Assembly: GCA_001603075.1 (NCBI GenBank) | Contig: LVBB01000030.1 | Coordinates: 1-52,300 of the forward strand | Source: Phycisphaerales bacterium Planc_01 | GTDB lineage: Bacteria > Planctomycetota > Phycisphaerae > Sedimentisphaerales > Anaerobacaceae | Direction of reading: 5' to 3' | DNA: 52,300 nucleotides | Shown: positions 1-52,300 of the stretch, piece after piece | How positions within the stretch are numbered: position 1 is the stretch's first letter | How the letters are laid out: every line of letters starts with the position of its first letter | Position numbers and translations under genes: made by a program | The notes under the pieces: generated by a model | What the model was told of the DNA's origin: nothing | The model's database searches: none | The model's input: only the letters and a program-made list of their open reading frames with translations

Positions 1-53
1 CCCCTCCAGCCTCCGGCCGGCCGTCCCGCCGTAGAAGCGTGGGAGCGTAGATG

Positions 54-120
54 CGTAGGGTATGCACGGCACACCGGTTTCTTTGCCGGCGGTGGGATGG
101 TGTGCGATGCACACCCTACG
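54..120. repeat. Inverted pair of family-A palindromic repeats
   Basis: Two 22-bp copies in opposite orientation, 54-75 and 99-120, can form a long hairpin. Each copy is itself nearly palindromic: GTAGGGTGTGC, 2-3 bases, GCACACCCTAC. Other copies lie at 1372-1393, 1462-1483, 7490-7511 (decayed) and 19198-19219. The rest of 1-215 shows no gene. Confidence 0.8.
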
Positions 121-215
121 GCTTCGTCGCGGGTCTTTTTCGCGAGGTTTATTGCCGGGACCGGGCGTGCGCTTTCGCGGTTGTCTGGCGGGCGGGGCGG
201 GGGTATGATGGCGCC

Positions 216-443
216 ATGGTCAAGGTGTGCGATGAAGTGATTGGGCAGATGGCGCGAGAGATCGCCCGGCAGATCGAGCCGGAGCGGATCGTGCTGTTCG
301 GCTCGTGGGCCCGCGGGCAGGCCGGCGCCGATTCGGACGTCGATCTCCTGGTCGTCGAGCGCGAGCCGTTCGGCCCGCAACGGAGCCGTAGGATGGGCTT
401 CAGCCCATGCGGAACGGGGCCGAGTGTCAAGTCGCAAGTGTGA
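216..443 (+). pseudogene. Truncated MNT-type nucleotidyltransferase
   Basis: The first 60 residues from ATG 216 read as a minimal nucleotidyltransferase (MntA/KNTase-like). The active-site block FGSWARGQAGADSDVDLLVV has the GS-x-x-RG and S-D-x-D elements that bind nucleotide and metal. Family members usually run to about 100 residues and carry a third Asp further on. Here, right after the residues RSRR, the frame enters a family-C palindromic repeat (388-415) and a CACTT-type repeat, and stops at 443 with 75 codons. The catalytic second half is therefore missing, so I call it a pseudogene made by repeat insertion. Full-length relatives usually pair with a HEPN antitoxin/toxin partner; none is next to it here. 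Confidence 0.65.
388..415. repeat. Family-C palindromic repeat inside the nucleotidyltransferase remnant
   Basis: Core ATGGGCTTCAGCCCAT (393-408) is a hairpin with a 7-bp stem flanked by GTAGG and GCGGAAC. Related copies: 1487-1515, 7459-7482 and 11862-11888, in both orientations. It replaces the 3' half of the gene at 216. Confidence 0.7.
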
Positions 444-594
444 AGTGTGAAGCGTAGATCGGCGCGCGTTGTGCCCTCCGGTCTCCCGCCCGCCGTAACG
501 TGGGATTCGAGCGACGAGCGACCAGCGACGCGCCCTCCGGTCTCCCGCATCAACGCATCAACGCATCTACGCTTCTACCGGCCGCCGAGCGGCC
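421..594. other. Noncoding repeat-rich stretch
   Basis: Holds a short tandem of GTGTGAA units (about 430-455), two copies of CCCTCCGGTCTCCCGC (474-489 and 533-548) and tandem CATCAACG units near 548-565. The same words recur at 11806-11853 and 33474-33507. No credible gene. Confidence 0.6.
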
Positions 595-650
595 CCGGCC
601 CCCGGCCGCATTTTTCCCTTGCCCTGCCCCCATCCTTCGCCGACAATGCG
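595..650. repeat. Family-E repeat, which carries a promoter
   Basis: About 52 bp nearly identical, in opposite orientation, to 8808-8863. Both copies contain the same -35/-10 pair with a GGCCGCATTTTT-type block just upstream, so the repeat is better seen as a shared promoter module than a plain REP sequence. Confidence 0.65.
619..647 (+). promoter_or_regulatory. Promoter of the 658 membrane protein
   Basis: TTGCCC (619-624), 17 nt, GACAAT (642-647). Transcription would start near 654, only about four bases before ATG 658, so the message would be almost leaderless. Confidence 0.5.
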
Positions 651-657
651 CCCAACG

Positions 658-1212
658 ATGCGACGAGACAGAGACACAGAAGGGCGACTGTTCCTCTCGA
701 TACCTGTGGAGTCGGGTACGGTGTCCGCGAAATCCCCGTGCACGATCGCCGCACCATCGCGTCGGCCGGCGGTCTTCTGTGCGGTCACGACCTCCGTGGC
801 TGTTGTCGTCTGGTACTTCGGATTAGTTGCGATCCGCCTGAGCCAGGGCCCGGTCGACAATCCGATGGGTATCGGCATCTGGTTTGCGGTGACCTCGGTC
901 TGTGCAATTCCCGTGGGGATTCTGAACGCCGTCGTTGTTGCGCCGGCTCTCGCTCGGGCTGTCGCCGCCCGATCATGGTGGGCGGCACCGATCACCGTGC
1001 ATCTGGTGGTCCTTCTCGCATCCGGCGGAGCGTTCGCAGGCTGGATACTGCTTGCGATGGCAATTCCTTTCCTGTGCATCACCGGGCCGTTGATCCTCTG
1101 GTACCCGTTGTTCGGGCCGCCGACGATCGTCGGTTCTCTGGTCTATTCGATCTGCGTCTCGAAGCCTCGAGCACGGCGGCAGACACTTGAAAACGGCGTA
1201 CGTCCCGAGTAG
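658..1212 (+). CDS. Small polytopic membrane protein, unknown function
   Basis: The 184-residue protein has about four hydrophobic stretches: roughly residues 38-57 (VFCAVTTSVAVVVWYFGLVA), 65-93, 98-125 and 128-150, and a short basic tail. I do not recognise the family. The start at 658 is chosen because the promoter at 619-647 would begin transcription just upstream; ATG 646 and ATG 619 lie inside the promoter and are less likely. No Shine-Dalgarno sequence is visible, which fits a nearly leaderless message. An overlapping frame (447-1190) is also open but encodes an Arg/Ser-rich, low-complexity product and looks like a shadow. There is no clear operon partner. Confidence 0.55.
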   Translation: MRRDRDTEGRLFLSIPVESGTVSAKSPCTIAAPSRRPAVFCAVTTSVAVVVWYFGLVAIRLSQGPVDNPMGIGIWFAVTSVCAIPVGILNAVVVAPALARAVAARSWWAAPITVHLVVLLASGGAFAGWILLAMAIPFLCITGPLILWYPLFGPPTIVGSLVYSICVSKPRARRQTLENGVRPE

Positions 1213-1371
1213 ATCCCCATTGCACGGGACGACAACGTTTTCCGTGGCGTGCAGTCTCGAAAGGCGGAGGAAAGGCGGAGGGACAGCCACCTATTTCTGA
1301 TGACCTGTGATCCGGACACATTCGTGTCATGCGGGCATTGACGGTCGCGAATCCTGAGGCGGTGGGGGGAT

Positions 1372-1393
1372 GGTGTGCGGTGCACACCCTACG
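1372..1393. repeat. Family-A palindromic repeat
   Basis: GGTGTGCGGTGCACACC core plus CTACG; identical to the copy at 1462-1483 and preceded by the same GGGGGGAT. Confidence 0.75.
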
Positions 1394-1461
1394 ACTCTGA
1401 CGACGCGCGACGCACGACGCGCGACGCAAGTCGGAGGTTTCGCATAGGCTTGAGGGGGGAT

Positions 1462-1483
1462 GGTGTGCGGTGCACACCCTACG
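1462..1483. repeat. Family-A palindromic repeat
   Basis: Identical to 1372-1393, directly repeated 90 bp away, and followed at 1487-1515 by a family-C repeat (CGCATGGGCTCAAGCCC). Confidence 0.75.
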
Positions 1484-1624
1484 AGAGTTCCGCATGGGCT
1501 CAAGCCCCCCTGCGGCACTTGACACTGATCGACGCTTCTACACGGCGGTGGGGGAAAATTCTGGTTCTTCTTCGTAACTCCGGGCTTGCGGCGCGTCATA
1601 AGGGTGGATGTGATTTCGACTTCT

Positions 1625-1783
1625 GCAAAATGGAGGTTAGGCCTACTTGCGGCAGGAAGAATCGGGATGTTGATTCCTCCTCCCCCAATGGCAAGCCTCG
1701 TAATAGGCGAGTGTTATGGCAATCGCTCAAGGAAGTCAAGAAGACGATTTCCTTGAGCGATACAGGCCTAACCTCCATTTTGC
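1625..1783. repeat. 159-bp element with perfect 20-bp terminal inverted repeats and an inner hairpin
   Basis: The arms at 1625-1644 (GCAAAATGGAGGTTAGGCCT) and 1764-1783 are exact reverse complements. Inside, 1722-1737 and 1746-1761 form a 16-bp stem (one G-U in RNA) with an 8-nt loop. Base composition is lower in GC than the flanks. The right arm ends 9 bp before the sigma factor ATG. It could be a MITE-like element, a structured leader or a cis-regulatory cruciform; the sequence alone does not decide. Confidence 0.7.
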
Positions 1784-1792
1784 GGAAACTCT

Positions 1793-2311
1793 ATGATGAA
1801 CGACATGATCGAAACGATGGACGCCGGGCAGCTATCTTCGTGGTACGACGCGCATTGCGACAGGCTCGTGCTGTACGCGCGGAACTGGCTGCCGAAGGAA
1901 TCGGCCCAGGACGTGGTGCAGGGGGCGTTCGTGCGGCTGATGATGCAGAAGGCGGCGCCCGAGGACGTGCCGGCGTGGCTGTTTCGCACGGTCCGCAACG
2001 GCGCGATCACCCGCCTTCGCCGCCGGGCCTCGCGAAGCCGACGGCATGCGGGACTGTCCGCCGGGCAGCCGCCCTGGTTCGAGAGCCGCCCGGACGACCT
2101 GATCGACGCCCGCACGGCGCAGGAGGTCCTGCTGACCCTGCCGGCCGAGCAGCGTGAAGTGGTCCTCTTGCGAATCTGGGGCCAGCTCTCGCTCAGGCAG
2201 ATCGGCGAGATCGTTGGCAGTCCGCTGACCACGGTCCACAGCCGGTACAAGGCGGCCTTGGCCGCTATCAGAGAAAGGATGGAGCAATCATGCAGAACAC
2301 CGACGGATTGA
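1793..2311 (+). CDS. ECF-type RNA polymerase sigma factor
   Basis: A 172-residue sigma-70 family protein of the extracytoplasmic-function class. Region 2 spans about residues 15-80 (WYDAHCDRLVLYARNWLPKE, then the DVVQGAFVRLM helix) and binds the -10 element and core polymerase. Region 4 spans about 110-160, with LPAEQREVVLLRIWGQLSLR and the recognition helix SPLTTVHSRYKAAL. Length is normal for the class. Two ATGs in tandem (1793, 1796) start it; no good ribosome site is visible because the inverted-repeat element ends just upstream. Its 3' end overlaps the next gene by 22 bp, which implies translational coupling with a membrane partner that probably restrains it. Targets are unknown. Confidence 0.93.
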   Translation: MMNDMIETMDAGQLSSWYDAHCDRLVLYARNWLPKESAQDVVQGAFVRLMMQKAAPEDVPAWLFRTVRNGAITRLRRRASRSRRHAGLSAGQPPWFESRPDDLIDARTAQEVLLTLPAEQREVVLLRIWGQLSLRQIGEIVGSPLTTVHSRYKAALAAIRERMEQSCRTPTD

Positions 2312-2748
2312 CGCCGATGGACAGAGAGTTGGAAGCGGCGCTGGGAGGCCTGCGAATTGCCCCTGGAGCGATCAGCCGGGACAGGGTGCTCTTCGACGCG
2401 GGACGCGCCTCGGCCCGCCGTCGCAGCCGGCTCTGGCAAGGCAGCGCGGCCGTTCTGGCCATCGCGCTGCTCGTCTCTATCGCCTTGCGTCCCGCACCGA
2501 CGGAGCCGGAGCACTCTACTGAAGCGGTCGCCCGGCAACACATCAGCATTGACCCCGTCGCTCAGTCGGCCGCCCACATGGAGCCGTTCGATCTGGAGCA
2601 GGCCCAGGCATTCCGGCAGTACATCCGCATGCGGCGCGCGGTCGTGGACCGGGGTGTCGAGGCAATCCCGACCTCGGACGGAATCCGAGACAATCCTGCT
2701 CCACCCCTGACTCGAGAGAACATTGACGAGTTGCTGTCCTCAACCTGA
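2290..2748 (+). CDS. Putative one-TM anti-sigma factor
   Basis: This 152-residue protein has a cytoplasmic N-terminal part of about 48 residues, a single membrane segment (about 50-67, GSAAVLAIALLVSIAL after the basic stretch ARRRSRL), and an outside part of about 85 residues. The position, overlapping the ECF sigma gene by 22 bp, and the topology are typical of an anti-sigma factor. The N-terminal part lacks the His-x3-Cys-x2-Cys zinc motif of ZAS-type anti-sigmas, so it would belong to another type. GGAG at 2280-2283 precedes ATG 2290. The role is inferred from context and topology, not from a recognised domain. Confidence 0.7.
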   Translation: MQNTDGLTPMDRELEAALGGLRIAPGAISRDRVLFDAGRASARRRSRLWQGSAAVLAIALLVSIALRPAPTEPEHSTEAVARQHISIDPVAQSAAHMEPFDLEQAQAFRQYIRMRRAVVDRGVEAIPTSDGIRDNPAPPLTRENIDELLSST

Positions 2749-2814
2749 CCGCAGCCGGCATGGTGGCAGCAGCAACCAGTCGGAACACACAAATCGAAAT
2801 GATGGAGAACGATC

Positions 2815-4251
2815 ATGACGCGAAATGTATGTCGTCTTCTGGCCGTCGCAGCGATAGCGATCGCTCTGTGCGGCGAGCAGGCCCCTGCGGCCGATCCGCC
2901 GAGGACCCCGACGATCCGCACGATCCAGTTGCAGGTGGACCCCGCACCCGAGCCGCGATTCGCCTTGCAGTACCTCCTCGAAACACCTTACATGGAGCAG
3001 CGGTCCGGCAATGCCGCCCTGCTCTATCAGACCGCTGTCGGGCTGATGCTGGAGGCCAATCAGGGCGATGGGGCGACCGATCGGGACACGCTGAACCACT
3101 GGTACAACAGCCCGCCGGAGACGTTGCCGGTCGAGGACGTCCGGACTGCCATTTCCAGATTCGGTTTGACCTTTCGGAACCTGGAGACGGCGGCCAAGTG
3201 CGAACGATGCACGTGGGAGTATCCGATTCGCGAGGAGGGCTTCGCGTATATGATGCCCCAACTCGGAGAGTATCGCACGTTGTCCCGGCTTCTCTGCCTC
3301 AAAGCGCGATTGGAGATCCGCGACGGAGCTCTGGATCAGGCTCTGACCACGTTGCGCAGCGGAGTCAGCATGGCCCGGGACCTCGGCGGCGGCCCCTCGA
3401 TCATCCAACATCTCGTCGGGGTCGCCATCGCCGCCGGCATGGCCCGCGAGATCGAAGGATGGGTTCAGACTGCCAATGCGCCGAATCTGTACTGGGCTCT
3501 CATCGCCCTGCCCGACCCGCTGATCAACATACGCACCTCGATCCAGATGGAGTCAGCCGGCCTCTATGCGAAGCTGCCCGAGTTGCTGAAGCTCGAAGAC
3601 AAGGTGCTGTCCAACGAGCAGGTCCTCGATCTCTGGCAGCGGGCTGCCGCGCTGCTTGGCGCAGACCAGAAGGAGCCCGGCTGGTGGCTGAGCAAGACCA
3701 TGATGATCGCAGGTGCCATGAAGCTGTATCCTCGCGCCAAGGCCCGACTGATCGAACAAGGGCACCCGGCCGAGACGGTCGAAGCCTGGCCACCCCTCCA
3801 TGTCATCCTTTTGGACCAGCATCAGCAGTTCCGAGCCGTGTCCGATAGCATATTCAAGTGGACCTACGTACCTTACACGCAGGCACGCAATGGCCTGAAA
3901 CAGGCCGACCAGGAGATGTCACAGCTCTATCAGCAGGACGGCGCCGCCATGGCCAATCCGTTCCTGATCTTCCTGCCGGCGACCCAGCGTATCTGCTTTC
4001 TCGACGCCCGCCTGGCACGGGACATCGCGATGCTACGCTGCATCGAGGCGATTCGGATGTACGCGGCCGACCACGACGGCAAGCTGCCCAGGTCGCTGGC
4101 CGAGATCACCGCCGTGCCGCTTCCGACCGATCCGCTGAATGGCGGCGCCTTCCACTACGAACTGGCCGGCGGCAAGGCCATCCTCGAAAGTGCTATTCCA
4201 CCGGACGGTGGGCCCAAGGATGGCTTGCGATACGAGATCACGCTCCGGTAG
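2815..4251 (+). CDS. Exported protein of unknown function, planctomycete type
   Basis: The 478-residue protein starts with a Sec signal peptide (about 1-26, core LLAVAAIAIALCG, cleavage near APAAD). The middle is rich in Leu/Ala helices and probably forms an all-helical repeat fold (about 130-260, e.g. ALTTLRSGVSMARDLGGG). The C-terminal 75 residues (RCIEAIRMYAADHDGKLPRS, then LPTDPLNGGAFHYEL) resemble the C-terminal part seen in many planctomycete pseudopilin-like proteins. GGAG stands ahead of ATG 2815. It lies 66 bp after the anti-sigma gene and 53 bp before the next, so it is probably the third gene of the sigma operon. I cannot name a function. Confidence 0.75.
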   Translation: MTRNVCRLLAVAAIAIALCGEQAPAADPPRTPTIRTIQLQVDPAPEPRFALQYLLETPYMEQRSGNAALLYQTAVGLMLEANQGDGATDRDTLNHWYNSPPETLPVEDVRTAISRFGLTFRNLETAAKCERCTWEYPIREEGFAYMMPQLGEYRTLSRLLCLKARLEIRDGALDQALTTLRSGVSMARDLGGGPSIIQHLVGVAIAAGMAREIEGWVQTANAPNLYWALIALPDPLINIRTSIQMESAGLYAKLPELLKLEDKVLSNEQVLDLWQRAAALLGADQKEPGWWLSKTMMIAGAMKLYPRAKARLIEQGHPAETVEAWPPLHVILLDQHQQFRAVSDSIFKWTYVPYTQARNGLKQADQEMSQLYQQDGAAMANPFLIFLPATQRICFLDARLARDIAMLRCIEAIRMYAADHDGKLPRSLAEITAVPLPTDPLNGGAFHYELAGGKAILESAIPPDGGPKDGLRYEITLR

Positions 4252-4304
4252 CCGTTGCGGCCCGAGCCGCCCCTTCTCCGAAATCTGAATACGGGAGGAA
4301 CACC

Positions 4305-5642
4305 ATGCTTCGAAACAAAATCTGTGCAATCCTGACGGTGGTCGCACTCGGCCTGACAGCATCGACCACGATGGGACAGACCGAAGATCTCGCTCGCCTG
4401 CTGGCGCCGTGCCTCGCCGAAGACACCGTGGCCGTTGTGCGAATCGACGCAGGCCGGATCGACGTGGACGCGATCGCCAAGATGGCCATCGACACCGCTT
4501 CAGCCGCAATGGACGCCTCGCAGACCGAGCAGGTCAAGGGCATCGTTCAACGACTCGGCCAGACATGGAAACAACGTCTCATGCAATTCTCTGCCGCCGG
4601 CGGAGAGCATCTCTACGTCGTGTGCAACCTGAGCGATCTGCTGCTGGCCGTGCCCGCCACAGCAAGACTGAACGAGTCCGCCATGAAGAGCTGGATGGAC
4701 GGCCTCGGGGCCGGGTCACTGGCCTACGCCCGGAAGGACGGGCTCCTGATCGCCGCGCCTCCATGGGCTATGGAACGCAGGAAGGCGCAACCCGCGCTGC
4801 GCCGGACGGAGTTGGGCCAGGCGGCGGCCAAGGGCGTGAAAGCGCCTGTTGAGATCTATCTGATCCCGAGCGCCGATTCGCGGCGTGTCCTCGAAGCAAT
4901 GCTGCCGACGATGCTGGGTCGGGCATTCAACCTGAGAGACGGAGCACTGGTCCAGGGTCTGCAATGGGCGACGATCAGCCTCGATCCGCCGCCGGCCGGG
5001 ACGCTGCAGATGCACATAGAGTCCGCCGACGCCGCCTCGGCCGCAGCCATCAGGGACGTGGTCGCCGCCGCCCTGACGCAGCTCAGCGAAATCCCGGCGC
5101 TCAAGCGGGCCTATCCGAAGCTCGACACCGCCGTGGCGATGCTGACGCCACAGGTCGTCAGCAACACCGCCCGCATGAGCCTCGACAGAACGCAGTTCCA
5201 GCGGCTGGCGGCCGACTTCCTGACGCCCGGTCTGTTCGCGATGCACCAGTCGATCCTACGCCTGCAATGCGGGACGACCCTCAGCGGCATGGGCAAGGCC
5301 ATGCTGATCTACGCGAATGACTACGACGACAAATGGCCGCCCACTCTGGAGACCCTGGTCGAGAGGGCCGAATACCCCCGCTCGGGCCTGCTCTGCCCCG
5401 CCATGCGGCACCGGCCCGACTACGAGTCCTACGTCTACCGAGGCGTCGACACCGGGGGCGTCTGGGTCGAGCCCATGATCATCATGGTCCACGACCGCGC
5501 CGGCAACCACGAAGGCGGCCGCAACGTCCTTTTCGTCGATTCGCACGTCGAATGGGTCACCGAGGAGCGATTCGCCGAGTTGGTCAAGCAGGACAACGAA
5601 CTGCGCCGCAAACGCGGCTTCGCGGAAAAGCCCGCCCAATAG
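4305..5642 (+). CDS. Exported protein with pseudopilin-like C-terminal domain
   Basis: From ATG 4305, preceded by GGGAGGA (4293-4299), the gene gives 445 residues. A Sec signal peptide covers about 1-24 (ICAILTVVALGLTASTTMGQ). Residues 25-310 are an alpha/beta region I do not recognise. From about 325 the protein has features of planctomycete type IV pilin-like proteins: MGKAMLIYANDYDDKWPPTL, a cysteine in LLCPAMR, and near the end GGRNVLFVDSHVEWV, a variant of the usual FxDGHV block. It lacks the N-terminal pilin helix, so the C-terminal domain is used here in a soluble or anchored exported protein. It is the last gene of the sigma operon; a strong hairpin follows at 5671-5703. Confidence 0.75.
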   Translation: MLRNKICAILTVVALGLTASTTMGQTEDLARLLAPCLAEDTVAVVRIDAGRIDVDAIAKMAIDTASAAMDASQTEQVKGIVQRLGQTWKQRLMQFSAAGGEHLYVVCNLSDLLLAVPATARLNESAMKSWMDGLGAGSLAYARKDGLLIAAPPWAMERRKAQPALRRTELGQAAAKGVKAPVEIYLIPSADSRRVLEAMLPTMLGRAFNLRDGALVQGLQWATISLDPPPAGTLQMHIESADAASAAAIRDVVAAALTQLSEIPALKRAYPKLDTAVAMLTPQVVSNTARMSLDRTQFQRLAADFLTPGLFAMHQSILRLQCGTTLSGMGKAMLIYANDYDDKWPPTLETLVERAEYPRSGLLCPAMRHRPDYESYVYRGVDTGGVWVEPMIIMVHDRAGNHEGGRNVLFVDSHVEWVTEERFAELVKQDNELRRKRGFAEKPAQ

Positions 5643-5670
5643 CCACAGTGAGAATGCGAACACGTGCAAC

Positions 5671-5703
5671 CGCCCGCGCCGGCCCGGATGTCCGGCGCGG
5701 GCG
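5671..5703 (+). terminator. GC-rich terminator-like hairpin after the sigma operon
   Basis: Perfect 12-bp stem, CGCCCGCGCCGG (5671-5682) with its complement at 5692-5703, and a 9-nt loop. No T-run follows, so intrinsic termination is not certain. Confidence 0.55.
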
Positions 5704-5815
5704 ATTCGCCATAGATCCGGTGTCAGCCCGCACGCCGATGTGCCCCTTGCCTTCGCCGCCTGCGAATCGCAGGTGGCACACCGAGTGCAACGGGACGCAC
5801 GCGGCGTTTGCCGTG

Positions 5816-5844
5816 TTGCAGTCAATATACCGATTCGTTATGAT
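5816..5844 (+). promoter_or_regulatory. Promoter of the DUF1593 gene
   Basis: TTGCAG (5816-5821), 17 nt, TATGAT (5839-5844). A short palindrome GTCCCG/CGGGAC (5891-5907) lies in the leader just before the ribosome site. Confidence 0.6.
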
Positions 5845-5930
5845 CCACTCTGCGATGTACAGGAGCATCGGTTGCCAGACCAGATGGAGCGTCCCGGCTG
5901 GCGGGACATATGGAAACTGGAGCGACAGAC

Positions 5931-7274
5931 GTGACCACTCGCAAGACAACCATGCCCGCTATTCTGATGCTTGTCGGCCTGCTGTCCGGCGGCGCACTGG
6001 CGGCCGAGCAGAAGACGAGCGAACGCGATGCGCATAGCGGCGCGCTCCGCGGCATGCGCTACCGCGTAGTCGTGTCAACGGATGTCGGGGGAACCGATCC
6101 GGACGACTTTCAGTCCCTGGTTCACCTTCTCGTCTACGCGGACGTCCTCGACATCGAGGGGATCGTCTCGTCGCCGTGCGGGCCGGGACGCAAAGAGCAC
6201 ATTCTTCAGGTCATCGACTGCTACGAGCGCGATTGCGCGAACCTCGGCACGCACTCCGATCGCTACCCGTCGGCTGACGCGCTGCGCTCGATCGCCAAAC
6301 AGGGCGAGACCGAGGTCGCGCCTTATGCCGGCGTCGGACAGACGACCGAGGGGTCGGACTGGATCGTGCAGTGCGCGCGGCGGGACGACCCACGCCCGCT
6401 CTACCTCCTGGTCTGGGGCGGCATCGAAGACCTCGCGCAAGCCCTGCACGATGCACCCGACATCCTCCCGAAGCTGCGCGTCTACTGGATCGGCGGACCC
6501 AACAAGAAGTGGGGTCCTCATGCCTATCAGTACGTCGTCACCCGCCATCGCAACCTGTGGATCATCGAGGCCAACGCCACCTATCGCGGCTGGTTCGTCG
6601 GCGGCAACCAGGAAGGCCAATGGGGCAACAAGGCCTTCGTGACCGCGCATATCGCCGGCCACGGCGCGCTCGGCGAGTTCTTCGCAACGCAACTCGGCGG
6701 CACGATCAAGATGGGCGACACGCCCTCGGTGGGCTACCTGCTGCACGGGACGCCCGACGACCCGTCGCAACCCGGCTGGGGCGGGCAGTTCGTGCGGGCG
6801 TGGGAACGCCCCTATGTCCGCTTCGACCGGCTCACCACCCCCGATGATCGCACGGAGGTGTTCGGCATTCTCGAGCTCGCCCTGCCCGTCGGCGACGGCG
6901 CGCCCGAGGAGCCGCAAGCCCGGCTCGTTGTCGAGAACCAGTCGCTCGCCGGCCATGTCCCCGGCGACGGAACGATCCGTTTCCGCTTCTGCCCGAAGGG
7001 CGCCAAGACGTTCGATTTCGCGATCCGCAGCAATGTGCCCGCCCTCGACGGATTGACCGGCGGAATCACCGCTGTCGATCCGCCCCCGGATGTCTCCCGG
7101 CGACCATCCCCGAAGCTGCCGAACTGGTGGACGGACAACCCCATGCCCCGCTTCGCCGAAGGCCCCCACTTCGGCGCCAAGACGGTGAGCCGCTGGCGCG
7201 AAGACTTCCTGCGCGACTTCGCCGCCCGAATGGACCGCTGCCAATCCCCCGCCGCCCACGCACCAACACCCTGA
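5931..7274 (+). CDS. DUF1593 family exported protein (nucleoside-hydrolase-like)
   Basis: The start is taken as GTG 5931, with GGAG at 5919-5922 eight bases upstream; ATG 5910 is in frame but lacks a ribosome site. The product has 447 residues with a signal peptide (PAILMLVGLLSGGALAAEQ). The N-terminal domain (about 40-290) matches DUF1593 proteins such as the cellulose-associated Sde182 family: the opening RVVVSTDVGGTDPDDFQSLV has the Asp-rich loop used by nucleoside hydrolases to bind Ca2+ and ribose, and later LLVWGGIEDLAQAL and WIGGPNKKWG follow. The C-terminal part (about 310-400) is beta-rich and probably binds carbohydrate. Family members are linked to polysaccharide breakdown; the substrate here is unknown. 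Confidence 0.85.
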   Translation: MTTRKTTMPAILMLVGLLSGGALAAEQKTSERDAHSGALRGMRYRVVVSTDVGGTDPDDFQSLVHLLVYADVLDIEGIVSSPCGPGRKEHILQVIDCYERDCANLGTHSDRYPSADALRSIAKQGETEVAPYAGVGQTTEGSDWIVQCARRDDPRPLYLLVWGGIEDLAQALHDAPDILPKLRVYWIGGPNKKWGPHAYQYVVTRHRNLWIIEANATYRGWFVGGNQEGQWGNKAFVTAHIAGHGALGEFFATQLGGTIKMGDTPSVGYLLHGTPDDPSQPGWGGQFVRAWERPYVRFDRLTTPDDRTEVFGILELALPVGDGAPEEPQARLVVENQSLAGHVPGDGTIRFRFCPKGAKTFDFAIRSNVPALDGLTGGITAVDPPPDVSRRPSPKLPNWWTDNPMPRFAEGPHFGAKTVSRWREDFLRDFAARMDRCQSPAAHAPTP

Positions 7275-7520
7275 CCCGATCCGCGTCCCCAGGTCCCAGC
7301 CGCGTCGAGGCCCTTCTCGGTAACACCGGTCTGTCCCCAGGAAGTCGCCGTCGGAAGCCATCCCGAATCTCGCGGAAGGGTAGAGGTGTGGACGCGGCGC
7401 TTCTGCGCCTCCAGCCTAAAGCCTCCGGCCTGTGTCGCACGGGATGCGCAGACGCAGTGTCCGATGGGCTTGAGCCCATGCCAAACTCCCGCAGGGCGTG
7501 CCCCGCACGCCGATTCCACT
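7275..7520. other. Intergenic stretch with palindromic repeats
   Basis: Between convergent genes. Contains a family-C repeat (core ATGGGCTTGAGCCCAT, 7463-7478) and a decayed family-A repeat (7490-7511, GGGCGTGCCCCGCACGCC). No gene seen. Confidence 0.6.
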
Positions 7521-8534
7521 TCACACCTCTTCTCGCAGAGCGATCCGGCCGCTCGCCTCGATCGTCACCGGCAGAATCCCGGGCTTCTCGAACACCGGGC
7601 CATTGAAGATCGTGGACCACCATTTGCCCGCCGTGTCCTGGAAGAACATGTTGTGCCCCCCGTACGGAATCGCCGGATAGCGGGCGCTGTATGGGCCGTA
7701 GATGTTCTTCGATGTCGCGGCCCAGCAGGTGTACTTGCCGTCCCAATGGTCGGAGGCCGTCAGCACGTACGTGTCGGCGATCTTCAAGAGGAACACCCCT
7801 TCATAGCCGATGTGGTCAAACGAGTTCGGGCCGTGGATCTTCGCGCACAGGTCTGAATGATGCGTCGGATCGGGGTCCGGCACAGCGATTCTGAGCTTGC
7901 GTCCTGGCTCGGCGGGCCCACTCAGGTCAGGCTTCATCCGGCGAATCTTTCCGCAATGCCAGACGAAGTAGACCGTGCCATCGTCGTCCTCGAATAGCGA
8001 CGCGTCGATTTCGTCGCCCAGCCGCTCTTCCGGCGAGACATCGACATACGGCCCCTCGGGCCGGCCAGTCACGCTCCGGAGCAGGCCGGAACCGGAGTCC
8101 TTGAAGTCGTCCGTGTAAGTCGGCATGCTGTACGTCAGCCAGAACGTGCCCTTCTTGTAGTGCACCTCCGGCGCCCACAGCGGACGGCCCGCCGCCTGGT
8201 ACTTCCGGTGCCAGGGGCTGTCACCATAGCGCCACTCGAAATCCAGCCTCTCCCACGCGGCCAGATCCTTCGACTTCCAGAGCCGGATGCAGTTCTGCCC
8301 CGCCGTCGTGCCGGTGAGGTAGTAGGTCTCGTCCGGGCCCAGGCAAATAGAGGGATCGCGCATGTACTCGTCGAACAGCAGCCGCACGGCCTTGTCCAGC
8401 CTCCGCATCGACTCGGACATCTGGAGCGACACCACACCACCGCCGGCCGACTCGTGGCCCGCACCGCTCCAGCCCAACCCTGCCGCCGCCAATGCGGCCC
8501 CACAACCCACCTTCAACGCTTCGCGTCGATTCAT
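7521..8534 (-). CDS. Tat-exported GH43-like glycoside hydrolase
   Basis: ATG at 8534 follows GGAG by seven bases and opens with a twin-arginine signal (NRREALKVGCGAALAAAGLG). The 337-residue product is a five-bladed beta-propeller of the GH43 type, which mostly removes arabinose or xylose units. The catalytic elements can be placed: general base Asp in MRDPSICLGPDETYYLTG, the pKa-setting Asp in DEIDASLFEDDDGTVYFVW and the general acid Glu in IGYEGVFLLK. Other propeller marks are LWAPEVHYKKGTFWLTYS and PYGGHNMFFQD. The frame stays open 80 codons upstream, but that part is Arg-rich and overlaps repeats. It has no close operon partner; a promoter module lies at 8811-8839. Confidence 0.88.
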   Translation of the reverse strand: MNRREALKVGCGAALAAAGLGWSGAGHESAGGGVVSLQMSESMRRLDKAVRLLFDEYMRDPSICLGPDETYYLTGTTAGQNCIRLWKSKDLAAWERLDFEWRYGDSPWHRKYQAAGRPLWAPEVHYKKGTFWLTYSMPTYTDDFKDSGSGLLRSVTGRPEGPYVDVSPEERLGDEIDASLFEDDDGTVYFVWHCGKIRRMKPDLSGPAEPGRKLRIAVPDPDPTHHSDLCAKIHGPNSFDHIGYEGVFLLKIADTYVLTASDHWDGKYTCWAATSKNIYGPYSARYPAIPYGGHNMFFQDTAGKWWSTIFNGPVFEKPGILPVTIEASGRIALREEV

Positions 8535-8710
8535 ATCTTGACTCCTACCCCCAGGACGGCTGCCCGGATGGATGCGGACACTCAGGGTCGGCCCCCTCGA
8601 AGTCCCGGGCGCCTGTCCCTCGTATACGCACCCCCGCAACCGCCAACTTCTATTGTAAGGGTTGACACCCTTCTTTCCCCGAAATTCATCCTTGCCCGCC
8701 TGAAGAAACC

Positions 8711-8755
8711 GGGGTCCGTCCCCTATAAGACGCGGGGTCCGTCCCCTATAAGACG
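8711..8755. repeat. Tandem 22-bp repeat
   Basis: GGGGTCCGTCCCCTATAAGACG occurs at 8711-8732 and again at 8734-8755. It contains the short palindrome GGGGTCCGTCCCC. Confidence 0.8.
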
Positions 8756-8807
8756 TCTCGCGTCCTCGCTGCACGCCGAGGCGCTTCTGCGGCCGGGGCT
8801 CGCTGGG

Positions 8808-8863
8808 GAGATTATCGGCGAGGGATGGAGGCCGGGCAAGGAAAAAATGCGGCCGGGGGCCGT
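8808..8863. repeat. Family-E repeat, second copy
   Basis: Reverse-oriented near-copy of 595-650; includes the promoter at 8811-8839 and the conserved block upstream of its -35. Confidence 0.65.
8811..8839 (-). promoter_or_regulatory. Promoter within the family-E repeat, pointing to the GH43 gene
   Basis: Minus strand: TTGCCC (8839-8834), 17 nt, GATAAT (8816-8811). If used for the gene starting at 8534, the leader would be about 270 nt and would include the tandem repeat. Confidence 0.45.
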
Positions 8864-9071
8864 TTCACTCGCCGCTCGCTGGCGCAGGCAAGAAGACACG
8901 GAATGTGAGCGGAACACCGCCTTTGGACCTGCCCGCCGACAGGGCCAACGCCGGCGGGCCGCTCCTATCTCGTACCTTCTTAGCCAGCCCGCCCGGGCGA
9001 GCCGGTGGCCGTGGTGTATGAATTTACGGTGAACTGGAGTTGGCTCTACGACATCCTCGGGCTGCTCGGCC

Positions 9072-9236
9072 TACTTCGGAGGTCTGTACCGCCACCACCG
9101 CAGCCGCGGCAAGCAGGCGAACACGGCGATCACGATTGTGGCCCGACGGATGTGCCGGATTGCGTACCAGTTGTTGACGGAAAACCCAATGTACAAGGAG
9201 CTTCCCTCTTCCCCGGCGGCTCTCCGTAAGGGGTGA
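9072..9236 (+). pseudogene. C-terminal remnant of an IS110-type transposase
   Basis: Frame 9072-9236 reads YFGGLYRHHRSRGKQANTAI followed by TIVARRMCRIAYQLLTENPM and ends KELPSSPAALRKG-stop. This matches the tail of IS110/IS116/IS902 transposases, where a short FY-x-RL-x-x-RGK stretch precedes the helix with VARK/R. Upstream, the frame loses the family pattern, and no DEDD catalytic part or IS ends were found. It is the decayed end of an insertion sequence. The call rests on motif memory only. Confidence 0.5.
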
Positions 9237-9562
9237 CGGCAAGCGTCTTGGGTCAGTTTAGCGGGCCGGGGATCTGACCGTTCGTGTGTCGGTGAGCGAC
9301 GGAGAGAAGACTGATTTTGAATCGTTCGAGCTGACGAGAATAAAGGGAACCCATAAGCGGAACGCTTGGCAATGCCTTTCAGAGAAGCCCTTTCGACAAT
9401 CATCAGGGGACGGCAGGCCTGAGAACAGACGACGCCAGAACAGCCCAGTACCCTCGGATACCCAGCCGGCAAGTCGTCTTTGGTTTCCCGAGGGACAGAT
9501 CCCGTGTTCTGCATACGAACGGGGTCCGACCAGGCCATTCGCCGGATCGTTGCGTCGGCCGC
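9237..9562. other. Intergenic stretch without a recognised gene
   Basis: Open frames exist on both strands (9286-9588 plus, 9258-9596 minus), but neither has a ribosome site, a known motif or protein-like composition. It may be flanking debris of the IS110 remnant. Confidence 0.4.
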
Positions 9563-9591
9563 TTGCACAGGGCGGGGGTGTGGTGTAGTCT
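9563..9591 (+). promoter_or_regulatory. Promoter of the yjbQ-type gene
   Basis: TTGCAC (9563-9568), 17 nt, TAGTCT (9586-9591), ending 21 bp before the GTG start at 9613. Confidence 0.5.
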
Positions 9592-9612
9592 GTCACGGCA
9601 GGAACAGGATCT

Positions 9613-10050
9613 GTGAAAGGGTGTGCTGTGGCCGTGAGAACCGAGGAGATTCAGGTTGCCACGCGTGGGAACAACCACGTGATCGACATCACCGCTGAGG
9701 TGGCGCGGGCGGTGGGCGGGTCGGGCGTTCACGACGGGGTCGTGACGGTGTTCCACGTGGGCTCGACGGGCGGGATTACGACGACGGAGTTCGAGCCGGG
9801 ACTGGCCGAGCACGACATCGAAGCGGCGTTCGAGAAGATCGCGCCGGCCGACGGGCGCTACGTGCACGAGCAGACCTGGCACGACGACAACGGGCACTCG
9901 CACGTTCGCGCGTCGCTTCTGGGTCCATCGCTGAGCGTGCCGTTCGTCGCGGGCCGGCTGACGCTGGGGACCTGGCAGCAGATTATCCTGGTCGACTTCG
10001 ACACCCGGGCGCGGACGCGCACGGTGATCTGTCAGATCGTGGGCGAATAG
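9613..10050 (+). CDS. yjbQ: YjbQ/UPF0047 family protein
   Basis: The 145-residue protein matches the UPF0047/YjbQ family over its whole length. Members are small trimeric proteins with conserved His residues; some show weak thiamine-phosphate synthase activity. The signature GHSHVRASLLGPSLSVPFVA lies at about 95-114, followed by LTLGTWQQIILVDFDTRAR. Earlier parts also fit: VIDITAEVARAV, then VFHVGSTGGITTTE and EQTWHDDNGHSH. The start is GTG 9613; GTG 9628 and 9634 are in frame and could be used instead. It appears to be a single-gene unit, and nothing nearby explains its role. Confidence 0.9.
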   Translation: MKGCAVAVRTEEIQVATRGNNHVIDITAEVARAVGGSGVHDGVVTVFHVGSTGGITTTEFEPGLAEHDIEAAFEKIAPADGRYVHEQTWHDDNGHSHVRASLLGPSLSVPFVAGRLTLGTWQQIILVDFDTRARTRTVICQIVGE

Positions 10051-10068
10051 CGTCGACAACCGGCGCGG

Positions 10069-10273
10069 GCCTTCCTACGATGCTCCGTCACCGCAGGAAG
10101 GCTGGCGTGTACACCACCACTCCTCAGGAACGCACAGGGCCTGCGAAACTCCCCTGCCGACAAGCCCCGTTCCACCTCCCTGCCGGGACGCCGGTGTTGT
10201 TCTGTCACGCCGAGGCCTGACCACCGCGCCCGTTTCCGTGCGTTCGTGACGGCCGTGTCCGCCTGTGGCGGAC
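10069..10273. terminator. Hairpins between convergent genes
   Basis: Two hairpins: CCTTCCT (about 10070-10076) with AGGAAGG (about 10085-10091 region), and GTCCGCC-TGT-GGCGGAC (10257-10273). They may end transcription of the yjbQ-type gene and, from the other side, the zinc-ribbon gene. No T-runs. The rest of 10051-10328 holds no gene. Confidence 0.35.
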
Positions 10274-10328
10274 GCCGGCTCTTACACGCCGAACCAACCA
10301 CGCCGATATCGTCGATTGCGGCGGCGGC

Positions 10329-10526
10329 TCAGAGATCGCAGACCGGCATCCGGGCCAGCCATCGCTCGTCGCAACCGCTCTCGCCGCATTCATACCAGAT
10401 GTAGAGATACCCCCCTTCCACGACGCGGTCGGCCTCGATCATGGCCTCGCCGCACCTCGGACACAGGCGCGCACGAGCGGCCTGCTGGGGTCGCCGTCCG
10501 ACATCTTGCGGGTATGTGGTATCCAT
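10329..10526 (-). CDS. Small zinc-ribbon protein
   Basis: From ATG 10526 the product has 65 residues: a polar N-terminus of about 20 residues, then CPRCGEAMIEADRVVEGGYL and YECGESGCDERW. The two cysteine groups (CPRC and C-x4-C) are consistent with one zinc ribbon. No family was recognised. AGGA lies close to the ATG (two bases) and GAG lies nine bases away. An upstream ATG (10595) is in frame but the extension is low in complexity. It could be a regulatory or adaptor protein. Confidence comes from the Cys pattern and a possible promoter, not from a known homologue. Confidence 0.55.
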   Translation of the reverse strand: MDTTYPQDVGRRPQQAARARLCPRCGEAMIEADRVVEGGYLYIWYECGESGCDERWLARMPVCDL

Positions 10527-10542
10527 CGTCCTGTTCTCGCTA

Positions 10543-10570
10543 CCGATACGCTCCGGCCCGCTCGCGGCAA
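10543..10570 (-). promoter_or_regulatory. Possible promoter of the zinc-ribbon gene
   Basis: TTGCCG (10570-10565), 16 nt, TATCGG (10548-10543). Weaker -10 than most promoters in the window. Confidence 0.35.
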
Positions 10571-10744
10571 CACGCGCGACAGCCTCGGCGCTCATATGGA
10601 GGATCGATCCTACCAACCGAATTGGGGTTACTATAGGAGTGCTGTACGCGAAATGCCAGCAGGATTTTCCTCGTATCGGCGGCCGCGATGCGGCGGACCG
10701 CTTAAGGCCTTGCGGATTCGTCCCTTACGCCGATGGCCCGTGCG

Positions 10745-11686
10745 CTATTTTTCTTTCAGCGCCGCGAGAATCTCGTTTGAGACGGCAAACGCGGTGCCGT
10801 GACGCAGCCCTCTGGGGAACGAGAGCATCTCGGTGATGGGCTCCCACTGGACGAGGTCCTTGGAGCGGGCGCCCTCCATGCGGCCTCGCGTGTAGGCGTC
10901 GTAATAGACGTACCAGCAGTCGCCGATCTTCAACGCGGTGGGGCCTTCGACCCAGTCGGGCGAGAACGGCGGCGACGAAGGACCGTAGGGCCCTTCCGCT
11001 CTCGCGGCGGTGGCGATGCGAATGTTCTTCTTCGCGACAGGCGCCTTCGTCTCGTCCTTGATGAACATGACGTACCGGTCGCCGTCCTGGACGATCGTCG
11101 CGTCGATCGCGTTGAATCCGTCGTCGTAGAACAGCTTCGCGTCGCTGAATGTCACGAAGTCGCGCGTCGTGACGTAGTAGATGCGATGGTTCAGCACCTT
11201 GCCGTCGCCGCGGTCGCCGTCGACGCGCTCGGTGTCGGGGAAGCGGCCGGGGATCGTCGTCGCCCAGAAGATCAGATACGCGCCCGTCGGCGCATCGTAG
11301 TAGATCTCCGGGGCCCAGCAGTTGACGGCCTCGGACTCGTGGGCCATCACCTCGATCCACTTCTGCTCGGACCAGTGGATCAGGTCTCTGGAGTGGGCCA
11401 GGCCGATGCCCTTGTCCCACCAGCCGCTGGTCCAGACCATGTGGAACGTCCCGTCGGGGCCCTGGCAGATGCACGGATCGCGCATGAGCTTCGTGCCGAC
11501 CTGCGGCGTCAGGAACGAGCGGTCGTCGTTCAGCGCGGTCCAGGCGAGGCCGTCGTGACTGTACGCCAGGTGCAGTCCGTCCTCGCCGTTGCCCTTGAAG
11601 TAACTGAACAGATACGGCTGGCCCACCGCCGCCTGCGCCAGCACTGCCGCCGTCACCACCGCCAGAATCGTCCGTCGCATCATCAT
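10745..11686 (-). CDS. Exported GH43-like beta-propeller hydrolase
   Basis: Three ATGs follow one another (11686, 11683, 11680); the last has the best spacing to AGG, so the true start may be 11680. A signal peptide follows (RRTILAVVTAAVLAQAAVG). The 313-residue product has the GH43-type propeller: GTKLMRDPCICQGPDGTFHM carries the base Asp, FNAIDATIVQDGDRYVMFIK the second Asp and DWVEGPTALKIGDCWYVYYD the acid Glu. NCWAPEIYYDAPTGAYLIFW is the usual second blade. Such proteins usually remove arabinose, xylose or galactose. It differs clearly from the Tat-exported relative at 7521. A promoter stands at 11733-11761. Confidence 0.82.
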   Translation of the reverse strand: MMMRRTILAVVTAAVLAQAAVGQPYLFSYFKGNGEDGLHLAYSHDGLAWTALNDDRSFLTPQVGTKLMRDPCICQGPDGTFHMVWTSGWWDKGIGLAHSRDLIHWSEQKWIEVMAHESEAVNCWAPEIYYDAPTGAYLIFWATTIPGRFPDTERVDGDRGDGKVLNHRIYYVTTRDFVTFSDAKLFYDDGFNAIDATIVQDGDRYVMFIKDETKAPVAKKNIRIATAARAEGPYGPSSPPFSPDWVEGPTALKIGDCWYVYYDAYTRGRMEGARSKDLVQWEPITEMLSFPRGLRHGTAFAVSNEILAALKEK

Positions 11687-11732
11687 CCTGCCTTTCATCA
11701 CGGGTTCGAAACGCCAGGGTCCCAACGCCCCC

Positions 11733-11761
11733 ATCGTACCGTCCCGCCGGACCGGCCGCAA
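11733..11761 (-). promoter_or_regulatory. Promoter of the second GH43-like gene
   Basis: TTGCGG (11761-11756), 17 nt, TACGAT (11738-11733). Confidence 0.5.
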
Positions 11762-11789
11762 CCGCCTCGTCGCTCGTGCGAGCGGTGCG

Positions 11790-12085
11790 TCCCGGCGCAG
11801 CAGGCGGGAGACCGCAGGCGGGAGACCAGAGCTTCACACTTCACACTTCACACTCCTTCCCTTCCGCATGGGCTCAAGCCCTCCTACGCCTGGGACCTTT
11901 GTTGTCATGCGGAGCGGAGCGCTCCCCTCTCTTGTCACCCCGAGCGGAGCAGAGCGGAGTCGAGGGGTCTGGCCATAGCCGGCACGTGCGCTGGGTTCGC
12001 AGCCGGATTCCTCCGCTGCGGGCCGCCCGTTCGACTTCGCTCAGGGCAAGCTCTGCGGCAGTCCTCCGGTCGGAACGACAATCGG
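11790..12085. repeat. Cluster of dispersed repeats
   Basis: No gene. In order: GGCGGGAGACC twice (about 11802-11826), tandem TTCACAC units (11832-11853), a family-C repeat (11862-11888), and a long imperfect copy of the GTC-A-CC-GAGCGGAG family (about 11905-12085) related to the interior of the elements at 13127 and 23274. Confidence 0.6.
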
Positions 12086-12098
12086 TGGCGCGTTCATC

Positions 12099-12989
12099 TC
12101 AGTAGTCCTTGAACTTGCGCATCCATTCGGGCCAGTCTTCGGGTTGGACGCCGCCGGCTCTGGTCCAGGGACCGGCCCGGTCGAAGTCGGATGCCCAGCG
12201 AAGCGTCCAGAGTTCCTTGAGGCCCACTTTGCGGACGGACCAGTCGAGGAAGATGCCGTTGGTCTGCTTGCCGTGCCGATCTATGAGGAACGCGTTCAGG
12301 CCCAGACCCTGGCCGTTACCTGTATTGGCCTGCGGGCCGAACATGGAAACGGATATGCTTCTGGTGGACATCGGCATGGTCGCATCCAACATGACAGGGA
12401 TGCTCGCATGGTCTCGCACCGACAGTGTGTTGAAGGTGGGCGTTCGCGTGAACGGCAGCAAGGGGAAGGGATCGACGCGAAACCCGCAGAACAGGCTGTG
12501 GTTGTACCCGTAACTGCCCACAAACGGCGGCTCCGGCGTGAGAATCTGCCAGGCGTCGGTGGACGATCCGACCTCCCCGGTGAGCTGCCACGCACCCTTG
12601 TCCGACGAAAACGAGGCCCGGAAGGTGCCGTTGAACGCAGGCTGGGTGGCCATGGGGCACAGGGCGATCCGCCTTGTGTGGAAGCCGTGGAACGCCGCAT
12701 GGTTTCCGTTGGGGTCGCTGTCGCCGACCAACGTCCCGCGTAACATCCACAGACCCAGGTTGCCGCCCATATCGGCGGGAAGGCAGCCATCATGGGCCTG
12801 GGTGTAGGCGGCCAGCGTCATGGCCCACTGGCGCAGGTTGGACTGACACAGCACGGTCCGGGCCTGGTTCCGCGCCCCCTGGAACGCCGGGATCGCCAGC
12901 CCCAGCAGCAGCGCGATCACCGCGATGACCACCAACAACTCGACCAGTGTGAATGCCCGCTCGATTCCGCGTCGCTTTCTCGCGCTCAT
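12099..12989 (-). CDS. Prepilin-type (pseudopilin) protein
   Basis: The 296-residue protein has the class III/type IV prepilin leader: a short basic stretch, then the cleavage and methylation site AFTLVELLVVIAVIALLLGL at about 12-31, which forms the membrane helix used in type II secretion or type IV pilus filaments. The large C-terminal domain ends with DRHGKQTNGIFLDWSVRKVG, then WTLRWASDF and WPEWMRKFKDY, a pattern common in planctomycetes, where dozens of such genes occur per genome. GGA stands seven bases before the ATG. It is a single-gene unit with a strong promoter at 13073-13100. Whether it is a structural pilin or an accessory pseudopilin cannot be told. Confidence 0.9.
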   Translation of the reverse strand: MSARKRRGIERAFTLVELLVVIAVIALLLGLAIPAFQGARNQARTVLCQSNLRQWAMTLAAYTQAHDGCLPADMGGNLGLWMLRGTLVGDSDPNGNHAAFHGFHTRRIALCPMATQPAFNGTFRASFSSDKGAWQLTGEVGSSTDAWQILTPEPPFVGSYGYNHSLFCGFRVDPFPLLPFTRTPTFNTLSVRDHASIPVMLDATMPMSTRSISVSMFGPQANTGNGQGLGLNAFLIDRHGKQTNGIFLDWSVRKVGLKELWTLRWASDFDRAGPWTRAGGVQPEDWPEWMRKFKDY

Positions 12990-13072
12990 GGCTTCCGCCG
13001 TCCTTCCGGCACCAAAGAACTCTGGTGCCCATACCGCCCCCCCCTCTCAGGGGCGCCCACCACCTATCTGCT

Positions 13073-13100
13073 ATTATCGCCCCGGCGGCGGGCTTGTCAA
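13073..13100 (-). promoter_or_regulatory. Strong promoter of the pseudopilin gene
   Basis: Perfect TTGACA (13100-13095), 16 nt, GATAAT (13078-13073). It is the only -35 in the window with full consensus. Confidence 0.65.
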
Positions 13101-13126
13101 GCGAAAAGCCGACGCGATTCTTTGTC

Positions 13127-13342
13127 GGGTGCAGTACGCGCGTGTAGGTAGGTTCCTGCCAGGTCCAGGAGGAGGTCTTGTCATTTCGACCAAGGGCGAA
13201 GCCCGCACGGAGAAATCTGGTCGAGGATACGGCAATGTCCCATTCGCAGCCAGATTCCTCCACTGCGCTGCGCTCCGGTCGGAATGACAAAGTCGATTGT
13301 AGCACCCCCGTGAAGATCTACCTGCAAACGTGAAGTGCACCC
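13127..13342. repeat. 216-bp element with terminal inverted repeats
   Basis: The ends (GGGTGCAGTACGCGCGTGTA at 13127-13146 and the reverse complement of CTACCTGCAAACGTGAAGTG plus CACCC ending at 13342) are imperfect inverted repeats of about 25 bp. The interior is itself an imperfect palindrome: TTGTCATTTCGACC near 13179 pairs with GGTCGGAATGACAA near 13277. A 255-bp relative lies at 23274-23528. No coding capacity. It looks like a small non-autonomous mobile element or a folded repeat. Confidence 0.7.
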
Positions 13343-13434
13343 CTCTTTGTCGCACGCCCCCATCATGTATGGCGGGGACGCACGAGCTGCGGATATGCCC
13401 TCGCGAGCACACTACAAACGGGCGATGCAGGGCA

Positions 13435-13463
13435 TTGCGGCGCGGGGCGTTCGGCGGTATAGA
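13435..13463 (+). promoter_or_regulatory. Promoter of the aldolase gene
   Basis: TTGCGG (13435-13440), 17 nt, TATAGA (13458-13463), about 40 bp before the start codon. Confidence 0.55.
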
Positions 13464-13503
13464 GAACGGGCAGATTTCGAAAACGCAATGCAAAGGACCG
13501 ATG

Positions 13504-14811
13504 ATGAAGTATGAATACCTCCATCCGCGTGACGAGCTGGTGCTGACGATGCAGCGGATCTACCGGTACAAGATGACGACGACCTCGGGCGGCAACCTGT
13601 CGATTCTCGACGAGAACGGCGACATCTGGATCACGCCGACGGGCGTGGACAAGGGGACGCTGACCGCCAACGACATCGTGTGCGTGCGTGCGGACGGGCG
13701 GGTCGAGGGGCTGCACCGGCCGAGTTCGGAGTACCCGTTCCACAAGGCGATCTACGCGATTCGGCCGGACCTCAAGGCCATCGTCCACGCGCACCCGATG
13801 GCGCTGGTGGCGTTCAGCATCGCGCACAAGGTGCCCGACACGCGGCTGTTCCACCAGGCGTGGCGGTCGAACGGGACGGTGGCGTTCGCGCCGTACGGCG
13901 TGCCGGGAAGCGAAGACCTCGGACGCAAGATCGCGCAGAAATACGCCGAGGGCTTCGACAGCGTCATCCTCGAAAATCACGGCGTCTGCTGCGGCGGGCA
14001 GAACCTCCAGAAGGCCTTCGGCAAGTTCGAGACGCTCGAGATGTGCTGCAAGGTGCTGATCAAGGCCCACGCGCTCGGCGAGCCAACGTACCTGACCGAC
14101 CAGCAGTTGCAGCTTCAGGGCAAGAGCGACGTGCGGCTCGATGCGTTCGAGTACGATTCGAGCATGATGACCATCCGCGAGAAGGAGCTGCGCAACCAGA
14201 TCTGCCGGTTCGTCGAGCGGGGCTATCGCCAGCGGCTGCTGACGATGACGACGGGGACGTTCTCGGCGCGGATCGACGCGGAGAAGTTTCTGATCACGCC
14301 ATACCCGCTCGACCGCCACGCCGTGCTGCCCGAGGAGATCGTGATGATCCGCAAGGGCAAGAAGGAGTTCGGCAAGCACCCCAGCCGGGCCGTTCTGTCG
14401 CACAAGGCGATCTACGACGCCCACCCCGACGTGATGGCAATCGCCAACGCCTGCCCGCTCAATGCGATGGCCTTCAGCGTCTGCCGCCAGACGATCGACA
14501 CGTATACGATCCCCGAAAGCTACGTCTTCGTGCGCGAGGTGGGTCTGCTGCCGTTCGAGACGGTGTACAACGACTTCGCCCGGCTGGCGCGGACGCTGAC
14601 GTTGCAGAGCCCGGCGGCGGTGCTGGCCAACAACGGCGTGATGGTCGTCGGCGACAGCGTGCTGGCGGCGTTCGACAAGCTCGAAGTGCTGGAGTGTTCG
14701 GCCGAGGCGGTGCTCGACGCCCAGCCCATCGGCGGCCACGTCGCGATGAGCCGGCAGATCATCGACGAACTGAGCGAGGCGTTCGGCCTGCAACCGCCGC
14801 CGCCCCAATGA
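13504..14811 (+). CDS. Duplicated class II aldolase/adducin protein with a degenerate second half
   Basis: ATG 13504 (or 13501) follows AAAGGA (13492-13497). The 435-residue protein holds two class II aldolase/adducin domains in tandem, about 1-215 and 216-430; single-domain members are near 220. Class II aldolases such as L-fuculose- and L-rhamnulose-phosphate aldolase hold Zn2+ with three His and use a Glu. The first half keeps these: SGGNLS, SSEYPFHKAIY, IVHAHPMA and LENHGV. The second half has TTGTFSARI, PSRAVLSHKAIY, ANACPLNA and LANNGV, so all three metal His are gone and it cannot be catalytic in the usual way. It may support dimer formation or bind ligand. A role in fucose or rhamnose breakdown fits the fucosidase nearby but is inference. 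Confidence 0.88.
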   Translation: MKYEYLHPRDELVLTMQRIYRYKMTTTSGGNLSILDENGDIWITPTGVDKGTLTANDIVCVRADGRVEGLHRPSSEYPFHKAIYAIRPDLKAIVHAHPMALVAFSIAHKVPDTRLFHQAWRSNGTVAFAPYGVPGSEDLGRKIAQKYAEGFDSVILENHGVCCGGQNLQKAFGKFETLEMCCKVLIKAHALGEPTYLTDQQLQLQGKSDVRLDAFEYDSSMMTIREKELRNQICRFVERGYRQRLLTMTTGTFSARIDAEKFLITPYPLDRHAVLPEEIVMIRKGKKEFGKHPSRAVLSHKAIYDAHPDVMAIANACPLNAMAFSVCRQTIDTYTIPESYVFVREVGLLPFETVYNDFARLARTLTLQSPAAVLANNGVMVVGDSVLAAFDKLEVLECSAEAVLDAQPIGGHVAMSRQIIDELSEAFGLQPPPPQ

Positions 14812-14842
14812 GGCGACCGTTCCGCACGGCGCATCGCAACGA

Positions 14843-15292
14843 CTACTGCGGTCGGCCGCCGCAGGCGCCCGGTGCGGCGCGTCGGGCCGGCGCGACCACC
14901 TGGATCAGGATCGTCCCGGTGCTGCTGAGCGGCTCGCCGGTACGCGGCTCGTCGGTGACGCGCACGACCGCGGCGACGATCTGGGGCCGCCTCGGCGTCC
15001 AGAGCAGCGTGTAGGAGTTGAGCTTGGGCTTGCTGTAGAGGCGCATCCCATCGGGTCCGTCGAGCAACTCGGCGCGGGCCGGATCGCCGTCCGGGTCGGA
15101 CCACGTCCGCGTGTGGTCGAGCGTCTGGCCGACCTCGATGCGCACCCAGCCGAGGAACTGCCCGACGACGAGACTCGGATCGAATTCGAAGGGACAGTCC
15201 TCGATCGCCGGCCGGTTCGCCTCGGCGGACGGCGCCCCCCCGCCGAGAAGCAGCGGCAGCACCACAATCGCAACAGCCAGCATGCGCACCAT
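14843..15292 (-). CDS. Small exported protein with an Ig-like fold
   Basis: From ATG 15292, preceded by AAGG, the product has 149 residues. A signal peptide covers about 1-26 (MLAVAIVVLPLLLGGGAPSA). The mature part is one beta-sandwich of Ig/cadherin-like type: GQTLDHTRTWSDPDGDPARA, then YTLLWTPRRPQIVAAVVRVT and GTILIQVVAPA. The DPDGD stretch is common in calcium-binding cadherin-like repeats. Such single-domain proteins are probably exported binding or adaptor modules. It stands alone, convergent with the aldolase gene. The open frame continues upstream without a start site or a sensible protein. Confidence 0.65.
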   Translation of the reverse strand: MVRMLAVAIVVLPLLLGGGAPSAEANRPAIEDCPFEFDPSLVVGQFLGWVRIEVGQTLDHTRTWSDPDGDPARAELLDGPDGMRLYSKPKLNSYTLLWTPRRPQIVAAVVRVTDEPRTGEPLSSTGTILIQVVAPARRAAPGACGGRPQ

Positions 15293-15340
15293 GGCCTTGT
15301 CCCTTTCACAGTGTCGATTCGACGCATCGGGTTCATGCCC

Positions 15341-15369
15341 CTGATACCGCACCCGCCGCATCGCGTCAA
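15341..15369 (-). promoter_or_regulatory. Promoter of the Ig-like protein gene
   Basis: TTGACG (15369-15364), 17 nt, TATCAG (15346-15341). Confidence 0.5.
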
Positions 15370-15387
15370 GACAATCCGCATCACCGG

Positions 15388-15415
15388 GCAAGGGCGATGC
15401 ATGCATCGCCCCTAC
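15388..15415. repeat. Family-B palindromic repeat
   Basis: GGGCGATGCATGCATCGCCC (15392-15411) is a perfect 20-bp palindrome followed by CTAC. A second copy with GAGGCATGCCTC centre is at 19239-19266. It lies between two divergent promoters. Confidence 0.75.
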
Positions 15416-15441
15416 GGGTGGCAGGCCACACTGTTGGCGGG

Positions 15442-15470
15442 TTGAAGGATGGATGGGCCGGCGGTAGAAT
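15442..15470 (+). promoter_or_regulatory. Promoter of the DUF3472 gene
   Basis: TTGAAG (15442-15447), 17 nt, TAGAAT (15465-15470). Confidence 0.6.
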
Positions 15471-15512
15471 GAGGGCGAACAGTGACTGACGCGCACTTAT
15501 GTGGGGTGTACC

Positions 15513-16763
15513 ATGAGTAATCAGAGTTCTCTGCTCGTGATTATGCTGACGGTGCTGGCCGGGCCGGCCGTCGGCGCGTTGCGGGTGCCGGCGTATACGG
15601 CCTATCTCGAACCGGACGTGCGCGGGGCGCGCGTTTCGGAGCGTTCCGGCGTCACGCGATGGACCGATCCGGCGGTGAAGGTCCTGTGGTTCGGGCAGAT
15701 CCAGACGCCGGGCACGCTCCATTGTGCCGTGGCGCTTCGCCTGGAGCAGGGCGCGACGTCGAAGCTGCGTCTGACCGTCGCGGGCCGGGCGCGCGAGGCG
15801 ACGGTGACGGGCGGCGGAGAGGAGCTTGTCACCGCGGCATTCGGCTCGTTCGAGATCGCCGAGGCGGGCTATCAGTCCTTCACACTCGAATCATTGAACG
15901 CGCCGGGCGAGCCGGCCGGTGACATCGAGGCGCTGGTCCTTGACGGGCCGGCGACGCGCGAGGCGCACTTCAATCTCAACGCTCGTCGCAACGCCGCCTC
16001 GGTGCACCTGGTCTATCCCGTTGAGAAGGACGTGAAGGTGGCGGCGTTCTACTGCGAGATGGTCGGGCTGGAAGAGCCGATCTGGACGTACTACATGGCG
16101 TGCGGCTGGCATCGCGGGTACTTTGGCATGCAGGTCAACAGCCCCACCGAGCGGCGGATCATCTTCAGCGTCTGGGACAGCGGCGACGAGGCCATCGATC
16201 GCGACAAGGTCGCCGACGAGAACCGCGTCAAGCTGATGGGCAAGGGCGAGGGCGTCTACGCGGGCGACTTCGGCAACGAGGGCACCGGCGGACACAGCCA
16301 CCTGAAGTACATGTGGAAGACGGGCGAGACCCAGCGGTTCCTCGTCACCGCCGAGCCGACCGACGAGACGCACACGGTCTATTCAGGCTACTGGTTCCAT
16401 CCGGACAACAAGCGGTGGATGCTGATCTCCAGTTGGCGGGCGCCGAAGGAAGGCGGCTACATGCGCGGGCTCTACAGCTTCAGCGAGAACTTCGGCGGCG
16501 CCAACGGCCACCTGCTGCGCAAGGCCCGCTACGGCAACCAGTGGATTCGCACGTCCGAGGGCCGGTGGATCGAGCTGACAACCGCGCGGTTCAGCCACGA
16601 TCCGACGGGCAAGGCTGACCGGCTCGACCGGTTCATGGGCCTCGAAGACGGCTGGTTCTTCCTCTCGCACGGCGGCTTCGTCTCCGGCTTCACCGCCTAC
16701 GGCGAGTCGTTCACCCGCCCCGCCGGCGGCACCCCGCCGACCGATATCCTCCTGCCCGACTGA
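15513..16763 (+). CDS. Exported DUF5077/DUF3472 protein
   Basis: ATG 15513 has GGGGTG five bases upstream. The 416-residue protein has a signal peptide (LLVIMLTVLAGPAVGA). Residues about 25-150 form a beta-sandwich like DUF5077, a carbohydrate-binding-type module (WFGQIQTPGTLHCAVALRLE, LTVAGRAREATVTGG). Residues about 165-410 match DUF3472: WTYYMACGWHRGYFGMQVNS, IIFSVWDSGDEA, GGHSHLKYMWKTGETQRFLV and WMLISSWRAPKEG. This pair is common in glycan-degrading Bacteroidetes and Planctomycetes and is of unknown activity. It has its own promoter and no operon partner; the next gene is convergent, 19 bp away. Confidence 0.85.
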   Translation: MSNQSSLLVIMLTVLAGPAVGALRVPAYTAYLEPDVRGARVSERSGVTRWTDPAVKVLWFGQIQTPGTLHCAVALRLEQGATSKLRLTVAGRAREATVTGGGEELVTAAFGSFEIAEAGYQSFTLESLNAPGEPAGDIEALVLDGPATREAHFNLNARRNAASVHLVYPVEKDVKVAAFYCEMVGLEEPIWTYYMACGWHRGYFGMQVNSPTERRIIFSVWDSGDEAIDRDKVADENRVKLMGKGEGVYAGDFGNEGTGGHSHLKYMWKTGETQRFLVTAEPTDETHTVYSGYWFHPDNKRWMLISSWRAPKEGGYMRGLYSFSENFGGANGHLLRKARYGNQWIRTSEGRWIELTTARFSHDPTGKADRLDRFMGLEDGWFFLSHGGFVSGFTAYGESFTRPAGGTPPTDILLPD

Positions 16764-16782
16764 GCGGCCGACTCCGGCGGTC

Positions 16783-18000
16783 TCATTGGCCGGGCAAATC
16801 ATGCTGCGCCAGCCAATCCTTCGCCCATAGTTCGGCCTGGCCCCTGGTGTGGAGGCGGTCTTCGAGTTGCGCGATGTAAAGTTCCTCGGCCAGTTGTCCC
16901 ACCTGCGGACCCGGCCGGGCGCCGAGGCGGATCAGGTCGTGGCCGTCGAGAAGAGGCGTGGGGTGGACGTCGACGCCGCGAAGCGACTGCACCCGCCGGT
17001 GCAGCTTCGCCAGGGCCGCCAGCGCCGCTTCGTTGCCGGCGGCCTTCTGCGTCGCCCGCTCCAGTTCGTAGAGGTCCCGGTAGTAAGGCTGGGCCAGCAG
17101 CTTCTTGAGAGACGACAGGGCCATCTCGCAATCCAGCAGGCGGCCCCGGTGCGTCAGAAGAAATCGCAGGTGCCGGGTCTGATTGCGGCTGAGCTTGAGG
17201 ATGCGGCACATCCGAAGCGCCGCCTCGGCCGGACAGCCCCAGAAGAACGCCGCCAGCGCCAACGGGAAGTCCACCCGTCTGCGCAGCCGCCGAAGGGTGG
17301 GGCCCCCGCTGTCGCTATGCACTCCCGGAAAGATCCGCTCGGCCAATCCGCTCGCCAGCAGCATGGAGGCCCCGGCGCCGCGATTGGGGTGAACCAGCAT
17401 CGCCTCCAGCTCCGTGGCGATTCGCTCGCCGCTGATGCGAGTAATGTGCCGGGCGTTGCGTCCGATGGCGGCAAACGTCTCCGGTTCGATCGCGAAATCG
17501 AGCTGCGTCGAGAACCGAATCGCGCGGAGCATCCGTAGGTAATCTTCGCCGAACCGTTCGTCGGCTTTGCCGATGGTCCGCACGATCCGCCGCTGAAGGT
17601 CGGCCTGGCCGCCGACGTAGTCGATGACCTTCTCTTCGAGCGGATCGTAGAACATGCCGTTGATCGTGAAATCCCGGCGGGCCGCGTCGCTGGCGGCGTC
17701 GGTGAACGCCACCCGGTCGGGATGACGGCCGTCCTGGTAGCCCGCCTCACTGCGGAACGTCGCCACCTCCACCTGGGCGCGCCGGGCCAGGACGATGACC
17801 ACGCCGAATTGCGCGCCGACTTTCAGCGTGCGGTCAAACAGGGCCATCACGTCCTCCGGGCGGGCGTCGGTGGCGACGTCGTAGTCCTTCGGCCGACGGC
17901 CCAGCAGCATGTCACGCACGCAACCGCCGGCCAGCAAGGCGCAGAAGCCCTTCTCGCGCAGGCGCTCGACGATCCAGATGGCCGCCCGCTTATTTGTCAT
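16783..18000 (-). CDS. cca: CCA tRNA nucleotidyltransferase / poly(A) polymerase family
   Basis: A class II nucleotidyltransferase of the cca/pcnB family with 405 residues; it adds or repairs the CCA end of tRNA, or tails RNA. In the N-terminal catalytic part one sees LLAGGCVRDMLLGRRPKDYD with the G-G-x-V-R-D loop and the metal-binding D-x-D in DYDVATDA, then RRDFTINGMFYDP, the nucleotide-selecting EDYLRMLRAIRFS and the neck region. The C-terminal helices (about 210-400) end without an HD domain. ATG 18000 lies 11 bp inside the end of rsmD, so the two are coupled. Which of the two activities it has cannot be decided; a CCA enzyme is the more likely choice as only one copy is seen here. Confidence 0.92.
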   Translation of the reverse strand: MTNKRAAIWIVERLREKGFCALLAGGCVRDMLLGRRPKDYDVATDARPEDVMALFDRTLKVGAQFGVVIVLARRAQVEVATFRSEAGYQDGRHPDRVAFTDAASDAARRDFTINGMFYDPLEEKVIDYVGGQADLQRRIVRTIGKADERFGEDYLRMLRAIRFSTQLDFAIEPETFAAIGRNARHITRISGERIATELEAMLVHPNRGAGASMLLASGLAERIFPGVHSDSGGPTLRRLRRRVDFPLALAAFFWGCPAEAALRMCRILKLSRNQTRHLRFLLTHRGRLLDCEMALSSLKKLLAQPYYRDLYELERATQKAAGNEAALAALAKLHRRVQSLRGVDVHPTPLLDGHDLIRLGARPGPQVGQLAEELYIAQLEDRLHTRGQAELWAKDWLAQHDLPGQ

Positions 18001-18574
18001 CGCCGTGCACCTGATACAGGACAATCGACATGCTCCCCCAGTGCCGTCGGTCGATCGCGCGGAACGCTCCGTAGGCGTCGGGCAGCGTCACACCCTCTTC
18101 GGTCCGCACGACGACGACGCCCTTGTCGGCAACCTGGCCGGCCAGCATGTCGAACAACTTCGCCAGCAGCGAGCCTTCGCCGGCCTCGCGGCTCAGCGCG
18201 TAAGGCGGATCGAGGAAAACCAGATCGTACTTGAGACCGGCCGCGTCCAGCGGCGCGCCGCAGCGAAAGGCGTTGGCGCGAACCACGCGGGACTGCGTCA
18301 CGAAGCCGGCACGCGCGATGTTCTTTTCCAGATAAGCGGCGATCTTCGGGTCCTGCTCGACGAATGTCACGAACGCCGCGTCGCGGCTCAAGGCCTCCAG
18401 ACCGAGCGACCCGACGCCGCTGAACAGGTCGGCGACGCGCTGATCGGCGAGCAGGCCGTAGTTGTGCAGGATGTTGAACAGCGACTCCTTGACCCGGTCG
18501 GTGATCGGACGGGTGTCCTGTGTCCTGGGACACTGCAGGTGCATCCCCCGCTTTGTGCCGGCGATGATTCTCAT
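17990..18574 (-). CDS. rsmD: 16S rRNA (guanine966-N2)-methyltransferase
   Basis: The 194-residue protein fits RsmD in length and pattern. It transfers a methyl group from S-adenosylmethionine to N2 of G966 in 16S rRNA during 30S assembly. The N-terminus MRIIAGTKRGMHLQ and TRPITDRVKESLFNIL is the family start. The SAM site is VADLFSGVGSLGLEALSR, and the catalytic motif is DLVFLDPPYAL, with the N-DPPY/F element used by N-methyltransferases. It starts 4 bp within the end of the upstream lipoprotein gene (overlap TGATG type) and overlaps cca by 11 bp: a tight three-gene operon. Confidence 0.95.
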   Translation of the reverse strand: MRIIAGTKRGMHLQCPRTQDTRPITDRVKESLFNILHNYGLLADQRVADLFSGVGSLGLEALSRDAAFVTFVEQDPKIAAYLEKNIARAGFVTQSRVVRANAFRCGAPLDAAGLKYDLVFLDPPYALSREAGEGSLLAKLFDMLAGQVADKGVVVVRTEEGVTLPDAYGAFRAIDRRHWGSMSIVLYQVHGDDK

Positions 18575-19008
18575 TTCGTCCAGTAGTCCACTACCAGCAC
18601 GTCGTCAAGGTGGGGTCCGAGCAGCTCGCCGAACTCCTTGTGGGCCGGGTGAGGGATGTACGCAGCCCGATCCGCCTCGCTGCGGAACGTCACGATGAAG
18701 CAGTGTGTGAACCCCTTGTGGAGGTTCTCGACGCTGACGTCGGTGCCCCATTCGAGGCTGTAGATCGCATCGATCCGGCTGGGCAACGCGAGGAAGGCGT
18801 TCTCGATCCGACGGATGTCGGCGGAACTGCTATCGTCCTTGAACTTGAACAGCACGACGTGCCGCAAGACGCGGGTCGGCGCCGGCGTGATCACCGACCG
18901 AGGCGCCGGATCGCGATCGTCTTCGCGAATGCGCTCGCATTCCTTGACGTAAACACACCCGCCGAGCAGGAGAGAAACGAACACCAGACAAACGAGATTT
19001 CGAGCCAT
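18571..19008 (-). CDS. Lipoprotein with Dabb (A/B barrel) domain
   Basis: ATG 19008 follows GGGAGG by eight bases. The 145-residue product has a lipoprotein signal, LVCLVFVSLLLGGC, where Cys would carry the lipid anchor. The mature part is a stress-responsive A/B barrel (Dabb): HVVLFKFKDDSSSADIRRIE, then the helix FLALPSRI, YSLEWGTDVSVENLHKGF and HCFIVTFRSEADRAAY with HPAHKEF. Dabb domains form dimers and some bind small ligands; their roles are mostly unknown. The gene leads the operon with rsmD and cca. A lipoprotein at the head of an RNA-processing operon is odd and may only reflect shared transcription. Confidence 0.88.
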   Translation of the reverse strand: MARNLVCLVFVSLLLGGCVYVKECERIREDDRDPAPRSVITPAPTRVLRHVVLFKFKDDSSSADIRRIENAFLALPSRIDAIYSLEWGTDVSVENLHKGFTHCFIVTFRSEADRAAYIPHPAHKEFGELLGPHLDDVLVVDYWTK

Positions 19009-19060
19009 GAAAACAACCTCCCAAGAATCGCACTGAAATCGGTTCCAAACGAATGAACCG

Positions 19061-19089
19061 ATTCTATCGACCTGCGAAAACGCCGTCCA
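19061..19089 (-). promoter_or_regulatory. Promoter of the Dabb-rsmD-cca operon
   Basis: TGGACG (19089-19084), 17 nt, TAGAAT (19066-19061). Divergent from the promoter at 19111-19138. Confidence 0.45.
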
Positions 19090-19110
19090 TCGCAAACTCC
19101 GACACCCCCT

Positions 19111-19138
19111 TTGCGGACGCCAGACATGTCGCTACAAT
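19111..19138 (+). promoter_or_regulatory. Promoter of the GH95-beta-helix operon
   Basis: TTGCGG (19111-19116), 16 nt, TACAAT (19133-19138). Confidence 0.5.
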
Positions 19139-19184
19139 GACGGGCAAAACGTCCGGGCTTCGGGCGAGAAAGTGAGGACATCGA

Positions 19185-21542
19185 ATGAACAAGACCGGTA
19201 GGGTGTGCCCCGCACACCGATCCGAACGCACCGAAAGGGTAGGGGCGAGGCATGCCTCGCCCGTACGGTTCCTGACCCTTTGTCTGACCGTGTTGACGTC
19301 GCCTGTCTTCGGAACTCCGAAGACGGAGCACGGACTGCACTACGACAGCCCGGCCACCACCTGGGACGAGGCGATGCCCTTGGGCAACGGCCTGCTCGGC
19401 GCGCTGGTCTGGGGCGACGGGGCGCCGCTGCGGATCTCGCTGGATCGGACCGACCTGTGGGATCTGCGGCCGGTCCCGGAGTTCCACACCGAGGAGTACT
19501 CCTACGCGACGATGCGACAGTGGGTCCGCGAAGGTCGCCTCGGCGATCTGCACAGGCTCTACGACGATCCATACGGCCATCCGGGCCCGACGAAGATTCC
19601 CGCCGGACGAATCGAGCTGTCACTCGACGCGACGTTCGAGAGCGCATCGCTGGACCTGGCGAAAGCCGTCACGCTCGTGCGCTTTGCCGACGGTCGGACG
19701 GCCGAGGTCTTCGTTCACGCCACCGAGCCGTTCGGCATGATTCGCCTGAGCGGCGCGACGCCGGAGAAAGTGACATTGCTGGCGCCGCCGTTCTCGGGCG
19801 AGATCACCGAAGAGGCCGGGGCCGGCAAGATCAGCGCCGGCGACCTGGCCACCCTGCGCTACAAGGCCCCCGAAATCCACGAGGGCGACGGCTGGACCGG
19901 CTACGCCCAGGAAGGCTGGGGCGGGTTCCGTTTCGCCGTCGTGCTGATGTGGCGGCAGAGCGACGGAGGCTGGCTGGGCGTCTGGTCGGTCGCCACCTCG
20001 AACGAGTCGTCGGACCCGCTCGCCCGGGCCCGGCGGACCTGCGTCCGGGCCATCGACCAGGGCTTCGAGAAGACGCTCGCGCCGCACACCGCGTGGTGGC
20101 AGACCTACTGGGACGGTGCATCGGTTCGCGTGCCGAACCCGATCATCGAACGCCAGTGGTACCTGGAGACGTACAAATTCGGTGCCGCCGCCCGGGCCGA
20201 CACGCCGCCGATCACGCTGCAAGGCCCCTGGACCGCTGACGATCGCAAGATCCCGCCGTGGAAAGGCGACTACCACCACGACCTGAACACCGAGCTTTCG
20301 TACTGGCCCGCCTACAGCGGCAACCGGCTCGACGGCGCCGCCGGGTTCGTCAAGTGGCTCTGGGACACCAAGCCGACGGCCGAGGCCTGGACGAAACGCT
20401 TCTTCGATCTGCCCGGCCTGAACGTGCCGATGACCGCCGACCTGAACCAGGAACAGATCGGCGGCTGGCACCAGTACACGCACTCGGCGACAACCGCCGC
20501 GTGGCTCGCCCACCACTTCTATCTCCACTGGCGGTACAGCATGGACCGCGACTTCCTGCGCGACCGCGCCTATCCCTGGCTGCGGGACGTCTCGATCTTC
20601 CTGGAGGCGGTCACGGAGAAGGGCCCGGACGGCAAACGGACCCTGCCGCTCAGTTCGTCGCCGGAGATCAACGACAACCGCCTCGACGCGTGGTTCGCTA
20701 CGATCACGAACTACGACCTGGCGCTGATCCGCTGGAACCTCGAAACGACAGCCGAACTGGCCGATGAACTGGACCGCCCGCAGGAGGCCCGGCGCTGGCG
20801 CGCCGTCCTGGCGGAGATGCCCGATCTGGCGTTGGACCCGAACGATCGCAAGCTGCTCGTCGCCAAGGACTACCCCCTGCCCGGCTCGCACCGGCACTTC
20901 TCGCACCTGATGGCGATCCACCCGCTCGGCCTGATCCGCTGGGAGAACGGGCCGCGCGACCGCGCGATCATCGCGGCGTCGCTGGCCGATCTCGAGAAGC
21001 ACGGCTCGTCCTGGTGGACCGGCTACAGTTTCAGTTGGCTGGCCAGCCTGGCCGCCCGGGCCTGCGACGGCGAGAAGGCCGAACGGGCGTTGGAGATCTT
21101 CTCGACGGCGTTCTGTCTGCGCAACAGCTTCCACTGCAACGGCGACCAGACGGACAAGGGCTACTCGAACTTCCGCTACCGACCGTTCACGCTCGAAGGC
21201 AACTTCGCCGCGGCGGCCGGCTTGCAGGAGATGCTCCTGCAGAGCTACAGCGGGACGATCCGCGTCTTCGGCGCCATCCCCGACACGTGGCGGGATGTCT
21301 CGTTCGACAAGCTCCGCGCCGAAGGCGCGTTCGTGGTCTCGGCCGAACGCCGGGCCGGTCGTGTCACGTTCGTTGAAATCCGCGCCGAGGCGGGCGGCAC
21401 ATGCCGGCTGGAGAACCCCTTCGGCGAGGCAACCTACAATGTCAAAGGGCTGGACAAGAGCCGTGTCCGCACCGTGGGAACGGATCTGGTCTTCGAGCTT
21501 GCCGCCGGGCAGACGATCCGACTGACCCGCGAACCTCAATAA
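19185..21542 (+). CDS. GH95-type alpha-L-fucosidase, exported
   Basis: GAGG eight bases before ATG 19185 supports this start. The 785-residue protein matches GH95 (inverting alpha-L-fucosidase/galactosidase), which releases fucose from plant or algal polysaccharides and host glycans. Marks: YDSPATTWDEAMPLGNGLLG in the N-terminal beta-domain; then the (alpha/alpha)6 barrel with HHDLNTELSYWPAYSGN, GGWHQYTHSATTAAWLAHHF, LPLSSSPEINDNRLDA and GSHRHFSHLMAIHPLGLI; a beta-sandwich closes the protein. The signal peptide core (FLTLCLTVLTSPVFG, about 29-43) is preceded by an unusually long n-region: codons about 5-27 are made of a family-A repeat (19198-19219) and a family-B repeat (19239-19266), inserted in frame. 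The beta-helix gene follows 9 bp later. Confidence 0.88.
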   Translation: MNKTGRVCPAHRSERTERVGARHASPVRFLTLCLTVLTSPVFGTPKTEHGLHYDSPATTWDEAMPLGNGLLGALVWGDGAPLRISLDRTDLWDLRPVPEFHTEEYSYATMRQWVREGRLGDLHRLYDDPYGHPGPTKIPAGRIELSLDATFESASLDLAKAVTLVRFADGRTAEVFVHATEPFGMIRLSGATPEKVTLLAPPFSGEITEEAGAGKISAGDLATLRYKAPEIHEGDGWTGYAQEGWGGFRFAVVLMWRQSDGGWLGVWSVATSNESSDPLARARRTCVRAIDQGFEKTLAPHTAWWQTYWDGASVRVPNPIIERQWYLETYKFGAAARADTPPITLQGPWTADDRKIPPWKGDYHHDLNTELSYWPAYSGNRLDGAAGFVKWLWDTKPTAEAWTKRFFDLPGLNVPMTADLNQEQIGGWHQYTHSATTAAWLAHHFYLHWRYSMDRDFLRDRAYPWLRDVSIFLEAVTEKGPDGKRTLPLSSSPEINDNRLDAWFATITNYDLALIRWNLETTAELADELDRPQEARRWRAVLAEMPDLALDPNDRKLLVAKDYPLPGSHRHFSHLMAIHPLGLIRWENGPRDRAIIAASLADLEKHGSSWWTGYSFSWLASLAARACDGEKAERALEIFSTAFCLRNSFHCNGDQTDKGYSNFRYRPFTLEGNFAAAAGLQEMLLQSYSGTIRVFGAIPDTWRDVSFDKLRAEGAFVVSAERRAGRVTFVEIRAEAGGTCRLENPFGEATYNVKGLDKSRVRTVGTDLVFELAAGQTIRLTREPQ
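19198..19219. repeat. Family-A repeat within the GH95 signal peptide
   Basis: GTAGGGTGTGCCCCGCACAC, matching the decayed copy at 7490-7511 except for two bases. It is translated as part of the n-region of the GH95 protein. Confidence 0.75.
19239..19266. repeat. Family-B repeat within the GH95 signal peptide
   Basis: Contains the perfect palindrome GGGCGAGGCATGCCTCGCCC (19243-19262), flanked by GTA and TAC. Also translated in frame. Confidence 0.75.
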
Positions 21543-21551
21543 GAGAACCCG

Positions 21552-23267
21552 ATGACCGGATGCCGCAAACCGCTCGATCGTTTGAACTGTGTCCTGTGGG
21601 GGTCTGTGCTGCTGATCGTCGCGGCCGCCGGCTCACCGGCCTCGGCCAGGTTCTGGACCGTCGCGCCGAAGGAGATTTCGGCAATCGCCTCAGACGAGCA
21701 GGTGCGGACCATTGCGGAGGCGGCCTCGCGGGCCCAGCCGGGCGACACCGTCGTCGTTCACGCAGGCATCTACCGCGAGAGCGTCCGAATTGACAGGAGC
21801 GGCTCGCACGACCAGCCCATCACGATCCGTGCGGCCGAGGGGCAGACCGTGATTCTTACGGGGGCCGACCGCATCACGGACTGGACGAAGGATGACTCGC
21901 CCGACGGAGACGTGTGCAGCACGCCCTGGCCGCACAAGTTCGTCGCGTGGAACGAGCACCACACCCATCCGGGCGACGAGTTCCATCGCCTCATCGGCCG
22001 GTGCGAGCAGGTCTTCGTCGGCGGCTATGCCCTGCGGCAGGTCCTCGAACGCGACAAGCTCACGCGCGGGACCTTCTACATCGATCTCGACGCACAGCGC
22101 CTGTTCGTTTGCGGCTACGACGATCGTGACATTGCAGGCAACAAGGTCGCCGTCGAGGCGTCCGCGCGCGACCGCATCCTGAGCGTCAAGGGCAGTCACA
22201 TCATCGTGCAGGGCCTTCGCTTCCGTTACGCCGCCAACCGCGCCCAGCAGGGCGCCGTCGAGTTCGCGGGCAACCACATCATCGTGAAGGACTGCGTCTT
22301 CGAGCACACCAACGCCAGCGGCGCTCAGTTTACCGGCGAGAACATCACCGTCCGCAACGGCACGTTCCAACATAACGGCCAGCTCGGCTTCGGCGCCAGC
22401 CGGTCGCATGGTTTGCGGATGATCGGCTGCACCGTGCGAAACAACAACACCAAAGGATTCGACCGGGGCTGGGAAGCGGGCGGCAACAAGATCTGCCTGG
22501 CACGCGGGGTCATCCTCGAAGACAGCACGTTCGTCGCCAATCGCGGCAACGGCATCTGGTTCGACATCGGCAACGAGGACTGCGTCGTCCGCCATTGCCT
22601 GATCGCCGACAACGAAGACGCGGGTATCTTCTACGAAATCTCCTACGGCCTGCACGCCCACGACAACGTCATCGTCGGCAACGGCTTGGCCGACTCACCC
22701 GGCGCGTGGGGCGCCGCCGCCGGCATCAGTCTGTCCAGCTCGCCCGGCTGCACGATCGAGCGCAACCTGCTGATCGGCAACAAGGAGGGCTTCAGCTTCC
22801 GCGAGCAGCAGCGTTCGACACCCAAGATTGACGGCAGTTCGGAGCCCGTCTGGAACCACGACCAGATCGTTCGCCACAACGTGCTGGCGTTCAATCGTGA
22901 CGCCCAGGTCTGGGGCTGGTTCGACATCGGCGACGAACGGCACTGGCCCAAGGCCACGCAGAGCGAGCAGGCCGGCGACCGCTCGCTGGCGGACCTGAAC
23001 CTGACGTTCGAGAACAACCTCTATTGCCCCGCCGCCGGTCAGGGCCTGTTCCACTGGGGCGTCACCTGGAAACGGCACGAGAGGTACCGGACCATCGAGG
23101 AGGTGCAGGCGAAGCTGGGGCTGGGCCAAGGCAGCCGGATCGCCATGCTCTTCTTCGCAAACCCCTTCGGCCTGGACCTGCGGGTCCCCGCCGACAGCCC
23201 GGCGATCGCAATGGGCTGCTATCCGCGAGGGACCGTGCCCGGCGTGCAGTTGGGAATCCGCCCCTGA
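21552..23267 (+). CDS. Exported right-handed beta-helix protein
   Basis: The 571-residue protein begins with a signal peptide (WGSVLLIVAAAGSPASA). Residues 40-110 (RTIAEAASRAQPGDTVVVHA, GIYRES) form the cap that opens many parallel beta-helix proteins, such as pectate-lyase-like and Pel9-type proteins. From about 205 to 420 come repeated coils rich in N and G (HIIVQGLRFRYAANRAQQGA, GNGIWFDIGNEDCVVRHCLI, GISLSSSPGCTIERNLLIGN), the pattern of PbH1/NosD repeats. The C-terminal end is a further beta domain. Catalytic residues cannot be assigned; it could be a polysaccharide lyase, hydrolase or binding protein. It is 9 bp downstream of the GH95 gene, so both likely act on the same fucose-bearing glycan. 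Confidence 0.8.
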   Translation: MTGCRKPLDRLNCVLWGSVLLIVAAAGSPASARFWTVAPKEISAIASDEQVRTIAEAASRAQPGDTVVVHAGIYRESVRIDRSGSHDQPITIRAAEGQTVILTGADRITDWTKDDSPDGDVCSTPWPHKFVAWNEHHTHPGDEFHRLIGRCEQVFVGGYALRQVLERDKLTRGTFYIDLDAQRLFVCGYDDRDIAGNKVAVEASARDRILSVKGSHIIVQGLRFRYAANRAQQGAVEFAGNHIIVKDCVFEHTNASGAQFTGENITVRNGTFQHNGQLGFGASRSHGLRMIGCTVRNNNTKGFDRGWEAGGNKICLARGVILEDSTFVANRGNGIWFDIGNEDCVVRHCLIADNEDAGIFYEISYGLHAHDNVIVGNGLADSPGAWGAAAGISLSSSPGCTIERNLLIGNKEGFSFREQQRSTPKIDGSSEPVWNHDQIVRHNVLAFNRDAQVWGWFDIGDERHWPKATQSEQAGDRSLADLNLTFENNLYCPAAGQGLFHWGVTWKRHERYRTIEEVQAKLGLGQGSRIAMLFFANPFGLDLRVPADSPAIAMGCYPRGTVPGVQLGIRP

Positions 23268-23273
23268 CTCGCC

Positions 23274-23528
23274 GTGTGCACTGCGTGCTTGTAGGTAGGT
23301 TCCTGCCAAGTCCAGGAAGGAATCTTGTCTCTTCGACTAAGAGCTTGCCCCGTTCGACTTCGCTCTGAGCGAAGTCGAATGGGGCGAAGCCCGCACGGAG
23401 AAATCTGGCCGAGGATAAGGCTCTTGTCCCATTCGCAGCCAGATTCCTCCACTACGCTGCGCTCCGGTCGGAATGACAAAGTCGATTGCAGAGCCCCCAG
23501 GATCCACCTACAAGCGTGAAGTGCACCC
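23274..23528. repeat. 255-bp element with terminal inverted repeats, second copy
   Basis: Starts 6 bp after the beta-helix stop. Ends GTGTGCACTGCGTGCTTGTA (23274-23293) and, inverted, GGGTGCACTTCACGCTTGTA, match well over about 25 bp. Shares both flanks and middle with 13127-13342, but carries an extra hairpin at 23348-23384 (TTCGACTTCGCTC-T-GAGCGAAGTCGAA). Confidence 0.7.
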
Positions 23529-23555
23529 GCAACTTGCGTTCGGGCCAAATCGTGA

Positions 23556-23584
23556 TTGAGGGCCTCGCCTGGATTCGCTATAAT
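23556..23584 (+). promoter_or_regulatory. Promoter of the phosphoesterase gene
   Basis: TTGAGG (23556-23561), 17 nt, perfect TATAAT (23579-23584). It lies 28 bp after the mobile-type element. Confidence 0.65.
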
Positions 23585-23656
23585 AGATGTTTTTGCCCAA
23601 GGGATATGGGATTTCTGTCCTGAACCCTGCGGGCGTGGCGACGTACCAACGGGGAA

Positions 23657-24442
23657 ATGCAGACAACGATAGGCCATACCGTATCGGACTTGCACCTGCT
23701 GACCAACCGCAGTTCAGCCGGACGGAGGATGCCCGGCCTGCATCAGGCGGCCTCGGAGGCCGGCCTGTTCGTCCTCAACGGCGACATCTTCGACTTTCAG
23801 TGGTCCATCTATCCCGACATCGGCCAGTCGCTCTGGTTCGTCGAGAACTGGATCGGCGACCTCGTCGGCCGGCACCCGCATTGCCAATTCGTGTTCATCA
23901 TGGGCAACCACGACAGCCTTCCGACCTATGCGGGTCTGCTCGAAGAGCTGTCGGCCCGGTATGTCAACCTCACGTGGGACCCGTTCTACCTGAAGGTCGG
24001 TGAGAAGGTGTTCCTCCACGGCGACGTGCACAACTCGCCGACGCCCCAGACGCTGGCGGCCTATCGAGCGAAGTGGCATGGCCCGCCCCACAAGGCATGG
24101 ATCCACACCGCGTACTATGTGTTTGCATGCCTGCGCGTGCCCCGCCTGGTGCACGAACTGGTGCCCACTCATCGACCCGTCGCCGATGTGATCACGTATC
24201 TCAAGGCCGAGTTGGGTCCTCGCTTCGCCGAGGTACAGGATGTCTACTACGGCCACACGCACAAGCCGCATTCGAACTTCATTCAACAGGGGTTGCGGTT
24301 CCACAACACCGGCGCGACCCTCCACGGCGTGCGATCACGGGTTCAGACGTTCCTCTACGATCCAGCGGACCTGGAACGCGGTCTGGAGGAGCGGACCCAT
24401 CGGGTGGAAAGCACCCACACCGAGGCCAGGCAGATCGTTTGA
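23657..24442 (+). CDS. LpxH-like metallophosphoesterase
   Basis: The 261-residue protein has the five conserved blocks of calcineurin-type phosphoesterases: VSDLHLLTN, VLNGDIFDF, FIMGNHDS, VFLHGDVHN and YYGHTHKP, holding the two-metal centre. Pattern and length are nearest to UDP-2,3-diacylglucosamine hydrolase (LpxH/LpxG) and to similar planctomycete proteins, which act on lipid A precursors, but the substrate is not certain. No signal peptide. ATG 23657 has GGGG only two bases upstream, an unusually short spacing; no better start is in frame. The next gene is convergent (21 bp apart). Confidence 0.85.
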   Translation: MQTTIGHTVSDLHLLTNRSSAGRRMPGLHQAASEAGLFVLNGDIFDFQWSIYPDIGQSLWFVENWIGDLVGRHPHCQFVFIMGNHDSLPTYAGLLEELSARYVNLTWDPFYLKVGEKVFLHGDVHNSPTPQTLAAYRAKWHGPPHKAWIHTAYYVFACLRVPRLVHELVPTHRPVADVITYLKAELGPRFAEVQDVYYGHTHKPHSNFIQQGLRFHNTGATLHGVRSRVQTFLYDPADLERGLEERTHRVESTHTEARQIV

Positions 24443-24463
24443 GCAACGCCCCCGTCCGGAGCA

Positions 24464-25828
24464 TCAATCGTGTCTCAGGGCGACCACCGGATCGACGCGG
24501 GCGGCGCGCCGCGTGGGATAGATGCCCGCCAGCAGGCTGACGAGAATCGAAAAGCCGATGCCGCCCAGGCAGAGCCACCAGGGGAAACTGAAATACTGGA
24601 TAAAGGGCACGCCCTCGCGCGCGGCAAAGCCGTTGACGACCTGGTTGATGACGAAGCTGACCGCCCACGCCAGGGCCAGGCCGAAGACGCCGCCGAGCAG
24701 ACCGATCATGCCCGATTCGAAGAGGAAGATCTTCTGCACGTCACCATCGGTGGCTCCAACCGCCTTCATGACGCCGATCTCGCGATAGCGTTCGAGGATC
24801 GACATCACCATCGTATTGACGATGCCCAGCGAGGCGACGGCGATGCCGATCATCCCGATCGCCAGCAGGAACATGTCCATGATGATGAAGCCCTTCTGCA
24901 TCTCGTCCAGTTGATCCATCAGCGCGAAGGTGCGCAGGCCGCGTTCTTCGAGGCTGGCCTTGACGGACATCACCTGGCGGGTCGAGGCGACCTTGACGGT
25001 CACGGCCGAATAGCCGGCCGTTTCTTCCGGCGACTGGAAGAGGTCCGACACGCCGGTCAGGACCAGCTTGCGCATCCCGGCGGCGGCCCCGGGCGGAACG
25101 AACACGTCGCTGCGGATCGGCAGCGGACCGCCGAACCCCATCCGTTCGAGGACCCCGGCGATTGTGAAGGAATAAACCCGATTCGATACGGGCAGCCTCT
25201 GGTCGCCCCGTCCGAAGGCCATCCGCGCCAGGCTCTGGAGACTGAAGTCCAGCACGACGGTCCGGATTTCGATCTCGCGGCCGACGGCGCCCTCCGCCGT
25301 CCTGATATCCAGCCGACGCAGCAGCGAGTCGCTGACCATCACCTCGTTCGCGTCGTCGCTCGCATACGCCCTGCCCGCACGCAACTGGACCATCGCAGAC
25401 CCGCACGCCTTCGACGTGACAACCTGGACGAGCGTGAACTGCTCTCGGGTCCCCAGGCGAATCTGAGCGGGAAACCGCATCTCCGGATAGGCCGCCTCGA
25501 TGCCCTCGATCCGCATCAGTTCTTCGAGCAAGTCGTCGTCGAGCACCGCGATCGGCTCGTTCGGATCGCCGGCCGGCTGGGACTGCGCATGGCGGCGAAG
25601 ACGGGCCGAACGCGCACCACCGCCGCTTCTGGGCGAGACGTTGATGTAGTTGAACAGCTCCAGCTCGGTGAACCGGTCCTTGATGTTTCGCTGAATGCCC
25701 TGCCCGAACGCGAACATGCAGATCAGGGAGCCGATACCGATCACGACGCCGCCGGTCGTCAGGGCCGTGCGCAGCTTCTTCTTCCACAGGTTCGTCCAGG
25801 CATGCTCGATGTAATCGCTCGCTCTCAT
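24464..25828 (-). CDS. MacB/FtsX-type ABC transporter permease
   Basis: The 454-residue protein has the layout of the MacB/LolC permease family: one N-terminal membrane segment (about 25-45, LTTGGVVIGIGSLICMFAFG), a large periplasmic MacB_PCD domain (about 46-320), and three C-terminal segments (about 325-350, 375-400, 415-440) with the FtsX motif ASLGIVNTMVMSILERYREI and GVMKAVGATDGDVQ. Such permeases do not move substrates across the inner membrane but work as mechanical pumps for lipoproteins, lipids or periplasmic compounds. It overlaps the ATPase gene by 4 bp (ATGA), a tightly coupled pair; it ends the operon with the phosphodiesterase gene. Confidence 0.92.
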   Translation of the reverse strand: MRASDYIEHAWTNLWKKKLRTALTTGGVVIGIGSLICMFAFGQGIQRNIKDRFTELELFNYINVSPRSGGGARSARLRRHAQSQPAGDPNEPIAVLDDDLLEELMRIEGIEAAYPEMRFPAQIRLGTREQFTLVQVVTSKACGSAMVQLRAGRAYASDDANEVMVSDSLLRRLDIRTAEGAVGREIEIRTVVLDFSLQSLARMAFGRGDQRLPVSNRVYSFTIAGVLERMGFGGPLPIRSDVFVPPGAAAGMRKLVLTGVSDLFQSPEETAGYSAVTVKVASTRQVMSVKASLEERGLRTFALMDQLDEMQKGFIIMDMFLLAIGMIGIAVASLGIVNTMVMSILERYREIGVMKAVGATDGDVQKIFLFESGMIGLLGGVFGLALAWAVSFVINQVVNGFAAREGVPFIQYFSFPWWLCLGGIGFSILVSLLAGIYPTRRAARVDPVVALRHD

Positions 25829-26532
25829 GGGCGGCCCCTCAGCGTCTCTTGCGAGAGGACCGTCCCGTCCTGGAGGCGGACCAGTTCGTCGGCAAACTCG
25901 CGCAGCAAGGCCTCTTCGTGCGAGATCATCACGATGGTCAGCCCCTGCTCGGCTCTGAGATCGTAGAGCATCTGCACGATCTGCCGGGACGTCCGGCTGT
26001 CGAGGTTGCCGGTCGGCTCATCGGCCAGCAGGATGGTCGGCCGGTTGACCAGGGCCCGCGCCACGGCGACGCGCTGCTGCTCGCCGCCGGACAGCTCCGA
26101 TGGACGGTGGTCGCTTCGCCCTTCCAGTCCCACGGCGCAGAGCAACTCGGCCGCCCGACGAACTCGCTCCTTCCTGGGCACGTCCGCAAACAGCAGCGGA
26201 AACGCCACGTTCTCCAGAGCCGAATATGACGGGATGAGGTTGAACGACTGGAAGATCATCCCGATCGTGTGCCGGCGAAACAAAGCCAAATCGGTCTTGC
26301 TCAGTTCGGAAATCCATCGGCCATCGACGCGGATGCGGCCCGAGGACGGCGTGTCGAGTCCGCCGAGCAGGTTCATCAGGGTGGACTTGCCCGAGCCGGA
26401 GGTCCCCGTGACGCCGACGAACCGCCCCCGGCCGATCGAGACGGTGGCGTCGCGCAAGGCGACGACCTCGACCGGCCCGGACGAATAGACCTTGGTCAGC
26501 TCTTCGATCTGGATGAAACCGTCAGCGTCCAT
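25825..26532 (-). CDS. ABC transporter ATP-binding protein, LolD/MacB type
   Basis: A 235-residue ATPase of the LolD/MacB/FtsE group. Walker A is [20 protein letters not shown] (about 40-58), the Q-loop lies in [20 protein letters not shown], the signature is [15 protein letters not shown], Walker B is [13 protein letters not shown], and the switch His is in [10 protein letters not shown]. The family drives permeases such as the neighbour downstream (4-bp overlap). Its start overlaps the end of the upstream phosphodiesterase gene by 11 bp. Confidence 0.95.
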
Positions 26533-27322
26533 GTGCGAGCAGAAAGGCCTGCAATCCCTCCAGGTCGTCGGTGTTGATCAGATCGACGCCGGCCGCGAGC
26601 AGTTGTTTCCACAGGGCCTCCCGCGCATCAGACCGTGCGTCGGGCGTGGCCCAGAATCGCACCAGCCGGCCCTTTGCATGGGCGGCCTCGACGATGTCCC
26701 TGAGCTTTTGCCGCTCCGGGTCGGGCATCGGCCCATCACCCTGCCAGGTGAAGTTGCGGCCCCAGTGATCGCTGATCATCGGGACCATCTCGGCCGGCGC
26801 ATCGGAGTACAGGTCGCCCAGCCGGCCGTCGTAGCCGGCGTACCGGACCGGCTGCGAACGCATCAACTCGAAAGGCCGATTGCCCGAGATGAGGACGCGC
26901 ACCGCTCGGTCTCTGCGTCCGTCGGGCCCGAAGGACGTGACGAGATCGCGGTATTCGGCGAGCACTTCGTGCAGCCTCCGATAGGTCGGCTCGGCGGCCG
27001 ACTTGATGTCGATCAGCAACAGGAACCGCGCGTGGTCCCGGTAGATGCGTCCTTCATTGGCCTTGGCGCGTTCTCGCAGAGGGTCGAGGTAGAGCCGTTG
27101 GAGCGTCCGCTCCGGGCGAATCTCGTGCGCGTCGTGCGCGACGCAAAGCTCTTCGCCGACGAGAAAGATGTCGGCCTCGACGCTCGTGAAGCCGTGCGAC
27201 AGCGCGTCGAGCAACGGTCGGTCGTGGAGGTAGTCGTTGTGCGCGTGGGCCTGCGGCAGCCCAACGACGTTCGCCTGCGCCAGCATCGCTGCCATCAGAA
27301 TGATGGATACGCCCGTAGTCAT
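26522..27322 (-). CDS. Exported GDPD/PI-PLC-like phosphodiesterase
   Basis: ATG 27322 is preceded by GAGAGGG. The 266-residue protein has a signal peptide (GVSIILMAAMLAQANVVG). The TIM-barrel opening PQAHAHNDYLHDRPLLDALS followed by VEADIFLVGEELCVAHDAHE is that of uncharacterised PI-PLC/glycerophosphodiester phosphodiesterase relatives; the HAHND His/Asn, the Glu and Asp in EADIF and the His in AHDAH hold the metal and act in catalysis. Later FLLLIDIKSAAEP and the end DLINTDDLEGLQAFL also fit. It may trim phospholipid head groups or teichoic-like polymers. It heads an operon with the ABC exporter, so its product or substrate may be linked to that pump; this is inference. Confidence 0.83.
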   Translation of the reverse strand: MTTGVSIILMAAMLAQANVVGLPQAHAHNDYLHDRPLLDALSHGFTSVEADIFLVGEELCVAHDAHEIRPERTLQRLYLDPLRERAKANEGRIYRDHARFLLLIDIKSAAEPTYRRLHEVLAEYRDLVTSFGPDGRRDRAVRVLISGNRPFELMRSQPVRYAGYDGRLGDLYSDAPAEMVPMISDHWGRNFTWQGDGPMPDPERQKLRDIVEAAHAKGRLVRFWATPDARSDAREALWKQLLAAGVDLINTDDLEGLQAFLLAHGR

Positions 27323-27386
27323 GTGCCGCCCTCTCAAGAAAGCCCTGCAGAACACGGCGGTCCTGCCGCTCGATTTCTCATGCCAT

Positions 27387-27415
27387 ACCATAGCCCCTGG
27401 CCCGGCCGGTGACAA
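27387..27415 (-). promoter_or_regulatory. Promoter of the phosphodiesterase-ABC operon
   Basis: TTGTCA (27415-27410), 17 nt, TATGGT (27392-27387). Divergent from 27489-27517. Confidence 0.6.
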
Positions 27416-27488
27416 CAAAAAGCCGTACCCGCGAGACGAGCAGATTGCCGAGGCCCGAGAATATCGGGATTTCGGGACGAAGGCGGCA

Positions 27489-27517
27489 TTGCACGGCACA
27501 GGGCCGGCACGTAGAAT
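27489..27517 (+). promoter_or_regulatory. Promoter of the CocE-type operon
   Basis: TTGCAC (27489-27494), 17 nt, TAGAAT (27512-27517). Confidence 0.6.
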
Positions 27518-27631
27518 GGTCCCCACCGACGGGTGGATCGGAGGTTGTGGTGACGCGGCGCAGAGTGGCTGCGTTCCCCCTCCCCCGTGAAGGCTTCGAG
27601 CAGGAATGCAGCAGAAGATTGGAGGTCTCGA

Positions 27632-29257
27632 ATGAAGGGCTCGCCATGCCGGATCGCAGCGGCCATCGCAGCCGGCCTGGCGATCGCAGCCGTAGCGTCC
27701 ATCGCGCAGGGGCAATCGCCGCAGACGGTCATGGTCCCGATGCGCGACGGCGTCCGCCTCGCCACGGACGTTTACGTGCCCGACGGCGACGGGCCGTGGC
27801 CGACCGCTCTGATCTGCACGCCGTACAGCCGCAAAGGCGCCCAAGGCTTCGCCCGGCAGGCCAACGAACGTGGATATGTCCTCGTGGCCCAGGACTTTCG
27901 CGGGCGGTTCGACTCCGAAGGCGACGACTATCCCGTCTTCCTGGCCGGCGGCTGGGGCGAGCACCAGGACGGCTACGACACCGTCGAGTGGATCGCCCGA
28001 CAGGAATGGTCCAACGGCAAGGTCGGCGGCTTCGGCATGAGCGCCCCCGGTATCGCCCTGAACATGATGGCCCCCAGCCGGCCGCCGCACCTGGTCTGCT
28101 GCTATGTCAGCGTCGCGTTCTCCAGTATGTATCATCAGGCCGCCTATCAAGGCGGCGCGTTCCGCAAGGCACTGCTGGAAACCTGGCTGACTCTGAGCAA
28201 GTTCACGCCGAAGAACCTCGAATTGTTCCGGGCGCATCCGGACTACGACGACTTCTGGCGCGCGTTCGATTGCGAGCGTGTTGCCGACCGGGTCAATGTC
28301 CCAACGATGTACGTCGGCGGCTGGTACGACATCTTCGCTGTCGGGACGCTCAACAGTTTTGTCACAGTCCACAAGCAGGGCGACCAGGGCGCCCGGGGCA
28401 AATGCCGGCTCGTGATGGAACCTTACGGCCACGGACGCAACGAGGAACTGGCCTTTCCCCACGCCGGCCATCCCCAGGCGGCCGACATGTGGAACTGGTT
28501 CGATCTCTGGATGAAGAACGACGGCCGAGGCATCGAAGAAATCCCCGTCGTTCAGTACTACGTCATGGGCGACCCAGGCGACCCAAACACACCGGGCAAT
28601 CAATGGCGGACTGCCGACGACTGGCCCATCCCTGCGGGCATGAGGAAGATCTATTTCCACACGGACAAGCGGCTGCGGCTCGGCCCGCCGCAGGACCTCT
28701 TCGGCTCGCTCTCATACAAGTATGACCCCAGGGACCCCGTCCCCACGATCGGCGGGGCCAACCTGACGATCTCCAAAGGCCCCATGGACCAGCGTCCCGT
28801 CGAGGGCCGGCCCGATGTCCTGCTGTTCGATTCGCCCGTATTCGACAGGTACATCGAGATCACCGGACCCGTCACGGTCAAGCTCTGGGCGTCGTCGACC
28901 GCCCCGGACACCGATTTCACCGCAAAGCTCTGCGACGTCTATCCGGACGGCCGGAGTATGCTCGTGCTCGATGGGATCATCCGCGCCCGCCATCGCAACT
29001 CAATGGAGACGAGCGAGCCGCTGGAGCGCGACAAGATCTACGAGTTCGAGATCGATCTGTGGGCCACCAGCCTGGTCGTCGGTCCCGGCCATCGCCTCCG
29101 CGTCGCCCTATCGTCCAGCAACGCACCTCGCTTCGAGCCCAACCCCAACACAGGCCGGCCGTCGGGCGCCGACGACAAGGCCGAGGCGGCGACGAACACG
29201 ATCTATATCAACGCCGAGCACCCCTCGCACATCGTGCTGCCCATCGTCTGGCGATAG
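27632..29257 (+). CDS. Exported CocE/NonD family hydrolase
   Basis: GGAGG six bases before ATG 27632 sets the start. The 541-residue product has a signal peptide (IAAAIAAGLAIAAVASIAQG). The alpha/beta-hydrolase part (about 30-340) opens with VMVPMRDGVRLATDVYVPDG, holds RGRFDSEGDDY, and has its nucleophile Ser in VGGFGMSAPGIALN (G-x-S-x-x-G type as in S15/CocE proteins); the Asp in MYVGGWYDIF and the His in MEPYGHGRN fill the triad. The C-terminal jelly roll (about 390-540, ITGPVTVKLWASSTAPDTDF) is the S15 non-catalytic domain. The family includes X-Pro dipeptidyl peptidases, cocaine esterase and acyl hydrolases; the substrate here is unknown. It is the first gene in a run with the next two (37 and 32 bp gaps). 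Confidence 0.88.
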   Translation: MKGSPCRIAAAIAAGLAIAAVASIAQGQSPQTVMVPMRDGVRLATDVYVPDGDGPWPTALICTPYSRKGAQGFARQANERGYVLVAQDFRGRFDSEGDDYPVFLAGGWGEHQDGYDTVEWIARQEWSNGKVGGFGMSAPGIALNMMAPSRPPHLVCCYVSVAFSSMYHQAAYQGGAFRKALLETWLTLSKFTPKNLELFRAHPDYDDFWRAFDCERVADRVNVPTMYVGGWYDIFAVGTLNSFVTVHKQGDQGARGKCRLVMEPYGHGRNEELAFPHAGHPQAADMWNWFDLWMKNDGRGIEEIPVVQYYVMGDPGDPNTPGNQWRTADDWPIPAGMRKIYFHTDKRLRLGPPQDLFGSLSYKYDPRDPVPTIGGANLTISKGPMDQRPVEGRPDVLLFDSPVFDRYIEITGPVTVKLWASSTAPDTDFTAKLCDVYPDGRSMLVLDGIIRARHRNSMETSEPLERDKIYEFEIDLWATSLVVGPGHRLRVALSSSNAPRFEPNPNTGRPSGADDKAEAATNTIYINAEHPSHIVLPIVWR

Positions 29258-29294
29258 TCGAGAACGCCGGCCGACGACCTCTCAGGAGACCCCA

Positions 29295-31376
29295 ATGAAC
29301 TGCCGTATGCACACCTGCCGACTCATCACGGCAATCTGTCTGAGCTTTCTGACCTCAAGCGTCGTCTGGGGCACTGCTCCTCAGTTGCGGTTCGAGCGCA
29401 GCGACTCCGGATACGGCGTAAGCGTCGTTCTGGACGGCCGCACAATCCTGACCTCGCCGACAGAGGGTCTCTGGTCGATCGCAACCGACTGGAAGGACGG
29501 CTGGCCCGTCGACTGGGTCCACGCCGGGCCGACGCAGATGCAGTCTGTGGGAGACTGGACGATCCTGACGGGCAAGCTGAGCACGAAGTCGGGCATCTGG
29601 CTGCTCCGCGATGCGTATCGATTGGAAGGCGACCTCGTCCAATGTGTGCGGCGTTTTACCTGGCAGGGAGAAGACACCGCGAAGCGCACGACTTTGTCGG
29701 TCCGCTTCCAGTGCCCCGGCAAGGGCGCGGGGGTGCTGCTGCCGGGCATTCTCTATCATGGCAACCCTTCCGGCGCCCGGAGCGGCCGCGTCCCCGTGTA
29801 TGAGGGCCGGCCGGGCGAGATCGCCTTCTTCGAAGAGCACCGCTTCCCGATGCCCTACGCCAGCATCGAATGGCCCGATTCGTCGGGACGTACGGGCGCC
29901 GCTCTGCACAGCCTGCCGTCGCCTGCGCCCTTCGGCCATCGGCCGGACCAGTGGTGGTCGTTGGGCCTGACCGCGCGGGACAACGGCACCGAGCTGGCGC
30001 TGCTCTCCGGGCCCTGCGCGTCCAACGGCCGCAAGAGCGTCGTCAAGGCGACGCAGAACGGATTCCTTCCATACGACCACGCCTACCTCGACGTCCCCGC
30101 CGGAGCGATCATCGAGAAGACTTTCTACCTCCAGGTCTACGACGTCGATTCGGAGGGCGCAGGGTTCCAGCATCCCACGCGCGCCTCGCTGGAACTCTTC
30201 ACTCCTTACAGCCTCGAAGGAATGCCGACATTTCCGGAAATCATTCGGTCGAAATACGGCTTCGCCAAGACGCGGTGGCTTGAAACGGACACGGCGGCCG
30301 GCTTCCGGAAGTACTCCGACCGCAACTTCTTCGTGCTGGGCTGGTGCGGCCAGGCGGCGGCGTGCGGTTACGCGTTTCAGACGCTGGCAGACGAACTGAA
30401 CGACCCCAACGCGATGCGGATGGTGCAGAAGTCGCTCGACTTCGTCGCGACGACGGAATTCCACGATCAGGGATTCTGCACGTGGTACAACGCCGACGAG
30501 CGACAATGGATTCGCGGCGGAAACCCCGAACTGCTCTCACAGGGCCAGGCCATGCTGAACGTGGCCAACGCGATTCGCCAGGGCAGGAACAACGGCCTCG
30601 ATGTCACTCGATGGGAGGCGTTCCTCCGGCGGGCCTGCGATTTCCATGCCCAGCGCATCCTGTCCGATGCATGGCGTCCTGTGTCCACCAACGAAGCGTT
30701 CTTCATCGCGCCACTGTGCCAGGCGTACCGGCTCTTCGATGTCGAGACGTACCGCGACGCCGCCGTGAAGGCCGGCCAGGTGTACGCCTCGCGGCACGTG
30801 CACATGCGCGAGCCCTATTGGGGCGGCACGCTGGACGCCAGTTGCGAGGACAAGGAAGGCGCCTTCGCGGCGTTGCAGGGTTTCCTCGCCCTGTACGAGC
30901 TGACGGGCGAATCCAAGTACCTGAACTGGGCGGCCCACGCCGGCGACGTGGCGTTGACCTATGTCGTGGTCTGGGACATCGACCTGCCGGCCGGAAGGCT
31001 CCGCGACCACAACTTCAAGACTCGCGGCTGGACCGCCGTATCGGTCCAGAACCAGCACATCGACGTCTTCGGCGTGCTCATCGCCCCGGACATCTACCGC
31101 CTCGGCCGGCACCTCGACCGCGACGAACTCCAGAAGACCGCCCTGCTGATGGTCCGCAGTTGCGGCCAGCTCATCGATCCCTTCGGCAGCCAGGGCGAGC
31201 AGCCCCACCACACGAACTACGCCCAGCACGGGGACTTCCGCAAGCAGTTGGAGGCCGGCGACATCACCGGCGTACGCGGCAACTACGTCGAACAGTGGAC
31301 CGTCTTCTGGATCACCGCGCATTTCCTGAACGCCGCCGCCCAGTTCAAAGAGTTGGGCGTGCCGATCTGGGAGTAG
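29295..31376 (+). CDS. Large exported protein, probable helical-toroid glycan enzyme, function unknown
   Basis: AGGAG six bases upstream fixes ATG 29295. The 693-residue protein has a signal peptide (LITAICLSFLTSSVVWG). Residues about 30-290 are beta-rich (YGVSVVLDGRTILTSPTEGL, RFTWQGEDTAKRTTLSVRFQ), resembling the N-terminal supersandwich of six-hairpin enzymes. Residues about 330-690 are helical, with GWCGQAAACGYAFQTLADEL, DNEL-like turns, TNEAFFIAPLCQAYRL, and YWGGTLDASCEDKEGAFAAL, which suggests an (alpha/alpha)6 toroid. The pattern is that of polysaccharide lyases or hydrolases of unknown family, but I cannot match it with a named one. Context: an operon with the CocE-type hydrolase. Confidence 0.7.
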   Translation: MNCRMHTCRLITAICLSFLTSSVVWGTAPQLRFERSDSGYGVSVVLDGRTILTSPTEGLWSIATDWKDGWPVDWVHAGPTQMQSVGDWTILTGKLSTKSGIWLLRDAYRLEGDLVQCVRRFTWQGEDTAKRTTLSVRFQCPGKGAGVLLPGILYHGNPSGARSGRVPVYEGRPGEIAFFEEHRFPMPYASIEWPDSSGRTGAALHSLPSPAPFGHRPDQWWSLGLTARDNGTELALLSGPCASNGRKSVVKATQNGFLPYDHAYLDVPAGAIIEKTFYLQVYDVDSEGAGFQHPTRASLELFTPYSLEGMPTFPEIIRSKYGFAKTRWLETDTAAGFRKYSDRNFFVLGWCGQAAACGYAFQTLADELNDPNAMRMVQKSLDFVATTEFHDQGFCTWYNADERQWIRGGNPELLSQGQAMLNVANAIRQGRNNGLDVTRWEAFLRRACDFHAQRILSDAWRPVSTNEAFFIAPLCQAYRLFDVETYRDAAVKAGQVYASRHVHMREPYWGGTLDASCEDKEGAFAALQGFLALYELTGESKYLNWAAHAGDVALTYVVVWDIDLPAGRLRDHNFKTRGWTAVSVQNQHIDVFGVLIAPDIYRLGRHLDRDELQKTALLMVRSCGQLIDPFGSQGEQPHHTNYAQHGDFRKQLEAGDITGVRGNYVEQWTVFWITAHFLNAAAQFKELGVPIWE

Positions 31377-31408
31377 TCTCGGCGCATCTGCCCGGGTGCA
31401 GCAACCCT

Positions 31409-32365
31409 ATGCAAACCAAGACGCTCAAGAGTGACTCGCTGCTGCTGGTGGCCGCCTTCTTCTGGGGCACCACCTTCGTCGCGCAGCGCAAGGGCATGGA
31501 CCATCTCGGTCCGATGAGCTACAACGCCCTGCGCTTCCTGCTCGGCGCCGCCACGCTGGCGCCTCTGATCCTCTGGCCCGGTCTTCGCCTGCCGGGCACG
31601 CGGACGGGCAGCCCGCGTCTTCTGCTCTGGGGCGGCATCCTGGCCGGTGCGGCCTTGTTCGCGGGGGCCTCGCTCCAGCAGATGGGCCTGCAATACACCA
31701 CCGCCGGCAAAGCCGGGTTCATCACCAGCCTCTACGTCGTCCTCGTTCCGCTGATGGGCCTGTTCCTGGGCCACCGCTGCGGCCCGTGGTTGTGGCTTGG
31801 CGTCGGCCTGACCGTGGCGGGCCTGTATCTGCTCAGCGTCAGCGAATCGTTCACCATTGCGCGGGGCGATCTGCTGGTGCTCAGCAGCGCCCTGTTCTGG
31901 GCGATCCACGTGCAGGTGATCGGCTATCTGGCCAAACGGGGCGACCCGCTGCGTCTGGCCTGCGCGCAGTTTCTGGTCTGCTCGGCATTGAGCTTTCTGG
32001 TCGCCCTGCTCGGCGAGCCGATCGCCGTTGACGCAATCCGCGCCGCGACCATCCCCATCCTCTACGGCGGGATTCTCTCGGCGGGGGTGGCCTTCACGCT
32101 CCAGGTGATCTGCCAGCGGACCTCGCCGCCGGCGCACGCGGCGATCATCATGAGCCTTGAGACGGTCTTCGCCGCCGCGGCCGGCTGGCTGATCCTCCAC
32201 GAACGCATGGGTCTTCGCGGCCTGGCCGGCTGCGCCCTGATGATGGCGGGCCTGATGGTCGTGCAACTGCCGCCCCTGCTCGGGTCTCGTGGAAAACCCC
32301 CGGTCCCGGCCGGAGATATGGCGACCCTGGCCGAAAGCCCCCCCTATCACGATCCGGTCTGCTGA
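31409..32365 (+). CDS. EamA family (DMT) transporter
   Basis: The 318-residue protein has ten membrane segments in two EamA repeats (about 9-145 and 155-290): LLLVAAFFWGTTFVAQRKGM opens the first, and LLVLSSALFWAIHVQVIGYL the second. The hallmark second-repeat end, AAIIMSLETVFAAAAGWLIL-HE, is present. Members move small metabolites such as amino acids, sugars or nucleotide precursors, in or out; the substrate is unknown. No clear ribosome site precedes ATG 31409, so it may be translated by coupling from the previous gene, which ends 32 bp upstream. The last 25 residues are polar and likely lie outside the membrane. Confidence 0.92.
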   Translation: MQTKTLKSDSLLLVAAFFWGTTFVAQRKGMDHLGPMSYNALRFLLGAATLAPLILWPGLRLPGTRTGSPRLLLWGGILAGAALFAGASLQQMGLQYTTAGKAGFITSLYVVLVPLMGLFLGHRCGPWLWLGVGLTVAGLYLLSVSESFTIARGDLLVLSSALFWAIHVQVIGYLAKRGDPLRLACAQFLVCSALSFLVALLGEPIAVDAIRAATIPILYGGILSAGVAFTLQVICQRTSPPAHAAIIMSLETVFAAAAGWLILHERMGLRGLAGCALMMAGLMVVQLPPLLGSRGKPPVPAGDMATLAESPPYHDPVC

Positions 32366-32417
32366 GATGAACCTTTCCCCTTGTCGTCAGTATTCTCTGG
32401 GAACGATCCGTTAGCCG

Positions 32418-32446
32418 TTGCAGTTCGAGGCCCGATTTGAGATCAT
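32418..32446 (+). promoter_or_regulatory. Promoter of the aldo/keto reductase gene
   Basis: TTGCAG (32418-32423), 17 nt, GATCAT (32441-32446). About 100 bp of leader follows with no evident structure. Confidence 0.45.
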
Positions 32447-32547
32447 AGGGCCGACACGTTTGGTGTCCCGCAGGACCGATATCGGCGGGACAGCAGCAAT
32501 CGAAGCCATCGAGGAGCCCGTCATCTTGCCATTGAGAGGACACACCC

Positions 32548-33459
32548 ATGTATAGCCCGGAGATTTCCCGACGCCAATTCATCGCCACGACCGCCGCGAT
32601 CGCCGGGGGCATCGCGATATCGCCTCTGACCGCCGGCGCGGCCGGGGCCGCCCGAAAGACGGCCGCCGACCAGGTCGCCCTGGGCCGGACCGGCCTGAAG
32701 CTCAGCCGGCTCGGTGTAGGCTGCGGCAGCAACAGCGGCAACGTCCAGCGAGCCCTCGGCCACGACGGGTTCAACCGTCTGATCCGATACGCCTACGATC
32801 AGGGCCTGACCTACCTCGACACCGCCCAGTCGTACCAGACCCATGAGTGGATTCGCCAGGCCATCCAGGGCCTGCCGCGCGAGAAGTTCTTCATCCAGAC
32901 CAAGATGGGGGGCAACCCCGAGAAGCCGCTGGAAGTGCTCGACCGCTTCCGCCAGGAGCTGGGGACCGACTATATCGACAGCGTGCTGACGCACTGCACC
33001 GTCACGCCGGACTGGGACAACGAGCGAAGGCGCGTCATGGATGCACTGGAAGAGGCCAAGGACAAGAAGATCATCGGCGTTCACGGCGTCTCATGCCACA
33101 GCCTGCCGGCGCTCGCGCTCTCAGCCCGGCTGGACTGGGTCGATGTCAACCTGGTGCGGCTGAACCCGCAGGGCGCGCACCTGGACACGCCGGCCCTGAC
33201 GTGGAACGCCACCAGCAACGCCTCGCACGTGCTGCCGGTGATCGAGCAGATCAGGATCATGCGGGAGAATGGCCACGGCGTCATCGGGATGAAGCTGATC
33301 GGGGACGGCGACTTCACCGAGGCCGCCGACCGGCGGACGGCGATCCGATTCGCCATGCAGTCGGGCCTGACCGACGCCGTCGTCATCGGATTCAAGAGCA
33401 CCGAGGAGATCGACGAGGCCGTCAAGACGATCAACGCGGCTCTGGCCGTTCTGACGTAG
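32548..33459 (+). CDS. Tat-exported aldo/keto reductase
   Basis: The 303-residue protein carries a twin-arginine signal, EISRRQFIATTAAIAGGIAI, fitting export after folding with bound NADP(H). The barrel follows the aldo/keto reductase pattern: VALGRTGLKLSRLGVGCGS, the catalytic Asp and Tyr in YLDTAQSYQTHEWI, Lys in FIQTKMGG and His in SVLTHCT. The C-terminal part (GVIGMKLIGDG, TDAVVIGFKSTEEIDEAVKT) matches the family's cofactor-binding end. The tetrad is complete. Planctomycetes encode many such Tat-exported oxidoreductases, probably acting on sugars outside the cytoplasm. GAGAGGA stands in front of the ATG. The methyltransferase gene follows after 79 bp containing a CACTT-type repeat. Confidence 0.92.
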   Translation: MYSPEISRRQFIATTAAIAGGIAISPLTAGAAGAARKTAADQVALGRTGLKLSRLGVGCGSNSGNVQRALGHDGFNRLIRYAYDQGLTYLDTAQSYQTHEWIRQAIQGLPREKFFIQTKMGGNPEKPLEVLDRFRQELGTDYIDSVLTHCTVTPDWDNERRRVMDALEEAKDKKIIGVHGVSCHSLPALALSARLDWVDVNLVRLNPQGAHLDTPALTWNATSNASHVLPVIEQIRIMRENGHGVIGMKLIGDGDFTEAADRRTAIRFAMQSGLTDAVVIGFKSTEEIDEAVKTINAALAVLT

Positions 33460-33473
33460 ACGGCATAGGGCCG

Positions 33474-33507
33474 AGTGTGAAGAAGTTTGAAGTGTGAAGT
33501 GTGAAGT
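33474..33507. repeat. Tandem GTGTGAA-type repeat
   Basis: GAAGTGTGAAGTGTGAAGTG and flank, like 423-455 and, inverted, 11832-11853. It occupies most of the gap between two genes. Confidence 0.6.
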
Positions 33508-33538
33508 GGCAAATCGCAGACTGATTCGGGAGTGCTGT

Positions 33539-34186
33539 ATGACAAGTCGCCGTTGGGTCGTTGGTATTCTGATCGTTGCCGTTCTTTCGTTCGCCGCCCT
33601 GGTGGTTTGTGCCGCAGACCAAGACAAGCCCAGCGACGAGTTTCGCAAGCAGTTCATCGACAACTTCCGCCGGACGGGCTTGAACACCGCACCCGGCGAC
33701 GCGATGATGCTCCGCATCCTCGTTGAGGCCTCCGGCGCCAAGCGGGGTGTCGAGGTCGGCGCCGCCAGCGGTTTCGGCGCCATCAACATGGGGATCGCCT
33801 TCGAGCGGACCGGCGGCCACCTCTACACCCTGGAGATCGATCCGCGAATGGTGCGAGAAACGCGCGAGAGCGTCACAAAAATGGGCCTGCAGGACACCGT
33901 CACCTGCATCGAAGGCGACGCCCTCAAGACGTTGCACGAGATCGAAGGCCCGATCGACTTCGTCTTCCTCGACGCCGTCAAGAGCGACTATCTGAAGTAC
34001 CTTAAGATCCTCGAGCCCAAGCTCGCCAAAGGCGCCGTCGTCGTCGGCGACAACGTCATCGCCTCGGCCCGCGCCATGAAGGACTTCCTCGACTACATCC
34101 AGACCAGCCCCGACTACGACACCGTCATCATCCGCGCCTCGATGGACAAGAACGACGGCATGTCCATCAGCTACAGAATCCGCTGA
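33539..34186 (+). CDS. O-methyltransferase-like protein with a signal peptide
   Basis: ATG 33539 has GGGAG seven bases upstream. The 215-residue protein starts with a clear export signal, RRWVVGILIVAVLSFAALVV-CAA, then a class I SAM-dependent methyltransferase of the O-methyltransferase 3/CCoAOMT-like group: GVEVGAASGFGAINMGIAFE (SAM glycine loop), LYTLEIDPRMVRETRE, the Asp-containing IDFVFLDAVKSDYLKYL and AVVVGDNVIAS. The Asp in FLDAV holds the metal in this family. An export signal on a SAM enzyme is unusual, because SAM is cytosolic; it may be membrane-anchored facing the cytosol or use another ligand. Confidence 0.85.
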   Translation: MTSRRWVVGILIVAVLSFAALVVCAADQDKPSDEFRKQFIDNFRRTGLNTAPGDAMMLRILVEASGAKRGVEVGAASGFGAINMGIAFERTGGHLYTLEIDPRMVRETRESVTKMGLQDTVTCIEGDALKTLHEIEGPIDFVFLDAVKSDYLKYLKILEPKLAKGAVVVGDNVIASARAMKDFLDYIQTSPDYDTVIIRASMDKNDGMSISYRIR

Positions 34187-34220
34187 GCGATCACCGCGTC
34201 GCTCTCTTGGACTGTGGATA

Positions 34221-34559
34221 TTACAGGCTGTTGCGCCAGAAGATGTCGATGATCCCGTCGAGCGTGCCCCCGTGAATGCTCGTGTTCGACGGCTCGACGC
34301 TCTTCTTGTTCGCGCCGAAAAACCGATCCGTCACAAGGAGGTGAATCACATCATCCTGCGTAATCCGCGCGTCCATACGTCCCTCCCTGGACAGTCCGTC
34401 CAATCCTGCTTCCACCTGTGCTAGAGTGATCTCGAGCTGTCCGCCTGCTGTCGATCGACCCAACCCAAAGCCCCTGTACAACGGATGCTCGGTGCGCGCA
34501 AAGAAACCAGGTACCTTGATGATCCTTACACTGTACCCGCAATCCCGTTGGCATATTCT
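34221..34559 (-). CDS. Possible small protein or degraded 3' extension after the HEPN-like gene
   Basis: In the same frame as the HEPN-like gene, after its TAG at 34560-34562, the frame stays open for 112 codons until a TAA at 34221. It reads CGYSVRIIKVPGFFARTEHP, GLGRSTAGGQLEITLAQVEA and DDVIHLLVTDRFFGANKKSV. No ATG or ribosome site is found; TTG 34481 would give 86 residues. It could be the 3' part of a once longer gene cut by a stop, a separate gene with a TTG start, or chance. No family recognised. Confidence 0.25.
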   Translation of the reverse strand, partial: RICQRDCGYSVRIIKVPGFFARTEHPLYRGFGLGRSTAGGQLEITLAQVEAGLDGLSREGRMDARITQDDVIHLLVTDRFFGANKKSVEPSNTSIHGGTLDGIIDIFWRNSL

Positions 34560-35366
34560 CTATGCGCTTACAATCTGCTCCGAAAGCTGGGCAAATATCG
34601 CCCAAAAAATCCTCGCGTCGGATTCATCAACGGTCACACCATGAGTGAATTCCTTCTCGGGGTGTATGAAGTTGCGGTAATCCCGAAGAACCACGCCTAC
34701 ATCACGACCGGCGCGTCGTATCCATTTCAGATCATGCGCCACATCTATATAGGAATTGAGGGTCCACTCTTGCAGTGGCTTTGCCTTTCCCGTCTTTGGG
34801 TTCGTTGGCGCACACTTTGACTGGAACACTGTTGACTTGTCGTTGAGGGCATTTATTCGAGCCAAGAGCAACGCCTCCAATAGAGACCCCATCAAGACGG
34901 TTGCTGCGAGATATGCTCCGGCATTCATACACTTCTCGGTCTCATCCCAGCGTCTCAACAGAATGCTCTGCATCCCTTTGTCGGCAATAAGCTTGGCGAA
35001 CTCTGGCGGGCGACATTCACGCTCAGTCTCGCTTTCACGAGAAGGGGCAATGGCGACATGTGACCGCAAACGTACTAGGTTACTCTTTAGGTGCTTCAGT
35101 TCACTCTTGTACTTGCTGCGCGAGGTCGCGCGTCCAGAGAACTCGAGAAGGTCTTGAAACGAACGGTCAATGGCCTGAAAGACAACGTGTTCATGTAGAG
35201 ATGCCAATGTCGACCTGTGAGCATTGAACCAAGAAAGGCAAGTAGCCTTAACATTGGACTGTTCCTCATGCCCCGAAACCTGCTTAGCCCTACCCTTGGC
35301 CAAAGTCTGACGGAGTCGGCTGACAGACGACAAAGACTCATCGATAACATCAATCGCCGATTTCAT
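34560..35366 (-). CDS. HEPN-like protein of unknown function
   Basis: The 268-residue protein is mostly helical. The N-terminal half (about 1-120, KSAIDVIDESLSSVSRLRQT, HEHVVFQAIDRSFQDLLEFS) is probably coiled coil or helical bundle. From about 140 the pattern suits HEPN/DUF4145/Apea-type domains: CMNAGAYLAATVLMGSLLEA, LLARINAL, then LKWIRRAGRDVGVVLRDYRN followed by FIHPEKEF, which gives an R-x6-H (R-DYRNFI-H) arrangement like the catalytic motif of HEPN RNases. GAGGT precedes ATG 35366 by nine bases, and the previous gene ends 12 bp upstream, so they are coupled. Codon use and GC are clearly lower than in the neighbours. HEPN proteins often act as toxins or RNA-cleaving defence parts; that is inference here. 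Confidence 0.6.
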   Translation of the reverse strand: MKSAIDVIDESLSSVSRLRQTLAKGRAKQVSGHEEQSNVKATCLSWFNAHRSTLASLHEHVVFQAIDRSFQDLLEFSGRATSRSKYKSELKHLKSNLVRLRSHVAIAPSRESETERECRPPEFAKLIADKGMQSILLRRWDETEKCMNAGAYLAATVLMGSLLEALLLARINALNDKSTVFQSKCAPTNPKTGKAKPLQEWTLNSYIDVAHDLKWIRRAGRDVGVVLRDYRNFIHPEKEFTHGVTVDESDARIFWAIFAQLSEQIVSA

Positions 35367-35378
35367 CCAAGACGACCT

Positions 35379-36005
35379 CTATTTCTGATTCTTCTTGGCA
35401 CGGACCGCCTTCTTAGAAGGCTTCTTATTTGGTGCCGTTTTCGCTCGGTCAGTTCTTCGAGCAGGGCGAGACCGAGGCACAGACTCGTCGCTTCCCGGAA
35501 GCACCATAGCCACAAGGTTCTCTCCCACAGAATTGAGTCTATACTGTCCGCGTTCTGTTTTGTCGAGCAGGCCAGCATGGTAACTATTAACGAGAACCTG
35601 GGCCGGTCGCGCCGGGCGTTTCCGTTCTGCCTTTCTACATGCATCGACGAGATCCTCTTTGCATATGAAATCTCGCCGTTCCTCGGCTGGTACTTCAAAA
35701 TGGTAGTAGTACGCAACAACTGCTGCCAGATGATTGTCACTCTTGGGCGCTTTTTCTTGGATGAATGTCCTTATGTCTACGGAATCAGCAGAACCAGACG
35801 CCCCTGGCGAGGGCGGTGTCGTGCCATCTGGAATTCGCGCGGCCTGCGTTTCCTGTCTTGTTGGCGCCAAGCTGGACGGAGGACTCTTCATGGCGAGCTT
35901 CTCGCATGCCCAACGTATGATGCGATCCCTGTCTTCTGAATCAAAGGGCTCAAGTGCCTGGACAACCAAACGTACTGCTTCCAGATCATCAACCGGTTTT
36001 GTCAT
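35379..36005 (-). CDS. Protein with a basic tail and possible winged-helix domain, unknown
   Basis: GAGAGGT eight bases ahead of ATG 36005 sets the start. The 208-residue product has three parts: a helical N-terminus (about 1-45, LVVQALEPFDSEDRDRIIRW), a linker rich in P, S and T, and a central domain (about 80-175) with RTFIQEKAPKSDNHLAAVVA, YYYHFEVPAEERRDFICKED, then RPAQVLVNSYHAGLLDKTER and YRLNSVGENLVAMVLPG. The last part looks like a winged-helix. The C-terminal 35 residues are very basic (ARRTDRAKTAPNKKPSKKAV), fit for nucleic-acid binding. I think that similar proteins occur widely, but know no function. It is coupled to the HEPN-like gene. Confidence 0.65.
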   Translation of the reverse strand: MTKPVDDLEAVRLVVQALEPFDSEDRDRIIRWACEKLAMKSPPSSLAPTRQETQAARIPDGTTPPSPGASGSADSVDIRTFIQEKAPKSDNHLAAVVAYYYHFEVPAEERRDFICKEDLVDACRKAERKRPARPAQVLVNSYHAGLLDKTERGQYRLNSVGENLVAMVLPGSDESVPRSRPARRTDRAKTAPNKKPSKKAVRAKKNQK

Positions 36006-36075
36006 GTCTTGACCTCTCGTTTCGAGTTTCAGAAAGAACAAGGTGAGCACTGCCCATCGCCAGGCCCATCCTATC

Positions 36076-36309
36076 TCACGCATTGACGATGCGGTTCGCT
36101 ATGGCTCTGGCCTCGTCGATCTTCCCGTTCCGCAGCAGCGTCATCACCTCCAGGGTATCCCTTTCGAGCTTGAGCCGATCCCGGCTCTCGTATCGAGCCA
36201 GAGCTCTCTCGAACGCCCTCGCCTTGCGGCTCAGCGAATACAGCATGATGCAGTTGAACAGTACCAGGAACGGCGTAGCGATCGTCAGTGCGGATATCAA
36301 CGTAGCCAT
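36076..36309 (-). CDS. Small membrane protein with a cytoplasmic helical tail
   Basis: AGGAG stands about seven bases before ATG 36309. The 77-residue product has one membrane segment (about 4-27, LISALTIATPFLVLFNCIML) and then a charged helical tail (RKARAFERALARYESRDRLK, LEVMTLLRNGKIDEARAIAN) that could be coiled coil. No family recognised. It is 21 bp after the 37-residue gene at 36331-36444 and 70 bp before the gene starting at 36005. An ATG at 36083 inside its last codons would extend the next gene by 26 residues, but has no ribosome site. Confidence 0.6.
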   Translation of the reverse strand: MATLISALTIATPFLVLFNCIMLYSLSRKARAFERALARYESRDRLKLERDTLEVMTLLRNGKIDEARAIANRIVNA

Positions 36310-36330
36310 AGCGCTCTCCTGAGAATCCAG

Positions 36331-36444
36331 TCACCTCACGACAGCCCACAACATCAGCATCAGCATGGCCGGAATCGCGAGCTCGGGCCCGATGAAGAAC
36401 TCCCAGTCTCTGGAAACAAACCCGGATGATCGGCTGCGTCTCAT
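36331..36444 (-). CDS. 37-residue putative membrane protein
   Basis: ATG 36444 to TGA 36331 reads RRSRSSGFVSRDWEFFIGPE then LAIPAMLMLMLWAVVR. The N-terminal half is basic and polar, and the C-terminal half is a membrane segment. GGTGAG lies close upstream, a promoter is at 36523-36551, and the next gene starts 21 bp after the stop. It would be the first gene of the island operon. The frame is short, so coding is likely but not certain. Confidence 0.4.
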   Translation of the reverse strand: MRRSRSSGFVSRDWEFFIGPELAIPAMLMLMLWAVVR

Positions 36445-36522
36445 CCGCTCACCAGAACAACATAAGAAAACTGTCATCTTCGTCCCATCCCGACCTCCGA
36501 TCGTCCTTCACTCGCCATTCCC

Positions 36523-36551
36523 ATGATAGCAGGCCCCACTGGTCAATGCAA
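36523..36551 (-). promoter_or_regulatory. Promoter of the island operon
   Basis: TTGCAT (36551-36546), 17 nt, TATCAT (36528-36523). The leader to ATG 36444 would be about 70 nt. Confidence 0.55.
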
Positions 36552-36586
36552 TGGACTGCGCGAACAATGAAGATCGGGCAATGGGC

Positions 36587-36880
36587 CTATCCGAGACGAT
36601 GCTTCCAGTAGCCTGGATCACGCCGGAGATGCATCACCGCGAGAACAAGGATGCCGTCCGGTTCCTGCGAATAGAGAACGCCGTAGGGAAATCGCCTCGT
36701 CTGGCACCTTCGCACGCTTCCTTCGAGGACCGGCCAGGCATCGGGGCACTGGGCAGCCCGTCCAATCGTGGCATAGACCTCGCGCACAAAGTCGAAGCCC
36801 AGGTTCCTCTCGTGATCCTCGTACCAGTCGATGGCCCCGAGGAATTCCTCTTCGGCCTCCGGATGAAACTGGTAGTTCAT
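36587..36880 (-). CDS. ParE/RelE-type toxin
   Basis: The 97-residue protein fits the ParE toxin family: YQFHPEAEEEFLGAIDWYED (helix-hairpin start), LGFDFVREVYATIGRAAQCP, then the beta-sheet core VRRCQTRRFPYGVLYSQEPD and LAVMHLRRDPGYWKHR. Members inhibit gyrase or, in RelE types, cleave mRNA at the ribosome; the sequence does not tell which. The start overlaps the antitoxin by 4 bp (ATGA), the usual arrangement. Length is standard. Confidence 0.9.
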   Translation of the reverse strand: MNYQFHPEAEEEFLGAIDWYEDHERNLGFDFVREVYATIGRAAQCPDAWPVLEGSVRRCQTRRFPYGVLYSQEPDGILVLAVMHLRRDPGYWKHRLG

Positions 36881-37101
36881 GTCTTAAATCGCTTCCAGAC
36901 TTTGGCGAAGACCTGCTCTCCCGGAATCGGCTGGGCCTGTCCCGCTTGCACCTCCGCAAGGCGACGCTGCGCCACCTGCGCCCACTTGCGGTCGATCTCC
37001 GACTCCGGGGCATCCAGGCTGCGGAGAACCGCATCTGCCACGATGGCTCGCTCGTCCACGGGCAACGAAACCACCGCCTCAATGAGTTCTTTCATCGTCA
37101 C
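36877..37101 (-). CDS. Antitoxin of the addiction-module type
   Basis: A 74-residue protein like the short, unstable antitoxins partnering ParE/RelE toxins (PF09720 type): MKELIEAVVSLPVDERAIVA, then LRSLDAPESEIDRKWAQVAQ and RLAEVQAGQAQPIPGEQVF. The start is GTG 37101, placed nine bases after a strong AAGGAGGT; ATG 37095 is two codons in. It lacks an evident DNA-binding domain, so repression of its own promoter would need the complex or not occur. Translationally coupled with the toxin. Confidence 0.88.
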   Translation of the reverse strand: MTMKELIEAVVSLPVDERAIVADAVLRSLDAPESEIDRKWAQVAQRRLAEVQAGQAQPIPGEQVFAKVWKRFKT

Positions 37102-37124
37102 AGGCGACCACCTCCTTTTGTATG

Positions 37125-37153
37125 ATGATAGCCTGGCCTCAGCCGCGAGTCAA
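37125..37153 (-). promoter_or_regulatory. Promoter of the toxin-antitoxin pair
   Basis: TTGACT (37153-37148), 17 nt, TATCAT (37130-37125). The leader would be only about 17 nt, holding the ribosome site. Confidence 0.6.
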
Positions 37154-37161
37154 GCACAAGT

Positions 37162-38589
37162 TCACGTCCAGGGGGCGTTCTGGAGGGCCTTGGTCTTTTC
37201 GGGGAGGTGGAAGATACGGCGGGCATTGTTGTGCATGATGAGGTCGGCCAGCTCCAGGGCATCGGGCACGGAGACCCAGCCTTCTTCGACCAGTTCGGTC
37301 AGCGCCAGGGCGATGCCCTGTCGGGCGATCGCCGCGTGGCCGAGGACGGGCTCGACGGGGATGTAGTCGCCTCCGAAGGTCAGGACCTTGTTCGCCGGGG
37401 CGGTCACGAGAAACTTCTTGAGGAACTCCTTGGCCGAGACGGGATTGATGATCCACGACCAGCACATATCGACGTGCGCGTTGGCATAGTGCTTGGCCAC
37501 CGAGATCAGCTCTTCATAGTACGGATAGCAGATGTGCATGAAGACGAACGGCGTATCGGGCGCAGCGCGGCACAGGTCGCTGGCGGAGCCGGGATTGTGG
37601 AGCAGCCGGCCCTGCGGCATGTAGTTGTGGCCGGCGTAATAGCCTGTGTGCAGCTTGACCGGCAGCTTGTGCTCCGTCGCCTTGCCGACCGCGTACCAGA
37701 ACAGGTGGTCCTCCATCGCCTTCTTCTCCTGAGGGGAGAGCGACTCGTCGGCCAGCCGCTTCTTGAAAATCGCTTCGACCTTCTCGGCGGGCACCCGCTC
37801 GTAGTTGATGTCACGGTGGTAGGCGTCCTGCGATTTGACCGCGACGGCGTACTTGCCGTACTTGGCGAACCACCAGTCGATCACGCGATGCCAGTCGGCC
37901 AGCGAGGCGACCTCGATCCCGGTCGGTTTGCCGAACGCATCGAGGTTCGGGCCCGCGTACATGCCGAGAATGCTGAGATCCTGCATCAGCAGCGTGGGCA
38001 TGTCCGACTCGCCGAACGGCGCGCCGAGGAAGTTGACCTGGCACGACTCGATCTTGCTCATCTCGCAGAGAATGCGCCGATAGAAGCCCGGCCGGCGGGT
38101 CTGCTCGTAGGCGGCCTGCACCTTCTCTACGGTCGCAGCCGACAAGTCGTCCACGTCATAGAGCCGTCGCATCGCGATCCGCACCGCCTGCCCGTAGCCT
38201 GTGTTCTTGACGGCCGGCCAGTACGGCTCGAGCAGACGCCATTTCTCGGCCGCGTCGGTCGTCGGCGAGAAGAACCGATCGTACGCATCGCCCGACATGC
38301 CCGCGACGGCCAGGTCGGAGTCCAGATAGTGACTCAGCAGCAGGCTCCAGTCGTCCCCTTCGTCGCGCGGGCGCGAGGCCGCTGCCAGACGGTCCTTTTC
38401 CTCGGGCAGATGCTCGTGGGTGTCGATCAGAGGCGTTCCCGACACCTTCTCAGCGATCGCCGGATGGATGCGTCCGGCAAGAGCCGGAGCCTTTGCCCCC
38501 ACCGTCTTCGATCCGAGGATGGTCGTAGCGCCCAGCGCTCCCATGCCGGCCAGCGTGTCCCGTCTGGAGATGCGATTGTCCTTCTTCAT
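37162..38589 (-). CDS. Tat-exported amidohydrolase-superfamily protein
   Basis: The 475-residue protein starts with a twin-arginine signal (NRISRRDTLAGMGALGATTI). The TIM-barrel part fits the amidohydrolase-2/uronate-isomerase side of the superfamily: the metal-binding HxH analogue in PLIDTHEHLPEEKDRLA, KLHTGYYAGHNYMPQGRLLH, VFMHICYPYYEELISVAKHY with a His after the sixth strand, and LTFGGDYIPVEPVLGHAAIA with the final Asp. The C-terminal DLIMHNNARRIFHLPEK is the usual end. The reaction is unknown; hydrolysis or isomerisation of a sugar acid or lactone is possible. AAGGGAT precedes the ATG; the promoter is at 38674-38702. Confidence 0.87.
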   Translation of the reverse strand: MKKDNRISRRDTLAGMGALGATTILGSKTVGAKAPALAGRIHPAIAEKVSGTPLIDTHEHLPEEKDRLAAASRPRDEGDDWSLLLSHYLDSDLAVAGMSGDAYDRFFSPTTDAAEKWRLLEPYWPAVKNTGYGQAVRIAMRRLYDVDDLSAATVEKVQAAYEQTRRPGFYRRILCEMSKIESCQVNFLGAPFGESDMPTLLMQDLSILGMYAGPNLDAFGKPTGIEVASLADWHRVIDWWFAKYGKYAVAVKSQDAYHRDINYERVPAEKVEAIFKKRLADESLSPQEKKAMEDHLFWYAVGKATEHKLPVKLHTGYYAGHNYMPQGRLLHNPGSASDLCRAAPDTPFVFMHICYPYYEELISVAKHYANAHVDMCWSWIINPVSAKEFLKKFLVTAPANKVLTFGGDYIPVEPVLGHAAIARQGIALALTELVEEGWVSVPDALELADLIMHNNARRIFHLPEKTKALQNAPWT

Positions 38590-38673
38590 GGCAAGATCCC
38601 TTCAATCCGCGATGAACCCATCGGCCGCACGTCGATCGTTCCGCAAGCTCCAAACCGTTCCCGCACCGGCGTC

Positions 38674-38702
38674 ACTATGACCGAGTCTCCCTGGAAAGGC
38701 AA
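38674..38702 (-). promoter_or_regulatory. Promoter of the amidohydrolase gene
   Basis: TTGCCT (38702-38697), 17 nt, CATAGT (38679-38674). Divergent from 38772-38800. Confidence 0.45.
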
Positions 38703-38771
38703 CGGAAAAACGGGCGATTCGCCCGCGTCTGCTGCACCCGCCCCGGCGGCCACAGGGCGTGTGGAATTGTG

Positions 38772-38800
38772 TTGCGGGCGGCTGGCGGGACTTATACCAT
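38772..38800 (+). promoter_or_regulatory. Promoter of the DUF5060 gene
   Basis: TTGCGG (38772-38777), 17 nt, TACCAT (38795-38800). Confidence 0.45.
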
Positions 38801-38842
38801 GCTGGAACGACAGAAGCCACTTGTCCGGTAAGGAGCTCTGGG

Positions 38843-40747
38843 ATGGCGTTGCATCAGGATTTCGGATGGGGCAGCGCGGATCGGGGATTCGCGGCGTCCA
38901 CCAGATACAAATCGCAGGGTACGAAGCGCCTTTGGGGCGTCTTGCTCATCTGCCTGGCCCTGGCGAGCGGCTGCACGACTCGCCCTCAGGAGCGAGAGGT
39001 CATTCTGAGTGGCCAGCTCAAGCAGTGGCACACCGTCACGGTGACCTTCGAGGGGCCCGAGACGAGCGAAAGCGGCGATCCTAATCCCTTCCTCGATTGC
39101 CGTCTGAACGTCACCTTCTCCCGAGGCGACAAGCACACCCTCGTGCCGGGCTACTACGCCGCGGACGGCCACGCCGCACACAGCAGCGCCGACAGCGGCC
39201 GTCGCTGGCGGGTCCACTTCGTACCCGACGAGATGGGGCTTTGGACGTACACGGCATCCTTTCGAACCGGCCCGGACATCGCCATCATAACCGACCCCAA
39301 TGCGGGGGCCCCCGCCGCCTTCGATGGAGCGACCGGAACATTCCTCGTGGGTCCGACCGACAAGCTGGCGCCCGATCTGCGGGCCAAGGGCATGCTGCGG
39401 TACACCGGCCAGCGCTACCTGCAATTCGCCCAGACCGGCGAGTCGTTCCTCAAGGCCGGAGCCGGCAGTCCCGAGAACTTCCTGGCCTACGCCGACTTCG
39501 ACGGCACGTACGACACCGAGGAGCTCAGACGAGAAGGCGAGGCGGCCGGCCCGAAGTTCATCCACCGCTACGAGCCCCACCTCCAGGACTGGCGCGAGGG
39601 CGATCCGACCTGGAAGGACGGCAAGGGCAAGGCCATCATCGGCGCGTTGAACTACCTCGCCTCGAAAGGCATGAACAGCGTCTACTTTTTGACCTACAAC
39701 ATCGACGGCGGAGACGGCCAGGACGTCTGGATGTGGACCGAGCCCCGGGAGAAGTACCGTTTCGATTGCAGCAAGCTCGACCAGTGGGACATCGTCTTTT
39801 CGCACATGGATGAGCTCGGCCTGATGCTCCACGTCGTTACGCAGGAGACGGAGAACGACCAGGTGCTCGACGGGGGCGAACTCGGCCGGCAGCGCAAGCT
39901 CTACTACCGCGAGCTGATCGCGAGGTTCGGCCATCACCTGGCCCTGGTCTGGAACCTCGGCGAGGAGAACACGAACACCGACGCCCAGCACAAGGCGTTC
40001 TGCAAGTACATCCGGGACATCGACCCCTACGATCACCCCATCGTCTGCCACACGTATCCGGGCGGGTACGACGAGGTTTACACGCCGCTGCTGAGCTTTC
40101 CGGACTTCGAGGGTGTTTCGCTCCAGACCAACGACACGCACCACCAGACCGTCAAGTGGCTCGAAGCGTCGAAGGCGGCCGGACGGCAATGGTTTGTCTG
40201 CCTCGACGAGATCGGTCCGGCCCACACAGGCGTCAAGCCCGACAACGACGACTACGCGCACGACGAGGTGCGCACGAAACACCTTTGGCCCAACCTCCTG
40301 GCCGGGGGCGCGGGCGTCGAGTGGTATTTCGGCTACCGCTTCGCCCACAACGATCTGAACTGTGAGAGTTGGCGCAGCCGGGACCACATGTGGGACCAGA
40401 CGCGCTACGCGGTGCAGTTCATCCGGGACCTGCCTTTCACTCGAATGAACCGCCACGACGAATTGACCTCGGGCGAGAACCACTACTGCCTCGCCGAGCC
40501 GGGCTCGGTATATGCCATCTATCTGCCCTCGGGCGGGACGACCGATCTGGACCTCGGCACGGCTACGGAGCCTTTCCGCATCCGGTGGTTCGACCCCCGA
40601 AAAGGCGGCCCCCTTCAGATCGGAACGCTGGCGATGACCGCCGGCCCGGGCATCGTTACCATCGGTCAGTCCGCCATCGACAGCGACAAGGACTGGGTGG
40701 CCCTGGTCGTGCGCTCCTCGTTGCAGCCCTCGGATCGCCGTCGATAG
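38843..40747 (+). CDS. DUF5060/GH5-like glycoside hydrolase lipoprotein
   Basis: AGGAG eight bases upstream supports ATG 38843, giving 634 residues. The signal is long: about 30 polar residues, then RLWGVLLICLALASGC with a lipobox Cys. Residues about 50-150 are a DUF5060 beta-sandwich (WHTVTVTFEGPETSESGDPN, FVPDEMGLWTYTASF). The (beta/alpha)8 part (about 190-530) is of the GH5/DUF4038 kind: GALNYLASKGMNSVYFLTYN, LVWNLGEENTNTDAQ with the acid/base Glu and WFVCLDEIGPAHTG with the nucleophile Glu. The C-terminal part (YCLAEPGSVYAIYLPSGGTT, IRWFDPRKGGPLQIG) is the Collagen_bind_2-like domain. Substrate unknown. Confidence 0.87.
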   Translation: MALHQDFGWGSADRGFAASTRYKSQGTKRLWGVLLICLALASGCTTRPQEREVILSGQLKQWHTVTVTFEGPETSESGDPNPFLDCRLNVTFSRGDKHTLVPGYYAADGHAAHSSADSGRRWRVHFVPDEMGLWTYTASFRTGPDIAIITDPNAGAPAAFDGATGTFLVGPTDKLAPDLRAKGMLRYTGQRYLQFAQTGESFLKAGAGSPENFLAYADFDGTYDTEELRREGEAAGPKFIHRYEPHLQDWREGDPTWKDGKGKAIIGALNYLASKGMNSVYFLTYNIDGGDGQDVWMWTEPREKYRFDCSKLDQWDIVFSHMDELGLMLHVVTQETENDQVLDGGELGRQRKLYYRELIARFGHHLALVWNLGEENTNTDAQHKAFCKYIRDIDPYDHPIVCHTYPGGYDEVYTPLLSFPDFEGVSLQTNDTHHQTVKWLEASKAAGRQWFVCLDEIGPAHTGVKPDNDDYAHDEVRTKHLWPNLLAGGAGVEWYFGYRFAHNDLNCESWRSRDHMWDQTRYAVQFIRDLPFTRMNRHDELTSGENHYCLAEPGSVYAIYLPSGGTTDLDLGTATEPFRIRWFDPRKGGPLQIGTLAMTAGPGIVTIGQSAIDSDKDWVALVVRSSLQPSDRRR

Positions 40748-40842
40748 GACAGCCGGGCGCCGGACGCGGCCGGCCAGGGGCAATGCCCTGCTCCCAAGGG
40801 CGGAATCCACAGGACAGATCGCGGATTGGCCGGTGAATCGGA

Positions 40843-40871
40843 TTGCCTGAGGCGGCCGAATCTGGTATAAA
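40843..40871 (+). promoter_or_regulatory. Promoter with a 290-nt leader for the first giant protein
   Basis: TTGCCT (40843-40848), 17 nt, TATAAA (40866-40871). Start of translation is at 41171. Confidence 0.6.
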
Positions 40872-41080
40872 CGAGTTACGGATGTGTGGGTTCACGATGT
40901 AGCCGCAGAGGCGTGAAGCGAGCCGCCCGCCGGCAAGTCGAACTCGGAGGCCCTTATGCAATGTGTCCTGGCGTACACATGGCGCAAGGGGGGAAGTGCT
41001 GAGCGTATGCCCGCATCCGGTTCCCACGTCTTTCTCGACCGTCGCGGCGATCGTCATTTCGGAAAGGAGGTGCCCTGCCC

Positions 41081-41152
41081 GTGTCTCGCCCTTTGGGGAC
41101 ACAAGTAAGTCGGTCACGAGTGAATGCAGCGCAACGCGATTCAACAGGCTGA
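41081..41152 (+). CDS. Possible leader peptide
   Basis: GTG 41081 follows a near-perfect ribosome site (AAAGGAGG, 41063-41070) and encodes 23 residues (MSRPLGTQVSRSRVNAAQRD, STG) ending with TGA 41150-41152, 18 bp before the main ATG. The main gene's own site, AAAGGAGG (41156-41163), begins 4 bp after this stop, so translation of the two could be linked. No stalling motif was recognised. Confidence 0.35.
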   Translation: MSRPLGTQVSRSRVNAAQRDSTG

Positions 41153-41170
41153 TTGAAAGGAGGACCCAGT

Positions 41171-44026
41171 ATGTGCGGAAGAATCATCTGTTCGTTCGTC
41201 CTGATCCTGGGGCTGGCCGGTTTGGCGGCGGCCCAGGGCTGGGACATGGAAATCCCGTCCGTGAACAAGCCCCCGGTCATCGATGGCGAGGTCGATCCGA
41301 TCTGGTCGATCGCCTCGGTGCAGTACATCAGCACAACGATCGACGGCACCGTCAGCTCGCCGGAAGACTGCTCGGGCAGTTGGCGTGCCATGTGGGACGG
41401 GGAGTATCTCTATGTGATCGTGGATGTCAACGACGACACTCTCGTCAACGATTCGGGCAGTGCGTATCTGGACGACAGCGTCGAGTTCTACTTCGATGGC
41501 GGCAACACCAAGAATCCGGGCTCGCCGCTGTCCGGCACCAGCCGTCAGTACACCTTCGGCTGGACCGCCGCAGACATCCAGGGCACCAACACCAGCCTCG
41601 ACGGAGTGGAACACGCCCAGGTGAACACCGACACCGGCTGGCGCATTGAAATGAAGTTCCCGTGGATGTCGCTCCAGGGCTCGGCGCCTGCGATGGGCGA
41701 CCTCATCGGGATCGATGTGTTCATCAACGACGACGACAACGGCGGCGATTCACGGGAAGCCCAGGTCTCCACATTCGCCCGCAGCAATGCCGACTGGCAG
41801 ATTCCCGCCTCCTGGGGCACCGCCATTCTGGTCAAGGGAAGCAGCGAGAAGGCCTCGGCGCCCAACCCGCCCGACGGCGCGACGGACGTATCCCGCGAGG
41901 CGGTCCTCGAATGGTCGCCCGGCGAATTCGCCCACACGCACGACGTGTACTTCGGGACGGTGTTCGACGACGTCAGCAATGCCGATCGGGCCAACCCGCT
42001 GGGCGTGCTGGTCAGTCAGGGCCAGAGCGCCGCGACATACGATCCGCCCGGGCGTCTGGAGTTCGACCAGACGTACTACTGGCGGATCGATGAGGTCAAC
42101 GCCCCGCCGGACAATTCCGTTCACAAGGGCGAGGTCTGGACCTTCACGGCGGAATCCTTCGCTTATCCCATTCAGGGCATCATCGCCACCAGCAACGCCC
42201 TGAGCGAGGAAGGAGCCGGACCCGAGAGAACCGTGGATGGCTCCGGACTCAATGCGCAGGGCCAACACTCGATCGCCGCAGCGGACATGTGGCTCGCCGA
42301 CGCCGCCGACGGCGAACCGACCTGGCTGCACTATGAGTTCCCGAGAATCTACAAGCTGCATCAAATGGAGGTCTGGAACTACAACGTGCTGTTCGAGCTG
42401 ATTCTCGGCTTCGGGCTCAAGGACGTCACTGTCGAGTATTCTGCTGACGGCGTCGACTGGACGGTGCTGGGCGACTTCCAGTTCGCCAAGGGAACGGCCA
42501 AGACCACGTATACCGCCAATACGACGATCGATTTCGGCGGGGTGGCCGTCAGGTACGTCCGCCTGACCGTCAACAGCGGCCACGGCACGACGGGGCAATA
42601 CGGCCTGAGCGAGGTTCGCTTCCTGCACATCCCCACCTATGCGCAGAACCCCCGACCGGCCGACGGCGCAACGGAGGTGGCCCCCGATACGGTGTTTGGA
42701 TGGCAAACAGGAAGAGAAGCGGTCCGACATGAGGTCTATCTCGGCAGCGATGAGGAGTCGCTCGCTCTGGTCGGCACGGTGAGCCAGCCCAGTTTCGCAC
42801 CGGCCGATCTGGAGTTCGCAAGCACCTACTACTGGAAGGTCGTCGAGGTCAATGAAGCCGAGGCCGTCCCCGCGTGGGAAAGCAGTCTTTGGAGTCTCTC
42901 GACGCAGGAATTCGCCCTGATCGACGGGTTCGAAACGTATACCGACAACGTCGATGCCGGCGAGGCCATCTTCGACACATGGCTCGATGGATGGGTCAAC
43001 AACACCGGCTCGACCGTCGGCTATCTGAACGCGCCGTTCGCCGAGAAGACCATCGTCCGCAGCGGACGGCAGTCCATGCCGCTGCAGTACGACAACAGCC
43101 AATCGCCCTGGTATTCCGAGGCGGTCCGGGAGTTCGAAACCGCCCGGAACTGGACAACGCACGGCGCGACCATGCTGGCCCTCTACGTGCGAGGCAACGC
43201 ACCCGCCTTCCTGGAGGACGCTCAGGGCAACATCATCATGAGCGCCATCGGCAACGACATCTGGGACAGCGCGGACCAGTTCCGTTTTGCCTACAGGAGC
43301 CTCAGCGGCAACGGTTCGATCGTCGCCCGCGTCGACAGTCTGGAACGCAGCAACGAATGGGCTAAAGCCGGCGTGATGATTCGCGAGACACTGGAGCAGG
43401 GCTCGAAGCACGCCTTCGTGTGCGTGACGCCGGACAACGGCATCAGCCTCCAGCGCCGTCCCGTCGCCGGACAGGCCAGCGCCAACACGGACGTTGCGGG
43501 CCTGGCCGCCCCCTACTGGGTCAAGCTCACCCGGACGGGCAATACGTTCACCGCGCAGCATTCGGCCGACGGCGCGACCTGGGTCGATATCACCGTCAGC
43601 CCGGCGCTGGAGATCCAGATGGGCGGCAACGTCTACATCGGCCTGGCCCTGACCAGCCACGACACCGCCATGCCGACGAGCGCAGAATTCTCCAACGTCT
43701 CCACCACCGGCAGCGTCAGCGGCTCGTGGCAAACCGCCGCCATCGGCGTCGCCCAGCCCGTAGGCAACTCGCCGGAGTCGCTGTATGTGGTGATCGAGGA
43801 CGCCACCGGGAAGATCCAGGTCGTGAAGAACCCCAACCCGGCAGCGACAACGAAGACGGGCTGGAACCAGTGGCAGATTCCGTTCAGCGATCTGGCCGGC
43901 GTCAATCTGACCCGGGTCACAAAGATGTACATCGGCGTCGGCGACCGCAACACTCCGACGCCTGGAGGCACCGGCGTGGTCTACATCGACGACATCGGTT
44001 ACGGCCGTCCTGTGGCTACCGAGTAG
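41171..44026 (+). CDS. Giant secreted modular protein 1 (CBM9-like, discoidin)
   Basis: A 951-residue protein, first of four paralogues. Signal peptide about 1-22 (FVLILGLAGLAAA). Residues 33-228 are CBM9-like (PPVIDGEVDPIWSIASVQYI, YLYVIVDVNDDTL, VEFYFDGGN), usually a sugar-binding module. Then: FN3-like (about 230-328), discoidin/F5-8 (about 329-491; TVDGSGLN, WNYNVLFELILGFGLKDVTV), second FN3-like (492-585), and a C-terminal galactose-binding-like domain (about 590-951; FETYTDNVDAGEAIFDTWLD, ending VYIDDIGYGRP) that is split by a DUF1349-like lectin fold (about 705-850; WAKAGVMIRETLEQGSKHAF). No sorting signal. Likely binds polysaccharide outside the cell. It differs from its paralogues only in the N-terminal module. 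Confidence 0.87.
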   Translation: MCGRIICSFVLILGLAGLAAAQGWDMEIPSVNKPPVIDGEVDPIWSIASVQYISTTIDGTVSSPEDCSGSWRAMWDGEYLYVIVDVNDDTLVNDSGSAYLDDSVEFYFDGGNTKNPGSPLSGTSRQYTFGWTAADIQGTNTSLDGVEHAQVNTDTGWRIEMKFPWMSLQGSAPAMGDLIGIDVFINDDDNGGDSREAQVSTFARSNADWQIPASWGTAILVKGSSEKASAPNPPDGATDVSREAVLEWSPGEFAHTHDVYFGTVFDDVSNADRANPLGVLVSQGQSAATYDPPGRLEFDQTYYWRIDEVNAPPDNSVHKGEVWTFTAESFAYPIQGIIATSNALSEEGAGPERTVDGSGLNAQGQHSIAAADMWLADAADGEPTWLHYEFPRIYKLHQMEVWNYNVLFELILGFGLKDVTVEYSADGVDWTVLGDFQFAKGTAKTTYTANTTIDFGGVAVRYVRLTVNSGHGTTGQYGLSEVRFLHIPTYAQNPRPADGATEVAPDTVFGWQTGREAVRHEVYLGSDEESLALVGTVSQPSFAPADLEFASTYYWKVVEVNEAEAVPAWESSLWSLSTQEFALIDGFETYTDNVDAGEAIFDTWLDGWVNNTGSTVGYLNAPFAEKTIVRSGRQSMPLQYDNSQSPWYSEAVREFETARNWTTHGATMLALYVRGNAPAFLEDAQGNIIMSAIGNDIWDSADQFRFAYRSLSGNGSIVARVDSLERSNEWAKAGVMIRETLEQGSKHAFVCVTPDNGISLQRRPVAGQASANTDVAGLAAPYWVKLTRTGNTFTAQHSADGATWVDITVSPALEIQMGGNVYIGLALTSHDTAMPTSAEFSNVSTTGSVSGSWQTAAIGVAQPVGNSPESLYVVIEDATGKIQVVKNPNPAATTKTGWNQWQIPFSDLAGVNLTRVTKMYIGVGDRNTPTPGGTGVVYIDDIGYGRPVATE

Positions 44027-44081
44027 CATGAAGCAGACGAATCGCGGCAAGACCCACCTGCCGCAATCCGCAGCGCACTCA

Positions 44082-44116
44082 AGGGGCCTGTTCCGACAAC
44101 CATCGGACAGGCCCCT
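44082..44116 (+). terminator. Terminator-like hairpin after the first giant gene
   Basis: AGGGGCCTGTTCCGA (44082-44096) pairs with TCGGACAGGCCCCT (44103-44116) with one bulged base and a 6-nt loop. No T-run. Confidence 0.6.
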
Positions 44117-44171
44117 GCTGCTTGCCCAAGTCACGACGCCGAGAGAAACCGATCGCCCGGCGCAAATGGTA

Positions 44172-44199
44172 TTGCAGACAACTTGCAGATTCGATAAAA
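44172..44199 (+). promoter_or_regulatory. Possible promoter of the second giant gene
   Basis: TTGCAG (44172-44177), 16 nt, GATAAA (44194-44199). An alternative TTGCAG at 44183 with a -10 TAGCTG at 44206 is weaker. Confidence 0.4.
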
Positions 44200-44303
44200 A
44201 GAAAGTAGCTGGAGCGTCTGTTGCCGGTCTTCCGATGGGAGAGAGGACCTGAACAACCGTTCCAGCAGCCGACAGATCCATTTCCACTTGAAGGAGGACG
44301 ACG

Positions 44304-47264
44304 ATGGACACGCCCAGATGGTCCCGGATCGCCAAACCCGCCGCCGTATGCCGGGGATGCGCGGTATTGCTGCTGTTCCATACAGTCCTGATGGCCGCAG
44401 GCCCGGACCCGACAGGTCTGGTGCTGTACCTGCCCTTTGAGGACGCGAGGAACCCGCTCGACGCCTCGGCCAATCCCACGTCCGTCGTGGTCCACGGCGC
44501 GCTTACGTCCGCCCAGGGCCAACTCGGGACCAAGGGCCTGGAATTCAACGGGAACCCCGCCAACCGCATCGAGGTCCTCCACGCCCCCAAGCTGGAGGGG
44601 ATGTCGACCCTCACCATCGAAGCATGGGCGCTGCCCCGCAATATCGCCAGTCACGAGGGGATGTCCATCGTCTCGAAGAGGATCGCGAACCAGAACGCCG
44701 ATGCGTACAACCTGTTCATCTGGACCGGTCAGCTTGTGGAAGCCCGCGTGAACGCAGCCGGAGCGATCCGGTCCACGACGGCGCTGCAAGACAACAACTG
44801 GTACCACATCGCCTATGTGTTCGATGCCCAGGCCGGCGCCGGCCAGAAGACGAAGCTCTACATCAACGGCGTCCTGGAAAACACGGGCGACCACACCGCC
44901 AGTGTGGCCCTCGGGTCGAATGGCGGCGGCGCGCCCATCTGGGTCGGCGAACTGGACGCGGCGAGAGGATTCCCGTGGGACGGCGTCCTGGACGAGATCG
45001 GCATCTGGAACATCGCCCTGAGCGAGGCGGACATCAATCAGCTCATGGTCCAGAGCAAGGCCAAAATGCTCAAGGGAGGCATCGCCTGGAACCCGGCACC
45101 GGCCGACGGCGCCGAGGACGTGCTTCGCACCACGGACCTGGCCTGGTCGCCGGGCGAGTATGCGGTCACGCAGAATGTGTACTTCGGTCTGTCCCGTGAG
45201 GACGTCAATGCGGCCGCGTCGTCGGCCCGGATCGCCGAGAACCTGACGCGCAACGTCACGAGTGTGGACGTCGGGGCCCTGGAGTTCGGTCGGACGTATT
45301 ACTGGCGTGTCGATGAAGTCAACGGCGCCCCGGACTTTGCGGTGCTCGAAGGCGATGTCTGGAGCTTCACGGTCGAGCCGCTCGCCTACCCGGTTCCCAA
45401 CGTCGTGGCCACCAGCAACGGCATCTCCGATGGGCTTTCCACAGCGCAGCGGACGGTGGACGGCTCGGGCCTGAATGCCGCCGACCAGCACTCGGTCGAG
45501 GCGGCCGCCATGTGGCTGGCCAAAGCCCCGGACGAGGAGCCCCTCTGGATCCAGTACGATCTTGGAAAGCTCTACAAGGTCCACGAAATGCTCGTGTGGA
45601 ACTACAACAGCCAGTTCGAGCTGCTTCTCGGATTCGGGCTCAGAAACGTCAGCGTGGAGTATTCCCAGAACGGTGAGATCTGGGCAACGGTGGGCGATGT
45701 CGAGCTCGCCAGGGCCACCGCAACGGGGACGTACGCCGCCAATACGACAGTCGATCTCGGCGGCGTCGCGGCCCGATACGTTCGGCTGACCGTCAACAGC
45801 GGATGGGGCACGATCGGCCAGTTCGGCCTCAGCGAGGTGCGTTTTACGTTCATCCCCGCCCAGGCCGACCGACCCGAACCGGCCGACGGCGCCGCCGGCG
45901 TGGCCCCGGACGTGACGCTGATTTGGCGCCCGGGCCGCGAAGCCGTTGTCCATGAACTCTATCTCGGCACGGACCCGGCGGCCCTCGCTCCGCTGGACAC
46001 GGTCGATCAGCCCGGCTATTCGACCGCGAACCTGGAATTCGGAGGCACCTACTACTGGCAGGTCGTCGAGGTCAATCAGGCCGAGGAGATTGCGGCCTGG
46101 GCCGGTGAGGTCTGGAGCTTCTCGACACAGGAATATGCCTTGATCGATGGCTTCGAGACCTACACCGACGACATCGACGCCGGCCAGGCCATCTTCGACA
46201 CGTGGCTCGACGGCTGGGTCAACAGCACCGGCTCGACCGTCGGCTACCTTGAAACCCCGTTCGCCGAGCGGAGCATCGTCCACGGCGGCCGGCAGTCCAT
46301 GCCGTTGCAGTACGACAATACCGCCACGCCGTTCTACTCGGAGGCCGAACGGGTGTTCGACTCGCCGCAGAACTGGACGGTCTACGGCGCCGACACGATG
46401 GTGCTGTACTTCCAGGGCGTGCCCGCCGCCTTCCTGGAACAGGCGAACGGCAAGATCGTCATGGGCGCAGCCGGCACGGACATCTGGAACACCGCCGATG
46501 AGTTCCGTTTCGCCTGCAAACCGCTCAGCGGCGACGGCTCGATCGTCGCCCTCGTCGAGAGCGTGGCGCGCACGAACGAATGGGCGAAGGCCGGCGTGAT
46601 GATCCGCGAGACGCTCGAGCCCGGTTCGAAGTTCGCCGCCGTCTATTCCACGCCCGATTATGGATGTCGCTTCCAGGCCCGTCTGGCCGCGAGCGCGGAG
46701 GCCGTCAGCGACAGTTCGGTTGCCACAGCCGAGCAGGTCGCCACACGCACCCCGCATTGGGTCAAGATCGAGCGTCTCGGCAGCACCTTCAACGGCTATT
46801 ATTCCACCGACGGCGAGAACTGGACCGCGATGGCTTGGAACCCGCAGACGATCGCGATGGGGATGAACGTGTATATTGGCCTGGCCTTGACGAGCCATCA
46901 GGCGGGCATCCTGAGCAGCGCCGAGTTCTCCGGCGTGGGCACCACGGGCAACGCGACGGGGCCGTGGACGGTTCAAACGATCGGTCCGGAGCAGCCGGAG
47001 GGCAATGCGGCCGCGCCGCTCTATGTGAGACTGGAAGACACGACGGGCAAGGCCGCTACCGTGAAGCATCCGGCCGGCGATGGAGCGGTGTTCCTGGCCG
47101 GCTGGAATCAGTGGCAGATCCCCCTGAGCGACTTTGCCGGTGTGAATCTGAGTCGCGTCGATACGATGGTCATCGGCGTCGGCAGCCGGACCAGCCCGAC
47201 CGCCGGCGGCACGGGCATCGTCTACATCGACGACATCGGCTACGGCCGCCCTGCCGCCGAGTAA
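44304..47264 (+). CDS. Giant secreted modular protein 2 (LamG, discoidin)
   Basis: A 986-residue protein with a GAAGGAGG site before its ATG. Signal peptide about 1-32. The N-terminal module (about 36-258) is a LamG/concanavalin-like jelly roll: TGLVLYLPFEDARNPLDASA, LTIEAWALPRN, NWYHIAYVFD, KLYINGVLENTGDH and GVLDEIGIWNIALSEADINQ. The rest mirrors protein 1: FN3-like (260-357), discoidin (358-518; TVDGSGLNAADQHS, WNYNSQFELLLGFGLRNVSV), FN3-like (520-612) and the split C-terminal domain (613-986) with the DUF1349-like insert (about 730-890) and the end YIDDIGYGRPAAE. The insert is the most diverged of the four (CRFQARLAASAEAV). Likely an exported glycan binder; no catalytic domain seen. Confidence 0.87.
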   Translation: MDTPRWSRIAKPAAVCRGCAVLLLFHTVLMAAGPDPTGLVLYLPFEDARNPLDASANPTSVVVHGALTSAQGQLGTKGLEFNGNPANRIEVLHAPKLEGMSTLTIEAWALPRNIASHEGMSIVSKRIANQNADAYNLFIWTGQLVEARVNAAGAIRSTTALQDNNWYHIAYVFDAQAGAGQKTKLYINGVLENTGDHTASVALGSNGGGAPIWVGELDAARGFPWDGVLDEIGIWNIALSEADINQLMVQSKAKMLKGGIAWNPAPADGAEDVLRTTDLAWSPGEYAVTQNVYFGLSREDVNAAASSARIAENLTRNVTSVDVGALEFGRTYYWRVDEVNGAPDFAVLEGDVWSFTVEPLAYPVPNVVATSNGISDGLSTAQRTVDGSGLNAADQHSVEAAAMWLAKAPDEEPLWIQYDLGKLYKVHEMLVWNYNSQFELLLGFGLRNVSVEYSQNGEIWATVGDVELARATATGTYAANTTVDLGGVAARYVRLTVNSGWGTIGQFGLSEVRFTFIPAQADRPEPADGAAGVAPDVTLIWRPGREAVVHELYLGTDPAALAPLDTVDQPGYSTANLEFGGTYYWQVVEVNQAEEIAAWAGEVWSFSTQEYALIDGFETYTDDIDAGQAIFDTWLDGWVNSTGSTVGYLETPFAERSIVHGGRQSMPLQYDNTATPFYSEAERVFDSPQNWTVYGADTMVLYFQGVPAAFLEQANGKIVMGAAGTDIWNTADEFRFACKPLSGDGSIVALVESVARTNEWAKAGVMIRETLEPGSKFAAVYSTPDYGCRFQARLAASAEAVSDSSVATAEQVATRTPHWVKIERLGSTFNGYYSTDGENWTAMAWNPQTIAMGMNVYIGLALTSHQAGILSSAEFSGVGTTGNATGPWTVQTIGPEQPEGNAAAPLYVRLEDTTGKAATVKHPAGDGAVFLAGWNQWQIPLSDFAGVNLSRVDTMVIGVGSRTSPTAGGTGIVYIDDIGYGRPAAE

Positions 47265-47322
47265 CATGGCCGCCAAGCTGTCGTGATTGTCACCGACAAA
47301 AAGTGTGGTAAGGAGATCAGGA

Positions 47323-50241
47323 ATGAAACGATCCAAAGTGCATCGACAACGATTGATGATGGTCGGTTTCTGCACGCTGGCGATGACCTGCACAATGCAG
47401 GCCGCCATCCCCGAGGGGCTGGTCGCCTACTACAAACTGGATGCGACATCGGGCCTGACCGCCACCGATGAGACCGGCGCTCACCATGGGACCCTTACCG
47501 GCCCGCTCGCCTGGGTTCCCGGCAAGGACGGCAACGCCTTGCAGTTCATCGGCGGCAACGGCGCGCCCTTCGTGAATCTCGGCGCCTGGCAGACCAACGG
47601 TCCGGCCGGTCTGGGTCTGGCCGTCTGGGTCAAGTGGGCCGGGTCAAACGGCCTGTACCAAGGCTTGATCAGCCAGCGTCAAGGCACCATGTATTGGTGG
47701 ACGGAACTGTCGACGGATGCCGCCCAACTGCGGTTCAAGTCCAATACGAGCCCTCAGGGCAATCTGTTCCTGACGAGCCCGCATCTGGTTCAGGACGAGT
47801 GGACGCACTATGCCTGCTCCCATGACGCTGCGGCGGGAACCGGGGCCGTATACCTCAACGGCGAGGAACGGCTGAGTGGTTCGTGGAGCCTGCCCGGCGG
47901 CGACTTCAGCAATCTGAACGTCGGGATCGGCGTGGTGAACACCGCCGACGGACTCGGCACTTTCAACGGCGTGCTTGACGAAGTGATGATTTTCGATCGG
48001 CCTCTATCCGTCGAGAGTGTCACCGCGGCCATGAACGGGTTCTCCGATCCGGCAGCGTCGGCCCCCCAGCCGGCCAACGGCGCGGTGGACGTGCGACGAG
48101 ACGTCGTCCTGAACTGGCGGCCGGGCGAAACGGCCGTTGCTCACGACGTATACTTCGGCACGTCGTTCGACGGTGTCGCCGCCGCGGACCGGGCCAATCC
48201 GATGGGCGTGTTCATGAGCCGGGGTCAGGACGCCAACGCATACGACCCCAGCCCGCTCGAATTCGGCTGGACCTACTACTGGCGTGTTGACGAGGTCAAC
48301 GCCCCGCCCGGCGGTGAGATCTTCCCAGGCGAGGTCTGGAGCTTCACCACCGAGCCTTACGCCTATCCCATTGAGGGCGTTACGGCGACAACCAATGCGA
48401 TCACCCAGGCGGGCGCTGGGATCGAGAACACCATCAACGGCTCCGGCCTGAACGCCGAGAACGAACACTCGACCAACGGCCCGGACATGTGGCTCGGCGT
48501 TCCGGCCGACGGCGAGCTGATCGTGATCCACTACGCGTTCGATCGACTCTACAAGCTCCACGAAATGTGGATATGGAATTACAATGTGATGTTCGAGCCG
48601 ATGCTCGGCTTCGGGCTCAGAGAGGTGACCATCGACTATTCGGCCGATGGTGTCGATTGGACGACACTGGGTGACTTCGAACTGGCACAGGCCCCGGGCA
48701 CAACCATGTACAAGCCCGGCACCAGGATCGACATGGCCCAGGCGGCGGCTCGACATATCCGGCTGACCGTTCGCAGCGGATGGAGCGCGATAGGCCAGTA
48801 CGGCTTGAGTGAAGTCCGCTTCCTCCATATCCCCGCCGTCGCGCGAGACCCGGAACCGGCCTCCGGCCGAACGGGCCTGAATCCGGACGTCGTGCTCGGC
48901 TGGCGGGCAGGCCGCACCGCAACGTCTCACCACGTCTACTTCGCGAGCGATCAGGAGGCCGTCGCAAACGGGACGGCGCAGATCGATTCGGTCGTCCAGA
49001 CCCGATACGATCTCGGTGCACTGAACCTGGGCACAACCTACTATTGGAGGATCGACGAGGTCAACGAGGCCGACATACCCGCCGTCTGGGAAGGCGACCT
49101 CTGGAGCTTCGCCACGAAGGAGTACATCGTCGTCGAAGACTTCGCCGACTACACCGACGATATCGACGCCGGCCGGGCCATCTTCCAGACATGGATCGAC
49201 GGCTGGGAGAACGGCACCGGCTCGATGGTGGGCTATCTGGAGGCTCCGTTTGCCGAGCAGACGATCATCTACGCCAGCGCCCAATCGATGCCGCTGACGT
49301 ATGACAATACCGCATCGCCGTGGTACTCCGAAGCCCAACGGGCCTTCGATTCGCCACAGGACTGGACGGTTTACGGCGCCGATACCCTCGTGCTCTATGT
49401 GCGGGGCAGCGCACCGGGCGTCCTCGAAGGCGCCGACGGGAACATGCTCATCGGCGCGATCGGCAGTGACATCTGGGGCACCAGCGATCAGTTCCGTTAC
49501 GTCTATAAGCGGCTCAGCGGAGACGGTTCGATCGTTGCTCGCGTGGACAGTGTAGCCGAGAGCGACGGCTGGGCCAAGGCCGGCGTGATGATCCGCGAGA
49601 CCCTCGACGCGGGCTCAACGCATGCGATGGTGGTCGTGACGCCGTCGAATGGCATCTCGTTCCAGCGCCGCCTGGAGACCGGTGCCGCCAGTGCGAACAC
49701 CGATGCCGGCGGTCTGGCCGCACCGTACTGGGTGAAGCTGACGCGGACGGGCAACACGTTTACCGCACAACGGTCGGAAGACGGAAACACCTGGGTAGAT
49801 ATCACACCTGCCGCGCCCGTGCAGATCGCCATGACCGGCGATGTCCACATCGGGCTGGCCGTGACGAGCCACAACGCCAACGCGGCCACGCTCGCAGGAT
49901 TCTCCCACGTCGCCACTACGGGCAACGTCAGCGGCGCATGGAGCGAACAGGGCATCGGCGCCGCGCAGCCGACGGGGAACACGCCGGATACACTCTATGT
50001 GGTGCTCGAAGACAGCAGCGGACGGGCCGCGATGGCGACCCACGAGAACGCCAACGTCACGATTACGCCTCTCTGGCAGCAGTGGCGCATCCCGCTGGCC
50101 ACCTTCAGTTCGGCCGGTGTCCGCCTCGACAGCATCGAGATGATGGCCGTCGGCGTCGGCAACCGAAGCAATCCGATATCGGGAGGAACGGGTATCGTCT
50201 ACATCGACGACATCGGCTTTGGCCGCCCGGCCTTTCCGTAG
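47323..50241 (+). CDS. Giant secreted modular protein 3 (LamG, discoidin)
   Basis: AAGGAG (47310-47315) sets ATG 47323; the product has 972 residues and only 58 bp separate it from the previous gene, so both may be one transcript. Signal peptide about 1-28 (MMVGFCTLAMTCTMQAA). LamG module about 30-245 (EGLVAYYKLDATSGLTATDE, LGLAVWVKWAG, DEWTHYACSHDAAAGTGAVY, GVLDEVMIFDRPL). Then FN3-like (246-343; HDVYFGTSFDGVAAADRANP), discoidin (344-505; NGSGLNAENEHS, LGFGLREVTIDYSADGVDWT), FN3-like, and the split C-terminal domain with DUF1349-like insert (about 725-870; WAKAGVMIRETLDAGSTHAM). Ends VYIDDIGFGRPAFP. Confidence 0.87.
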   Translation: MKRSKVHRQRLMMVGFCTLAMTCTMQAAIPEGLVAYYKLDATSGLTATDETGAHHGTLTGPLAWVPGKDGNALQFIGGNGAPFVNLGAWQTNGPAGLGLAVWVKWAGSNGLYQGLISQRQGTMYWWTELSTDAAQLRFKSNTSPQGNLFLTSPHLVQDEWTHYACSHDAAAGTGAVYLNGEERLSGSWSLPGGDFSNLNVGIGVVNTADGLGTFNGVLDEVMIFDRPLSVESVTAAMNGFSDPAASAPQPANGAVDVRRDVVLNWRPGETAVAHDVYFGTSFDGVAAADRANPMGVFMSRGQDANAYDPSPLEFGWTYYWRVDEVNAPPGGEIFPGEVWSFTTEPYAYPIEGVTATTNAITQAGAGIENTINGSGLNAENEHSTNGPDMWLGVPADGELIVIHYAFDRLYKLHEMWIWNYNVMFEPMLGFGLREVTIDYSADGVDWTTLGDFELAQAPGTTMYKPGTRIDMAQAAARHIRLTVRSGWSAIGQYGLSEVRFLHIPAVARDPEPASGRTGLNPDVVLGWRAGRTATSHHVYFASDQEAVANGTAQIDSVVQTRYDLGALNLGTTYYWRIDEVNEADIPAVWEGDLWSFATKEYIVVEDFADYTDDIDAGRAIFQTWIDGWENGTGSMVGYLEAPFAEQTIIYASAQSMPLTYDNTASPWYSEAQRAFDSPQDWTVYGADTLVLYVRGSAPGVLEGADGNMLIGAIGSDIWGTSDQFRYVYKRLSGDGSIVARVDSVAESDGWAKAGVMIRETLDAGSTHAMVVVTPSNGISFQRRLETGAASANTDAGGLAAPYWVKLTRTGNTFTAQRSEDGNTWVDITPAAPVQIAMTGDVHIGLAVTSHNANAATLAGFSHVATTGNVSGAWSEQGIGAAQPTGNTPDTLYVVLEDSSGRAAMATHENANVTITPLWQQWRIPLATFSSAGVRLDSIEMMAVGVGNRSNPISGGTGIVYIDDIGFGRPAFP

Positions 50242-50245
50242 GTGC

Positions 50246-50298
50246 ATGGCAGGACATCCGTCGCACGCGGAAGCGTCCGCGGGGCTTGTCCTCGCCAT
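50246..50298 (+). terminator. Possible hairpin after the third giant gene
   Basis: ATGGCAGGACA (50246-50256) pairs with TTGTCCTCGCCAT (50286-50298) with a bulge, and an inner GCGGA/TCCGC stem. Weak evidence. Confidence 0.35.
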
Positions 50299-50329
50299 GG
50301 GGCAGCCGTCGATCCCGGCTGGATTGTTG

Positions 50330-50359
50330 TTGAATTCCGCCCCTCGGATATGCTATAAA
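50330..50359 (+). promoter_or_regulatory. Promoter with a 345-nt leader for the fourth giant gene
   Basis: TTGAAT (50330-50335), 18 nt, TATAAA (50354-50359). ATG is at 50713. Confidence 0.5.
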
Positions 50360-50365
50360 TGGAAG

Positions 50366-50712
50366 TGAAGGGTTCTGCGGTAGGCATTCACATTGGGCCT
50401 TAGAAACGCGAAGTCTTGGGATTGCCAAGGAGCGGACATGGCCGGGAATGTGGTTTCACACCGAAGTGCACTCACTGCGTGCGCCGTCATCTCGCGCTGT
50501 TTCCGTCTCGCTCCAACGCTCGTTTCTCCAGGGAGGAGGTGAAGAGGAGGATCGTGCAACTGCATTCCGTCTGAGGCAAGACGATGAGCCGGCTTGGCCG
50601 GTGTTCGCGTGCAGGGCAACCATACCCCGGCACGCAGTGGAGAGAGAGTGCTCTCGGTGTGTGGCCGAGAAAGGGTCATAGGATTCACTCTATATCTGAA
50701 GGAGGACATGGT
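50366..50712 (+). other. Long untranslated leader of the fourth giant gene
   Basis: About 345 nt with no clear gene. Contains purine-rich ribosome-site-like runs at about 50530-50555 followed by a 6-codon frame (GTG 50554), and hairpins near 50590-50610 and 50640-50665. Like the leader at 40872-41170 in length and in having a strong upstream ribosome site. No riboswitch class was recognised. Confidence 0.4.
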
Positions 50713-52300
50713 ATGTTGAGGCGATCATTTCTATTAGTCTTCTGCGTGGGGGTGTTGGGGCAAGCCTGGGTGGCTTCGGCTGCCCTGGACCCGAGTCTGG
50801 CGGCGTGGTGGCCCTTCGATGAGGGGGAAGGCACCATTGCCTATGATGCTACCGGCAACGGCAATGATGGTGTCTTCAACGGCGATCCGCGATGGGTGCC
50901 CGGCGTGTTGGGCAGCGCGTTGGAGTTTAGCGGCAACGACTATCTGAACTGTGGCAACGGCCCGACCCTCCAGATCCGGGACGCCATTACGATGGCTCTC
51001 TGGTTCAAGGTCGAGGCGTTCCAGACAGAATGGGAAGCCTTCTTCTCCAAGGGCGATGACTCCTATCGCGCCAGCCGGGGTGACGGCAACGGCAATGCCA
51101 CCCACATGGGCATTTCGGGGACCACGGTCGGCGGGGGCAACGGTTACTTCAATGGAACTGTCATCATCACCGGCGGCGAATGGCACCACTATGCCTCCAC
51201 GTACGACGGCACAGAGGGACGGATTTACATTGACGGTGTGCTGGACGTGGTCAGTCCGGGTACGGGCCAAATCAACAGCAGCACTTATGAGCTTTGGATT
51301 GGCACGAACTCACAAAATACGGGCCGGCTACTGCACGGTATTCTCGATGACATTCAGATCTACAGCCGTGCCTTGTCCGAGGCGGAGATCAGCGTCATCA
51401 TGAAAGGTCTGGCCGACCAGACGCTGGCGCAGAACCCCCGTCCGGCCGATGAGGCGACCGATGTCCCGCGTGACGTGGTGCTGAATTGGACGGCCGGCGA
51501 GTTCGCCGCGGCGCACGATGTGTACTTCGGGACGGCGTTCGACGACGTCAACAACGCCAGCCGGGCCAATCCGATGGGTGTGCTGCTCAGCCAGGGCCAG
51601 ACCGCCACGACGTACGATCCGGACGGGTTGCTCGAATTCAATACGACATACTACTGGCGGATCGACGAAGTGAATGCGGCGCCGGACAATACGATCTTCA
51701 AGGGCCAGGTGTGGAGTTTTACGGCGGAACCATTTGCGTACCCGGTCGAGAACGTCATCGCGACCAGCAACGGGCTTTCCGACGAGGTATCCACGCCTGA
51801 GAAGACAGTGGACGGGTCAGGTCTCAACCCGGGCGATCAGCATTCGACGGAGGCGGGGCATATGTGGCTGGCCTATGCCCCGGACGAAGGGCCGTTCTAC
51901 CTCCAGTACGAGTTCGACCGCGTCTACAAGCTGCACGAGATGCGGGTCTGGAACTACAACGTCCAGTTCGAGTTGCTTCTGGGCTTCGGGCTCAAGGACG
52001 TGACGGTCGAGTACTCCGTGGACGGTGAAGAGTGGACCGTTCTGGGCGACGTCACGTTCGCCCGGGCGACAGCCAAGGGGACGTACGAGGCGAACACGAC
52101 CGTGCCGTTCGATGGGGTTCCGGTGAAGTTCGTGCGACTGACCATCAACAGCGCCTACGGGACGATGGGCCAGTACGGCCTGAGCGAAGTGCGCTTCCTG
52201 TACATTCCGGCGCAGGCCCGCGAGCCGCAGCCGGCCGACGGGGCGGCGGGTGTGGACGTAACGACCGCGCTGAGCTGGCGTGCCGGTCGCGATGCGGCCT
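50713..52300 (+). CDS. Giant secreted modular protein 4 (LamG, discoidin), partial
   Basis: GAAGGAGG seven bases before ATG 50713 sets the start. The frame stays open to the window end (529 codons seen). Signal peptide about 1-23 (FLLVFCVGVLGQAWVASA). LamG module about 26-235 (LAAWWPFDEGEGTIAYDATG, AITMALWFKVEAF, EWHHYASTYDGTEGRIYIDG, LDDIQIYSRALSEAEISVIM). FN3-like about 239-337 (HDVYFGTAFDDVNNASRANP), discoidin 338-498 (TVDGSGLNPGDQHS, WNYNVQFELLLGFGLKDVTV), and the start of the second FN3-like module (REPQPADGAAGVDVT). The C-terminal split domain would lie beyond the window. It has its own promoter and long leader. Confidence 0.87.
   Translation, partial: MLRRSFLLVFCVGVLGQAWVASAALDPSLAAWWPFDEGEGTIAYDATGNGNDGVFNGDPRWVPGVLGSALEFSGNDYLNCGNGPTLQIRDAITMALWFKVEAFQTEWEAFFSKGDDSYRASRGDGNGNATHMGISGTTVGGGNGYFNGTVIITGGEWHHYASTYDGTEGRIYIDGVLDVVSPGTGQINSSTYELWIGTNSQNTGRLLHGILDDIQIYSRALSEAEISVIMKGLADQTLAQNPRPADEATDVPRDVVLNWTAGEFAAAHDVYFGTAFDDVNNASRANPMGVLLSQGQTATTYDPDGLLEFNTTYYWRIDEVNAAPDNTIFKGQVWSFTAEPFAYPVENVIATSNGLSDEVSTPEKTVDGSGLNPGDQHSTEAGHMWLAYAPDEGPFYLQYEFDRVYKLHEMRVWNYNVQFELLLGFGLKDVTVEYSVDGEEWTVLGDVTFARATAKGTYEANTTVPFDGVPVKFVRLTINSAYGTMGQYGLSEVRFLYIPAQAREPQPADGAAGVDVTTALSWRAGRDAA

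Follow-up and report, generated by a model that had tools for sequence, protein, structure and literature searches.

The genome probably carries, at about two chances in three, a lineage-specific repertoire of some 58 secreted, apparently non-catalytic, multi-module binding proteins, in which an N-terminal plug fixed at each locus sits on a common chassis and the C-terminal plug varies. The family looks like a large stable toolkit, not like a set of recently copied switching genes. Four of its members stand next to one another in the window, the whole stretch of DNA that was analysed. The window is the entire contig LVBB01000030.1 (52,300 bases), and the fourth gene therefore stops at the contig end.

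Module architecture of the window genes

The four genes lie on the plus strand, with ORFs beginning at 41171, 44304, 47323 and 50713. As the sequence-only reading had claimed, they are adjacent paralogues with a common series of modules. In-register DNA repeats, in blocks of 300 and 149 nt with 69-75% identity, are common to genes 1-4, and such repeats also join the C-terminal parts of genes 1-3. The proteins, earlier called "giant", are about 970 amino acids long.

Gene 1 (41171..44026, 951 aa) encodes a signal peptide followed by CBM9, FN3-like, discoidin and FN3-like modules and a CBM-like host domain with a nested DUF1349. Its N-plug is a CBM9_1 domain (PF06452) at 41279..41833, residues 37-221, with a Pfam score of 129.2 bits against a cut-off of 23.4 (E 2.2e-37). 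The constant chassis of the whole family begins with the first FN3-like module (41852..42157, boundary approximate) and continues through the discoidin, or CBM32-like, module (42158..42646) and the second FN3-like module (42647..42904, boundary approximate). The host domain follows in two halves, 42905..43207 and 43760..44017, with the DUF1349-like domain between them at 43211..43756. Upstream of gene 1, on the same strand, is an ORF (38681..40747) with Pfam matches to a putative collagen-binding domain and to DUF5060. In two sister genomes, G005 and G002, the gene 1 orthologue has beside it an ORF 79-81% identical to this neighbour.

Genes 2 (44304..47264, 986 aa) and 3 (47323..50241, 972 aa) have the same series after their signal peptides, with LamG as the N-plug. 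The LamG domains are at 44589..45038 and 47602..48021, the discoidin modules at 45381..45869 and 48358..48846, and the split C-terminal domains at 46128..47261 (insert 46434-46994) and 49117..50238 (insert 49423-49968). The truncated gene 4 (50713..52300, 529 aa) encodes a signal peptide, LamG (50929..51393), an FN3-like module, discoidin (51733..52221) and the beginning of the second FN3-like module. Pfam agrees with the earlier assignment of CBM9 to gene 1 and LamG to the others; Laminin_G_3 (PF13385, cut-off 27.6 bits) scores 73.1, 60.9 and 97.6 bits in genes 2, 3 and 4 (E 4e-20, 2e-16 and 1e-27).

The profile places the discoidin modules within 13 bases of the positions given before. Genes 1, 2 and 4 exceed the curated cut-off of the F5/8 type C family (PF00754, 28.2 bits) with 34.7, 48.8 and 31.7 bits; gene 3 falls below it at 20.8, yet is a clear member of the present family. 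The predicted model of gene 1 has a galactose-binding-like β-sandwich, the same fold as PDB 7blg, the galactose-bound CBM32 of BT3015C (Z 16.9, 2.2 Å, 24% identity), and many other CBM32 structures were also matched. In addition 1w8o, a sialidase with an adjoining domain and a CBM32, aligns to the gene 1 model over residues 10-270 (Z 15.9). The sequence alignment between the discoidin module and 7blg is weak, about 15 bits, too low for mapping ligand residues. What sets these discoidin modules apart from CBM32 is their place in the middle of a chassis that is repeated about 58 times in a single genome.

The split C-terminal domain reported earlier for the first three genes was confirmed: a DUF1349-like β-sandwich lies within a host domain and divides it in two. 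The DUF1349 (PF07081) scores of 29.8, 31.8 and 20.3 bits in genes 1-3 all lie below the curated cut-off of 32.4. In the fold search the insert matched 3mep (Z 19.5) and 3o12 (Z 19.0), which we take to be DUF1349-like proteins. The insert has their fold; here it is nested in a host domain and is found in some paralogues only. The host domain itself matched no named family, and the fold search barely covered it or the FN3-like region. The fn3 model gave no Pfam match at E 0.1, the region matching just Pur_ac_phosph_N and Big_5 weakly, and the FN3-like label rests on pattern and predicted strands. Against NCBIfam the family proteins gave nothing but weak TafC matches far under the TafC cut-off, and sequence searches against solved structures gave weak matches or none. 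No catalytic domain was matched by Pfam in the window genes.

The family and its putative function

The size of the family, its restriction to one lineage, its architecture and its signal-peptide-like starts can be read directly from the genomes. A discoidin profile found 58 members and one fragment in the own genome, the 58 making up about 162 kb of 5.65 Mb, or about 3%. It matched 72 times in G005, 77 in G002 and 66 in G003, all of the same genus, fragments included. At E 1e-20 an even sample of the phylum gave matches in 4 of 392 genomes, the own genome among them and all four from a single order. At the sensitivity used, the family seems confined to this order of Planctomycetota, and within a single genus it is strongly expanded. 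Its members are mostly scattered through the genome as stand-alone genes. Among the papers listed by searches of the open PMC literature, none seems, judged by title and opening of the abstract, to describe it.

Nearly all complete members have the chassis of FN3-like, CBM32-type discoidin, FN3-like and first half of the CBM-like host domain. An alignment of 243 cores drawn from four genomes has 100 positions with identity of 93% or more, and 40 of these fall within the discoidin module. To this constant chassis a locus-specific N-plug and a C-terminal plug are attached. The N-plugs are LamG, CBM9, CBM4/9, PA14 or β-propeller domains, or have no assignment. The C-plug is a DUF1349 inside the host domain, is missing, or takes the form of a longer tail, in many cases LamG. 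The earlier statement that only the N-terminal module changes therefore holds for genes 1-3; across the family the C-plug varies as well.

Signal-peptide-like starts were found in 52 of 57 members, and a simple hydrophobicity rule found a C-terminal membrane helix, a feature of cell-anchored adhesins, in none of the 45 members with both ends. The description of a modular secreted, probably glycan-binding family with differing N-modules is supported. A search for upstream motifs across the family brought out the ribosome site alone; AGGAGGA precedes 33 of 56 members and, among 224 control ORFs with crudely called starts, 6.

No association with polysaccharide loci was apparent, a point against the binding reading. 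The 84 immediate neighbour genes share no common polysaccharide family; among the best 25 of the 132 families listed, none occurs in more than 4 of them. These neighbours, 84 of 85 references, came from a home-made codon-score gene call rather than a gene finder, and one piece from the C-terminal end of a family gene (L021:9084-9470) had been removed before the scan.

The proteins may bind extracellular polysaccharides; specificity would then lie in the N- and C-plugs, and the chassis would contribute binding or presentation that every member shares. An unlikely alternative is that they are mainly structural, β-sandwich blocks that build an extracellular matrix or a cell coat, in which the plugs are cargo or spacers, not glycan receptors. 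The very large number of members, their secretion and the lack of a matched catalytic domain in the window genes are consistent with such a role, and the strong ribosome site would fit abundant proteins. However, many plugs match carbohydrate-binding or lectin-like families (LamG in 32 of 57 N-regions at E 0.001, CBM9 in 2 and CBM4/9 in 2), and the discoidin fold is nearest to a CBM32 with bound galactose. Not every member of the putative binding repertoire need be non-catalytic, since single N-regions match a protein kinase and, weakly, a 3-keto-disaccharide hydrolase.

PMC11131199, on multi-modular CAZymes, reports that unique combinations of CAZyme modules are most numerous in Sedimentisphaerales, probably the same order as that of the present family. 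Those proteins are enzymes with added CBMs, whereas the window genes have no matched catalytic domain; LamG, laminin, discoidin and fibronectin are absent as terms from the main text of that paper.

Gene order and N-plug orthology

The sequence-only reading had explained the array by local tandem duplication and had suggested that N-modules are switched by recombination. The window neighbours are no more alike than family pairs generally, and local tandem duplication is therefore unsupported: the core identities of adjacent window genes are 59, 53 and 55%, and the genome-wide median of family pairs is 58%. The closest cores to genes 1-3 are in the sister genome G005, and the closest to gene 4 is a paralogue on another contig of the own genome (L004, 81%). 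In G003, assembled as a single contig, the gene 1 orthologue is found at 6.11 Mb and that of gene 3 at 2.17 Mb. In G002 these two are direct neighbours, and the orthologues of genes 2 and 4 are on other, short contigs. Tandem duplication of the window four was rejected on the core identities against the genome background together with this placement in other genomes. Old orthologues of the genes exist, and a conserved order, which the earlier note had paired with them as evidence against exchange, is apparently absent; gene order seems not to be conserved between genomes.

N-plugs have orthologues across species. A reciprocal N-module orthologue of at least 60% identity is present in at least one of the three sister genomes for 53 of the 58 members, all four window genes included. 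At 55% or more, reciprocal N-plug pairs number 44 of 58 with G005 and 39 of 58 with G002; flanking ORFs are common to 31 of the 44 and 22 of the 39, and N-module identity exceeds core identity in 35 and 33 of them, respectively. As a rule the N-module is better conserved than the core. N-plug switching was rejected on this orthology of plugs and flanks. Past recombination of modules, as distinct from switching, is supported as proposed; some paralogues have cores 80-86% identical and N-regions that give no blastp hit at E 1e-4.

A recent local duplication of one gene, followed by N-module swaps between neighbours and perhaps a recombination switch, is largely refuted and very improbable. The genes are adjacent and share their module series, and other adjacent pairs are fairly alike, two of seven in the own genome being 69 and 72% identical, with maxima of 79% in G005 and 81% in G002. 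Adjacent members have a middle core identity of 65% in both of these sister genomes, where the medians are 60 and 61%, and a degree of local duplication or conversion is probable in them. Against the recent-swap explanation, all three window pairs lie at the genome median, the N-plugs are conserved in sister species, genes 1 and 3 have widely separated orthologues in G003, and inverted repeats of at least 25 nt are absent from 38000-52300.

C-plug differences and core patches

C-plugs differ at fixed loci, in 6 of 32, 7 of 27 and 6 of 31 orthologue pairs with the three sister genomes, about a fifth. In the comparison of L044 with G005, both DNA flanks, the N-plug and the core all align, and the C-plug alone does not. 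Swapping of cores as a rule was rejected; quartets of cores follow N-orthology almost everywhere, agreeing with it at 95% bootstrap or more in 818/819, 538/561 and 456/464 cases. For the own genome and G002, 6 of 561 quartets contradict it in the raw counts and three at 95% or more, all from the trio L004/L029/L038.

On a smaller scale, core patches sometimes resemble a paralogue of the same genome more closely than they do the orthologue. In the proposed mechanism, recombination between same-genome paralogues would overwrite patches of the chassis, while the N-plug, signal peptide and upstream DNA would stay. A donor control supports this without proving it; in every donor genome, the own included, it sets aside the one donor whose N-region is most like that of the gene in question. 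Same-genome donors were found, for example, for 6 of 42 genes in the own genome (other-genome donors, 1 and 0), for 13 of 38 in G002 (3 and 0) and for 4 of 18 in G003 (0 and 0). When no donor is set aside, same-genome donors number 6, 13, 11, 13, 14, 16, 7, 3 and 2. The own-genome case is weak; with incomplete genes dropped the contrast is gone, the counts being 1 of 32 against 1 and 0, and 3 of 25 against 4 (G005 donors) and 0. For own genes compared with G003 orthologues, G005 donors (9/18) exceed own donors (6/18), an excess that can be older exchange common to close sisters but that weakens the patch case.

Near-identical tracts occur in 15 of 1540 pairs in the own genome, 23 of 2277 in G005, 19 of 1953 in G002 and 1 of 1540 in the single-contig G003. 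Pairs below 76% overall that contain a 120-nt window of at least 93% number 7/1521, 10/2246, 6/1925 and 1/1539 in the same four genomes, and 19 of 21,930 between genomes, where pairs of 76% or more were removed as likely orthologues. Recent gene conversion was not accepted from these tracts alone, since they are nearly absent in G003 and also occur between genomes; their scarcity in the single-contig genome means that such evidence is not independent of assembly quality.

It is unlikely, slightly more so than a structural role, that the patches and C-plug differences are mostly chimeric assemblies in fragmented genomes and that the family evolves by plain descent. The uneven distribution of the tracts, the several tract genes that stop at contig ends or contain Ns, and the loss of the own donor contrast without incomplete genes all favor that account. 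But C-plugs also differ where the ORF is closed and the DNA on either side is colinear (L044 against G005 and G002; the second gene of L038 against G002), and in G003 the same-genome patches stand against none of 18 genes for each other donor set. Since 13 of the 58 own members are cut at contig ends, fragmented genomes of such lineages may hold chimeric copies.

Among known systems, the PE/PPE proteins of mycobacteria are secreted paralogues, numerous and dispersed in the genome, in which a constant part is joined to a variable one and copies recombine with each other. The present family is likewise large, dispersed and secreted, with constant and variable parts; the folds are unrelated, however, and here the constant part is central and the variable ends carry known binding-domain families. 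In classical antigenic variation the locus is constant and the recognition part changes. Here the N-plug is kept at its locus, in contrast to recombination-switched surface antigens, and the C-plug changes in about one pair in five. A more specific form of the toolkit reading is possible but doubtful, namely a combinatorial repertoire of extracellular receptors. Each of about 60 scattered copies would retain the recognition module and the upstream region of its locus, and conversion among the copies would repeatedly overwrite the chassis and exchange the C-plug, the reverse of the classical case.

If the N-plug is indeed fixed at its locus, the chassis overwritten and the C-plug swapped, the family would be a natural library in which binding modules are combined on one shared scaffold. 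It would also show how a repertoire can evolve when conversion makes the scaffold uniform and spares recognition.

The window genes and their family

The genome of Phycisphaerales bacterium Planc_01 comprises 5.65 Mb in 162 contigs, of which the window is one complete contig, C30 (52300 bases). Its right end carries four ORFs running in one direction (genes 1 to 4, starting at 41171, 44304, 47323 and 50713). The common module order proposed in the sequence-only reading was recovered in all four, gene 4 being ended prematurely by the contig end. The N-terminal module is CBM9 in gene 1 and LamG in genes 2-4, and the C-terminus of genes 1-3 consists of a host domain interrupted by a DUF1349-like insert. 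Two AlphaFold models support this predicted architecture, one of the C-terminal part (mean pLDDT 80.8; below 50 at residues 1-36 and 38-64) and one of the whole chassis of gene 1 (mean pLDDT 83.5; below 50 at residues 371-416). In fold searches, residues 107-278 of the first model matched 3mep (Z 19.5) and 3o12 (Z 19.0), and the discoidin domain of the second resembled 7blg, a galactose-bound CBM32 (Z 16.9). The window also holds other glycan-related genes at 5844-25828: an Sde182-like gene (5844-7274), GH43 (7521-8774, minus strand), DUF3472/DUF5077 (15486-16763), GH95 (19176-21542) and a right-handed beta helix whose chondroitinase B match is barely above the cut-off (21543-23267). A MacB/FtsX-like permease gene (24464-25828, minus strand) lies there too.

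The family to which the window genes belong extends through the whole genome. With a profile built from the four discoidin domains, 58 members plus a single fragment were identified in the own genome, the members' ORFs together occupying about 162 kb. In a first-pass search, discoidin matches at E 0.001 were present in 31 of 61 genomes, the own among them; with about 60 candidates scored, same-genus genomes had 51 to 61 matches each and other genera of the same taxonomic family 0 to 39. Searched singly, three sister genomes of the genus, G005, G002 and G003, gave 72, 77 and 66 matches, fragments counted. An even sample of the phylum yielded matches at E 1e-20 in 4 of 392 genomes, own counted, all from one order. 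The named relatives that sequence searches brought up bear the titles Planctomycetota, Phycisphaerae, Phycisphaerales or Sedimentisphaerales and include a 6.5 Mb chromosome, CP070782. In G040, from the same order and another taxonomic family, 8 of the 9 discoidin matches listed (e.g., C22:2879-3343) contain one in-frame TAA each; possibly the protein just ends at the discoidin domain.

Tandem duplication had been proposed for the window four. Between neighboring window genes, core identity is 59, 53 and 55%; the median for all own pairs is 58%. In the family tree, genes 1-3 do not cluster together but fall beside genes from other species (gene 4, too short, was left out). The best N-module identities in G005, G002 and G003 are 89, 86 and 65% for gene 1 and 91, 84 and 77% for gene 3; genes 2 (91 and 78%) and 4 (59 and 89%) have no clear counterpart in G003. 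Gene order was compared in G002 and G003; contig ends interrupt G005. Genes 1 and 3 are neighbors in G002, with the orthologues of genes 2 and 4 on separate short contigs, and lie at 6.11 Mb and 2.17 Mb in G003. The four thus do not appear to be the product of local duplication. Elsewhere adjacent members can be closer to each other: the other adjacent own pairs have core identities of 56, 59, 69 and 72%, and the middle value is 65% in both G005 and G002 (genome medians 60 and 61%).

Variable ends on a constant chassis

A junction is visible in 53 of the 58 own members, where the same motif opens the constant part ahead of the first FN3-like module. The sequence N-terminal to this motif differs among members. 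LamG matched 32 of 57 N-regions at E 0.001; CBM9, CBM4/9, PD40 and, weakly, a concanavalin-like toxin receptor-binding model matched two each, and PA14, CBM96, a kinase and others one each. When N-regions were scanned individually, 9 of 20 were without a match at E 0.05. The C-terminus is a nested DUF1349 in 16 members, a longer tail in 24, host only in 4 and truncated in 11; the first host half went undetected in two, and one is of another type. LamG matched 16 and DUF1349 11 of 52 tails. By simple rules, 52 of 57 members have signal-peptide-like starts and one has a lipobox, and none of the 45 having both ends carries a C-terminal membrane helix.

Several members have further features. In the 2,289-aa ORF at L024:2800-9669 the family chassis comes last, following a 1,552-aa N-region that is presumably the one with matches to a protein kinase (E 1e-41) and to TPR repeats. 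Behind this ORF, one of 730 aa (L024:12293-14485) has PD40 propeller repeats and, ahead of the junction, a stretch that looks dockerin-like. Six long-tail members, in loci L005 (7945), L007, L015, L026, L043 and L044, have similar short C-termini, with endings PMHKPF, PLHKSF, PLAKPF and PTHKPL, which could be either a sorting signal or the mere end of the tail domain. AGGAGGA occurs within 200 bases upstream of 33 of 56 own family genes and 6 of 224 control ORFs, whose starts were called crudely.

Stable loci and proposed exchange of parts

Reciprocal best N-regions of at least 55% were found for 44 of 58 own members in G005 and 39 in G002. The N-region was the more identical part in 35 of the 44 pairs with G005 and 33 of the 39 with G002; the best core match was the same gene as the N orthologue in 37 and 29, and flanking ORFs were common to both members in 31 and 22. 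Core quartets agreed with N-orthology at 95% bootstrap or more in 818 of 819, 538 of 561 and 456 of 464 cases. The genes are therefore old and have descended mostly as units. N-module switching, raised earlier as a possibility, is contradicted: N orthologues of at least 60% exist for 43 members in G005, 38 in G002 and 19 in G003, and in at least one of the three for 53 of 58, the N-module being usually more conserved than the core.

Among orthologue pairs in which the type of both members was known, the C-plug, the variable C-terminal end, differed in 6 of 32, 7 of 27 and 6 of 31. Between own L044 and G005, DNA homology runs from the upstream flank to 8006, stops, and restarts at 9063 directly behind the gene. 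Comparison of L044 with G002 shows the same break, and that of the second gene in own L038 with G002 a similar one.

Exchange was also sought in the chassis, as 150-nt core stretches at least 85% identical to a same-genome paralogue that is at least 15 points closer than the orthologue. Such patches occur in 6 of 42 (versus G005) and 12 of 38 (versus G002) own genes, 10 of 42 and 13 of 39 G005 genes, 13 of 38 and 15 of 39 G002 genes, and 4 of 18, 1 of 19 and 2 of 18 G003 genes. In the same test, other-genome donors gave 0 to 7 within the set of own, G005 and G002, and none in any comparison with G003 as recipient. With G003 orthologues as the reference, other-genome donors gave as many as 9 of 18 own genes, where same-genome donors gave 6, and 11 of 19 G005 genes, where same-genome donors gave 13; close-sister donors may carry older exchange common to both. 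Restriction to complete genes weakens the contrast between donors: same-genome patches number 1 of 32 (other donors 1 and 0) and 3 of 25 (4 and 0) in the own genome, 4 of 32 (1 and 0) and 8 of 29 (4 and 0) in G005, 7 of 25 (2 and 0) and 8 of 29 (0 and 0) in G002, and 1 of 7, 1 of 8 and 1 of 9 (other donors 0) in G003.

Windows of 120 nt at least 93% identical were shared by 15 of 1540 pairs in the own genome, by 23 of 2277 in G005, by 19 of 1953 in G002 and by 1 of 1540 in G003. Since they are rare in G003, a single contig, recent tracts may in part be assembly artefacts. For older patchy exchange the support is better and comes mainly from G002, G005 and the C-plug differences. Contig ends cut 13 of 58 own members (e.g., on C30, C36, C55, C58, C76, C84, C122, C139, C143, C152 and C154), so assemblies seem prone to break at family genes. 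In L004:5195-8335 and L035:4981-7937 the C-terminal domain is broken, with the remainder in another frame; both ORFs contain unknown bases.

A possible common role

Among 243 members from four genomes, identity reaches 93% or more at 100 core positions; the discoidin domain holds 40 of these, including H372, W408, N409 and N411 (numbering from 41153). So constant a core beneath such dissimilar N-plugs suggests that every copy performs the same task, which might be a shared ligand, cell-surface presentation or assembly. No neighbor family recurs in more than 4 of 84 immediate neighbors of own members, so that no particular pathway seems to claim the members, though the window holds several glycan-related genes. 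Most modules belong to a known family or resemble one; a search for a name for the host domain found none, and the open PMC library yielded no account of the family itself. We regard the family as a lineage-specific expansion of modular secreted proteins, with an unusual split between parts fixed at a locus and parts that are exchanged.
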